This document shows positions 1 to 64,000 of a stretch of DNA of 64,000 bases, piece by piece. The notes beneath the pieces were generated by a model that searched no databases, was not told where the DNA came from, and saw only the letters and a program-made list of their open reading frames with translations. This DNA is from Siphonodentalium dalli (taxonomy: Eukaryota > Mollusca > Scaphopoda > Gadilida > Siphonodentaliidae), in NCBI GenBank assembly GCA_032622095.1, contig CP136069.1:14120450-14184449 (forward strand), read 5' to 3'. Each line of letters opens with the position of its first letter. Position 1 is the stretch's first letter. Position numbers and translations under genes: made by a program.

Positions 1-116
1 ATATAAAGATGAATAAATACAAACATCACATTCCATGTGTTTTCTTTGTCAATGAGTAATTTATCCATTGCACGGGTGTGCATATACATGTAGTATGGAT
101 ATCTTTCGTATAGTCT

Positions 117-2071
117 TTACAGAATAATACGTTTTTTAGATAGCATTTCTCCCAATTTCTTCCCTCGGCGAAAGACGAGCGCTGGAGATTGCATTGAAGA
201 GTAGCTCTCATGAGTGGATTTTGAAACAATGTTCCAGTTATTTTTCAACACGTCTTGTATTCTTGATGCACCAGTATGGTATTGTGTGCAAAAGTACGAT
301 TTATTTGATGCAATGAGCCGGTGCTTCTTAGTTAGTTTAGCACGTCGGTCTTTAAATGTCAATGTCTGCAGGGCCGCCGATATTTCTTTCGGGCTATAGC
401 CTCTGTTTTTTAGCCTATGTTGAAACCCGGAACAACGGTTTATAAATTCCGTTTCAGTAGATGAGTTTCGTAGGTATCGAGTGAATTCTCCTATGAGAAA
501 TGATTTGAAACAGCTGGAAGGGTGGTTGGACTTCCTATGTAGATACTGGAATGATTCAGTCTTTTTTATGTGACATTTCATGTCAAGTATTCCAGTATTC
601 ATAAATGTCGGACCTTTATATATGTCAAGATCAAGGAAACTGACTTCATTTTCCTCAATTTCATATGTGAATTTTAATAGGTCATGGGCATGGTTTGCCA
701 TAGAGAAGAAGTCAAGCACCTCTTGGCGCGTACGTAGCATTCCAGATAAGAAAGCCATCATCTCTGTATCTAAAATTTAGTATGCATTTGTGTGAATGCT
801 CAAAGTTGTCCATAAGCGTTTTGATGTGCTTGTATATGGCCAAATCACAAATTTCAGGTGATGGTACAGCACCTTGTGGTGCGCCCACTATTTAAATTTA
901 ATTGTCGATAGCATTTTCCATTAAATGTAAATTCATTACATGTGAGTAATAATTCAGCTATTCTGACAAGTTCGTCAGTTGACGGTCTAGTGATATCATA
1001 CACCATGTCAGTTGTTGAGTTCAGGTAGAAGCGTAATGAATCTAATAATTCAGAGAATCTCAGATTTGTATAGAGAGAGCAGACATCATATGTCACAAGT
1101 AGTGCATCTTTAGGGATGACGGTTTTTTCAATCACTTCAATCAATTGCCGGGTATCACTTAGGTAGGTTTCTTGTAGGCGAACAATCGGCTTTAGGAAGT
1201 AGTCTAAAAATCGTCCGATCTTTTCAGTTGCGCTTTTGTATTGTGATATAATCGGCCTAACTGGAGGAACGAGTTTTTTACCGCTATCGTTAAAGGCGGG
1301 ATCTATATCATTAAGTATGTTCCCTAATTTGTGAATTTTAGGGAGTAGGTATAGATGTGGGGTAATAATCTCCTCACGTCTATTAAATAAATAGGCATAG
1401 GTGGAGTCGTCAATTGATCCACGTTCATGCATGCCATGTACTAGAGTAAGTACTTTGGAATGAGTAATTTTTGTATCAATTGATGATATTTCCTTGTAGT
1501 GTATCCCATCTTGGAGTTGGGTGAGCCCTTCAGTTATATAATCAGCAGTATTCAAAATAACTGTGGTGTTATTTTTATCTGCTTTCATTATAATCAGGTT
1601 GTCATTTCTTTTAAGACTTGTAATCGCCTGTCGTAGGCCTGGCGTAAGATTATCATGGAACGTTTGTTTGTAGTCACAGAGTTCCAATTTACATGCATAT
1701 AGGTAATCCTCAAGGCAGTTGCCTGCTAATGGTGGTACATATGCAGACGGTTTTTTAAAAGGGTGCTCTTTTTTCGTCCAATTGTCAGAGCTTTTGATCA
1801 CGTATTGGATCCTCATGTTTCGTTCGAAGGCCTTAAAGTCCTTCATTGTGGATTTAGTGGCTACCCGGGTGGCCGGAATAAAGTTCAATCCATAACCCAG
1901 TAAGTGAATTTGATCATCGCTCAGACGATGATCAGAAAGGTTTCTGATAAATGATTTTGCTTTGAGCAACTTAGTAGCTGTATTGCGATGGTGTGACCTT
2001 AAGGCCTTCATTTTTTCAATTTTGCGTACATTGCTTCTGTCGGCATGTTTGCGAATGAGTCTGCGACCCAT
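117..2071 (-). pseudogene. PLE reverse transcriptase, near full length, two frameshifts
   Basis: The first open segment (2071 to 854, 405 codons) starts at an ATG directly preceded by in-frame TGA. It shows PLE RT landmarks in order: NLS..LL..GLNF (about residues 44-64), IIMKADKNN (160-168), LYLLPKIHK (240-248), PPVRPIISQYKSATEKIG (269-286) and motif A TYDVCSLYTNL (327-337, catalytic Asp 329). Reading is lost after NGKCYRQ because of a 10-bp insertion near 889-898 that is absent from the copy at 4225-5113. The rest continues in another frame (761 to 117) after a second, 4-bp CGTA duplication near 731. The protein would prime and copy PLE RNA. No GIY-YIG endonuclease domain is visible at either end, so this looks like an endonuclease-lacking PLE. 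As it stands the copy cannot make full RT. Confidence 0.85.
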
Positions 2072-2251
2072 TTCTCAGTTTGTTTGAGAGCTTGTACAGA
2101 GCGACTGATCAGGGCGATAGTTATAACCCAATGACAGACGGTTCAGCCACACAGTAGCTTGTGTAAAGACTGCCACACTATTGCATGGTAGGCGTTGGTG
2201 GGTAGACAGGTCACGTGATATGATGTCCATATGTGTAGAAAGGGGGTGGGG

Positions 2252-2338
2252 CCGGTACATCTCAATAATATGGCAACACTCTGGTGGTTGTACTCCCCGG
2301 TACATCTCAATAATATGGCATCACTCTGGTGGTTGTAC
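2252..2338. repeat. Two-copy direct repeat, about 46 bp
   Basis: CCGGTACATCTCAATAATAT followed by a CTCTGGTGGTTGTAC block occurs twice head to tail. It lies in the 5' noncoding part of the PLE, between the RT start and the pseudo-LTR tail at 2724. The rest of 2075-2724 contains no convincing gene. Confidence 0.7.
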
Positions 2339-2769
2339 GTGAATATAATAAGGCTGTACATGTAGCTAGATAAATAGCTACCAGACAACTGCACTAAGAG
2401 TATAGTAGTTACTCTGTCCGTGGGTATTATATAAGTATCCATGTGCTTATGCCCATACATTAGTATATTTGTATATATGCTGAACAATACGAATTCATAA
2501 AATTGTTGCAATGAACAATATACAGTTGTAATATACGTACATATCGTATTGTATGTACGGCGTGTATAAATTACATGCACGCTAGTAAGATTGATAAGTT
2601 GTGAATATTTAATACATATAAACAAGTTATACTGTCAATGTGTAGTGGTGTCGGTCACCAAGTGCTACACATAGATTCATATATTGTTTATATATGCTAA
2701 ACAAATCAAATACATGTTTTTTATATATAATTGGATAAATACCAACATCCCATCCGATCTATGGACGGG

Positions 2770-2878
2770 GCATTCTATGTAGCACTCTACACTGCCTATT
2801 AGTGTTTCGACCTATTTTGTCAACCAATTTAGAAATTGATTAACCCGCAAGGTCTCATCAGGAGAGAGCGGAAGTGAG
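2770..2878 (-). ncRNA. Hammerhead ribozyme in PLE pseudo-LTR
   Basis: On the minus strand CTGATGA (2861-2855) is followed by stem II (GACCT...AGGTC, with an inner near-palindrome in the loop). Then come GAAAC, stem III (CACT, 7-nt loop, AGTG) and GTA, with predicted cleavage between 2788 and 2787. The stem I strands CTC and GAG flank the core. All invariant core bases (CUGANGA, GAAA, UH) and the A15.1-U16.1 pair are present. The type is I (stem I open). The motif lies in the pseudo-LTR upstream of the RT ORF and in the same orientation, as known for PLEs. Self-cleavage would generate RNA ends of tandem transcripts. Confidence 0.85.
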
Positions 2879-4224
2879 AATCCTCAAAGTAACTGAGGGC
2901 TCATCACATACATGTATGTGCGTATGTGTTAATGGTAGGTACAGACTGTCTGATGACAGCTGAGTTGAGCGATGGCCTTTGAGAAGGCTTCACATTTTGT
3001 TCAGAGTATACCATGCTTATTATAATAAGCGTGGGTAAATTGCGTCAATCTTTGTGAAATGGCAATAAGTCAGAAGCATCAGTTAGTGCAAGTTAATGCA
3101 GACTGAGGTTGCATGGTCAGTACTTAATATGTTGAGAATATTGGTTGTCAAAACAGCACGTGCCCGGGTACGCCCACCGTTCTTTGTGTAATACGGCAGT
3201 ATAGCAAACACGTAATTTCATAGGTTCGTTGGGTGTGATTGACACATCCACTTCAGAAACCTAATATACTGTGGAGTTTTTTCTGGATCTCGCCAAATCT
3301 TAGGTCAATCTAGTTTTTTGTCTTTTTATATTTGTATATAAGCAGTATTGTGCAAGTAAATGTAGATCAAATATGTAATGGACAATAAGCACACATTCTT
3401 GTTAGTAATTTTCAAGATATATATGATCGTACAGAGTCCCGCCAGTATATCATGACACAGTGTACGAGTTTAACGTATGCAACATGTAGCTACTATACGT
3501 AAAAGTGGCGTACATGTATCCAGCTATAGGAGAGTCATTAAGTTTGTTTCATATCCAACTTTCATGTCTGTGCATGTACATATATAGTTTGGATACACTT
3601 TTGATACGTTCTTCGGTACCGAATTAGTTGGTCAGTAAGAGAGTGCGTGTGTGATGTAGCATCTATATACATGTATCATGTATCTGGTATGTGCCTGTCC
3701 AGATATATCGGGATACTTTGGCGAGAACCATGTCTACGGAACTATATGAGATATATTTGCATGTATCTCATGCAAACATTCCCCATGGAGTCATGTAACA
3801 GTTGCGTAAGGTTGTGGTGGCATACAGTTAAAGCTGCGCCAGATTAGAGCTATCAAGTGTCAGATCACGGGTGTTCACACTTTCCTTTGATCAATTAGTG
3901 TAGATTGTTGTAATCTCATTAGCAGGTGTTGTAAGTGATACCAACATTAAATAGTTTGCTCTTCAACAGGCTGCGCGTCGTTAAAAGCCCATTTTTCAAA
4001 AGTCATGGCAGTCACATATCGTGCTCAAAGACATATTACGTTTAGTGTAACAGGAATTAAAATTTTAGCCCATCAGGGGGTCTTTCATTCCCGTCTAGGG
4101 GAGCTTTCATATAAAGATGAATAAATACAAACATCACGTTCCATGTGTTTTCTTTGTCAATGAGTAATTTATCCATTGCACGGGTGTGCATATACATGTA
4201 GTATGGATATCTTTCGTATAGTCT
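2879..4224 (-). mobile_element. PLE 3' noncoding and pseudo-LTR body
   Basis: No coding potential is seen; the 66-codon plus-strand frame at 3647 is not convincing. A diverged copy of this segment occurs on the opposite strand at about 8846-9470 (shared blocks include the CAACAGGCTG region and the ribozyme), which shows it belongs to the PLE and not to flanking DNA. The junction to the RT 3' end lies near 4225. Confidence 0.7.
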
Positions 4225-5113
4225 TTACAGAATAATACGTTTTTTAGATAGCATTTCTCCCAATTTCTTCCCTCGGCGAAAGACGAGCGCTGGAGATTGC
4301 ATTGAAGAGTAGCTCTCATGAGTGGATTTTGAAACAATGTTCCAGTTATTTTTCAACACGTCTTGTATTCTTGATGCACCAGTATGGTATTGTGTGCAAA
4401 AGTACGATTTATTTGATGCAATGAGCCGGTGCTTCTTAGTTAGTTTAGCACGTCGGTCTTTAAATGTCAATGTCTGCAGGGCCGCCGATATTTCTTTCGG
4501 GCTATAGCCTCTGTTTTTTAGCCTATGTTGAAACCCGGAACAACGGTTTATAAATTCCGTTTCAGTAGATGAGTTTCGTAGGTATCGAGTGAATTCTCCT
4601 ATGAGAAATGATTTGAAACAGCTGGAAGGGTGGTTGGACTTCCTATGTAGATACTGGAATGATTCAGTCTTTTTTATGTGACATTTCATGTCAAGTATTC
4701 CAGTATTCATAAATGTCGGACCTTTATATATGTCAAGATCAAGGAAACTGACTTCATTTTCCTCAATTTCATATGTGAATTTTAATAGGTCATGGGCATG
4801 GTTTGCCATAGAGAAGAAGTCAAGCACCTCTTGGCGCGTAGCATTCCAGATAAGAAAGCCATCATCTCTGTATCTAAAATTTAGTATGCATTTGTGTGAA
4901 TGCTCAAAGTTGTCCATAAGCGTTTTGATGTGCTTGTATATGGCCAAATCACAAATTTCAGGTGATGGTACAGCACCTTGTGGTGCGCCCACTATTTGTC
5001 GATAGCATTTTCCATTAAATGTAAATTCATTACATGTGAGTAATAATTCAGCTATTCTGACAAGTTCGTCAGTTGACGGTCTAGTGATATCATACACCAT
5101 GTCAGTTGTTGAG
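4225..5113 (-). CDS. PLE reverse transcriptase, 5'-truncated open copy
   Basis: This is the C-terminal part of a PLE RT with no internal stop (291 residues from the first Met; it probably has no start of its own). Motif B is VGAPQGAVPSPEICDLAI (residues 37-54), motif C RYRDD (76-80) has the catalytic Asp pair, and motif D SFLDLDIY is at 118-125. The thumb, with the PLE-typical FQYLHRKSNHPSSCF block, runs about 148-178. The frame ends after a basic tail (SKKRIIL). No GIY-YIG domain follows in any frame down to 4110. The copy is cut at 5113, directly joined to a PLE 3' tail (5115 on), which fits 5' truncation during insertion behind an older copy. It lacks motif A and the N-terminus, so it is a remnant even though open. 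Confidence 0.88.
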
Positions 5114-5114
5114 T

Positions 5115-5326
5115 TTTTATATAAAATTGGATAAATACCAACATCCCATCCGATCTATGGACGGGACATTCTATGTAGCACTCTACACTGCCTTTTAGTA
5201 TATATAAAAATATAAAAATAAAGACAAAATAGGTCGAAACACTAAAAGGCAGTGTAGAGTGCTACATAGAATGTCCCGTCCATAGATCGGATGGGATGTT
5301 GGTATTTATCCAATTTTATATAAAAA
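5115..5326. repeat. Inverted pair of PLE 3' tails
   Basis: The left arm 5115-5199 and right arm from 5241 to about 5326 are exact inverted copies of the PLE tail that begins in stem III of the hammerhead and ends in TTTATATAAAAA. The 41-nt AT-rich spacer holds part of the ribozyme (AGGTCGAAAC) only on the right side. The two tails point outward, so minus-strand and plus-strand PLE material meet head to head here. The palindrome could extrude as a cruciform. Confidence 0.85.
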
Positions 5327-5329
5327 CTG

Positions 5330-6540
5330 ATGCTCTTGTGGGTATAACCTGTGTATCTCCCATTCCGGTGGGGTGATCCATCTCTAGTCTGACTGTGGCG
5401 GCGTTCTGTGTAGCACCATTGCACACTGCCTGCCTATACACATTCGAAGATAGGGTGCCTATACTGACACCCATTCTTACTAAATGTGTATTACTTAACC
5501 ATTTAATCATGCTTACTACACGGTATGACAACATGGCAATCCCTGAATGTGGATTCTTGCCTATATATTGTATTATATTATAGTATAATATATTATCTAA
5601 ATATACAACTGTTTCCAATAGGAAACGTATATATATACTGACTTCCATTCTAACCGAATGCGTTCCACTCAACTATTTAATCATTCTTTCTACACAATAT
5701 GACACCCCTGAACATGGAGGCCTGTCTACATATCAGATGCGTAATATCTAAATATGCAACTGTTTTCCAATAGGAAACGTGTATATATAATGACTCTCAT
5801 TCTTAACGAATGTGTACTACTTAACTATTTAATCATGCTTTCTATGACGGTATGACACCATGACATCCATGAACATGGATGCCTGCCAACATATCAGATG
5901 CATAATATCTAAGTATGCAACTGTTTTCAAATAGGAAACGTGTGTATATATACTTACTCACATTCTAACTGAATGTGTACTACTTAACTATATAATCATG
6001 TTTTCTACACGCTATGCGACCAGGACATCCCTGAACTAGGATGCCTGTCTACATATTATGTGCATACTATATAGGTATGCAACTGTTTTCCTACATGCTA
6101 CGTGTATATATACTTACTCTCATTCAAACAGAATGTGTACTACTTAACTATTTAATCGTGCTCTATACACGATATTACACCATGACATCAATGAACGTGG
6201 ATGCCTGCCTATATACATAGTATATGTATACTATCTAAGTATGCAAGTGTTTCCAATAGGAAACGTGTATATATACTGACTTACATTCCAACCGAATGTG
6301 TTCTACTCTACTATGTAATCATGCTTTCTACACGGTGTGACACCATGACATCCCTTAATTTGGATGCTTGCCTACATATTAGATGTATAATATCTAAGTA
6401 TGCAACTGTTTTCCAATAGGAAACGTGTATATATACTGATTCTCATTCAAACTGAATGTGTACCACTTAACTACTTAATCATGCTATCTACACGATAGGA
6501 CACAATGACATCCCGTAATATGGATGCCTGCCTACATTTC
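5330..6540. repeat. About 160-bp satellite, roughly 7 copies
   Basis: The repeat unit contains TTCCAATAGGAAACGTGTAT, then TACTGACTCTCATTC, GAATGTGTACTACTTAACTA, CATGCTTTCTACACG and GACACCATGACATCC. Copies start near 5470, 5637, 5791, 5953, 6112, 6278 and 6438, a spacing of about 154-166 bp, with 10-20 percent divergence. Short frames inside it repeat with the unit and are not genes. The same family recurs at 7616, 8235, 9626, 18526 and 19145. Confidence 0.85.
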
Positions 6541-6546
6541 GAACTA

Positions 6547-7595
6547 GCAAGAAGTGTGCATTATATATACACAAAAGATAAACTAAATGAATAAATTCAT
6601 AGCAATTAGAAGATTGAAATCTTCCCATGATTACACACGATAAATAGTGTTAAAACCAATTGTACATGTTAATGTACTGAGACATTAGTGTCTCGAAGTA
6701 TAAACTCTTCATCCACAAACGTGAAAAATCACAAACTCAAGTGACCTGCTAAAATTGGTCTACTCTAGCTATCAAAATGGCAAACATATCCAACTAGCAA
6801 TGCGTGTGCTTTGTATTTAAACGAGGGCCCACTGATATTCAATTGAATTCATCCATTTATTTGGGAAATTCATTGGGTAACACGCTCAACTTATATGTAA
6901 GACACATATAGAGCCCACTAATATTATTTGATATTATGCTCTGTCTTGCTTGATTATTATATACACATGCGAGCCAACTGGAATGCACCATTATCTCAAT
7001 CCATATATACATGGAGAGCGGTGTGTTCTATGCTCTTACACGCTATTTTGGAATTAACATATACATGTAATACCAAATGCCATCAAATATGGCTTACTAT
7101 ACACAAATTTATCTGGAAATGTATATGATTGGTGTGTCAAAACATCGACACGTCATTAATCACCAACTCCTATAGAGTAGGGATACCAATTTCCTATCAT
7201 TAAAGTTACACAGGGCACAATGTCCACCACATGTTGATTCTGTCATGGAACAGTTTGAACTAGACTAAACCAATTCCTTCCAGACCACATGTGTTCTGGG
7301 TATATAGCATATAGGAAAACTTATATACTTCACACTCAACGTGTCGGCCCTAGTAAGCGCTGTTGTAAAGACAGGTCAAGCCATTCTAGGTTGCATATAA
7401 TATGCAAATACAGAAGAAATCTGCATCTAAAATGCAACAAATAGGCATAAACTATGCTGGTTTAAATTATGACTGTCACATTACTAACTCATTTGACTCA
7501 AAGTGCAAAACTTGGGCGTGACACGACCGACTGCTCTAATAATATAAGCAGCACGATGGAATCTATAAATTCCGGGCTCAGAATACTCATTAAAG
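6547..7595. other. Gene-free segment of the duplicated unit
   Basis: AT-rich DNA with no frame above about 70 codons and no recognisable motif. It repeats at 17457-18505. The TA at 6545-6546 just before it is the empty insertion site of the 6.6-kb element found in the second copy. Confidence 0.5.
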
Positions 7596-7835
7596 TGGTA
7601 TTCATCCAATTTTATATAAAAATCTCATTCTTACCTAATGTGAACCACTTAAATATTAAACATGCTTTCTACACGGTATGACACCATGACATCCCTGAAC
7701 ATGGATGCATGTCTACATATTAGATGTATGATATCTAAGTATACAACTCTTTTCCAATAGGAAACGTGTATATATATACTGACTCTCATTCTTACCGAAT
7801 GTGTACTAGTTAAGTATTTAATCACTCGATACCCA
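7596..7835 (+). repeat. PLE tail remnant followed by one satellite unit
   Basis: TTCATCCAATTTTATATAAA (the PLE 3' tail end) is joined directly to a copy of the 160-bp satellite (TCTCATTCTTACC to GTGTACTAG). It repeats at 18506-18745. Confidence 0.65.
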
Positions 7836-8232
7836 CGTAATTCATTTACTGAAACGGCATTTATGAACCGTTGTTCCGGGTTTCAACAAAAGCTTAAAAA
7901 ACAGGCTATTACCCGAAATAATTATCGGCGGCCCTGCAGACATTGACACTCAATGACCGACGTGCTAATTTAACCAAGAAGCACCTGCTCAATGCCACTG
8001 ATAAATCATATAAATTTGCACACAATACCATACTGGTGCATCATAATATAAGACGTGTTACAAAACAACTCGAACATTGTTTTAAACAAAATCACTCATG
8101 TGTGATACGAACAATGTCCTAACAATATGCACAAACGCGCAGTGAATAATTTACTCATTGAAAATGGAAACACATGGAAAGTCTCGTTCAACGATAGGAC
8201 GTGATGTTCGTAGTTATCCATCCTTACATTAA
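7836..8232 (+). pseudogene. Decayed PLE RT C-terminal fragment
   Basis: The plus strand shows diverged equivalents of the PLE thumb region: TGAACCGTTGTTCCGGGTTT (the CSGFQ region), ATTATCGGCGGCCCTGCAGA, GACCGACGTGCTAATTTAAC and CACAATACCATACTGGTGCA. These match blocks in the minus-strand copies at about 430-260 and 4540-4370. Stops and indels occur in every frame. It is a dead, older PLE in the opposite orientation, and it repeats at 18746-19142. Confidence 0.75.
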
Positions 8233-8445
8233 AAACTCCCCTACATGGGAACCACTTGACTATTTAATCATGCTTTCTACACGGTATGACACCATGACAT
8301 CCCTGAATTCGGATGCCTGCCTGCATATTAGATGTATAATATCTAAGTATGCAACTCTTTTCCAATAGGAAACGTGTATATATACTGACTCTCATTCTTA
8401 CCGAATGTGTACTACTTAAGTATTTAATCACTCGATACCGACGTA
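8233..8445. repeat. Single satellite unit between two PLE fragments
   Basis: One 160-bp family unit (CACTTGACTATTTAATCATG to TAAGTATTTAATCAC) separates two similar PLE fragments. This implies that a satellite-plus-PLE block was itself duplicated. It repeats at 19143-19355. Confidence 0.65.
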
Positions 8446-8845
8446 ACTCATTTACTGACACGGAATTTATGAACCGTTGTTCCGTGTTTCAACAAAAGCT
8501 ACAAAACAGGCTATAACCCGAAAGAATTATCGGCAGCCCTGCATACCTTGACACTCAATGACCGACGTGCTAATTTAACCAAGAAGCACCTGCTCAATGC
8601 CACTGATAAATGATATAATTTTGCACACAATACCATACTGGTGCATCATTATATAAGACATGAAAACAACTCGAACATTGTTTTTAAAAATTCACTCATG
8701 TGAGATACGAATAATGTCTTACTTCATGCACACACGCGCAGTGAATAATTTACTCATTGAAAATACATGGACAGTCTCGTTCAAAGATCGGACGTGATGT
8801 TCGTAGTTATCCATCCTTACATTAAAAACTCCCCTACATGGGAAT
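8446..8845 (+). pseudogene. Second decayed PLE RT C-terminal fragment
   Basis: Similar to the fragment at 7836-8232 but with its own substitutions and small deletions. It runs through the RT 3' end into the PLE 3' noncoding region (TTAAAAACTCCCCTACATGG, matching the minus-strand element near 4085-4105). No frame is open. It repeats at 19356-19755. Confidence 0.72.
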
Positions 8846-9624
8846 CAAACACCCGCTAAGGGACTAACTATTTAATTCTTGTACTTTACGATATGTGACT
8901 GCCAGAATCCTTGAAATATTGGCTTTTAACGACACACAGCCTGTTGAAACGTAGATTACTCAATACAGATATATCTTACAACACTTGCAAGAGATTACAA
9001 CAATCTGGTCTAAATGATCAAAAGGTAAGTGCAAACTGCCTTGATCTGATACTTGACAGGACTAATCTGGCACACATGTGAACCGAATGCTACCACGCTT
9101 TTACACAGTGGCCATGTCAATCGCACTTAACGAACCAATGAAATTACGTGTTTGCTATACTGCCGTATTACACAAAGAACGGGGGCTGACCATAGCACGT
9201 GTTATATTGACCAGCGATATTAGTAGTAAGTGCAGACCACACAACTTCGGGTCTGTGATAACTTACACATAATGTTGCTTCCGACTTATTGCTATTTCAC
9301 AACGAATGACACAATAACTCACGCCTATTATAATAGGCATGTTACTATGAACAACACGCGAAGCCTTGAAGGCCCTCGCTCAATTCAGCTGTCTTGAGAC
9401 AGTATGTATCTACCATGCACACATACCTATATGTGTTGATCCCTCAGTTACTTTGAGGAATCTTAATTCCGCTCTCTCCTGATGAGACCTTGCGGGTTCA
9501 CCAATTTCTAAATTGGTTGACAAAATAGGTCGAAACACTAAAAGGCAGTGTAGAGTGCTACATAGAATGTCCCGTCCATAGATCGGATGGGATGTTGGTA
9601 TTTATCCAATTTTATATAAAAACT
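8846..9624 (+). mobile_element. Plus-strand PLE pseudo-LTR and 3' tail
   Basis: Diverged reverse-complement copy of 2725-4090, including the CAGCCTGTTGAAAC block, the palindromic CCTATTATAATAGGC, the hammerhead ribozyme and the tail ending in TTTATATAAAAA. The satellite array starts directly after the tail. It repeats at 19756-20532, where a different sequence follows the tail. Confidence 0.75.
9462..9572 (+). ncRNA. Hammerhead ribozyme in plus-strand PLE
   Basis: The core reads CTGATGA (9479-9485). Stem II is GACCT (9486-9490) with AGGTC (9527-9531), containing an inner CCAATT/AATTGG hairpin (9501-9516). Then GAAA (9532-9535), stem III CACT/AGTG (9536-9539 with 9547-9550) and UA (9551-9552), with predicted cleavage after A9552. 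Stem I uses CTC (9476-9478) with GAG (9553-9555), possibly extended by ATTC/GAAT farther out. Every invariant position is kept although the neighbouring RT is decayed. Confidence 0.86.
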
Positions 9625-9625
9625 G

Positions 9626-10840
9626 ATGCTCTTGTGGGTATAACCTGTGTATCTCCCATTCCGGTGGGGTGATCCATCTCTAGTCTGACTGTGGCGGCGT
9701 TCTGTGTAGCACCATTGCACACTGCCTGCCTATACACATTCGAAGATAGGGTGCCTATACTGACACCCATTCTTACTAAATGTGTATTACTTAACCATTT
9801 AATCATGCTTACTACACGGTATGACAACATGGCAATCCCTGAATGTGGATTCTTGCCTATATATTGTATTATATTATAGTATAATATATTATCTAAATAT
9901 ACAACTGTTTCCAATAGGAAACGTATATATATACTGACTTCCATTCTAACCGAATGCGTTCCACTCAACTATTTAATCATTCTTTCTACACAATATGACA
10001 CCCCTGAACATGGAGGCCTGTCTACATATCAGATGCGTAATATCTAAATATGCAACTGTTTTCCAATAGGAAACGTGTATATATAATGACTCTCATTCTT
10101 AACGAATGTGTACTACTTAACTATTTAATCATGCTTTCTATGACGGTATGACACCATGACATCCATGAACATGGATGCCTGCCAACATATCAGATGCATA
10201 ATATCTAAGTATGCAACTGTTTTCAAATAGGAAACGTGTGTATATATACTTACTCACATTCTAACTGAATGTGTACTACTTAACTATATAATCATGTTTT
10301 CTACACGCTATGCGACCAGGACATCCCTGAACTAGGATGCCTGTCTACATATTATGTGCATACTATATAGGTATGCAACTGTTTTCCTACATGCTACGTG
10401 TATATATACTTACTCTCATTCAAACAGAATGTGTACTACTTAACTATTTAATCGTGCTCTATACACGATATTACACCATGACATCAATGAACGTGGATGC
10501 CTGCCTATATACATAGTATATGTATACTATCTAAGTATGCAAGTGTTTCCAATAGGAAACGTGTATATATACTGACTTACATTCCAACCGAATGTGTTCT
10601 ACTCTACTATGTAATCATGCTTTCTACACGGTGTGACACCATGACATCCCTTAATTTGGATGCTTGCCTACATATTAGATGTATAATATCTAAGTATGCA
10701 ACTGTTTTCCAATAGGAAACGTGTATATATACTGATTCTCATTCAAACTGAATGTGTACCACTTAACTACTTAATCATGCTATCTACACGATAGGACACA
10801 ATGACATCCCGTAATATGGATGCCTGCCTACATTTCGAAC
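9626..10840. repeat. About 160-bp satellite, second copy of the array
   Basis: Copy of 5330-6540 at offset 4,296. It ends at the TA target site of the 6.6-kb insertion. Confidence 0.85.
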
Positions 10841-10842
10841 TA

Positions 10843-11221
10843 CACTGTTAAAAATTTTCCGTTTTCAGACGGTACAAAGATCCGGAAAATTGCTGCCGGC
10901 ACTATGTTCTGTAAGGTTACGGAACATTGTATAATTTCATTATGGCAATATGTTCTGTATGGTGACGGAACATTGTATCATTTTATTACGGCAATATGTT
11001 CTGTACAGTTACGGAACATTGTATCATTTAGTTGCGGCAATATGTGCTGTATGGTTATGGAACAATGTTCCGTAATCATATGGGACATAGGGCCGCGACA
11101 AAACGGTCCAGTGTGCCGTGTCTTGACGCAGTTATGTGCCGGCAGCAATTTTCCGGATCTTTGTTCTGTTGTATATTTGCGGAACTCTGTTCCGTTTGAG
11201 AATGTCAATTTTTTAACAGTG
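10843..11221. repeat. MITE-like 379-bp unit forming the left end
   Basis: The terminal CACTGTTAAAAATTTTCCGT recurs inverted at 11221 (AATTTTTTAACAGTG), and a second block, AAAGATCCGGAAAATTGC, recurs inverted near 11145-11162. Between the arms, about three 55-57-bp repeats contain ACGGAACATTGTATCATTT and CGGCAATATGTTCTGTA. The 135-codon frame across it is an artefact of these repeats. Since TA follows the distant right end and not 11221, this unit moved as part of the larger element. Confidence 0.75.
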
Positions 11222-12222
11222 CATTAGTTGAATTTACTGTCTAAAATGTATTTTTCCTACAAACTAGGCAATTATATGACTTATTATCTTTAAACTGTGT
11301 CCTATGTCCAATGCCCTTTTAAAAAGTGGATTCCATATCCAAGGGAGGGGTGGCGGTTCACACCACCTGAAGGTTATAACCCACTTCAGATGGAATACCG
11401 CTAAACATTTATAAATAAATACAAGACATTTCATCATTTTTTTAAATTACTTCGGAAAAGTGTCTTTCATAAATTTACAAGTCAATGTTTGCAAATTAAT
11501 TTTTCTGACAAATTCCACACTATACTATTGACTAACAAGAATTTATAGCATCAGATACCCCATATGTGGTACACGTGCGCTCTTTGGTGCTATACATAAA
11601 ATGTGATAAATAGTTGGGCTTTTTGAAGTTACAAAATCCATTGCATAATGTTACATTATACCGGTAACCATACTTGTCTAATGCAACGATATTTTGATAG
11701 GGAAGGCTAAATGCTCCAAGAATAAAGTATAAACAATAATTTTATATTAATGTATAATAAAATTGCACAACATACATGTATGGCAATGAATATAACCAGG
11801 GAGTGATTGCATGACAAACAGTTCCATATGCTGAAGTGTCAAATTACTCTTAAATACCATACCGGTACATACAGTACAGACAGTTGGTCCACAGGAGAAT
11901 GTTCACTGGAAGCACTTCAAAATAATTTGAGCAATTTGTCACATATATATCCATACCATCATTACGTTGAATAGTTCAGCACTGTGCACACACAATATTT
12001 AGCTGAGGTGGAAGTGGTACCAACTGGTATGTCCACTGTTCCCAAATGGTCCTATGGTTAAGACATTCAAGGATGGTACACAAGTACGGATCGTCATCAC
12101 GTCAATTCACCATCGCGCACAAAGAAGGTGCTATTCCACACAAGTCACATATTTACACACAGTACCAGCACAGAAATACGATTTGTCATCCACCTTGAAA
12201 GAAAGTTATCTCACAGAATCAC
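11222..12222. other. Interior of the 6.6-kb element, no gene recognised
   Basis: AT-rich sequence without a convincing frame. The 62-codon plus-strand frame at 12054 overlaps the opposite-strand exon candidate and has no family resemblance. Confidence 0.4.
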
Positions 12223-12355
12223 CTTGGCATGTTGGAGTTTAAGTATGCCAGTATACCGGTACATGTTCAGTAGCCCTTGACACTGCTTTACTGTAACCTT
12301 GTCTCCGGTTGTTAATGGTATGGTACATCCTTTCAAATCAGATTCAACAGCCATC
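12223..12355 (-). CDS. Possible internal exon, unknown protein
   Basis: On the minus strand a good acceptor (CTATTTTCAG) precedes 133 bp with one open frame (MAVESDLKGCTIPLTTGDKV, continuing to KLQHAK). A good donor (CCAAG|GTGATT) follows. The exon would be phase 1 in, phase 0 out. The residue composition looks like real protein, but I do not recognise the family. No partner exon was found nearby. It could be a host gene piece captured by the element, an old transposase exon, or chance. Confidence 0.3.
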
Positions 12356-12524
12356 CTGAAAATAGTTATATCACAAATATACATACATGTATACCAAGTC
12401 ACTATGTTATATGCATCAATATTATCAGGATTTTAACTTCTTGCACTCGCCTCACTTTTCACCATATCATCTGAAAATAACTTTCTAATCTGCTCGTACA
12501 TCATACATGTCATGTGTATCTATC

Positions 12525-13800
12525 TTTCAAGTTAATAATAAACACTCTTTATTAGCAATTACTAGTGTCCCTTTAAGTCATGTGATGTCAACAGCAGCTA
12601 TCACGTGACATTTCCCACATCATTTTACTTTTGTGCACCAACTTTTTCACATATCTTCTGGGTTGATAATGAACGCTCTTTATTTATCATATAAATTATT
12701 AGTAGTCCCCTTTAAGTCACATTAGGTCAAAGGCGCCTATCCCATGAGATTCCCCTCGGCAGGTAACCCATCTGTAACAATTCTCCTACATATCTTCTTC
12801 TAAGCTGATAAGGGACGCTCTTTATTGACCATTACCCCTTTAAGACATCTGAGGTCAACGGCACCTATCCCATGACACTCCATGGGTCAATGTAATGTAT
12901 CTCAGAGTTACAATTTTCACCGCCAGATTGCAACCATTTTGGTATATAATTAATTATCTAATTAAATTATTTGTTAGTGCCCTTTTAAGACATATGAGGT
13001 TAACGGATCCCGGGGACCTATCTAATAAGATTCCCCAGGATGAATGACCCATATGTATATATAGATAATAGTAAACCCTGTGCTGATGCATTCTCTTATA
13101 TATGCAAGTTGCTGATAGGGCGCCTATAGCATATATAAGAGAATGCAGTGGCCTATCAATATTTACCTTGATCTTTTAAGCCAGTGCATGCTCTCATATA
13201 TGCGAGACTCCCTATGGGCGACACACATATTAGATAATGTGCTGGCACATGGTCTTTAATGCCAGCGCAAATCCCGCCACGAAAGGGTTAAGGCTTATAT
13301 ATTGTTTACGGTGTGAAATGATCACGTGTATTTGTATATTCGGATATTGTTCCTAAACTCAAGGATATAATTATGGACATTTTAAATTGTAGGTCATTCT
13401 CCAGATATGGTTACATCTATTGTTTTAAGTTGATAATAAACGCTCTTTATTGCCAATTAGTAGTGCCTCTTTAAGTTATTTGCATATATTTTTAAGCCCA
13501 TGACACACCTGTGTCAAATTGCCTTGATGTTCAAATTTGCCGACATATCTTCTGAGCTGATAATAAACACTCTTCGTTGATCACCTAATTTATGTTAATA
13601 TAATTTAGTACTCCACGTTTAAGTCATCTGATGTCAATGGTGCCTATGTCATTATATTTGCCTGGTCAGGTGACCTATGTGTACCAATTTTCCTACATAT
13701 CGTCTAAGCTAATAAGGAACGCTCTTTGTTGCTCGCATATGATAAATATAATTGTTAAGTCCCCCTTTAGGATCAACGGCACACCCCCGGTCAATTTACC
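12525..13800. repeat. Dispersed tandem motif, about 130-140 bp
   Basis: A module of GATAATAAACGCTCTTTATT, then TAGTGCCCTTTTAAG, then AGGTCAACGGCACCTATCCC recurs near 12532, 12664, 12799, 12975 (partial), 13428, 13558 and 13705, with strong divergence. There is no coding content. Confidence 0.65.
13086..13147. repeat. Palindrome with TATATATGC arms
   Basis: GCATTCTCTTATATATGC and its inverted form GCATATATAAGAGAATGC flank a short loop. The same arm sequence occurs in the fold-back element at 40802-41256. Confidence 0.8.
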
Positions 13801-14858
13801 ACTGAATATCAATTTCCAGCGACCATTTCATTCACACGCACAATATTGACTGTCTCATGAGTCGTGCCACTAATCATAGTCTAATATGCCCTCAGACTGT
13901 TAATTATTCCTGTTGACAATTACTAAATCAAGAAACACCCAAATTTCAAAACTCATATTGTTGGTATATTACATGTATATTGGTATATAAATATTTGGAT
14001 AGACTTTAAGTCTATCCAGACTGGTTGATGATATGCACAAGTTCATCTGTATCATATATACTCACCGACTAAGGCTGTACCTGTTCCTATTCACACATTC
14101 AAGGATGTCGGGCAACTTCCACTGGTGGTCATTATCTGTCTTTTACTTGAGATGGCCTCACACTTCATCCTTCAGCCTTTATATTGTGTTTGTACTGTAC
14201 TGCTTGCATGCATGCTATGTCCAATATATCCCCATCAGCTGTTTCAGGAATCGGACTGTGGAATACAAGTTGATTCAAAACTTTAATATTAATAGGAATA
14301 CATGTACATGTATATGTTTTTCAATCGTCTTTATTGCTAATGAATCGTAATGATTGCATGACGTGGATGTAAGTGTAACGCCTTACCCAACCGTCTCAAA
14401 ACGCCACCACTACTCTTCAGAGGCCACATCATCACGGCGACTTGGGTTCGGGACCCACCATTAGAGCCAATTCACATTGACAACATCTAACTAGTATTTA
14501 CATATAAACATCAATTTATATATACAAGGAATATAACAGACGGAACTGATGTCAAGACATGCGCATGGTTTACAACTAGATCTAATGTAGCGCGAACGCG
14601 TAATCACACAAAATAAATCAGAATTAATTGTCTTTAAGTATTGGTTGAAAGATAATTATAGAACAGTTTACAATCACCCCTCTTCCCAAATCCATGATTG
14701 CTGCGAAAAACCGATCAGTCTATTTTACTCTTTAGCCCTGCCCGACTGGGCTATTATAATTTATAATATGACATTGATCGATCGCTGGTTCACCCATGCA
14801 GTCCCAGAACTGTACATGTAGCTGATATTTTTTGTTTTACATAGGGGCCCGTACTAGA
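13801..14858. other. Interior of the 6.6-kb element, no gene recognised
   Basis: The 105-codon frame at 14033-14350 has no recognisable domain and an AT-driven composition. A TTAATTATTCCTG block (13900) resembles one at 23446-23465. Confidence 0.4.
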
Positions 14859-14914
14859 TCATGCCATGAATCTCTACTCGGGCTGACGCCCGGAGTAGAG
14901 AGTCGTGGCATGAT
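14859..14914. repeat. Strong imperfect hairpin
   Basis: ATCATGCCA..TCTCTACTC.GGC pairs with GCC.GGAGTAGAGA..TGGCATGAT around a TGAC loop. Outer blocks (GGGCCCGTACTAG and CTAGTATGGGC on the opposite strand) extend the symmetry. It may be a small fold-back element nested in the 6.6-kb insertion. Confidence 0.7.
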
Positions 14915-17400
14915 ATACATGTAGTGCCCATACTAGTAATCACATGATATGGCCATCAATGGGATCATATTATTTTCAAAATGTCCGAGTCTGGGCTAAC
15001 AACTAATTTGTGAATATGCCAGTTGCAATTGCAATATATTATATATATATTGCTGATATACAAATTAATAATAGCACATCTATAAATGAACGTTCAGAAG
15101 ACCACGATCCAATAGTAAATGGAGGAATCGGGCCCGACAAAATCGTGGATACATGTAGTTTGTTCACACGATTGCGATATTGTCGTACTAGTACATGATG
15201 ATATCGTAGGTTGTTCGAAAAGCATATGATTGACTACTGTGATCTTTCCAGACACGATTTGTACGTACACACGACTGCGATTACGTCGCAAGTGGAGGTA
15301 TACAAGGATACGCCATGATTTTGAATCTGAAATCAAACAGTGCTTGATATTATTTTATGACTTGCGAGTTTGACATCATCATGCACAGTCCAACTATCGG
15401 TTACTTCCTACGGCGGAAACCCTTTCATTACGATTGAATTGTGTCATCTGAACGTTCACCAAACTGTGCAACAGCTAAAGTAAATTATAATGTATCGACG
15501 ATCGTATGAAAGAAACGCAGAACAATACTTCCATTCACACAACGTGACACAAGTGATGTTTGGTGAGCTGTAAAATGTTAACTGGTGACACAGAAACACA
15601 GAAAGTTGTGATAAACAATGACTGAGTGAATCGGATTGAGAAATTGAACAACAGTTACTGGCTGACTGGTGAAACTGAAAGTTGAAAAATCCAACATCAG
15701 CAGATCAGGGGAAAATCAGACAAATTCACATCTGGAATGACTTTGTGACACTTCACCTGTTTTATTCCTTTTAGTATGTTACATCCAATAGCTGTTTAGT
15801 CGTACTGTGTGTTGTATCGCTTTGTTTAGCGTGACATTTGCTTGCTCAAAGCGCTTTTAAAATAATTTGACAGACAAAAATATCTGAAATGCGCGAATAA
15901 ACGCATATAGTTATTTCCCATTTCGAACTTCCTTCTGGTTGAATTGCGAACCGAAACAGTAACTGACGTGAGCCTATTGAGGTCACGGTCAACATAATGT
16001 TTAACCCATACCTACATCGATTGCTATATAAGCATGTACACATATACCAGTTAATAACTGCACATGTGTGGGAGTTGATTTAGTCATTACTGACCGATGT
16101 CACTCATAAAGTAGATAAAACATCGTAACACACTCCTTTGGACATGCCACTAAAATAACTCCAATAGCTTACACATATTCCAACTGAGATACCGTATAGG
16201 GTCGTTAAATTGTTTTATATTGCGATTTTGTATTTTTGTTGGTTTGGTGTTTCAATAAAACAACTATAAAGGCAAATCATGAATCACTATTAGATTATTA
16301 CTAGGTCCTAAACATCCACGGTCAATTTTACACCAAAATTAGTCAACATTTCCCAAGCCAAGTTTCCTCTTATACCAGGCAAAATAAAATCGAACAATAG
16401 ATGTAATTGCCACCAATTCGTACTACACAGGTATCGCAGATATCCATAGAATCATCCAGAAGTAATTCGTCGAAAAGCATTGACAGTGCTCAGCTCAAAA
16501 TGCATATAGAACGCTCTTTATTATACCGCATTTGGGCGACGGGAGCATAGTCGCGCATTATAAGCAGTTTGCAATATATCCCAATACAAAGGAAACCATA
16601 TATTTCAAACCTATAACTTGTAAATAATATAACAATTTATATAATTACAGCTTTGTCATTAATGTGATGCAAACGGAATTCAGAAATCAAGCAAAGTGAC
16701 ACGTATACGTGACAAACGAGCATTCTCCAAAGACCATGTGCAGGCCTATATTAGAAACATAAATCTTTCAATTTACTTTAAATGACCATTTACGGCTGTC
16801 AGCTCAACTATATACACAGCATTGAAAAGATTCTTAATCACCCATCTATGTACACCAAGTTAGTTTGCATTCCTGTGGTGTGGAACTAGAGCTCCGGCGG
16901 GGTGCATGTCGATACACCATGCAAAGGCGATCATTTATGCGGTCCTCTACTGCAATGCCGTATATATGGCTTAGCAATCATCATTTTCCTGTCAGCAAAG
17001 TGACAATGTTACGACTAGTGATGTTATAAATGGATCAGAATGGATTGAGATAACGCCATTATATAAATAGGTCATAATACAGCATTCCGCAACAGAGATA
17101 TTAAATTAGTTTATCAATGGCGCCGGTTGTTTAATCTATCAATAAAATTAGACTGCACGCACGAGGCGTCCGGTGTAATATATAAATGACAAGACTACGA
17201 CGCGAAAAATGATTCACAATATATAGATTAACTTACCTGATTATAATCAAACACTCTGGACAAAATATATTTCGTGCCGACACTGAGTCTCCTGCAGGTC
17301 TTCTTGAAATATTCAAAACAAAGAGGATGTAACCACGTGACTCCGTACCCAGCGTTCAAATTACGGATCTATGTTCCATCAGGGTGATTACGGCACAATG
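14915..17400. other. Interior of the 6.6-kb element, no gene recognised
   Basis: About 2.5 kb with only short frames (60-80 codons, some overlapping on both strands at 15010-15336). No transposase signature or splice-supported exon was seen. Confidence 0.4.
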
Positions 17401-17456
17401 AAAAATTTGAAAACGGATCATAGAGTAGTGTCAGAACGGACATTTTTAACAGTGTA

Positions 17457-20400
17457 GCAAGAAGTGTGCATTATATATACACAAAAGATAAACTAAATGA
17501 ATAAATTCATAGCAATTAGAAGATTGAAATCTTCCCATGATTACACACGATAAATAGTGTTAAAACCAATTGTACATGTTAATGTACTGAGACATTAGTG
17601 TCTCGAAGTATAAACTCTTCATCCACAAACGTGAAAAATCACAAACTCAAGTGACCTGCTAAAATTGGTCTACTCTAGCTATCAAAATGGCAAACATATC
17701 CAACTAGCAATGCGTGTGCTTTGTATTTAAACGAGGGCCCACTGATATTCAATTGAATTCATCCATTTATTTGGGAAATTCATTGGGTAACACGCTCAAC
17801 TTATATGTAAGACACATATAGAGCCCACTAATATTATTTGATATTATGCTCTGTCTTGCTTGATTATTATATACACATGCGAGCCAACTGGAATGCACCA
17901 TTATCTCAATCCATATATACATGGAGAGCGGTGTGTTCTATGCTCTTACACGCTATTTTGGAATTAACATATACATGTAATACCAAATGCCATCAAATAT
18001 GGCTTACTATACACAAATTTATCTGGAAATGTATATGATTGGTGTGTCAAAACATCGACACGTCATTAATCACCAACTCCTATAGAGTAGGGATACCAAT
18101 TTCCTATCATTAAAGTTACACAGGGCACAATGTCCACCACATGTTGATTCTGTCATGGAACAGTTTGAACTAGACTAAACCAATTCCTTCCAGACCACAT
18201 GTGTTCTGGGTATATAGCATATAGGAAAACTTATATACTTCACACTCAACGTGTCGGCCCTAGTAAGCGCTGTTGTAAAGACAGGTCAAGCCATTCTAGG
18301 TTGCATATAATATGCAAATACAGAAGAAATCTGCATCTAAAATGCAACAAATAGGCATAAACTATGCTGGTTTAAATTATGACTGTCACATTACTAACTC
18401 ATTTGACTCAAAGTGCAAAACTTGGGCGTGACACGACCGACTGCTCTAATAATATAAGCAGCACGATGGAATCTATAAATTCCGGGCTCAGAATACTCAT
18501 TAAAGTGGTATTCATCCAATTTTATATAAAAATCTCATTCTTACCTAATGTGAACCACTTAAATATTAAACATGCTTTCTACACGGTATGACACCATGAC
18601 ATCCCTGAACATGGATGCATGTCTACATATTAGATGTATGATATCTAAGTATACAACTCTTTTCCAATAGGAAACGTGTATATATATACTGACTCTCATT
18701 CTTACCGAATGTGTACTAGTTAAGTATTTAATCACTCGATACCCACGTAATTCATTTACTGAAACGGCATTTATGAACCGTTGTTCCGGGTTTCAACAAA
18801 AGCTTAAAAAACAGGCTATTACCCGAAATAATTATCGGCGGCCCTGCAGACATTGACACTCAATGACCGACGTGCTAATTTAACCAAGAAGCACCTGCTC
18901 AATGCCACTGATAAATCATATAAATTTGCACACAATACCATACTGGTGCATCATAATATAAGACGTGTTACAAAACAACTCGAACATTGTTTTAAACAAA
19001 ATCACTCATGTGTGATACGAACAATGTCCTAACAATATGCACAAACGCGCAGTGAATAATTTACTCATTGAAAATGGAAACACATGGAAAGTCTCGTTCA
19101 ACGATAGGACGTGATGTTCGTAGTTATCCATCCTTACATTAAAAACTCCCCTACATGGGAACCACTTGACTATTTAATCATGCTTTCTACACGGTATGAC
19201 ACCATGACATCCCTGAATTCGGATGCCTGCCTGCATATTAGATGTATAATATCTAAGTATGCAACTCTTTTCCAATAGGAAACGTGTATATATACTGACT
19301 CTCATTCTTACCGAATGTGTACTACTTAAGTATTTAATCACTCGATACCGACGTAACTCATTTACTGACACGGAATTTATGAACCGTTGTTCCGTGTTTC
19401 AACAAAAGCTACAAAACAGGCTATAACCCGAAAGAATTATCGGCAGCCCTGCATACCTTGACACTCAATGACCGACGTGCTAATTTAACCAAGAAGCACC
19501 TGCTCAATGCCACTGATAAATGATATAATTTTGCACACAATACCATACTGGTGCATCATTATATAAGACATGAAAACAACTCGAACATTGTTTTTAAAAA
19601 TTCACTCATGTGAGATACGAATAATGTCTTACTTCATGCACACACGCGCAGTGAATAATTTACTCATTGAAAATACATGGACAGTCTCGTTCAAAGATCG
19701 GACGTGATGTTCGTAGTTATCCATCCTTACATTAAAAACTCCCCTACATGGGAATCAAACACCCGCTAAGGGACTAACTATTTAATTCTTGTACTTTACG
19801 ATATGTGACTGCCAGAATCCTTGAAATATTGGCTTTTAACGACACACAGCCTGTTGAAACGTAGATTACTCAATACAGATATATCTTACAACACTTGCAA
19901 GAGATTACAACAATCTGGTCTAAATGATCAAAAGGTAAGTGCAAACTGCCTTGATCTGATACTTGACAGGACTAATCTGGCACACATGTGAACCGAATGC
20001 TACCACGCTTTTACACAGTGGCCATGTCAATCGCACTTAACGAACCAATGAAATTACGTGTTTGCTATACTGCCGTATTACACAAAGAACGGGGGCTGAC
20101 CATAGCACGTGTTATATTGACCAGCGATATTAGTAGTAAGTGCAGACCACACAACTTCGGGTCTGTGATAACTTACACATAATGTTGCTTCCGACTTATT
20201 GCTATTTCACAACGAATGACACAATAACTCACGCCTATTATAATAGGCATGTTACTATGAACAACACGCGAAGCCTTGAAGGCCCTCGCTCAATTCAGCT
20301 GTCTTGAGACAGTATGTATCTACCATGCACACATACCTATATGTGTTGATCCCTCAGTTACTTTGAGGAATCTTAATTCCGCTCTCTCCTGATGAGACCT

Positions 20401-20532
20401 TGCGGGTTCACCAATTTCTAAATTGGTTGACAAAATAGGTCGAAACACTAAAAGGCAGTGTAGAGTGCTACATAGAATGTCCCGTCCATAGATCGGATGG
20501 GATGTTGGTATTTATCCAATTTTATATAAAAA
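17457..20532 (+). repeat. Second copy of the PLE-containing half unit
   Basis: Copy of 6547-9622 at offset 10,910. It contains the gene-free segment, satellite units and the two decayed PLE RT fragments (18746-19142 and 19356-19755), and ends in the PLE pseudo-LTR and tail. The tail's final TATATAAAAA is followed by a new sequence (20533), unlike the first copy. Confidence 0.88.
20372..20482 (+). ncRNA. Hammerhead ribozyme, duplicate copy
   Basis: Same sequence as 9462-9572: CTGATGA at 20389-20395, GAAA at 20442-20445, predicted cleavage after A20462. The core is intact. Confidence 0.85.
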
Positions 20533-20987
20533 CTTCTGTGGTTCTTTATTTATCACACACAATTTAACCCCACTCTCTGTAACACATTATTCATCAAAAA
20601 AGCACATTTTTCCACCACAAGTCATATTCAGGCCCCATTTTCACACAGTTTTTGGGGTCTGGTGTTGCAAACTTGGATCGGCTATGGAAGACTGTACAAG
20701 ATCCTTTCCATGAGAGAACTTCTGGTGATGTGAGGTCATTGAGTCCAGATCTGATCAGCTGAGCATCAAGCACATGACTTTATCAGCACATGGAAGACTA
20801 AAATATGACATTTTCAGGTCTGCAAGGGTGATCCAAGATAACTGGATGTGGGTGTATATTGAATTAGTTGAACAAAGATATGCTCTCTTTGAAATGCTGA
20901 AGCATTTTCTTAAATGTGTCCAAGTTTTAGTGCTATTAACCTTCAAATGGCCATACCCACCAGTGAAAATGAGACACTTTTATTATA
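20533..20987 (+). repeat. 456-bp repeat module, solo copy
   Basis: Begins CTTCTGTGGTTCTTTATTTA and ends in GACACTTTTATTATA. It corresponds to 32087-32541 and to the middle part of the 1,353-bp units at 33440 and 37545. Both borders are sharp, so it behaves as a discrete unit. No terminal inverted repeat is evident, and the frames inside it are short. Confidence 0.8.
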
Positions 20988-22020
20988 GCAACCACCCCAG
21001 TGGGTGTTTATACCTAAATGCGTGTGAATTATGACGTCATATAATTTTTCTATATTTCTATACCAAGAGCGAAAATAGCGTGTATGCTTTTTTGTAAATT
21101 TCACACGTGACTTCCGGGAGGTTACTGCGCAGACTCCAGCAGAAACTGATCGAAGAATTACGTTTTCTTCACTTCAACTTCAACACAATCGACTGTTAGT
21201 AACGGTACTGAGTTAGGAGAGCAGCGTGCTCCGAAGACAACCGCGACGGAGGAATTTACATACAAGTACAACAACAACGATTGCCGATGATCACTTTTTA
21301 ATTGTCCTCACTGAGTCATTCAGAGACTCAATCAAATAATAGATTAATCGAGGATTAATCACAGCCTTTCTAGTCTGATAACATGGCATTCGGTAAAATA
21401 TTACCGTGGCACAGTTTGTGATTAGCCATCTCGATTGTAAACAAATCTTCTACTCGAAATTTGTAAATTAAAAAAACAAATCAAATTTAAATGTGCATGT
21501 GCGATAATCAATATCATCCATGACCCAACCCGGACACACATACCAAATCGCATTCACATCCACTGAGAAACAACGAAGAAGCTAGACATTACACTTTTAT
21601 TTAGAGCCGGCATCGGCGTCGACAAACACTTTATATACACCGATTTCTCCACTACAAGGTCAAGGCCCCACATGGCACGAAATTGAAAAATCAACGAGTG
21701 ATTGATCTGTGTTTCATGTAATTTGCAACAATGAATGTTGTTTTGAGGATTGTATGGATTATTGTGTACCACAGATACACGAAGACTAGGCAATTCAATG
21801 TTAGGTGTATTCAATTTCATGACATCATGTGTAAACTGTGTTTGTGACATGATTATTGCACTTTTACTTTCGACAGGAGCTTGGAGGCATTGTTGAATTT
21901 GTTCTCTAATCATCAAAGGTCTGAAGGTTGCACAGGTATTTGCTTATCATTAATTTAATCATTTGATTTAGGACTGAAAAAGAATTGTTTCTGTTTTCAA
22001 ATTGAAAAGATCAATCGTAC
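20988..22020. other. Gene-poor segment
   Basis: No convincing exon. The 120-codon minus-strand frame (21554-21916) has no recognisable domain and is not supported by splice sites I could identify. Confidence 0.4.
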
Positions 22021-22022
22021 TG

Positions 22023-22407
22023 CCCTGCTGGACAAAACAAGTGTCCATTGGCACCGCGGTGTGTTTGGCGTTCGGCGGCGGTGTCAGAGTTTGTATAACT
22101 GCAGTTGAGCATCGCGGCCAAGCGGCAAGTACACCATGGCCGACCGTCAAGTACACATGTACACCATGGCCGAAAAGTAACTACAATGGGGCCGAATGGC
22201 ATGTACACCGTGGTTATATTTCTGGTTTATATTGTCTTTTTTCAGTTTAATGAATGCACACAGCGGCAACTACACCATGGTCGAATGGCAAATACACCGC
22301 GGCCCAACTGTAGTTAGCTGGTGGAGCCGCTGTGCAGTTGCATTTCAGCCGCAGTGGCAATGCTAAGCGCACCGTGGTTAAGTGGACACTTGTTTTGCCG
22401 AGCAGGG
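22023..22407. mobile_element. MITE, family CCCTGCTGG, copy 1
   Basis: The ends CCCTGCTGGACAAAACAAG and (reverse complement of the right end) CCCTGCTCGGCAAAACAAG are inverted repeats that extend over about 40 bp including GTGTCCA. TG on the left and TA on the right fit a TA duplication with one mutation. The GC-rich interior repeats a CGGCAAGTACACCATGGCCG-like motif. Frames within it are repeat artefacts. Confidence 0.82.
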
Positions 22408-22409
22408 TA

Positions 22410-23560
22410 GTACATGTGTATTCAGTTCAAATTCATACAGATATCTTTCAGACTTTCATGTTTACAAAATGTAGGCGCGCATAGTCCCGCTCGCTGGGTT
22501 TTGGCCAGCCGCGCGGTTTCTATCAAGATAAAATAAACAGCGGAAATACATTCATAAATGTTGCGTAAATTGAATTAGTTTACTCACGATGGATGTCCAT
22601 TGAAACTCTTTGATTGTTTAACACTGCTTAATCCACTATCCATTAGCACAAGTGAATGTTACACACTGTGTTTTCATATTGTACATGCTCCTACCCCGGT
22701 ATATTAATTGTAATTCATAATTATTAATAAGGAATTAATTTAATACTCCGATTCAATGCTGACGAAATAAATACGGTAACATCTCCCGACCACGTGGTCT
22801 CGCTTTGATTTTCCAGGAATTTATGTGACGTTATAAGCCATACATAGAAATCGTTCAAATGTATTTTTAGCTTCGAATCATTCAGTCTCAGACAGATAGT
22901 GCATTTGACACTTCACATCGTGTGACGTCAAAAAACTTAAACTGCCAATCATCGTGGCACGAGGGATCACCTTTTGATGAATGCCGACAATGAATGTTGG
23001 TTTTGGAGAATTCATTTGATATTTTGCTACAACATTCAAGCTGTTTCTTTATTCTTGTACGCTCTCCGTATTTGGCTAGGCGCGCAATTGATCGCTCACT
23101 GGTTTTCAATTTTAGCCGCGCGATGGTGCGCAAGAGCGATCGCGAGCCTCAAAAATTAAAGTCTGATCTTTCTGTCGATTCCAACGTTAACACTATTACT
23201 TAATATTTTTACCACTTTAGAGGGCGTTCTTTATTAGATGAACATTATTTTACCCACACGTCATGATTCCATGATTTTAAGGTGAAGTTGAACAGAAGCG
23301 AGCGCTAAGCTTTGTTTTCATCAAAGCATGCTCACACCAGGACGGTGTGGTAATAATAGTAATAGCATGATTTTGTCGGGCACCTTGGTTTCTTTACAGC
23401 TCTCCAGGAATGATTAACTCCGTCTCGGGTCTATAAATAGGCCCTCGGGCTGTTAATCATTCCTGTCGGGTCCAGGTGCTACCACGGCCGAGTACTAGTA
23501 ACTTTATAACCCTGTGGCGACTGCAGTAGCGTTCTTTAATGTGCACACACCAAGGCGGAA
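22410..23560. other. Gene-poor segment
   Basis: No gene seen. Two GC-rich blocks (about 22475-22520 and 23075-23150) resemble each other, and CAGGAATGATTAAC with GTTAATCATTCCTG (23405-23465) forms an inverted pair. Confidence 0.4.
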
Positions 23561-23562
23561 TA

Positions 23563-24238
23563 CAGGAGAAGTCGGCCCCGCTACGAAGTCGGCCCCAGAG
23601 AAGTCGGCCCAGAAGTCGGCCCTGTACGAAGTCGGCCCAGCTATTAACATCAGTTAGTGACATGTTTACTCAATTGAGTAACATACATGTATATCAGGTG
23701 TCACGGAAACCTTGTTCAACACTACATTGTATATGACTTAGTGTTGATCTTTATGGGCGTTTCGCTGACTGCTTCCATGTGGAAATCCCTCTGGCGCGAC
23801 GCCCATTATAATTATGACAGGACATTGTTTAGGTCTATAGATTAATTGGCTGACTAAGTTTGAAGGTTCGTATCTGGTCTAATACCATGTCTTGTATATA
23901 TGGCTATTTTTCCGGTACAGATTTAAATTTCCGTTTAACGAACCCTATCAACATATCTGCGTAAAGCCATGACAGTGCGCGATAAGAAAATGGATTGCCA
24001 GGAGGTGATATAATCCTCCTTGACACCATGTGACCAAAACATGGTCACATAAAATGGAATGCTACGAGGTGATGTAATCCCTTATGACACCGTGTGGCGA
24101 AATGTCGGTCTCATCTTATTGTGCCACAGGCATTAACAAGCAGTAAAATAATAATGGGGCCGACTTTTCTTGACCAATCTTTAATTTACCCGGGCCGACT
24201 TCTCTTGTGGCCGACCTTGTTTTGGGCTGACTTCTCCA
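23563..24238. mobile_element. Fold-back element with GAAGTCGGCCC clusters
   Basis: The left end carries five GAAGTCGGCCC copies (23566-23642). The right end carries inverted copies (GGGCCGACTT type, about 24156-24236) and closes with CTTCTCC against the opening GGAGAAG. The roughly 500-bp core is unrelated DNA without a gene. No clear target duplication was found. Confidence 0.7.
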
Positions 24239-24651
24239 GATACCCCGAGGCATGTACACAGGTTAGCCATTAATAGTAGAAGCGTTGCTTGATCAAAAGC
24301 GAACATCATATGAAGATTAGCTATGTAAGCACCACCATCACACTAAATAGAGGTAATCCCTCCACCCGTCGATACTAATGATATCAGATTAACTGCATCT
24401 TAATGGAGGTTTTAACTTTTGCGAAACCATATAAAACACAACTAATATAATTCCATTGTAATAATTTCCGAAAATGAATGGTATTGATTGACCGATATTT
24501 TTTAACTTCATTAATAAGAAATTAAAAAGTGACTTGCCAAAACTTTTGCCAAATGAAAATATTTTTTGCCAACTGTGAATTATTTTTGCCATTGGCAAAT
24601 TTGGCAAGTGGCAGAGCGAACCCTGGTCATGAATGTTGACATTGACATGTA

Positions 24652-25047
24652 CCCTGCTGGACAAAACAAGTGTCCATTGGCACCACGGTGTATTTGCCAT
24701 TCGGGTGCAGTGTCAGAGTTTGTAACTGCAGTTGAGCGCCGCGGCCGAGCGGCAAGTACATGTACACCGCGGCCGAACGACAAGTACACATGTACACCAT
24801 GGCCAAAAAGCAACTACAACGGGGCCGAATGGTATGTACACCGTGGTTAGATTTCTGGTTTGTATTGTCTTTTTTCAGTTGATGAATGTACACAGCGGCA
24901 ACTACATTTGTACACCATGGCCGAATGGCAAATAAACCAATGCCCAACTGTAGTTAGCCAGTGGAGCCGCGGTGTAGTTGCATTTCGGCCGCGGTGGCAA
25001 TGCTAAGCGCACCGTGGTTAAGTGGACACTTGTTTTTCCCAGCAGGG
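24652..25047. mobile_element. MITE, family CCCTGCTGG, copy 2
   Basis: Same family as 22023-22407, with intact TA on both sides (24650-24651 and 25048-25049). It sits inside the repeat word GACATGTAGATGGG, so the pre-insertion site can be read from the neighbouring repeats. Non-coding. Confidence 0.88.
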
Positions 25048-25310
25048 TAGATGGGAACGAATCATTTTGGGATCTTTCGATCGAAAAACATCTTGGCGGC
25101 CATCTTGGATTTCAAGGTTGTGCCTTTAGTCTGATCTTCATGAAATTTGTCATGGATGTTAATATTGACATGTAGATGGGAACGAGTCATTTTTGGGTTG
25201 TTCGGCCAAAAAAAATGGCGGCCAGCAGCCATCTTGGATTTTACTCTTTGCATGACTAAATCCTTTGGCGCGGTCTTCATGTCGTACTGTTCGTCTGATT
25301 ATCATGAAAT

Positions 25311-27718
25311 TTGTCATGGATGTTAATAATGACAGGCTGATGGGAATGAGTCATTTTGGGGTAGTTCGACCAAAAAACATGGCCGTCATGAGCATCTTGG
25401 ATTTTACTCTTTTCATGACTAAATCCTTCGGCACAGGCCCTAGGTCGTACCTTTGGTCAGATCATTATGATATTTGTCATGGCTATTGACATGTACAATG
25501 TAGATGGGAACGAGTCATTTTGGGGTGTTTGACCAAAAAACATGGCCGTCAGTGGTCATCTTGGATTTCAAAATTCAATCCATTAGCACGGGCCACAGGT
25601 CATATCTTTTGTCGGATCATTATTAGCTCAACTTACTTTGTAAGTTTGAGCTATTGCCATGGTTTGGCGTCCGTCGTCCGTATGTGCGTGTGTCCCTCAA
25701 CAATTTCCTTTGGCGCGGGCTACAGGTTGTACCTTTGGTCTGATCTTTATGAAATTTGTCACGAATGTTGACCTTGACATGTAGATGGGAACGAATGGCC
25801 GCTGGTGGCCATCTTGGATTTCAAAATTCAATCCATTGGCGCGGGCTACAGGTCGTGCTGTTCGTCTTATCATGAAATTTGTCATGGATGTTAATATTGA
25901 CATGTAGATGGGAACGAGTGATTTTGGGGTCGTTCAGCCAAAAATCATGGCCGCCAGCAGCCATCTTGGATTTTACTCTTTGCATGACTAAATTCTTTGT
26001 CGCGGGCTACAGGTTGTAGCTTTGGTCAGAACTTCATGAAATTTGTCATGGATGTTAACAATGACATGTAGATGGGAACGAGTGATTTTGGGGTCGTTCG
26101 GCCAAAAAACGTGGATTTTACTCTTTGCATGACTAAATCCTTTGGCGCGGGCTACAGGTCGTACCTTTGGTCTGATCTTTATTAAATTTGTCATGAATGT
26201 TGATATTGACATGTAGATGGGAACGAGTCATTTTGGGGTCATCTGGCCAAAAAACATGGCTGCTGGCGGCTATCTTGGATTTCAAAATTCAATCCAATGG
26301 CGCGGGCTACAGGTCGTACTGTTCGTCTGATAATCATGAAATTTGTCATGGATGTTAATATTGACATGTACAAATGTAGATGGCAACGAGTGATTTTGGG
26401 GTTGTTCAGCCAAAACACATGGCCGCCAGCAGCCATCTTGGATTTTACTCTTTGCATGACTAAATTCTTTGGCGCGGGCTACAGGTTGTAGCTTTGGTCA
26501 GAACTTCATGAAATTTGTCATGGATGTTAATAATGACAGGCTGATGGGAATGAGTCATTTTGGGGTAGTTCGACCAAAAAACATGGCCGTCATGAGCATC
26601 TTGGATTTTACTCTTTTCATGACTAAATCCTTCGGCACAGGCCCTAGGTCGTACCTTTGGTCAGATCATTATGATATTTGTCATGGCTATTGACATGTAC
26701 AATGTAGATGGGAACGAGTCATTTTGGGGTGTTTGACCAAAAAACATGGCCGTCAGTGGTCATCTTGGATTTCAAAATTCAATCCATTAGCACGGGCCAC
26801 AGGTCATATCTTTTGTCGGATCATTATTAGCTCAACTTACTTTGTAAGTTTGAGCTATTGCCATGGTTTGGCGTCCGTCGTCCGTATGTGCGTGTGTCCC
26901 TCAACAATTTCCTTTGGCGCGGGCTACAGGTTGTACCTTTGGTCTGATCTTTATGAAATTTGTCACGAATGTTGACCTTGACATGTAGATGGGAACGAAT
27001 GGCCGCTGGTGGCCATCTTGGATTTCAAAATTCAATCCATTGGCGCGGGCTACAGGTCGTGCTGTTCGTCTTATCATGAAATTTGTCATGGATGTTAATA
27101 TTGACATGTAGATGGGAACGAGTGATTTTGGGGTCGTTCAGCCAAAAATCATGGCCGCCAGCAGCCATCTTGGATTTTACTCTTTGCATGACTAAATTCT
27201 TTGTCGCGGGCTACAGGTTGTAGCTTTGGTCAGAACTTCATGAAATTTGTCATGGATGTTAACAATGACATGTAGATGGGAACGAGTGATTTTGGGGTCG
27301 TTCGGCCAAAAAACGTGGATTTTACTCTTTGCATGACTAAATCCTTTGGCGCGGGCTACAGGTCGTACCTTTGGTCTGATCTTTATTAAATTTGTCATGA
27401 ATGTTGATATTGACATGTAGATGGGAACGAGTCATTTTGGGGTCATCTGGCCAAAAAACATGGCTGCTGGCGGCTATCTTGGATTTCAAAATTCAATCCA
27501 ATGGCGCGGGCTACAGGTCGTACTGTTCGTCTGATAATCATGAAATTTGTCATGGATGTTAATATTGACATGTACAAATGTAGATGGCAACGAGTGATTT
27601 TGGGGTTGTTCAGCCAAAACACATGGCCGCCAGCAGCCATCTTGGATTTTACTCTTTGCATGACTAAATTCTTTGGCGCGGGCTACAGGTTGTAGCTTTG
27701 GTCAGAACTTCATGAAAT
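25311..27718. repeat. Higher-order tandem duplication, 1,204 bp
   Basis: 25311-26514 is repeated at 26515-27718 with near identity. A third partial copy begins near 29787 and runs to about 31000. Subtype order, including the TTAGCTCAACTTACTTTG block, is the same in all three. Confidence 0.85.
25627..25715. repeat. Conserved insertion block in the array (3 copies)
   Basis: TTAGCTCAACTTACTTTGTA with TTTGAGCTATTGCCATGGTT and GGCGTCCGTCGTCCG replaces part of one repeat unit. It recurs at about 26831-26919 and 30088-30176. The first two blocks form an inverted pair (AGCTCAA/TTGAGCT). Similar words are, to my knowledge, common in marine invertebrate repeats. Confidence 0.7.
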
Positions 27719-30700
27719 TTGTCATGGATGTTAACAATGACATGTAGATGGGAACGAGTGATTTTGGGGTCGTTCGGTCAAAAAACATGGCCGCCAGCAG
27801 CCATCTTGGATTTTACTCTTTGCATGACTAAATCCTTTGGCGCGGGCTACAGGTCTTACCTTTGGTCTGATCTTTATGAAATTTGTTATGAATGTTGATA
27901 TTGACATGTAGATGGGAATGAGTCATTTTGGGGTCATACGACCAAAAAACACGGCCACTGGCGGCCATCTTGGATTTCAAAATTAAATCCATTGGCGCGT
28001 TCTACAGGTCGTACTGTTTGTCTGATCATCATGAAATTTGTCATGGATGTTAATATTGACATGTAGATGGGAACGAGTCATTTTGGGGTTGTTCGACCCA
28101 AAAAAATGGCCGCCAGCAGCCATCTTGGATTTTACTCTTTGCATGACTAAATTCTTTGGTGCAGGCTACAGGTCGTACCTTTGGTCTGATCTTTATGAAA
28201 TTTGTCATAAATGTTGACATTGACATGTAGATGGGAACGAGTCATTTTGGGGTCATTCGCCAAAAAACATCGCCGCTGGTGGCCATCTTGGATTTCAAAA
28301 TTAAATCCATTGGCGCGTTCTACAGGTCGTACTGTTTGTCTGATCATCATGAAATTTGTCATGGATGTTAATATTGACATGTAGATGGGAACGAGTCATT
28401 TTGGGGTTGTTCGACCAAAAAACATGGCCACCAGCAGCCATCTTGGATTTTACTCTTTGCATGACTAAATTCTTTGGTGCAGGCTACAGGTTGTAGCTTT
28501 AGTTGGATCTTCATGAAATTTGTCATGGGTGTTAACAATGACATGCAGATGGGAACGAGTCATTTTGGGGTCATTCGGCCAAAAAACATGGCCGCCAGCA
28601 GCCATCTTGGGTTTTACTCTTTGCATGACTAAATCCTTTGGCACGGGCTACATGTCGTACCTTTTGTCTGATCTTCATGAAATTTGTCATGAAAGTTGAC
28701 ATTGACATGTAGATGGGGAATGAGTCATTTTGGGGTCATTTGGCTAAAAAACATGGCCGCTGGCAGCCATCTTTGATTTCAAAATTAAATAGATTGGCGC
28801 GGTCTACAGGTCGTACTGTTCGTCTGATTATCATGAAATTTGTCATGGATGTTAATAATGACAGGCAGATGGGAACGAGTCATTTTGGGGTAGTTTGGCC
28901 AAAAAACATGGCGTCATGAGCATCTTGGATTTTAATCTTTGCATGACTAAATCCTTGGCGCGGGCTACAGGTCGTAGCTTTGGTCGGATCTTCATGAAAT
29001 TTGTCATGGCTGTTGATCTTGACATGTAAATGGGAACGAGTCCTTTTGGGGTCATTCGGTCAAAAGACATGGCCGCCAGCAGCCATCTTGGATTTTACTC
29101 TTTGCATGACTAAATCCTTTGGCACAGGCTACAGGTACTAACTTTGGTCAGATTATTATGAAATTTGTCATGAATGTTGACATTGACATGTAGATGGGAA
29201 TGAGTCATTTTGGGGTAATTTGGCCAAAAAACATGGCGGCTGGCAGCCATCTTTGATTTCAAAATTAAATAGATTGGCGCGGTCTACAGGTCGTACTGTT
29301 CGTCTGATTATCATGAAATTTGTCATAGATGTTAATATTGACATGTAGATGGCAACGAGTTATTTTGGGGTCGTTAGGCCAAAAAATATGGCCACCAGTA
29401 CTAGTAGCCATCTTGGATTTTACTCTTTGCATGACTAAATCCTTCGGCGCGGGCTACAGGTCGTAGCTTTGGTCGGATCTTCATGAAATTTGTCATGGCT
29501 GTTGACCTTGACATGTAAATGGGAACGAGTCCTTTTGGGGTCATTCGGTCAAAAGACATGGCCGCCAGCAGCCATCTTGGATTTTACTCTTTGCATGACT
29601 AAATCCTTTGGCACAGGCTACAGGTCCAAACTTTGGTCAGATTATTATGAAATTTGTTATGAATGTTGACATTGACATGTAGATGGGAATGAGTCATTTT
29701 GGGGTAATTTGGCCAAAAAACATGGCCGCTGGCAGCCATCTTTGATTTCAAAATTAAATCGATTGGCGCGGTCTTCATGTCGTACTGTTAATAATGACAG
29801 GCTGATGGGAATGAGTCATTTTGGGGTAGTTCGACCAAAAAACATGGCCGTCATGAGCATCTTGGATTTTACTCTTTTCATGACTAAATCCTTCGGCACA
29901 GGCCCTAGGTCGTACCTTTGGTCAGATCATTATGATATTTGTCATGGCTATTGACATGTACAATGTAGATGGGAACGAGTCATTTTGGGGTCGTTTGACC
30001 AAAAAACATGGCCGTCAGTGGTCATCTTGGATTTCAAAATTCAATCCATTAGCACGGGCCACAGGTCATATCTTTTGAAGGATCATTATTAGCTCAACTT
30101 ACTTTGTAAGTTTGAGCTATTGCCATGGTTTGGCGTCTGTCGTCCGTGTGTGCGTGTGTCCCTCAACAATTTCCTTTGGCGCGGGCTACAGGTTGTACCT
30201 TTGGTCTGATCTTTATGAAATTTGTCACGAATGTTGACCTTGACATGTAGATGGGAACGAATGGCCGCTGGTGGCCATCTTGGATTTCAAAATTCAATCC
30301 ATTGGCGCGGGCTACAGGTCGTGCTGTTCGTCTTATCATGAAATTTGTCATGGATGTTAATATTGACATGTAGATGGGAACGAGTGATTTTGGGGTCGTT
30401 CAGCCAAAAATCATGGCCGCCAGCAGCCATCTTGGATTTTACTCTTTGCATGACTAAATTCTTTGTCGCGGGCTACAGGTTGTAGCTTTGGTCAGAACTT
30501 CATGAAATTTGTCATGGATGTTAACAATGACATGTAGATGGGAACGAGTGATTTTGGGGTCGTTCGTCCAAAAAACGTGGATTTTACTCTTTGCATGACT
30601 AAATCCTTTGGCGCGGGCTACAGGTCGTACCTTTGGTCTGATCTTTATTAAATTTGTCATGAATGTTGATATTGACATGTAGATGGGAACGAGTCATTTT

Positions 30701-31537
30701 GGGGTCATCTGGCCAAAAAACATGGCTGCTGGCGGCTATCTTGGATTTCAAAATTCAATCCAATGGCGCGGGCTACAGGTCGTACTGTTCGTCTGATAAT
30801 CATGAAATTTGTCATGGATGTTAATATTGACATGTACAAATGTAGATGGCAACGAGTGATTTTGGGGTCGTTCAGCCAAAACACATGGCCGCCAGCAGCC
30901 ATCTTGGATTTTACTCTTTGCATGACTAAATTCTTTGGCGCGGGCTACAGGTTGTAGCTTTGGTCAGAACTGCATGAAATTTGTCATGGATGTTAACAAT
31001 GACATGTAGATGGGAACGAGTGATTTTGGGGTCGTTCGGTCAAAAAACATGGCCGCCAGCAGCCATCTTGGATTTTACTCTTTGCATGACTAAATCCTTT
31101 GGCGCGGGCTACAGGTCTTACCTTTGGTCTGATCTTTATGAAATTTGTTATGAATGTTGATATTGACATGTAGATGGGAATGAGTCATTTTGGGGTCATA
31201 CAACCAAAAAACACGGCCACTGGCGGCCATCTTGGATTTCAAAATTCAATCCATTGGCACGGGCTACAGGTCGTACTGTTCGTCTGATCATCATGATATT
31301 TATCATGGATGTTAATATTAACATGTAGATGGGAACGAGTGTTTTTGGGGTCATTTGTCTAAAAAACATGTCCTCCAGCAGCCATCTTGGATTTTACTCT
31401 TTGCATGACTAAATCCATTGGCACAGGCTACAGGTCGTACCTTTGATCAGATCATTATGAGATTTGTAAAGGCTGTAGATGGGAACAGTTCATTTTGGGG
31501 TAGTTCGGAAAAAAACATGGCTGCCATTGGCCATTTT

Positions 31538-31990
31538 AGGTTACACTGGTGTAAATGTTTTCCATAGGCCTCAGTGCTAACGTTTTAGCGTATGCTGTTG
31601 GCTATATGAACCATGGGTCCAATTTTTTTTTTTAATCTGAAAAATTGACATTTCGGGAAACTTTTTACACAAAAAAATCATATCTGTCTAGCAGGGAATT
31701 CGCCTTTAAATCTTGTGTTTTCGTAACTAGTGTCAGATCCGCATAAAAAAATACTGTCATATTTTAGACCACACCAACAAATTCAAACTTCACTACAAAG
31801 GGTTAATTCCTGTGCCAATGGCTATCTTACCTATGGGAAATCATAGGGAAGAGGTGTGATGATTTTTTTATGCAAAAAGCACACAAGGCTATTGACCAAT
31901 CAGGGCCCAGTGTCTATTTTATTCTCTCCTATATATTCCTCCCGCATCCGCTAGAGGTCTCTCCGAACCTTAATTACACCAGTGTAACCT
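31538..31990. repeat. 453-bp LTR-like repeat with inverted ends, copy 1
   Basis: Starts AGGTTACACTGGTGTAAAT and ends with its exact inverse (ATTACACCAGTGTAACCT here with one change). It contains a CCAAT box and TATATAT. It lies on the edge of the 165-bp array: TTTA before GGTTAC here and TTTA after GTAACC at 34697 suggest a 4-bp target duplication around the whole 31538-34697 block. No frame of note. Confidence 0.82.
31888..31975 (+). promoter_or_regulatory. Possible Pol II promoter inside the 453-bp repeat
   Basis: GACCAATCAG (CCAAT box, about 31896) is followed about 35 bp later by CTCCTATATATTCC and then CTAGAGGTCTCTCC. The spacing resembles CCAAT, TATA and start region. It recurs in every copy. 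Inference from motif layout only. Confidence 0.35.
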
Positions 31991-32739
31991 AAAGCGATAG
32001 CCCGCTTTTTCGCGGAATAATTGTAACACCCTACATTTTTTCAGAATTGCCCATGAATGAAAAAAATGTGTTCAAAAATAATATCACTTCTGTGGTTCTT
32101 TATTTATCACACACAATTTAACCCCACTCTCTGTAACACATTATTCATCAAAAAAGCACATTTTTCCACCACAAGTCATATTCAGGCCCCATTTTCACAC
32201 AGTTTTTGGGGTCTGGTGTTGCAAACTTGGATCGGCTATGGAAGACTGTACAAGATCCTTTCCATGAGAGAACTTCTGGTGATGTGAGGTCATTGAGTCC
32301 AGATCTGATCAGCTGAGCATCAAGCACATGACTTTATCAGCACATGGAAGACTAAAATATGACATTTTCAGGTCTGCAAGGGTGATCCAAGATAACTGGA
32401 TGTGGGTGTATATTGAATTAGTTGAACAAAGATATGCTCTCTTTGAAATGCTGAAGCATTTTCTTAAATGTGTCCAAGTTTTAGTGCTATTAACCTTCAA
32501 ATGGCCATACCCACCAGTGAAAATGAGACACTTTTATTATATATATCTGTATATCACTGGCTATAAAATCCAAAATACTTGTTAGATTAGCTTCTTATAA
32601 CAATTGGTATGTGTGTCATTGACATGCTCATGTAATGGGTAATTTGCATTATCATGTGACAATTACCACCTTGAATTTTTTTGAAAATACCTTGAAAAAT
32701 TGGCATTTTTTATGAAAAATCATACCATTTTTTTGGCCG

Positions 32740-32892
32740 ATGGAAGTGAAAGAAGACATCAGCAGCAAGAATAGCCACACCATGCATGGGAGATTCATTG
32801 GACTGAAAGACCAGGCTGTGAAAAATGCATTAAAATACTTTAAAGTGACTCCCAGGAATCAAAAATGCCAAAAAGTTCATTTTTCCCTTTAG
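32740..32892 (+). CDS. Small ORF, 50 codons, unknown
   Basis: ATG after TTTTGGCCG opens a lysine-rich frame (MEVKEDISSKNSHTMHG ... CQKVHFSL). Its TAG stop overlaps the first bases of the next 453-bp repeat (AGGTTAC). The frame is kept in all four copies (32740, 34093, 36845, 38198), but those copies are near identical, so conservation is not informative. No family recognised. It may be a relic of an element protein or chance. Confidence 0.25.
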   Translation: MEVKEDISSKNSHTMHGRFIGLKDQAVKNALKYFKVTPRNQKCQKVHFSL

Positions 32893-33343
32893 GTTACACT
32901 GGTGTAAATGTTTTCCATAGGCCTCAGTGCTAACGTTTTAGCGTATGCTGTTGGCTATATGAACCATGGGTCCAATTTTTTTTTTTAATCTGAAAAATTG
33001 ACATTTCGGGAAACTTTTTACACAAAAAAATCATATCTGTCTAGCAGGGAATTCGCCTTTAAATCTTGTGTTTTCGTAACTAGTGTCAGATCCGCATAAA
33101 AAAATACTGTCATATTTTAGACCACACCAACAAATTCAAACTTCACTACAAAGGGTTAATTCCTGTGCCAATGGCTATCTTACCTATGGGAAATCATAGG
33201 GAAGAGGTGTGATGATTTTTTTATGCAAAAAGCACACAAGGCTATTGACCAATCAGGGCCCAGTGTCTATTTTATTCTCTCCTATATATTCCTCCCGCAT
33301 CCGCTAGAGGTCTCTCCGAACCTTATTTACACCAGTGTAACCT
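32891..33343. repeat. 453-bp LTR-like repeat, copy 2
   Basis: Same as 31538-31990, with AGGTTACACTGGTGTAAAT ends in exact inverse form. Confidence 0.85.
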
Positions 33344-34092
33344 AAAGCGATAGCCCGCTTTTTCGCGAAATAATTGTAACACCCTACATTTTTTCAGAAT
33401 TGCCCATGAATGAAAAAAATGTGTTCAAAAATAATATCACTTCTGTGGTTCTTTATTTATCACACACAATTTAACCCCACTCTCTGTAACACATTATTCA
33501 TCAAAAAAGCACATTTTTCCACCACAAGTCATATTCAGGCCCCATTTTCACACAGTTTTTGGGGTCTGGTGTTGCAAACTTGGATCGGCTATGGAAGACT
33601 GTACAAGATCCTTTCCATGAGAGAACTTCTGGTGATGTGAGGTCATTGAGTCCAGATCTGATCAGCTGAGCATCAAGCACATGACTTAATCAGCACATGG
33701 AAGACTAAAATATGACATTTTCAGGTCTGCAAGGGTGATCCAAGATAACTGAATGTGGGTGTATATTGAATTAGTTGAACAAAGATATGCTCTCTTTGAA
33801 ATGCTGAAGCATTTTCTTAAATGTGTCCAAGTTTTAGTGCTATTAACCTTCAAATGGCCATACCCACCAGTGAAAATGAGACACTTTTATTATATATATC
33901 TGTATATCACTGGCTATAAAATCCAAAATACTTGTTAGATTAGCTTCTTATAACAATTGGTATGTGTGTCATTGACATGCTCATGTAATGGGTAATTTGC
34001 ATTATCATGTGACAATTACCACCTTGAATTTTTTTGAAAATACCTTGAAAAATTGGCATTTTTTATGAAAAATCATACCATTTTTTTGGCCG

Positions 34093-34245
34093 ATGGAAGT
34101 GAAAGAAGACATCAGCAGCAAGAATAGCCACACCATGCATGGGAGATTCATTGGACTGAAAGACCAGGCTGTGAAAAATGCATTAAAATACTTTAAAGTG
34201 ACTCCCAGGAATCAAAAATGCCAAAAAGTTCATTTTTCCCTTTAG
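34093..34245 (+). CDS. Small 50-codon ORF, second copy
   Basis: Copy of 32740-32892 at offset 1,353; the stop overlaps the next repeat end. Confidence 0.22.
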   Translation: MEVKEDISSKNSHTMHGRFIGLKDQAVKNALKYFKVTPRNQKCQKVHFSL

Positions 34246-34697
34246 GTTACACTGGTGTAAATGTTTTCCATAGGCCTCAGTGCTAACGTTTTAGCGTATG
34301 CTGTTGGCTATATGAACCATGGGTCCAATTTTTTTTTTTTAATCTGAAAAATTGACATTTCGGGAAACTTTTTACACAAAAAAATCATATCTGTCTAGCA
34401 GGGAATTCGCCTTTAAATCTTGTGTTTTCGTAACTAGTGTCAGATCCGCATAAAAAAATACTGTCATATTTTAGACCACACCAACAAATTCAAACTTCAC
34501 TACAAAGGGTTAATTCCTGTGCCAATGGCTATCTTACCTATGGGAAATCATAGGGAAGAGGTGTGATGATTTTTTTATGCAAAAAGCACACAAGGCTATT
34601 GACCAATCAGGGCCCAGTGTCTATTTTATTCTCTCCTATATATTCCTCCCGCATCCGCTAGAGGTCTCTCCGAACCTTATTTACACCAGTGTAACCT
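34244..34697. repeat. 453-bp LTR-like repeat, copy 3
   Basis: One extra T in the T-run makes it 454 bp. It is followed by TTTAGAATTTACTCTTTGC, where the 165-bp repeat family resumes. Confidence 0.85.
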
Positions 34698-35350
34698 TTA
34701 GAATTTACTCTTTGCATCAATAAATCCTTTGGCACACCATAATCACCACATCCCTGATCCGATCATTATGAAACCTGTCATGAATGTTGATATTGACATG
34801 TACATCTAGTCTTACTTAGACATTTCAATTAGCACCTTTCCTATTACTCCATTTACTGTCAACCATTAAATCATTCCCCTACTAAGTTGAGCTACAGTGT
34901 CATTGACACTTTCATTACATTTGTCATGGATGTTAAAATTGACATGTAGATGGGAAACGAGTAATTTTGGGGTTGTTCGGCCAAAAACATGGCCGCCAGC
35001 AGCCATCTTGGATTATACTCTTTGCATGACTAAATTCTTTGTCAAAGGCTACAAGTCGAATCTTTGGTCCAATCATCATGAGATTTGTCATGGATGTTAA
35101 CAATTACATGTAGATGGGAAAAGATTCATTTTAAATTCAACCAAAAAACCAGCCATCTTGTATTTTACTCTTTACACAACTAAATCCTTTGACACGGGCT
35201 ACATGTCGTATCTTTTGTCGGATCATCATGAAATTTGTGAGGGATGTTAACAATGACATGTAAATAGGAAGGAGTCATTTTTGGGTCATTTGCCAAAAAA
35301 CATGGCTGTCGTGGCAATCTTTGATTTTAATCTTTGCATAACTAGTCCTT
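34698..35350. repeat. Diverged 165-bp repeat remnants
   Basis: Recognisable words (CATGGCCGCCAGCAGCCATC, GACATGTAGATGGG, ATCATGAAATTTGTGAGG) with heavy substitution. The 67-codon frame at 34897 is part of this repeat. Copy at 38803-39455. Confidence 0.75.
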
Positions 35351-36024
35351 TCAACTTTCCACATTCCTAATCGCTCCATTAACTGTAACACATTAAATTA
35401 TTCCCTTTCCACGTTAGCTACAGTGCCATTGACACTTTGATAATTACATTTCAGTCAATTCACATTTTCAGCTGCATATACATGTATATGTAAACCAATT
35501 TCATCATTAAAGAAATTGCAAATTCATCGTTGATTCCATCATCTCAATATTTCATTAAAGTGAGACTTTATGTTCACACATTGATTCATTCAGGCAACAT
35601 TTTCTCCATTTCTACACTGTTCATTGCATTGATCGTCTTCAATGGGGATAATCTATAATTCTATATGTACCATCGTTAACTATTAAAGAGACATTTCTCT
35701 TCCACCCAATCGATATTGCATTAAAATGACGCTTCATATTCATTACACTTCATTCAATAATTTCTGGTTCTACATCACTTATTGCATTGATTGCATTCAG
35801 GTAAGCTAAGCTATGTCCGACTCAAATATTAAAGTGACGCATCATATTCACTACACTTCATTCAATAATTTCTTTTTCTACATAGTTTACATGTATTGCA
35901 TTGATTGCCTGCAGCTAAGGTAATCTATGTCCGACTCAAATAATACAAATATTAAAGGCATTCCATTTCCATCCATTAATTCTAAGGAAACTTCTGCTGT
36001 GATATATATATGTATATATGCATA
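35351..36024. other. AT-rich DNA with a degenerate direct repeat
   Basis: CATATTCATTACACTTCATTCAATAATTTC with its following TATTGCATTGATTGC and CTATGTCCGACTCAAAT blocks occurs twice (about 35730-35830 and 35845-35945, period near 115 bp); related weaker copies lie at 35560-35660. No gene. Copy at 39456-40129. Confidence 0.6.
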
Positions 36025-36560
36025 CAGGGTACTACATGTGCTACACCACTCGGATAAATGTCTGTCATCACACTAAAATACCATGTTATAACTTGAATTG
36101 ATATATTCGTAATCGTATATAGTCACCAATAGCTGGGTTACTACCGTAGTACCTGACATTGCCCATCTAGCGAACTATTCAAACCCAACAGGCCTGGTTG
36201 ATTTCGCTGTGGGATGATGGTTCACTTCCATCCTCAAGCTAATTATGCCATTTCATGGCATAATTTTGTTCTGACGTGCAGGGGTAGATATGCTTGAGGC
36301 CCCACCACAGTTCAATTCACACCAGGTTCTCAGCTATTATTATCTTATGTTCGAACTTTACTCATGTTTGGACTGACCATAACCATGATTTTAATGCTGG
36401 GTTTGAATAGTTCACTATATGGGCAATGTCCGTTACTACGGTGATAACCCGGCTATTGGTGACTATATACGATTACGAATATATCAATCCAAGTTCTAGC
36501 ATGGTATTTGTGTGACGACACAGACATTTCTCCGAGTGGTGTAGCACATGAAGTACCCTG
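36025..36560. mobile_element. Fold-back MITE with TA target duplication, copy 1
   Basis: The arms start CAGGGTACTACATGTGCTAC and end GTAGCACATGAAGTACCCTG. Inverted similarity extends about 150 bp inward (for example GTGACTATATACGATTACGA against its inverse at 36108-36132). TA flanks both ends. The 90-120-bp centre holds CATTTCATGGCATAATTTTG. Non-coding and probably mobilised in trans. Confidence 0.85.
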
Positions 36561-36995
36561 TACGGAACATCCTATAATTATTGTAACATTGAACTTAATG
36601 ATCAACTTGGTGGTTGCTCCATTACGTGTCACGTACGATCATATTATATATCTGTATATCACTGGCTATAAAATCCAAAATACTTGTTAGATTAGCTTCT
36701 TATAACAATTGGTATGTGTGTCATTGACATGCTCATGTAATGGGTAATTTGCATTATCATGTGACAATTACCACCTTGAATTTTTTTGAAAATACCTTGA
36801 AAAATTGGCATTTTTTATGAAAAATCATACCATTTTTTTGGCCGATGGAAGTGAAAGAAGACATCAGCAGCAAGAATAGCCACACCATGCATGGGAGATT
36901 CATTGGACTGAAAGACCAGGCTGTGAAAAATGCATTAAAATACTTTAAAGTGACTCCCAGGAATCAAAAATGCCAAAAAGTTCATTTTTCCCTTT

Positions 36996-37448
36996 AGGTT
37001 ACACTGGTGTAAATGTTTTCCATAGGCCTCAGTGCTAACGTTTTAGCGTATGCTGTTGGCTATATGAACCATGGGTCCAATTTTTTTTTTTAATCTGAAA
37101 AATTGACATTTCGGGAAACTTTTTACACAAAAAAATCATATCTGTCTAGCAGGGAATTCGCCTTTAAATCTTGTGTTTTCGTAACTAGTGTCAGATCCGC
37201 ATAAAAAAATACTGTCATATTTTAGACCACACCAACAAATTCAAACTTCACTACAAAGGGTTAATTCCTGTGCCAATGGCTATCTTACCTATGGGAAATC
37301 ATAGGGAAGAGGTGTGATGATTTTTTTATGCAAAAAGCACACAAGGCTATTGACCAATCAGGGCCCAGTGTCTATTTTATTCTCTCCTATATATTCCTCC
37401 CGCATCCGCTAGAGGTCTCTCCGAACCTTATTTACACCAGTGTAACCT
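36996..37448. repeat. 453-bp LTR-like repeat, copy 4
   Basis: Copy of 32891-33343 at offset 4,105. A 50-codon ORF (36845-36997) precedes it, as in the other units. Confidence 0.85.
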
Positions 37449-38348
37449 AAAGCGATAGCCCGCTTTTTCGCGAAATAATTGTAACACCCTACATTTTTTC
37501 AGAATTGCCCATGAATGAAAAAAATGTGTTCAAAAATAATATCACTTCTGTGGTTCTTTATTTATCACACACAATTTAACCCCACTCTCTGTAACACATT
37601 ATTCATCAAAAAAGCACATTTTTCCACCACAAGTCATATTCAGGCCCCATTTTCACACAGTTTTTGGGGTCTGGTGTTGCAAACTTGGATCGGCTATGGA
37701 AGACTGTACAAGATCCTTTCCATGAGAGAACTTCTGGTGATGTGAGGTCATTGAGTCCAGATCTGATCAGCTGAGCATCAAGCACATGACTTAATCAGCA
37801 CATGGAAGACTAAAATATGACATTTTCAGGTCTGCAAGGGTGATCCAAGATAACTGAATGTGGGTGTATATTGAATTAGTTGAACAAAGATATGCTCTCT
37901 TTGAAATGCTGAAGCATTTTCTTAAATGTGTCCAAGTTTTAGTGCTATTAACCTTCAAATGGCCATACCCACCAGTGAAAATGAGACACTTTTATTATAT
38001 ATATCTGTATATCACTGGCTATAAAATCCAAAATACTTGTTAGATTAGCTTCTTATAACAATTGGTATGTGTGTCATTGACATGCTCATGTAATGGGTAA
38101 TTTGCATTATCATGTGACAATTACCACCTTGAATTTTTTTGAAAATACCTTGAAAAATTGGCATTTTTTATGAAAAATCATACCATTTTTTTGGCCGATG
38201 GAAGTGAAAGAAGACATCAGCAGCAAGAATAGCCACACCATGCATGGGAGATTCATTGGACTGAAAGACCAGGCTGTGAAAAATGCATTAAAATACTTTA
38301 AAGTGACTCCCAGGAATCAAAAATGCCAAAAAGTTCATTTTTCCCTTT

Positions 38349-38802
38349 AGGTTACACTGGTGTAAATGTTTTCCATAGGCCTCAGTGCTAACGTTTTAGC
38401 GTATGCTGTTGGCTATATGAACCATGGGTCCAATTTTTTTTTTTTAATCTGAAAAATTGACATTTCGGGAAACTTTTTACACAAAAAAATCATATCTGTC
38501 TAGCAGGGAATTCGCCTTTAAATCTTGTGTTTTCGTAACTAGTGTCAGATCCGCATAAAAAAATACTGTCATATTTTAGACCACACCAACAAATTCAAAC
38601 TTCACTACAAAGGGTTAATTCCTGTGCCAATGGCTATCTTACCTATGGGAAATCATAGGGAAGAGGTGTGATGATTTTTTTATGCAAAAAGCACACAAGG
38701 CTATTGACCAATCAGGGCCCAGTGTCTATTTTATTCTCTCCTATATATTCCTCCCGCATCCGCTAGAGGTCTCTCCGAACCTTATTTACACCAGTGTAAC
38801 CT
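38349..38802. repeat. 453-bp LTR-like repeat, copy 5
   Basis: Copy of 34244-34697 at offset 4,105, preceded by the 50-codon ORF at 38198-38350 and followed by the same diverged 165-bp remnants. Confidence 0.85.
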
Positions 38803-40129
38803 TTAGAATTTACTCTTTGCATCAATAAATCCTTTGGCACACCATAATCACCACATCCCTGATCCGATCATTATGAAACCTGTCATGAATGTTGATATTG
38901 ACATGTACATCTAGTCTTACTTAGACATTTCAATTAGCACCTTTCCTATTACTCCATTTACTGTCAACCATTAAATCATTCCCCTACTAAGTTGAGCTAC
39001 AGTGTCATTGACACTTTCATTACATTTGTCATGGATGTTAAAATTGACATGTAGATGGGAAACGAGTAATTTTGGGGTTGTTCGGCCAAAAACATGGCCG
39101 CCAGCAGCCATCTTGGATTATACTCTTTGCATGACTAAATTCTTTGTCAAAGGCTACAAGTCGAATCTTTGGTCCAATCATCATGAGATTTGTCATGGAT
39201 GTTAACAATTACATGTAGATGGGAAAAGATTCATTTTAAATTCAACCAAAAAACCAGCCATCTTGTATTTTACTCTTTACACAACTAAATCCTTTGACAC
39301 GGGCTACATGTCGTATCTTTTGTCGGATCATCATGAAATTTGTGAGGGATGTTAACAATGACATGTAAATAGGAAGGAGTCATTTTTGGGTCATTTGCCA
39401 AAAAACATGGCTGTCGTGGCAATCTTTGATTTTAATCTTTGCATAACTAGTCCTTTCAACTTTCCACATTCCTAATCGCTCCATTAACTGTAACACATTA
39501 AATTATTCCCTTTCCACGTTAGCTACAGTGCCATTGACACTTTGATAATTACATTTCAGTCAATTCACATTTTCAGCTGCATATACATGTATATGTAAAC
39601 CAATTTCATCATTAAAGAAATTGCAAATTCATCGTTGATTCCATCATCTCAATATTTCATTAAAGTGAGACTTTATGTTCACACATTGATTCATTCAGGC
39701 AACATTTTCTCCATTTCTACACTGTTCATTGCATTGATCGTCTTCAATGGGGATAATCTATAATTCTATATGTACCATCGTTAACTATTAAAGAGACATT
39801 TCTCTTCCACCCAATCGATATTGCATTAAAATGACGCTTCATATTCATTACACTTCATTCAATAATTTCTGGTTCTACATCACTTATTGCATTGATTGCA
39901 TTCAGGTAAGCTAAGCTATGTCCGACTCAAATATTAAAGTGACGCATCATATTCACTACACTTCATTCAATAATTTCTTTTTCTACATAGTTTACATGTA
40001 TTGCATTGATTGCCTGCAGCTAAGGTAATCTATGTCCGACTCAAATAATACAAATATTAAAGGCATTCCATTTCCATCCATTAATTCTAAGGAAACTTCT
40101 GCTGTGATATATATATGTATATATGCATA

Positions 40130-40665
40130 CAGGGTACTACATGTGCTACACCACTCGGATAAATGTCTGTCATCACACTAAAATACCATGTTATAACTTG
40201 AATTGATATATTCGTAATCGTATATAGTCACCAATAGCTGGGTTACTACCGTAGTACCTGACATTGCCCATCTAGCGAACTATTCAAACCCAACAGGCCT
40301 GGTTGATTTCGCTGTGGGATGATGGTTCACTTCCATCCTCAAGCTAATTATGCCATTTCATGGCATAATTTTGTTCTGACGTGCAGGGGTAGATATGCTT
40401 GAGGCCCCACCACAGTTCAATTCACACCAGGTTCTCAGCTATTATTATCTTATGTTCGAACTTTACTCATGTTTGGACTGACCATAACCATGATTTTAAT
40501 GCTGGGTTTGAATAGTTCACTATATGGGCAATGTCCGTTACTACGGTGATAACCCGGCTATTGGTGACTATATACGATTACGAATATATCAATCCAAGTT
40601 CTAGCATGGTATTTGTGTGACGACACAGACATTTCTCCGAGTGGTGTAGCACATGAAGTACCCTG
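40130..40665. mobile_element. Fold-back MITE, copy 2
   Basis: Copy of 36025-36560 produced by the 4,105-bp tandem duplication, not by a new insertion (the flanks are duplicated too). Confidence 0.85.
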
Positions 40666-40752
40666 TACGGAACATCCTATAATTATTGTAACATTGAACT
40701 TAATGATCAACTTGGTGGTTGCTCCATTACGTGTCACGTACGATCATATTAT

Positions 40753-41302
40753 ATGTTGGAAGGATTCAATTGATTTAGCCACAACAGCATAATTTAACCC
40801 TCATATATGTGACCCGCCAAATCAAATCCAGTCGTAAGTCCGGATTTTGTTACCCTGTGCCAATGCATTCTCTTATATATGCGAGTCGACCATAGGTCGC
40901 CTCGCATATATAAGAGAATGCATTGGCCTAACAATTTTTTACAATTTTAATAATTTGTTCTTGTATTCTTTAACAATTTTATAATTTCACCCATACAGAG
41001 CCCCAGACAAACATGAGCAGACGACACTATTCTATATATGTGTGGGGCTCCCTGCAGGGTAATGGATGTTTTGTATTTTATGTCCTAAAAATTGTAAGAA
41101 ACATTTTTTTTTTTTTAAATGATAAAAAATTGTTAGGCCAATGCATTCTCTTATATATGCGAGGCGACCTATGGTCGACTCGCATATATAAGAGAATGCA
41201 TTGGCACAGGGTAAAAACAATCCCGACTTACGACTGGATTTGATATGGCGGGTCACATATGTTGGAAGGATTCAATTGATTTAGCCACAACAGCATAATT
41301 TA
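40753..41302. mobile_element. Fold-back element flanked by 44-bp direct repeats
   Basis: Inverted arms at about 40802-40927 and 41122-41256 share ATATGTGACCCGCC, AAATCCAGTCGTAAGTC and CCAATGCATTCTCTTATATA. Each arm contains its own smaller palindrome around TCGACCATAGGTCG. The block ATGTTGGAAGGATTCAATTG ... CATAATTTA (44 bp) stands on both outer sides (40753-40796 and 41259-41302), too long for an ordinary target duplication. The arm palindrome matches the one at 13086. Confidence 0.8.
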
Positions 41303-41511
41303 AAAAAATCCGTTCAACTGTATCGTAAGGGGAGTCAATTTATAGTTGGCTTCGTAATCAACTACATTTGATTTATATATATCTTTATTTTCCTCCATAA
41401 CTGAAGAGTTACATATATAATTATATCTGATATAATCAACACAATCAACAATCCCACCACCAGATAATACATAAATGAAAACAAAAAAATACAAAATCCT
41501 AAATGTTACAT

Positions 41512-41752
41512 TATGACGACGATGATGGTGATGATGATGATGATGATGATTATGATGATGATGATGATGAGGACGATGATGACGACGACGATGATGATGA
41601 TGAGGACGATGATGACGACGACGATGATTATGAGGATGAGGATGATGATGATGATGATGGCGACGATGCTGATGATAATGGTGATGATGATGATGATGAT
41701 GATGGTGAAGATGATGATGAAGATGATGATGATGATGATGATGATACTGTTA
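41512..41752. repeat. (GAT/GAC)n trinucleotide microsatellite
   Basis: About 240 bp of imperfect GAT/GAC/GAG triplets. The Asp/Glu, Met and Ile frames on the two strands are simple-sequence artefacts. Confidence 0.95.
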
Positions 41753-42071
41753 GCGAAATCAATGGAATATTTTGAACATTTACACATGACTATCTGATAC
41801 ACAGGCAGACCCATGTTGATGTTCAAAATCTCACCTAAATCCACGCAGACAAATATGAATAAGAACTCAATATACTAAGTTAATATAAACATTCTCGTAT
41901 ACACGAACACTCATATTGATACTATGTTCTTAATCTGAGAATATAATATAAGACATCATATTACACATACGTATGAACATGTCATATTAAAATCGACCCC
42001 AAATTATGGGTGCAGAATCTAAGCTTAAGTATAAATTACACTGCTAACAATCATCTGCTATGGATTACGTC

Positions 42072-42990
42072 TCAAAATGTCAAGTTGTTAGTGTACCCAC
42101 ATTTCCATAACTTCGATGTTGAGGAGATGAAGAAACGACAAAATGCAACTGTGTCCTCAACATATTCATCTATATTTGGTGGGATATACCCGAGGAATAG
42201 TGCAGTTTGCTGAATCCAACTCATACTATTGATGAACATGTAACATTCCACAGTAAAAATATCAATGAATTCGTACCAGATTTGGTTACGTAACTGATTA
42301 AGAAACATACAATCATTAACGACATGAGTAACGATGTCAATGTAGGGAATTTGACAATGGTCACATACATAATCAGTCATATACATTGGTGTACACAGTA
42401 AGCCAATTGTAACGAAAATGTCTTCTTTGGTCGAAGGGTGGTTTCTGCAGATAGTCCATATATGAGAGATAGAAAGTTCTGGATTAACAATGTTAAATCG
42501 TACAAAATCAGGATCGTCTCGCACCCGCATTTGCCATTGCGATTGTGACATTATTTCAAAATTTGACTTAATGGTCCGTTTACACGATTCTTTCGAGGGT
42601 ACAGATAAGCTCACAACAAATGACTTCCAAAGTTCATCCATCCCAAATTTGGTTAGAATGTTACGGATTTCAGATAAGAAGGGACTCCTCCCATTTGTCT
42701 CGTCTGCTTCAATGAGTCTATGGAGAAATACCTTCTTGACTGTTTTCGTAACACCCATCCTACACAACGAAAAGAACAAAGACAATTTCCGATTTTGGAT
42801 GTACATCGAAAGTGGGGACATGCCAAGCAACCCCAGTACCATATCAGTTCGTGTTCTGACAGGCAATCTCTGAATTGATTTCAAACACATTATATGGGTT
42901 CGTTCTAACTTTTCACGAATATATTTGAATATGGCAATGGCATTACATGGGTCATATTTTATGTAATTCAGGAACTGTAACTGTAGCTGA
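42072..42990 (-). pseudogene. LINE ORF2 C-terminal fragment
   Basis: The minus-strand frame is open from about 42990 (no start needed) to the stop at 42072. It shows the layout of LINE ORF2 C-termini: a SIQRLPVRTRTDMVLGLLG segment, then a basic helical stretch, then a zinc knuckle CDHC..(9)..H..(4)..C (CX2CX9HX4C) followed by LRNQIWYEF. RT motifs are absent because the element is cut upstream, where an inverted-repeat element abuts near 42985. The clade is not assigned. Probably a 5'-truncated insertion whose remaining frame is still open. Confidence 0.72.
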
Positions 42991-43850
42991 ATTGGTCAAT
43001 GACACCCATGTACCCAACCTTTTAAATTTGCAGTTGTGTACCCAGGTTTAAAAAAAATGTACAGTTGTGTACCCAGCTTTTTAACATTTCGTTATAAGTG
43101 TTCTTTATTTAAAGACGACAGCCGATGTTTATCATTTTCGGTGCCAAAGATTGGACGAAATTAACTTTTTCGCCTTGCTGAACAGGGGGAGCCGGAAAAC
43201 ATTTGCAGGCACGTATGCTGATTTTTGACTTTCGACCCTTGTTGGGACCCACCCACCCCCGCGTCAAATTTTTTTTTCCGTTTTCGGCAGTTTTTTCCGA
43301 CCATTTTTTGACACCCACCCCCCATTTTAACACTAAAACAGAGATTTGCAGGGGGAAATTCACGGTAAACAGCTGTATATGAATTTCTGTGCATACTATT
43401 AGGTCATTCGGTCAAAAAAATTCAATCCATTAGCATAGGCTACAGGCTATACTGTTTGTCTTATCATCATGAAATTTGTCATTTATGTTAATATTGACAT
43501 ATAGATGTGTTTTAAGTCAAACTCATTGCAAAAACAGTCAAAAAGACTTGCAGGAAAAATATTTTTGAGTTGCGGAAAAAAATCTTTGTTGGTCCTATCG
43601 ACCACCCACCCACCCCGGCATACGTGCCCGGAAATGCTGAAATGGTATAAGTTAGACAAGGATGAGAGCAAGTTCAGTGGCTAAATTTAGCACGTTCATT
43701 TCGAAAACAACTGAATGATAATTGTAATCTGATATTTCAGAAGAGCTGGGTACCCAAATGTGAATTTGATTAAAGCTGCAAATTTGAAAAACCTGGGCAC
43801 TCAACTGAACAAAAGGGGTGACAGTGACCAAGTCAGCGGAACTGTAGGCA
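42985..43850. mobile_element. Inverted-repeat element next to the LINE fragment
   Basis: The left side AGCTGAATTGGTCAATGACA with TACCCAACCTTTTAAATTTG matches, inverted, the right side (CAAATTTGAAAAACCTGGGC and GTGACAGTGACCAAGTCAGC). The core contains GACCCACCCACCCCC-type words and a fragment of the 165-bp family (43395-43510). The frames at 43109-43394 lie in low-complexity DNA. Confidence 0.6.
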
Positions 43851-43879
43851 GCATATGTACATACTATGTGTATAATGTA

Positions 43880-44880
43880 ATCCGAACATAATCTTGGATT
43901 TTACTCTTTGCATGACTAAATTGACATATAGATGGGAACGAGTCATCTTGGGGCCATTCAGCAAAACAAAACAACATGGCCGCCAGCAACCATCTTGGAT
44001 TTCAAAATTCAATCCATTAGCACTGGCTACAGGCCAGAGTGTTCGACTTGATCATCGTGTAAATTGTCACTAATGTTAACATTGATATGTAGATGGCAAC
44101 GAGTCATTTTGGGGTCATTCGGCCAAAAACATGGCCGCCGGCAGCCATCTTGGATTTAACTCTTTGCATGACTAAATCCTTTGGCTCGGGCTGCAGCTCG
44201 TACCTTTGGTCGGATCATCATGAAATTTGTCACTAATGTTAAAATTGAAATATAGATGGGAACGAGTCATTTTGGGGTAATTCAGCCATAAAACAAGGCC
44301 GCTGGCAGCCATCTTGGATTTTATTCTTTGCATGACCAAATCCTTTGGCACGGGCTAGATGTCGTACCTTTGTTTGGGTCACCATGAAATTTGTAATGGA
44401 TGTTAACATTGACATGTAGATGGGAAAAAGTCATTTTGGGGTAATTCGGCCATAAAACATGGCCACTGGCAGCCATCTTGAATTTTACTCTTTGCATGAC
44501 TAAATCATTTGGCTCGGGCTACAAGTCGTATTCTTGGTCGGCTCATTATGGAATTTATCATAAATGGGAATGAGTAATTTTGGGGTCATTCGGCCTTAAA
44601 ACATGGCCGCCAGAAGTCATCTTGGATTTTACTCTTTGTATTACTAACTATTTTGGCACGGGCTACAGGTCATACCTTTGTCGGATCATCATGAAATTTG
44701 TCATGGATGTTAACATTTACATGTAGATGGGAACTGGTTATTTTGGGCTCATTCGGCAAAAACATGGCTGCTAGCTGCTGTCTTTGATTTAAAAATTCAA
44801 TTCATCATTCCATTTATTATTCATCACAAAAAAAATTACTTCTTCGCAAAGTTGAGCTACAGTGTCATTGACACTTTCAT
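43880..44880. repeat. 165-bp repeat family, outlying block of about 6 units
   Basis: Units with GATGGGAACGAGTCATTTTG, AACATGGCCGCCGGCAGCCA and TCTTGGATTT recur near 43930, 44100, 44260, 44425, 44575 and 44730, more diverged than the main array. Confidence 0.85.
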
Positions 44881-45423
44881 CACTAAGGTGGGGACGGGTA
44901 GCAAATGTCCCGGTGGCATGTTCATGGTGATGTCCGGAAATCATAATGGCTCGCTCTTTGTTGGTCTACGAAATGAAATTCACGGAAGACGTTGCTATAA
45001 ATTGTAATAGTTTACACATCATTTGTTTTTTCAAACAATCACGCAGAACTCCCTCTCACAGAGCAACACATGCGCGGTTGTTGCGTTCATGCATATCTTG
45101 TTCATCATTTATGTACTGTTCTTTTATTTTGTGTACATATGTATGTATTGTTCTTTTATTTTGTGTATGTATTGCCAATAATCATCTAGTAATTGGTCTG
45201 GCCAGATAGGCACGCACGCCTATAAATATCCGGTCCGTTTACAATTCTATATACACAATATGGGCAAGTGAAACAACAGTGCAAGTGCAAGTGAGAAGTC
45301 TAGTCAGTGGTCGGGGACAAAGGAATCGTATTCCGTGCTGGAGAAGAGCAAGAACTGTATACCAAATAGCTTGAAATAAGACACTTACGTGCAAATATGT
45401 CAATGCGTGTATGTGATATTTCT
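44881..45423. other. Gene-poor segment
   Basis: The frame at 44946-45209 (87 codons) opens at ATGGCTCGC but turns into Cys/Leu-rich low-complexity sequence without a domain. I do not call a gene. Confidence 0.35.
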
Positions 45424-45560
45424 GACACATAGGATAGGATAGGATAATTTATTTACAATATACACATGAATAATACAATGACAGTAACATATAATAATAT
45501 AAATGCTGTATATATTGTTGGGGGTTAGCCTAGCCCTATCGGCTGTCTTCCTGCTACCCC
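45424..45560 (-). mobile_element. Possible LINE 3' end with (TATCC)n tail
   Basis: On the minus strand the sequence runs TTGTAAATAAATTATCCTATCC, ending in short TATCC repeats, the style of CR1/L2-type LINE 3' ends. No coding part remains. Confidence 0.35.
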
Positions 45561-46104
45561 CTAAAACAAGTATCACTATAATTATTTGCATATATATAGA
45601 TGGCTTGTATTTTTTTTATCCATTAATACTATGCAGTATATATTATGCTTCCTGTAGTTACGGTTATGTTTGATTTTGTTATATACTGCCCGTAAAGTGT
45701 TTGACTCCTGAACCGTCGTTATGGGTGGGTACGAAAATAGGGGTGGCGTAAATCTGAAGTTATATATAATGGGTATATAATCTATACATAGCTTTTTGCA
45801 AATTCTTTTTTACTTCGCAAAATGGGAAATATGACTGCCCGTAACCCTGTTCCAGGACAACTGCCCATACTTACGGTTAAGTCAGTATATATATATATAT
45901 ATTTCATCCAGCTGTGAGAGTATGGCATACAAAGTACATTTTACAATAACATTATAACAATAGAATGCAGTAAATAATAAGTCTCGCCACCATGGAACAA
46001 CAGAATGCATTAACACATTCTCGAACACTTACGCACAGGGATATTCGATCAACGCAAATCGTACACATGTTATCTCATTGGCATGTATTCGCACAGCCAC
46101 GCAC
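45561..46104. other. Gene-poor segment
   Basis: AT-rich DNA with a short TA run (45884-45902). No gene seen. Confidence 0.35.
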
Positions 46105-46425
46105 TTTATTATACTCTGGCAGAAAACGAGCACATAGAAAACGGTAATATGAATGCAAATGTAATTTGTCAGCACACAGTTGCATAAATTTCACAGTCAA
46201 TTAAGTCAATATCACATAACATGTATACTACTTACGGCGGAAGAAATTATTTGGCCGAATATTGTTCGTGGAGAGAGTACTTCATTGTGACTTTTAAAGA
46301 TCAACATATTCAAAAATTTCAATTGGAATTAGCACAAATAATCGCGTACGTAATTAACAATGAACTGTGTTCACTATGGTCTATGTCTGAACTGTTGGAA
46401 TGTGATCCCTACAGTGAGAGCTTTC
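46105..46425. repeat. Dispersed repeat, copy A
   Basis: Roughly 75 percent similar to 49280-49610 (shared TACTCTGG, AGCACATA, TAATTTGT, ACACAGTT, GTAACTTTTAAAGATCA-like blocks). The frame at 46221-46640 runs across its edge into the LINE and is not a gene. Confidence 0.6.
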
Positions 46426-46589
46426 CGATGAATGGCAACAAGCCATATTTCCGATTAAATCCTGAAAAGTTACCCATAATTCTGCTCTGTTTAAGTAGTC
46501 GATTACTTAAGGCATTACTGTATGTCGCCCAATGGACTTGCTACCAGGAGTTGAAAGGTCTATTTAAAATACATGTTGTTGTTGTTGTA

Positions 46590-47994
46590 ATTGTATGCTG
46601 TTGCTGTATCTTTCACCAGTACTCTTTGCACTGTACGTAAACGACTTGGAATCTTATCTGACAAATACAGGAGTTATTGGTCTGCCAAAATTGTCGGATG
46701 ATATTGAAAACAATTTGAACATCTATATGAAACTTTTTGTAATTTTGTATGCAGATGATACTGTACTAATGGCAGAAACACCTGCAAAATTTCAAACTGC
46801 TTTGGATTCATTCTATAAGTACTGTGAAATGTGGAAATTAACAGTTAATGTCGATAAAACTAAAATAATGTTGATATCAAAGCGTAGCCTTCCAAAAAAA
46901 GAGAAAAATTTTCTATAATGGGAGGGAAATTGAAGTTGTTAAAAAATTCAATTACCTGGGAATAATACATACTAAATCTGGTTCATATACGGAGGCAAAG
47001 AAGGTGCTTGTAGATAAAGCCACTAGAGCAATGTAAGCTATAATCACCAAATCAAGAGCACACTGCCTTTCGGTAAAGGACCAATTTGATTTATTTGATG
47101 CACAAGTTGTACCTATACTTGCTTATGGATCTGAAATGTGGGGTACAGGAAATAATGATATAATTGAGAATATACATAGAAAATTTTGTAAGTTTATTTT
47201 ACGGCTAAAACCATCCACATGCAATTTATATGTTGTATGGAGAGAGCGGCCGTATGCCAATTGATATATTAATAAACATGCGCGTGGTGAAGTATTGGTT
47301 GAAAGTAGTAAATATGAATTGTAATAGATATTGTAAAATATTATATATGTTGGCGCTAAAACTCAGTAATGTCTCATCCTCTAATTTCACTTGGATAAAC
47401 AAAGTTAAGCAAACTTTAACAGAATGTGGTCAGATCCACTTAATGGATATAGGTAAAATTCCCTGTACTGAGCGATTACTCTCATACATTGAGTGCAACC
47501 TTATTTGTAGATTCCGTAATAAATGGAAAAATGATATAGAGGCCTCGGGCAGTAGGGGAATTATATACAAAATGTTCAAATAAGATATCAATTTTGAAGA
47601 TTACTTGAGCATTCTTGATACCAGAAACCCGTTAACAGTATGCAGATTCCGTACATGTAACCACCAGTTACCAAAAGAGACGGGCCGATGGAATAATATT
47701 AATATCGCTGACAGAATATGCCCAAAGTGCCACAAATACATTGGTGATGAATTTCACTATTTATTGGAATGTGAGTTCTTTACGGATGTAAGAACACGCT
47801 TTTTACAACCAAAATATAGTAGACGAATAAATGCTACCGCGATAAATGAAATTTTCAATATGAAGAATCCCATATTATATATATACTACGCAGACTTTGT
47901 TCTTTCATTCGGATCATCACGAACGTATTCTCAGATCACAATTAATGCATCGAAATTTCTCGTCATGAATCTGTCTAATTTTGATCTGCTATGA
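46590..47994 (+). pseudogene. LINE ORF2, 5'-truncated with frameshifts
   Basis: Starts inside RT motif B (LSPVLFALYVNDLESYL). Motif C is LYADDTVLM (Asp pair near 46755) and motif D is WKLTVNVDKTKIM. A 1-nt shift in the A-run near 46905 moves the frame to YNGREIEVVKKFNYLGI; a stop lies near 47035 and another shift near 47230. The tail frames are MLYGESGRMPIDILINMR (47230-47583) and a final part (47605-47994) with zinc knuckle CPKC..(8)..H..(4)..C. It would have encoded target-primed reverse transcription; the N-terminal endonuclease and RT motifs 0-A are missing. It is dead. The clade is left open (CR1/L2/I-type architecture). Confidence 0.85.
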
Positions 47995-48699
47995 TATATG
48001 TGTATATTCGAGCAGACGACACGGATTAACATTCATTCATCATGGTGATGGACAGATGCGGGATTTGACAGAAAGTCTCAAACTTTCTGCTGAATTTAGC
48101 TAGCTGAGCATCCACATTGATGAATGGATGTGAACCAAGAATTAAAGTAAATATATACCTGCCAACAAGCGCAATGAGGATTCAAGTATATTTACATTTA
48201 TATCAGTTATAATTGATTATTTAAATAGTCATACGTTATGATATTAATACTTTGCTTTTATGTTGGTATATTAGTATATATGTATGGTTCCCGGAATCAA
48301 TCATACGATAGTCACTAGTGAACGATATAGCAATAATCGATGGTATAAATACTAAAATTGACGACCTACATGTACATGCAGTAACCTATTATCTGTACCT
48401 TAATCTAAACACACATGTGTGACTGTGAAGACATCAACCTTTTATGTCAGCGTTGCGTTAAATAGTTTACTCCAATCAACAAGGTTTCACACGAGATTGC
48501 GCCGTTATTACTCTTGGCGAAAATAAGCTATAGTAGCGATGTCATAATAAAACTCGGAAAACATTCATCGAATTTCAACATACCATCGACCCGGAACCAT
48601 ATGTACATATCTATTGTATAATATTTCTATATATCTATTGTTTATATAATATCCTTATGTTATACATGTATTCACTTGGATGAGAGAATAAAGCATTAT
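47995..48699. other. LINE 3' flank and intronic DNA
   Basis: No further coding features. The LINE 3' border is not sharp. The downstream part is probably intron of the EGF gene. Confidence 0.4.
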
Positions 48700-48761
48700 G
48701 GTGGTATGACTGCATCCTTAAGTTATGAGATCATCTCTGCATCAGTCGTTTTCCCTTTCAG

Positions 48762-48875
48762 ACACCGACGAATGTGAATCAACTCCTTGCCAGAACGGAG
48801 GAACTTGCACTGATGCTGTTAATTCGTATATATGTGCTTGTGATTCCGGGTACACTGGCGCGGACTGTGCAGCTG
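48762..48875 (+). CDS. Calcium-binding EGF-like domain exon
   Basis: The acceptor TTTCCCTTTCAG precedes, and the donor CTG|GTACGT follows. The 114-bp exon is phase 1 on both sides, the usual symmetric EGF cassette. It encodes [20 protein letters not shown], then [19 protein letters not shown], with all six Cys. The DxDE start (calcium ligands) and the CxDxxxxYxCxC hydroxylation pattern are both present. It would be an extracellular module of a secreted or membrane protein. The longer frame around it merely reads through intron. Confidence 0.9.
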
Positions 48876-49225
48876 GTACGTTAGCTTATGTAGATAATAT
48901 CATGAAACGTATACAATTGATCGGGGCATGTCCTACTTAATAGGAATCGCCAACGACTAAGACAAAGTAAATCTGTTTAGTTTATATGAGGATAATAGTT
49001 TCACTAATGACACAATCTAGTCATCATGACCTGGAAATGTATTCAGACGACTCAACATCCCAGTCCTGCTGCAATCACATACGGTTATGTCGCCCAGGGT
49101 ACTCTCTGCCAGGCAGTGTAAATTGGCATGGAATTAGCGTTGACTTGGTGATTAATAATACATGTTGTGGTATGACTGCATCCTTAAATTTTGGGATCAT
49201 CTCTGCATCAGTTGTTTACCATTTC

Positions 49226-49275
49226 AAACATCGACGAATGTGAATCAACTCCTTGCCATAACGGAGGAAATTGCA
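49226..49275 (+). pseudogene. Decaying EGF exon, truncated
   Basis: The expected acceptor TTTCAG is mutated to TTTCAA. The exon start (CGACGAATGTGAATCAACTC, CTTGCCATAACGGAGG) is intact but breaks off after GGAAATTGCAGTG, where a copy of the dispersed repeat (49280-49610) begins. It lacks the last three Cys, so it cannot fold. Confidence 0.8.
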
Positions 49276-49279
49276 GTGC

Positions 49280-49610
49280 ATTCTACTCTGGTTGAAACAA
49301 GCACATAAAAAACGATAACATAACTGCAAGTGTAATTTGTTAACACACAGTTACATAATGATTCACAGTCAATTCAGTACCACCCAGCGACGATGAATAT
49401 CACAGACCATACAATCATACTTCCTATTCTGGAAGAAAATTATTCGACCGAAAGTTGTTCGTGGAAACAGTATGTCATTGTAACTTTTAAAGATCACTCA
49501 ACAATTTGCATTGCAATTAGCACACATGTTCCGAGTACATAATTAACAATGAACTTTATTCACTATAGCCCATGTTTGAACTAGTGGGTGGAATGTGATC
49601 GCAACTGACG
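49280..49610. repeat. Dispersed repeat, copy B, inside an EGF exon
   Basis: Partner of 46105-46425. Its left border coincides with loss of the EGF exon. Confidence 0.6.
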
Positions 49611-50139
49611 AACACCATGTGTAAAGATGCATGGCCTGATATAAAGATGATGTAGAAACACACAACGACTGAAAATAGTGACAACAGTTCATTATATTCC
49701 ATGGTATATATAACCAAGGAAGTATATTGTTATTCTATTGGGGCTGTTTAATCGTTTAGTTGGAAATAATCGGGAAATAATGGCAGCAGAACGCAAAATA
49801 TATAGGATCGGTAGTCACCTACATGTAAGTACCGCTTACTCCGAAAGTACCGAGTTGCATGTCATATTTTCTTTACAGAGTTGTTGCATTTTGAGGAACA
49901 GTATTATATATCTTTTCGTTGAGTATAGGACCACTGAATATTAAGTATGGATGAGTCCTGCTACTACCACACACGGTTGTGACGCCCAGTAGACTGGCTT
50001 CCAGACAGTGTAAATTGGCATGGGCTTAGAGTTGAATGGTCGATTTAAAAAACATGTTGTCTGTTGTTGCTGTAACTGGCGTTATGACTGAATCCTTAAA
50101 TTATGCGATCATATCTGCATCAGTTGTTTACCCTTTCAG

Positions 50140-50250
50140 ACATCGACGAATGTGAAACAACTCCTTGCCAGAACGGAGGAACATGTACTGACGCTGTTAA
50201 CTCGTACACCTGTGCGTGTGCATCCGAGTACACTGGTGCCAATTGTGCTG
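50140..50250 (+). CDS. Calcium-binding EGF-like domain exon, second
   Basis: Acceptor TACCCTTTCAG, donor GCTG|GTACGT, 111 bp, phase 1-1. It encodes [20 protein letters not shown] and NSYTCACASEYTGANCAG, with six Cys, DIDE and the hydroxylation motif. The usual Gly of GYTG is Glu-Tyr here (SEYTG). It is highly similar to the exon at 48762 and can be spliced to it in frame. Confidence 0.9.
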
Positions 50251-50695
50251 GTACGTTAGCTGATGAAGATCATGTCATGAAACGAGTATAATTGATGGGG
50301 GCATGTCCTACTTAATAGGAAGAGTTAGACAAAAGTAAATCAGTTTTTCTAACATAAGTTAGTTTATCTGATGATAATAGTTTGAGTAATAGCGCAAGTC
50401 AGTCACTCTGACAAAGACACTTAGTCGGACCACTGATCACGACGTCTGGATGAGTCCATACCTCCACCGGAACCCCTGTCTGGCTACAATCACAAGAGTC
50501 CATTTCAAGGGGCTGGCTGCGGGCAATATAAATTATCATGTGCTCAGCATTAAATGTTCGATTTAAAATAAATACTTTCGCTGTGCGGTTTTGGACCTTG
50601 AATGAATCCTTAAATTATGTGATCATCTGGTAACGTGTCAATATTGACAGGGATGTGTTTAACTTTGAAAAGACAGCGCATGAATACATACACAC

Positions 50696-50698
<3 letters not shown>

Positions 50699-50728
<30 letters not shown>

Positions 50729-50752
50729 GCTATCTATATATATATATATCTA
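50699..50752. repeat. (TA)n microsatellite
   Basis: Two TA runs around AGCTATCT, next to the left border of the following fold-back element. Confidence 0.9.
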
Positions 50753-50761
50753 TGTAGAGTA

Positions 50762-52257
50762 AGCATTAGGCGGTTAGGCGGACCGCGAATTTATGCAGAC
50801 GAAATCGGGTCTGCCTAATTTTTGCATGCCAGTCACAACTAGTTATCTTGCGATTTAATTGTTAACACCTCTCCTTGTTCAACGGATTTAGGTTGTCTTT
50901 TGTTTATAAAATGATGGGATTGAAAAAATTGTTGAAAAGGGCATTTCCGCCCCGATAATTTTTAGACATGTATATTCGATCGATATACAGTTTCATCATT
51001 GTGCGGTCTTTTTTCAATCCCGAAATTTGTACTCAATTTCGATGTATACACCAGATTTTTCGATGTTTTAATGACATTTGACCTGTTATCTTATTTTTTT
51101 GCTGCATCCTGTACATAAAAATGCAGACACCAGAAAAGTTATTTTTTCAAGACCACTGTGGATGTTTCGACCGCACAATGATGACATTATATATCGACAG
51201 AATATACATGTCTCAAAACTAACGGGGCTGAAATGCCTTTAACAATTTGTTTTCTCAATCCCATCATTTTATAGACAAAAGACAACCTAAATCGGTTGAA
51301 CAAGGAGAGGTGTTAACAATTAAAGCCCCAGTTAACTAGTTGTGACTGACATGCAAAAAGTAGGCAGACCGGATTTGGTCTGCATAATGCCACAGTCTGC
51401 CTAATGATGGCCAATGGTCCTCTTAGAATTAGGCAGACCTGAGAATTTGTATATTTCATATTACTTGAGGAATCACAAATTCCCATTGATCACACCTTGG
51501 TGGTCATATTTAGAACAAAACTAGAGAAAGAGTGTTTAAAATTGAGCGGTTTTAAAGTTTTTTGTATATGTCTGCCTAATGATGGTAATAGGGTCATGTC
51601 TGCCTAATGCTGAAAACAGCCTTATATATATATATTCGATCTATATATAGTTTCATCATTGTGCGGTCTTTTTTCAATCGCGAAATGTTTACTCAATTTC
51701 GATGTATACACCAGATTTATCGATGTTTTAATGACATTTGGCCAGTTATCTCCTTTTTGGCTGCATCCTATACATAAAAAATGCAAAACCAGAAAAGATG
51801 ATTTTTGCAAGACCGCTGTGGGTGTTTCGACCGCACAATGATGAAACTATATATCGACAGAATATACATGTCTCAAAATTATCGGGGCCGAAATGCCCTT
51901 AAAATAATTGTTTTCAATCCCATCATTTTATAGACAAAAGACAAACTAAATCGGTTGAACAGGGAGAGGTGTTAGCAATTAAAGCACCAGATAACTAGTT
52001 GTGACTGGTATGCAAAACATAAGCAGACCGGATTTCGTCTTCATAATGTCGCAGTCCGCCTGATGATGGTCAATGGTCCCCCTAACATTAGGCAGACCTG
52101 AGAATTTGTATATTTCATATTACTTGAGGAATCACAGATTCCCATTGATCATAGCTTGGCGGTCATATTTAGAACAAAACTAAAGAAAGAGTGAGTGAGC
52201 AGTTTTTTGTATATGTCTGCCTAATGATGGTACTAGTGTCATGTCTGCCTAGTGCTG
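50762..52257. mobile_element. Fold-back element AGCATTAGGC with 660-bp tandem partial copy
   Basis: The outer ends are AGCATTAGGC and GCCTAATGCT (51611). Large inverted arms (about 50815-50990 against 51170-51390) share AACACCTCTCCTTGTTCAAC, AAAATGATGGGATTGA and CATCATTGTGCGGTC. 50990-51610 is repeated at 51650-52257 (offset 660), including the right end (GCCTAGTGCT). No gene. Confidence 0.75.
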
Positions 52258-52264
52258 AAAGCAG

Positions 52265-52265
<1 letters not shown>

Positions 52266-52325
<60 letters not shown>

Positions 52326-52366
52326 GGTATATATATGTCTATATATATATATATATATATATTGCC
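52266..52366. repeat. (TA)n microsatellite
   Basis: About 100 bp of TA with GTGGG and GTC interruptions. The Tyr/Ile frames are artefacts. Confidence 0.95.
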
Positions 52367-53340
52367 CCGACACACCCATATTCACCCACCCACCTTGTGT
52401 CTGGAAAATGCATGTCATGAGTATCTACTCTGATTACGTCCGTATAGAGATCATAATCCCACCACTTCAAATCATGGGAACGTGATCATGTTTTGACATG
52501 GAAGATTATAACATTGACAAAAACATTGCAGCTATAATATATTTCTTATGTATATTTCTTAGGTATTGTTTGTTCCACGGTAATACTAATGTACCGGTAT
52601 TCCACAGTATTCCCAGCTCTAGATCTCATGCATGAACCATGTTAAATTGTCGATCCAAGTCTGATTTGCATCCCTTACAGTCGTATAGTTTCTTCCGGGT
52701 AATCAATGCAATATTTGCAATCTGGAATTGGTACCATGGCCCTTACTGTGAAATAGAGTATTAAGGAACATGTATACTAACAATGAAATATATTCCCTGC
52801 TGTGTGTGTTGAATGAATGCTACAAAGTTCCCCGTCAGAACATACAAAAGTTTCCATATTTTAAACGGGTGGAATATAGTCTCTACGTACGTGCGTAGCC
52901 AGAGTAGAAATTAACGACATGGTCTAATAGTTGTCGACCATTCCTATATTCTATAAGAAAGAGATATGTATAGGTACAATCCGCCCTCAGAAGTCTTTTG
53001 TACTGTGATGTCAGTTAAAGCTGGCATATATATCCATTATAATGGGATAACAGGCTGGAGTGGGTCCGTTACTATAATGCATAGATAGATTAGTCAAATC
53101 ATATTTAAAAGTGGGACACCAGACACTTTGTCACACATTAGAGTGAATTATCTCACCTAAACAACGATCAACAAAATGTAGATTAGGCTCTGCAAATATT
53201 AAATTTGACACATAGGGGCGGTGTAACTTTACATAGCAAATCACCGTGGAGCTGCTTTGAACAAAGTAACCCCACGTTTTGCGGCGTCAATCAAACATTT
53301 AGACTAAACACGCCAAAGCGTGATTCTATTTTAGCATATA
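52367..53340. other. Probable intronic DNA
   Basis: No exon recognised. The frame at 53205-53615 begins here but mostly reads the minisatellite that follows. Confidence 0.4.
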
Positions 53341-53344
53341 TTGT

Positions 53345-53930
53345 TACATATACCCATCATAACAGGCATCAGGTCATTGATTATAAAGTCTACATTCAAT
53401 CCTGGGTTTATACATATACACATCATAAAAGGCATCATGGCATTGTAAAGTCTACATTCAATCCTGGGGATATACATATACCCATCATAACAGGCATCAG
53501 GTCATTGATTATAAAGTCTACATTCAATCCTGGGTTTATAAATATACGCATCACAAAGGGCATCAGGACATTGAAAAGTCTACATTCAATCCTAGGTTTG
53601 TACATATACGCATAATAAAAGGCATCAGGGCATTGTAAAGTCTACATTCAATCCTGGGTTTATACATATACCCATCATAAAAGGCATCAGGGCATTATAA
53701 AGTCTACATTTAATCCTGGGTGTATACATATACCCATCATAACATGCGTCAGGACATTGATTATAAAGTCTACGTTCAATCCTGGGTGTATACATATACC
53801 CATCATAAAAGGCATCAGGACATTGATTAAAAAGTCTACATTAAATCCTGGCTGTATACATATACCCATCATAACAGGCATCAGGACATTGATTAAAAGT
53901 CTACATTCAATCCTGGGGATACTTTGAACG
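53345..53930. repeat. 62-66-bp minisatellite, about 9-10 copies
   Basis: The unit contains TCTACATTCAATCCTGGGTT, TACATATACCCATCATAAC and AGGCATCAGGACATTG. Starts at 53389, 53451, 53517, 53579, 53641, 53703, 53769, 53835 and 53900. A TTAT insertion separates 62- from 66-bp forms. Confidence 0.92.
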
Positions 53931-54964
53931 TTCGAAGTAGTCCAGATTTTTGCAAGATCAGTAGTAAAACATTTTGGACTTTACTTTACTTTTCATTTTC
54001 AGTACAACTATCACAATTGTTATGGCTAATGGATAACAATAAAACACAATCTACATAAACAGCATGCACTGGTAATACAAGTCAGATTCAAGAAGTCAAG
54101 GTCAAATACTGAATATGGGACATATGGCACACGCAATAGGTTATATCACTGTGGGGAATTACATGAATGTGGTCAATGATAACAATCATATGTTTATATA
54201 TAAAGATTAAAAGATCGCTGAACGTCACAATGAAGCTACAAACCAGAATCAACAGTTCTTTTCAAACGATCAATGTTTTGGCGTTTAGTGCCAAATTGGA
54301 GCCAATTGGACATTGTAACAGTATAATATGTTGGGGGATACCCTCCACCCTCCACATGGACCAAAAACCTTCTTTCGAGGCTGGTTTATATGGAAACAAA
54401 TTATATATCAACAGTTGCTAAGGAAACCAGTCAATAACCTGACAAACAGTAATCAAATGGCCATGCCTAACTGGTCCTTGGTATATACATAATTCACCAA
54501 TATATCTTAATACAAAATAGCATTCTATATATGTGGAAACATCCAGGATAGGGCAAAAATACGCCTATATGTTTGACCTTGACATTTGACCCCTAACACG
54601 GGTATAGAAAATTGCCAACAATGTAATTTTTAATCAGTGGACCAAACTCTACCACCAAGGGTATGTTGGCACAAATGTTTAGCAAAAACAAATTTTGGGG
54701 CTCTTGCCTCCTAACTAATATATAGAGCACACGAGTGAAATTCGCAGTAATCCGTCGCTCAAATTCATTCATTTGTTGCATATATTCTGTTGAGTATAAA
54801 AGGAGATGGTCCCATAATTTATCGGATTTAGTGTACAGTACCCCTTTATAACGTGAGACTTGAAGTCGAAGACTATATATATAGGTCGCCTATATTCAGT
54901 ATTTGGTCATATTAACATTCGTTATTTGCAATATGTTAACTTAGTTTTATTGTCTTTTCCACAG
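53931..54964. other. Probable intronic DNA
   Basis: No exon recognised; the frame at 54167 has no domain. It ends at the pyrimidine tract and acceptor of the lectin exon. Confidence 0.4.
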
Positions 54965-55174
54965 TGTGGTCGTGTGCTTCTCATCCGGGGTACACACTAT
55001 ATGACTATAGTGATATTGGTGTCGAGATGTGCTTGAAGTTGAGTGAGACTATCTTGCTGCGGGGTGAAGCTCAGCAGGTGTGCTTCGATGACGGTGGCCA
55101 CTTCTTTAACATTCCGAGCAAAGCCGTTCACACCAAATTGATTGATACTATCATTGCTACAAGGACTGGATCAA
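54965..55174 (+). CDS. C-type lectin-like domain exon (N-terminal half)
   Basis: The acceptor TCTTTTCCACAG precedes, and the donor TCAA|GTGAGT follows. The exon is 210 bp, phase 1-1. The translation WSCASHPGYTLYDYSDIGVE, CLKLSETILLRGEAQQVCFD, DGGHFFNIPSKAVHT fits the start of a C-type lectin fold: a Y/F-x-C beginning, the EAQQVC helix and the DGGHF(L)..I strand. The W-rich carbohydrate-binding second half must lie in a later exon and is not in the window. With the upstream phase-1 EGF exons it probably forms one extracellular EGF/lectin protein. Confidence 0.8.
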
Positions 55175-55282
55175 GTGAGTATAGGAGGCTGGTGTATCGA
55201 ACCTTATATAAGGGACATATGCTGGATATATTTTAATGCGGAACGTTCTACTGAATAGGCCAGTATATGTATATGCGGGCAA

Positions 55283-56100
55283 GTCGGGCAACCTATCTCA
55301 ACACCATTATTCAAATGTACATGCAGCGATAAATCATGGTAAAATCTTATCTCAACACCATTATCCACATGTACATGCAGCGATAAATCATGGTAAAATC
55401 TTATCTCAACACCATTATTCACATGTACATGCAGCGATAAATCTGGTAAAATATTATCTCAACACCATTATTCACATGTACATGCAGCGATAAATCATGG
55501 TAAAATCTTATCTCAACACCATTATTCACATGTACATGCAGCGATAAATCTGGTAAAATATTATCTCAACACCATTATTCACATGTACATGCAGCGATAA
55601 ATCATGGTAAAATCTTATCTCAACACCATTATTCACATGTACATGCAGCGATAAATCATGGTAAAATCTTATCCCAACACCATTATTCACATGTACATGC
55701 AGCGATAAATCATGGTAAATTCATATCTCAACACCATTATTCACATGTACATGCAGCGATAAATCATGGTAAAATATTATCTCAACACATTATTCACATG
55801 TACATGCAGCGATAAATCATGGTAAAATATTATCTCAACACCATTATTCACATGTACGTGCAGCGATAAATCATGGTAAAATCTTATTTCAACACCATTA
55901 TTCACATGTACATGCAGCGATAAATCATGGTAAAATCTTATCTCAACACCATTATTCACATGTACATGCAGCGATAAATCATGGTAAAATCTTATCTCAA
56001 CACCATTATTCATATGTACATGCAGCGATAAATCATAGTAAAATCTTATCTCAACACCATTATTCACATGTACATGCAGCGATAAATCATGGAAAAATCT
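55283..56100. repeat. 54-bp minisatellite, about 15 copies
   Basis: Unit TTATCTCAACACCATTATTC, ACATGTACATGCAGCGATAA, ATCATGGTAAAATC. It lies in the probable intron after the lectin exon. Frames of 85-142 codons on both strands are repeat artefacts. Confidence 0.95.
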
Positions 56101-56104
56101 TCGA

Positions 56105-57095
56105 TGTTTGAATGATTGTAAGACATACACATATTTCACAAATGCCGGGCGTACGACATCACATATCCATATCAACAGCCCTTGAGTGACACCATGCATG
56201 ATCATACAGTCTTAGTTATTATTTCAAACCAACTTTTTAAAATACACGCATACAAGTGTTTTCTCAACTCAGCAGCCTACGCGATGTCATTTCAATGTTG
56301 TTCGTTTAACTATATAAATATCAGAATAATTATTTGGAGCATGCATAAAGACACATTTTCAAAACAATTGTTACCCTCCTCCCTATTTTACCAGCTTCTG
56401 ATTGGTCCAAGTCCTGTCACGTGCTGGCGACAGCTGTATACTGTCGCCCGCTAACCAGGGTGACATTGTATGTGCAAGAATATATCCAAGCACACACCTT
56501 GCAGTAATACGTATACGTATACCCGAATCAATAATCGTACATACTCCAACAGTTTCGCAAAAAGCACAAGTTGTGGCATATATTTAGTACTAATATTCAA
56601 ACTTGATACTTTTAATATAGGAAAGTGTTATTCTAACTAATCTTTTTACAACCAAATGTCTGGGTAATTGAAAATATACTTGTCGAAATGTGGTGCGATA
56701 TTGAACGAGTCGAAGGCTTGATGTAGGTTGGTTATAACTTCTTCCTGGTGTACACAACGTAGTATATAGGTTTGTCGGGCATGAATTCGACTGTAAGCTT
56801 AGGGGGTGGGTAGTCAGATATTTAGGAAGGTATATGACATTTTCGGATTTTCGGGGACCCACCACCCCTAAGCTGCAAACAAACACATTTCTTTACTCCA
56901 AATTTTTTGACAACCCCCCCCCAAATTTCACTAAAACCGCATGAAACCCTATTTATATCACTCATATAAGTTATCTATATAATTAAAGTGACAGTGACCT
57001 GTTTCAGATGCTGTTTTAATTTACCAGGCTGTTATTGGAAATAGTACATGTAATTTGATAAATTGTTGATATCTGCGTATGATACACCGTGTATT
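56105..57095. other. Gene-poor segment
   Basis: No exon identified. A GGACCCACCACCCC / TTTTTTGACAACCCCCC block (56855-56925) resembles 43250-43330. Confidence 0.4.
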
Positions 57096-57096
57096 C

Positions 57097-57165
57097 AGAC
57101 TAATCAGGAAATAGTTAGAAAGTGTGACACAATCCCATAATTTCTAACTATTTCCTGATTAGTCT
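57097..57165. repeat. Perfect 25-bp inverted repeat
   Basis: 57097-57121 (starts AGACTAATCAGGAAATAG) and 57141-57165 are exact inverses with a 19-nt loop. Confidence 0.92.
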
Positions 57166-57244
57166 GTCAACCAGTCCATTATCTAGCATTATTCCATACC
57201 ACTTTTGTTAGTCTACTGAAGCAACTATTATACTGAACGACAAG

Positions 57245-58936
57245 CAGTTTTTGATACTTTATAGGTGTTGTGAGAGTAACATATCATCTGAATTGATAGA
57301 CATAATACTTTATAGGTGTTATGAGAGTAACATATCATCTGAATTGATAGACATAATACTTTGTAGGTGTTATGAGAGTAACATATCATCTGAATTGATA
57401 GACATAATACTTTGTAGGTGTTATGAGAGTAACATATCATCTGAATTGATAGACATAATACTTTATATGTTTTGTGAGAGTAACATATCATCTGAATTGA
57501 TAGACATAATACTTTATAGGTGTTGTGAGAGTAACATATCATCTGAATTGATAGACATAATACTTAATATGTGTTATGAGAGTAACATATCATCTGAATT
57601 GATAGACATAATACTTTGTAGGTGTTATGAGTGTAACATATTATCTGAATTGATAAACATAATACTTTATATGTGTTGTGAGAGTAATATATGATCTGAA
57701 TTGATAGACATAATACTTTATATGTGTTGTGGGAGTAACATATCATCTGAATTGATAGACATACTACTTTATATGTGTTGTGAGAGTAACATATCATCTG
57801 AATTGATAGACATAATACTTTATAGGTGTTGTGAGAGTAACATATCATCTGAATTGATAGACATAATACTTAATATGTGTTATGAGAGTAACATATCATC
57901 TGAATTGATAGACATAATACTTTATAGGTGTTATGAGAACATATCATATGAATTGATAGACATAATACTTTATATGTGTTATGAGAGTAACATATCATCT
58001 GAATTGATAGACATAATACTTTATTGATGTTATGAGAACATATCATAAGAATTGATAGACATAATACTTTATATGTGTTGTGAGAGTAACATATCATCTG
58101 AATTGATAGACATAATACTTTATAGGTGTTCTGAGAGTAACATATCATCTGAATTGATAGACATAATACTTTATATGTGTTATGAGAGTAACATATCATC
58201 TGAATTGATAGACATAATACTTTATAGGTGTTATGAGAACATATCATCTGAATTGATAGACATAATACTTTATAGGTGTTATGAGAGTAACATATCATCT
58301 GAATTGATAGATATAATACTTTATATGTGTTATGAGAGTAACATATCATCTGAATTGATAGACATAATACTTTATATGTGTTATGAGAGTAACATATCAG
58401 CTGAATTGATAGACATAATACTTTATATGTGTTATGAGAGTAACATATCAGCTGAATTGATAGACATAATACTTTGAAGGTGTTATGAGTGTAACATATC
58501 ATCTGAATTGATAGACATAATACTTTATAGGTGTTATGAGAGTAACATATCATCTGAATTGATAGACATAATACTTAATATGTGTTATGAGAGTAACATA
58601 TCATCTGAATTGATAGACATAATACTTTATGGGTGTTATGAGAACATATCATATGAATTGATAGGCATAATACTTTATATGTGTTATGAGAGTAACATAT
58701 CATCTGAATTGATAGACATAATACTTTATTGATGTTATGAGAACATATCATATGAATTGATATACATAATACTTTATAGGTGTTATGAGAACATATCATA
58801 TGAATTGATAGACATAATACTTTATATGTGTTATGAGAGTAACATATCATCTGAATTGATAGACATAATACTTAATATGTGTTATGAGAGTAACATATCA
58901 TCTGAATTGATAGACATAATACTGTATGGGTGTTAT
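57245..58936. repeat. 51-bp minisatellite, about 33 copies
   Basis: Unit TGAATTGATAGACATAATAC, TTTATAGGTGTTATGAGAGT, AACATATCATC. A 48-bp subtype lacks GAGTA-type bases (TATGAGAACATATC). Long frames on both strands (up to 227 codons) follow from the period being a multiple of three. The array is interrupted by the element at 58937 and resumes at 60091. Confidence 0.95.
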
Positions 58937-60090
58937 TAGTCCAAGTCTTCTTGTACTAAAACCAGCTAAGATATTGGGATGGCGATGCTGGTCTTTAGTC
59001 CAAGACCGCTTGTATACCAATCCTTTGACACGACTTACGCCCACGATCTGTGGCGGGAATTTGTGGTGTATTTTACTGGATTTACCTAGCAAATCAATAC
59101 ATGATGCTATATGCATCGGAAAGGCTTACATCTTATGGTCATAATGGTGTATAATAATCTAACTTTAATGTTAAATTACACATAGAATATTCCGGTTGAT
59201 TGCCACACACATCGATTTGTTTCTCTGTTTGTTTACATTTTAACCGAAAGCCGAAGTGGTCCGAATAAGTTCGGCATAATCCGCTGTTTGTTCTACTAAT
59301 TCTACTTTCCGTTTCTATATATAGCGCGGGTTTTCCGAACAAACATAGCGAAAACCGAAAGTCCAGTTTTCTATGTGCTTTCAGAACAATTCCCGCACTA
59401 AAAACTTAATGACATAATGGAGGATCAGAACGGTAGTTTTGTTGACAATTTCGCAAGCAACTTGTCAAAATTGGAGCAAATTAGAACTCTTGTGTCTGAC
59501 TTGCCATGCGTGATGTGCATTTGACATCTGTGTTGATAAAATAATCGGAGAACCGAATCACACAGTTTCGAAATATAGTTCTTCCGTTTTAGTGGGACTT
59601 TTCCAACTTAAGGTTCATTTATTTAGTGTATTACATTTATATCTCCAATGTTTAATTAATCTATTTATTATTTTATTTATTGACACACATAATTACGATT
59701 ACAATGGAGAATTCATCGTAATTTGCGTTGTTGTCCAAAATCTACGGAATATTTTCAACGGAAAATGCCGAACGCAGTTCGCAAGGTCAACTGAGTTCGC
59801 ATACTTTAAAAAATATGTAAACACTGCGGCAAATGTTTCTTTTCACATTAAATTACCGCTTTCAATTCACAACCGATGTGGGTTTCAGATAAAATAGCAT
59901 GTCTTCTGCGGAAACTATCCGTTTATTGTAGCAATTGTGATATTTTATTTCATATAATTGTGGTTTTATTTGAGCGGATCACTAACGCTTAAGTCCTTTC
60001 AAAGGAATGCATGGGCCTGGAACTCGGACTAAAGACCGGCACCTCCATCCCGATATCTTAGCCGGCTTTAGTACGAGAAGACTTGGACTA
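58937..60090. mobile_element. 1,154-bp TIR element with 9-bp target duplication
   Basis: Ends TAGTCCAAGTCTTCTTGTAC and (right end, inverted) TAGTCCAAGTCTTCTCGTAC; inverted similarity runs about 67 bp through CAGCTAAGATATTGGGATGG. GGGTGTTAT stands on both sides (58928-58936 and 60091-60099) within the 51-bp array. A 9-bp duplication with long inverted ends fits Mutator-like elements, though 8-9 bp is also seen in other superfamilies. There is no transposase frame, so it is non-autonomous. Confidence 0.88.
59417..59524 (+). CDS. Small ORF inside the TIR element
   Basis: ATG opens a 35-codon frame (MEDQNGSFVDNFASNLSKLE ... PCVMCI). It lies about 95 bp after a TATATATAG box (near 59316-59324). 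It could be the first exon of a captured gene (a GTGATG donor-like word follows LPC) or chance. No family recognised. Confidence 0.25.
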   Translation: MEDQNGSFVDNFASNLSKLEQIRTLVSDLPCVMCI

Positions 60091-60328
60091 GGGTGTTATG
60101 AGAACATATCATATGAATTTATAGACATAATACTTTATATGTGTTATGAGAGTAACATATCATCTGAATTGATAGACATAATACTTTATTGATGTTATGA
60201 GAACATATCATATGAATTGATATACATAATACTTTATAGGTGTTATGAGAACATATCATATGAATTGATAGACATAATACTTTATAGGTGTTATGAGAGT
60301 AACATATCATATGAATTGATAGACATTC
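60091..60328. repeat. 51-bp minisatellite, continuation, about 5 copies
   Basis: Same family as 57245-58936, mainly the 48-bp subtype. Confidence 0.92.
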
Positions 60329-60604
60329 AAATAATTCACTGATTAGCTTGATGTGCTGATTGTAGTTATTTTCTAGCCATTGATAGTCACATTAAAGACA
60401 TACTGTGGACTTATTTCATTGAATAACAACAATAAGTTACCGGTAGTATCCCAACACTATCCCCACTGAAAGAACTTAGCAAAGAACTAAGGCTCCAACC
60501 GCATTGACTGTACCAGTCAGAGAATACAACGGTTGAACTATATATAATTATGCCAAATGTAAATATTTACTACTTTATTAGGTGCATAAACATTACGACA
60601 AAGA
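60329..60604. other. Spacer between arrays
   Basis: About 275 bp of unique-looking AT-rich DNA; no feature. Confidence 0.4.
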
Positions 60605-63545
60605 TTGTTCCAATAATATAATCACTGTGTGTAATTAGTTTATAATATAATCACTGGGTGTAATTAGTTTATAATATAACCACTGTGTGTAATGAGTTTA
60701 TAATATAATAACAGTGTGTAATTAGTTTATAATATAATCACTGGGTGTAATGAGTTTATAATATAATCACTGTGTGTAATTAGTTTATAATATAATCAAT
60801 GTGTGTAATTAGTTTATAATATAATCACTGTGTGTAATTAGTGTATAATATAATCACTGTTTGTAATTAGTTTATAATATAATCACTGTGTGTATATAAT
60901 ATAATCACTTTGTGTAATTAGTTTATAATATAATCAATGTGTGTAATTAGTTTATAATATAATCACTGTGTGTAATTAGTTTATAATATAATCACTGTGT
61001 GTAATTAGTTTATAATATAATCACTGTGTGTAATTAGTTTATAATATAAATACTGTGTGTAATTAGTTTATAATATAATCACTGTGTGTAATTAGTTTAT
61101 AATATAATCACTGTGAGTAATTAGTTTATAATATAATCAATGTGTGTAATTAGTTTATAATATAATCACTGTGTGTAATTAGTTTATAATATAATCATTG
61201 TGTGTAATTAGTTTATAATATAAACACTGTGTGTAATTAGTTTATAATATAATCACTGTGTGTAATTAGTTTATAATATAATCACTGAGTGTAATGAGTT
61301 TATAATATAATCACTGTATGTAATTAGTTTATAATATAATCACTGAGTGTAATGAGTTTATAATATAATCACTGTGTGTAATTAGTTTATAATATAATCA
61401 CTGTGTGTAATTAGTTTATAATATAATCACTGTGTGTAATTAGTTTATAATATAATCACTGTTTGTAATTAGTTTATAATATAATCACTGTGTGTATATA
61501 ATATAATCACTTTGTGTAATTAGTTTATAATATAATCAATGTGTGTAATTAGTTTATAATATAATCACTGTGTGTAATTAGTTTATAATATAATCACTGT
61601 GTGTAATTAGTTTATAATATAATCACTGTGTGTAATTAGTTTATAATATAAATACTGTGTGTAATTAGTTTATAATATAATCACTGTGTGTAATTAGTTT
61701 ATAATATAATCACTGTGAGTAATTAGTTTATAATATAATCAATGTGTGTAATTAGTTTATAATATAATCACTGTGTGTAATTAGTTTATAATATAATCAT
61801 TGTGTGTAATTAGTTTATAATATAAACACTGTGTGTAATTAGTTTATAATATAATCACTGTGTGTAATTAGTTTATAATATAATCACTGAGTGTAATGAG
61901 TTTATAATATAATCACTGTATGTAATTAGTTTATAATATAATCACTGAGTGTAATGAGTTTATAATATAATCACTGTGTGTAATTAGTTTATAATATAAT
62001 CACTGTGTGTAATTAGTTTATAATATAATCACTGTGTGTAATTAGTTTATAATATAATCACTGTAGGTAATTAGTTTATAACATAATCACTGTGTGTAAT
62101 TAGTTTATAATATGATCACTGTGTGTAATTAGTTTATAATAAAATCACTGTGTGTAATTAGTTTATAATATAATCACTGTGTGTAATGAGTTTATAATAT
62201 AATCACTAGGTGTAATGAGTTTATAATATAAACACTGTGTGTAATTAGTTTATAATATAATCACTGTGTGTAATAAGTTTATAATATAATCACTGTGTGT
62301 AATTAGTTTATAATATAATCACTGTGTGTAATTATTTTATAATATAATCACTGTGTGTAATTAGTTTATAATATAATCACTGTGTGTAATTAGTTTATAA
62401 TATAATCATTGTGTGTAATTAGTTTATAATATAAACACTGTGTGTAATTAGTTTATAATATAATCACTGTGTGTAATTAGTTTATAATATAATCACTGAG
62501 TGTAATGAGTTTATAATATAATCACTGTGTGTAATTTGTTTATAATATAATCACTGTGAGTAATTAGTTTATAATATAATCAATGTGTGTAATTAGTTTA
62601 TAATATAATCACTGTGTGTAATTAGTTTATAATATAATCATTGTGTGTAATTAGTTTATAATATAAACACTGTGTGTAATTAGTTTATAATATAATCACT
62701 GTGTGTAATTAGTTTATAATATAATCACTGAGTGTAATGAGTTTATAATATAAGCACTGTGTGTAATTAGTTTATAATATAATCACTGAGTGTAATGAGT
62801 TTATAATATAATCACTGTGTGTAATTAGTTTATAATATAATCACTGTGTGTAATTAGTTTATAATATAATCACTGTGTGTAATTAGTTTATAACATAATC
62901 ACTGTGTGTAATTAGTTTATAATATGATCACTGTGTGTAATTAGTTTATAATATAATCACTGTGTGTAATAAGTTTATAATATAATCACTGTGTGTAATT
63001 AGTTTATAATATAATCACTGTGTGTAATTATTTTATAATATAATCACTGTGTGTAATTAGTTTATAATATAATCAATGTGTGTAATTAGTTTATAATATA
63101 ATCACTGTGTGTAATTAGTTTATAATATAATCACTGTGTGTAATTAGTTTATAATATAATCACTGGGTGTAATGAGTTTATAATATAATAACTGTGTGTA
63201 ATTAGTTTATAATATAATAACTGTGTGTAATTAGTTTATAACATAATCAATGTGTGTAATTAGTTTATAATATAAACACTGTAATTAGTTTATAATATAA
63301 TCACTGTGTGTAATTTGTTTATAATATAATCACTGTGTGTAATTAGTTTATAATATAATCACTGGGTGTAATGAGTTTATAATATTATAACTGTGTGTAA
63401 TTAGTTTATAATATAATCACTGGGTGTGATGAGTTTATAATATAATCACTGTGTGTAATTTGTTTATAATATAATCACTGTATGTAATTAGTTTATAATA
63501 TAATCACTGTGTGTAATTAGTTTATAATATAATCACTGTGTGTAT
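60605..63545. repeat. 29-bp satellite, about 100 copies
   Basis: Unit AATCACTGTGTGTAATTAGTTTATAATAT (written as AATCACTGTGTGTAATTAG plus TTTATAATAT). Variants (GGGTGTAATGAG, AATCAATG, AAACACTG, CTTTGTG) mark longer blocks; for example a run near 60859 recurs at 61461 with an offset of 602 bp. Non-coding. Confidence 0.97.
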
Positions 63546-64000
63546 CCTCATGTATCCTCCGTGTATCCCCCATGTATCATCTATGTATAATTCATGTATC
63601 CTCCATGTTCATCCATGTATCCCCCATGTATCTTCCATGTGTCTTCCATGTATCCTCATGTATCCCCATGTATCCCCATGTATCATCATGTATCCCCACG
63701 TATCCTCATGTATCCTCATGTATCCTCATGTATCTTCCATGAATCATCCATGTATCCCCCATGTGTCGTCCATGTATCGTCCATGTATCGTCCATGTATC
63801 CGCATATATCCCCATGTATCCCCATGTATCCCCTGTATCCTCCATGTATCCTCCATGTATCCCAATGAATCATCCATGTATCCTCCATGTACCCCCATGA
63901 TCTTCCGTGTATCTTCCGTGTATCCTCAATATATCGCCAATGTACTCCGATGTATCTTCCGTGTATCCTCCGTGTATCCCCCATGTATCGTCCATGTATC
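63546..64000. repeat. Roughly 10-12-bp satellite (TGTATCCTCCA family)
   Basis: Irregular repeats of CATGTATCC with TCCA, CCCC, TCAT and CGTC variants start exactly where the 29-bp array ends (CACTGTGTGTATCC) and run off the window. The Met/Tyr/Pro/Cys frames are artefacts. Confidence 0.95.

Follow-up and report, generated by a model that had tools for sequence, protein, structure and literature searches.

In the genome of Siphonodentalium dalli, the 5' ends of inserted copies of Penelope-like elements (PLEs) pile up at the predicted cut of the hammerhead ribozyme (HHR) that these elements carry (9552/9553 in the window, the whole stretch of 64,000 nucleotides analysed here), which suggests that the HHR works in living cells and shapes element copying. 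Judged by its membership features, the system is best taken as a hammerhead PLE with a non-autonomous partner. The hammerhead anatomy, the boundaries at the cut site, the chimeric head-to-head arrays and the direct repeats around two whole arrays are all present in the DNA itself, in the window and across a genome of 2.2 Gb in 9 contigs, which 41 matches to Wnt exons mark as that of an animal.

The earlier note on this DNA had placed three type I hammerhead cores in the window, and a core-plus-stems descriptor (core-adjacent stem I of 3 bp, CUGANGA, stem II of 4 bp, GAAA, stem III of 5 bp, U-H) matched exactly those three places on both strands of the 64 kb, with no match in 100 dinucleotide shuffles. 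The core, CTGATGAG...CGAAAC, lies at 2861-2804 (minus strand), 9479-9536 (plus) and 20389-20446 (plus), and CUGAUGAG together with CGAAAC is present in all three copies. Letters and descriptor agree that the core bases, the A15.1-U16.1 pair and stem III are intact in each of them, as had been claimed, so that the type I features are all found: the CUGANGA and GAAA core, A15.1-U16.1, H17 (A in the window hammerheads) and three stems with an open-ended stem I. Stem II has 5 bp (GACCU/AGGUC, in DNA GACCT/AGGTC) and carries a long hairpin insert of about 38 nt, stem III has 5 bp (ACACU/AGUGU, in DNA ACACT/AGTGT) and a 7-nt closing loop, and stem I, inspected by eye, is interrupted (GAG/CUC, GC/GC, outer GAA/UUC). 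The cut is predicted at 9552/9553 in the first plus-strand copy, at 20462/20463 in unit 2 and at 2788/2787 on the minus-strand copy, and the variant L032 has a two-sided change in stem III, from A-U to G-C. On these letters the three window sites are real type I hammerheads, for which cleavage is predicted. The note had further spoken of hammerheads in both orientations of one element; HHRs do lie on both strands, but they belong to two different elements placed head to head and are not one ribozyme readable both ways. The features of the window are as follows.

2770..2878, minus strand: type I hammerhead of the RT-coding family (letters, descriptor), predicted cut 2788/2787
9462..9572, plus strand: type I hammerhead of non-autonomous unit 1 (descriptor); 5' ends of other copies lie at the equivalent of its predicted cut
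20372..20482, plus strand: type I hammerhead of non-autonomous unit 2 of the tandem dimer (descriptor), 100% identical to unit 1
9553..9624, plus strand: tail of non-autonomous unit 1, the 3' end of insertions, elsewhere inserted alone as a stub
20463..20534, plus strand: same tail as at 9553..9624, here closing the array on its outer right
2718..2787, minus strand: tail of the RT-coding family, 97% to the non-autonomous tail
9465..9864, plus strand: block common to both families (HHR, tail and initial ~240 bp of the unit), from the family alignment
5223..9624, plus strand: non-autonomous PLE unit 1, its 5' end truncated within the HHR at the head-to-head junction
9625..10842, plus strand: non-autonomous PLE unit 2, first part (window self-comparison)
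17455..20534, plus strand: non-autonomous PLE unit 2, second part, split off by the 6.6-kb insertion 10843-17454
7822..8708, also 18732-19618, plus strand: duplicated RT C-terminal remnants (tblastn, blastn)
117..2074, minus strand: RT of the RT-coding family, broken in this copy by frame changes
2970..4109, minus strand: 3' region of a 5'-truncated RT-coding unit, upstream of the minus-strand HHR
4109..5115, minus strand: 5'-truncated RT-coding unit, abutting the non-autonomous tail directly at 5112-5115
5112..5199, minus strand: left arm at the head-to-head junction, made of the 3' part of an HHR plus tail; matches the non-autonomous family at 100% identity (chimeric array)
5223..5328, plus strand: right arm at the head-to-head junction, again the 3' part of an HHR plus tail

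Several further features lie in or around these elements. The insertion at 10843-17454 (6.6 kb, inside the second PLE unit) has inverted ends of about 21 bp (CACTGTTAAAAA...) and an apparent TA duplication, and looks like a DNA transposon. The segments 32540-36649 and 36645-40754 form a direct duplication of 4,110 bp whose copies are 100% identical; it either arose very recently, in tandem, or is an artefact of the assembly. Repeats of GAAGTCGGCCC stand beside the left end of the PLE array (L001 1480-1600) and again about 3 kb past its right end (window 23567-23643), and long tandem arrays of 29-, 51- and 54-bp units occupy 60613-63544, 57254-58936 and 55294-56101, respectively.

The earlier note had asked for a covariance search and held that scores at background level would speak against the ribozymes; background is what was obtained, so that the claim, taken as worded there, fails. 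Rfam reported no hammerhead at the gathering threshold, and none at E<=10 in window positions 1-24000 or in seven further loci searched. With 201 bases supplied, Hammerhead_3 scored 15.0 bits (E 1.3; gathering 48.5), and the natural variant L016 reached 16.3 bits (E 0.48), both of which are background level. A genome search with RF00163 gave no match and is uninformative, since its control was also unmatched. We discount the Rfam scores because the models expect short loops and stem II here contains the insert of about 38 nt. Minimum-energy folds differ from the exact hammerhead in all three copies: the two plus copies form stem II, stem III and a stem I shifted by one base (A17 paired), and the minus copy forms stem II and lacks stem III. 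The z-scores of the folds are unremarkable (-1.17 and -1.17 for the plus copies, -2.05 for the minus copy). Elsewhere in the genome, 14 copies have no stem-II hairpin (L013, L016, L017, L027, L039, L049, L063, L093-L096, L112, L113, L116); they have the same 3' flank, apparently from one insertion multiplied inside a larger repeat, and are natural short-loop variants suitable for cleavage assays.

The association of the HHRs with PLEs, also claimed before, is borne out by an architecture of tandem and inverted pseudo-LTRs (pLTRs) with the HHR inside the pLTR. The two plus-strand copies are units of one recent tandem dimer and are not independent, as a blast of the window against itself aligns 6545-9624 with 17455-20534 and 5223-6546 with 9519-10842, both at 100%. 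Since the dimer is 100% identical, the intactness of its HHRs beside RT pieces full of stops, which had been read as a sign of selection, reflects youth and loses that meaning. The plus-strand HHRs belong to a young non-autonomous PLE, with units that contain duplicated RT C-terminal remnants, repeats of about 160 bp and a private segment of about 1 kb. A first look genome-wide found 425 candidate places for the plus-strand HHR segment, the best 40 of which were scored and are 98-100% identical, and the RT in the window units consists of C-terminal remnants only. The suggestion that these units move without an RT of their own fits both observations.

The minus-strand element is a member of a related RT-coding family, in which two fetched copies have an uninterrupted RT frame of 647 aa and one has a 246-aa ORF upstream of it. 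The RT, whose protein motifs may be PLE-like, gave a weak Pfam match to RVT_1 (E 0.0028, below cut-off), as did the relative at 4225-5154. Canonical PLEs have a GIY-YIG endonuclease, and endonuclease-deficient PLEs exist; Pfam found no GIY-YIG in six ORFs, one of them (42072-42995) lying outside the element. AlphaFold models were not usable for the RT (pLDDT 35) or the upstream ORF (57.6), and two matches of the RT to solved structures were dismissed, as they rest on a 26-residue stretch. The upstream ORF (L118:954-1691) is mostly helical at low confidence and has no confident Pfam match.

Between the two families, identity is 380 of 401 columns (94.8%) over 9465-9864 vs 174 of 239 (72.8%) over the flank 9215-9439 (Fisher p=1e-14), and we propose the shared block of HHR, tail and about 240 bp as a putative module for RT recognition and initiation. 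Among copies, core and stems differ less than the rest of the HHR: in a first group 6 of 1333 letters vs 33 of 2473 (p=0.010; 462 of 10223 in the upstream stretch), and in the RT-family group 4 of 589 vs 22 of 1113 (p=0.039; upstream 208 of 4503). These counts cover 58 and 24 copies (43 and 19 unique) from 100 fetched places, leaving out 18 places without a full, alignable upstream stretch, and their p values are indicative only, because the copies are related and not phylogenetically independent. They lend modest support to constraint on the HHR core and stems.

Inserted copies end in the tail, which measures 70 nt from the cut to the end of its A-run (9622) and 72 nt with the following CT; among the best 40 of the 425 genomic matches, 21 end at query 244-251, equal to window 9623-9630, and the tail occurs as a stub in L082, L022, L126 and L129. 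At the 5' side, a first count anchored at the predicted cut found homology stopping there in 9 of the 100 places listed (an ambiguous A in one of them); because such a pattern is biased towards the cut, the counting was redone with tail anchors. A genome-wide pattern of tail, 0 to 60 free nucleotides and tail anchor gave 15 matches in all (junction range about -42 to +18), with nine boundaries at the cut, three at +7 and one each at about +17, about -3 and about -39 (binomial P=4e-13 for one preset position in 61). Five of the nine exact junctions carry the same TT and may stem from one event; collapsed to one, they leave 5 of 11 at the cut (P=5e-7). The second count used a 27-mer within the tail, blind to the cut, and all 100 matches listed out of 233 were read. 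In 26 of the 100 the 5' end lies within -200 to +32, and six of these ends are at the cut: L019 (with a 3-nt overlap), L022, L059, L082, L087 (with one ambiguous A) and L088. The binomial P is 8e-8 (n=26), or 4e-8 (n=23) when the four non-cut ends at C2:2305, one local tandem array, are collapsed; L114 ends at +1 and L101 within a few nucleotides of the cut. The three junctions at +7 mean that not all ends are cut ends. This minor class (TACATAG) lies immediately beyond the inner helix of stem I and is seen at C1:41871251, C5:151273043 and C8:135358778. A seeming hot spot of boundaries 42 nt upstream was rejected, being a stem-II deletion in copies with identical flanks and no boundary.

Reading of the flanks yielded 15 exact cut junctions in 14 loci, of which L032 and L069 are one event and L134 was read only 20 nt downstream. 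Immediately before the cut stands the tail of another copy plus 0-3 nt in 12 of the 15 junctions, the extra nucleotides being TT, TG, CT, CG or TCG, G, or none (L134 has a mutated tail); in L019 the cut is preceded by an inverted copy, and in L082 and L129 by unrelated DNA. L019, L040, L059 and L128 have full-length units that begin at the cut, and a solo stub of about 70 nt begins there in L082.

The arrays themselves lie head to head with their tails outward. Among 41 pairs of neighbours less than 12 kb apart, taken from 100 matches listed out of 242 exact 34-mer matches, the orientation was (-,-) in 14, (+,+) in 14, (-,+) in 13 and (+,-) in none. By segment mapping, the two families are combined within a single array in the window, in L119, in L121 and in L131; in the window, the non-autonomous HHR and tail at 5112-5199 are followed by a truncated RT-coding unit. 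A single C/T marker for telling the families apart was dropped, as several places matched the other reference; since this marker is unreliable, only segment-mapped arrays are called chimeric, and L122, whose left arm has nothing but an RT-family-like tail, was left out. A direct repeat of 21 bp flanks the whole head-to-head array C5 (L123/L124), and that of L120 is flanked by a repeat of 12-13 bp, which the A/T run in the tail partly confounds. Flanking repeats were not found at L125, L133 and L131, three of the five arrays tested, and the left end of the window array, inspected by eye only, did not match the flank-repeat pattern.

Taken together, it is probable that working HHRs cut PLE RNA in vivo, that the cut RNA is the template, that the RT runs off its end and jumps, and that the non-autonomous family borrows this RT; catalysis, template jumping and use of the RT in trans are what we infer from the genomic pattern. 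The RT-coding family and the young non-autonomous family borrowing its RT would thus form a PLE pair. In cells, the HHR would cut element RNA at 9552/9553, and the cut RNA, with the 5' end GAGUGC..., would serve as template. The RT would initiate at the tail, about 70 nt downstream of the cut, copy leftwards and run off the cleaved 5' end; after adding 0-3 nucleotides without template, in many cases AA and hence TT in the reading, it would jump to another RNA's tail, whether that RNA is autonomous or non-autonomous. Cutting by the upstream HHR would give a full-length copy starting at the cut, and cutting by the downstream HHR would leave the RT only about 70 nt to copy, which would account for the stubs; extension of both ends of one target break would likewise account for head-to-head arrays with tails outward. 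Stalling on uncut, folded RNA could give the minor +7 class. At the cDNA end, the nucleotides added by the R2 RT are mostly A, and its jumping needs untemplated addition, best with +1/+2 nt (PMC8857657); A addition of this kind would read as TT before GAGTGC. The same source calls mostly-A addition (at least 3 nt, balanced dNTPs) non-productive for jumping and considers that R2 jumping perhaps has no physiological need (PMC8857657). Against our reading, ribozyme mutants of an Anolis PLE had no effect on insertion in vitro, and no reads started or ended at the cut (PMC11167929).

Ordinary unit borders, in which HHR, tail and body are unbroken, would need either uncut multi-unit RNA or a ligated circle. 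That tandem units arise from an RT circling an HHR-made circular unit RNA, and not from multi-unit transcripts, is a possibility we hold only tentatively. It is favoured by this continuity and by the near-identity of segments within arrays. Non-autonomous segments show 0 of 1056 differences in the window, in C2:5337 and between opposite arms of C1:1685, 0 of 1051 in C2:1677, 1 of 1056 in C2:1965 and 3 of 777 in C3:328, vs a median of 1.0% and no zero in 147 between-array pairs; five of 11 fetched segments (L139, L144-L147) were dropped from this set, having no match to the query segment, and C9:247, C7:1141 and C3:533 offered no comparable within-array pair. Among RT-coding units, the three in C1:245 have 0 of 1635 differences (three pairs), and there are none within the minus arm of C3:152.9 (three pairs) or between the arms of C8:720. 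In truncated, jumped units the count rises to 1-4 for C5 and 1-6 for C2:118, and it is 7 for the opposite arm of C3:152.9. Unit lengths also repeat within arrays, with 4456 twice in each of two C2 arrays, 4469 in both arms of L120 and 5785 and 5784 in C1:245 (4296 in the window). However, the same would be seen if a homogeneous tandem source were transcribed into one long RNA, 3 of 137 between-array pairs of RT-coding units are identical, two different C2 arrays share the length 4456, and C3:533 has units of 5319 and 5245. A wider formulation, also speculative, makes the HHR a switch of RNA fates, in which an upstream cut would give a full-length copy, a downstream cut a stub, and both cuts with ligation a circle copied round, the non-autonomous family being a retrozyme-like partner of 4.4 kb moved by the same RT. 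If this were true, circle copying would make homogeneous tandem arrays and hence the pseudo-LTRs typical of PLEs.

It is less likely that the HHR makes the ends and that tail-to-cut junctions form by RtcB-like RNA ligation before reverse transcription. Hammerhead products carry 5'-OH ends, which RtcB accepts and which would suit such a route. In addition, LINE-1 cDNA chimeras have been reported from pre-ligated RNAs and not from jumps (cited in PMC8857657), and retrozyme RNAs exist as circles (PMC7229834). Most tail-to-cut junctions nevertheless contain extra nucleotides typical of untemplated addition by an RT (the CT of L022 may be templated), and ligation is not needed for the flank-to-cut junctions of L082 and L129.

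Slightly less likely still is that the RT stalls or drops off at a folded, uncut HHR, so that 5' ends pile up without any cleavage. The three of 15 junctions at +7 are where a folded HHR should block the RT, but a roadblock should stop it on the 3' side of stem I (+7 or beyond) and not exactly at +1, where full-length units also begin, and the few extra nucleotides resemble run-off at an RNA end. The least probable reading, that the HHRs are relics intact only through the youth of their copies (the best 40 of 425 at 98-100% identity, the window dimer at 100%), sits poorly with insertion boundaries at the predicted cut, with core and stems changing more slowly than other HHR positions do and with a block conserved between families.

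Hammerhead-bearing PLEs are reportedly known from Cervera & de la Pena 2014 and Lunse et al. 2017, and the present elements resemble the known ones in that the PLE is tandem and partly inverted and its pseudo-LTR contains a type I hammerhead. PLE hammerheads have been described as usually minimal, without helix III (PMC6155905, PMC7761336), unlike those of S. dalli with five pairs in stem III and a long hairpin insert in stem II. PAc (Poseidon, Anolis carolinensis) also has its HHR at the junction of pLTR and body, initiates reverse transcription internally to the RNA and has both target strands cut and extended (PMC11167929). The minimal RNA of PAc starts close to the HHR cut (+20, the cut being at +26) and extends to +172 (PMC11167929). 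PAc differs in encoding a GIY-YIG and in that its HHR is dispensable in vitro (PMC11167929), whereas in S. dalli no GIY-YIG was recognised in the ORFs submitted to Pfam and genomic ends fall on the predicted cut. Animal retrozymes are likewise non-autonomous and tandem, with a type I HHR, and are suspected to be moved by PLEs, although their units are small, about 150-450 bp (PMC7229834). The small non-coding tandem unit of that length is not found here; our units measure about 4.3-4.6 kb and, unlike retrozymes, have a block in common with, and are joined to, an RT-coding PLE.

The HDV-like ribozyme of R2 works in a similar way, as the place where it cleaves itself correlates with, or determines, where inserted copies have their 5' end, though it has another fold, belongs to another class of retroelement and self-excises from a 28S co-transcript (PMC3774820). 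The corresponding trait, insertion 5' ends that equal the ribozyme cut, was found here in 9 of 15 junctions and in 6 of 26 boundaries among the 100 matches listed. The Penelope elements of Adineta vaga have direct and inverted pLTRs, mostly head to head, and their pLTR sequences suffice for insertion in trans (PMC3846280). That study differs in that the search listing of the paper does not contain the word 'hammerhead', and that it reports no evidence for its PLE types cross-mobilising one another (PMC3846280). The literature surveyed, to which key subscription papers did not belong, contains no report of PLE insertion 5' ends at a hammerhead cut.

The role of the minimal PLE hammerheads has been called a mystery (PMC7761336), and in S. 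dalli the role of a PLE hammerhead becomes testable. Insertion 5' ends at the cut nucleotide would be a DNA record of cleaved RNA used as template, and the same count of ends is feasible in other genomes that bear PLEs. It has been proposed that non-autonomous hammerhead elements are moved by PLEs, and both the chimeric arrays and the shared block speak for this.
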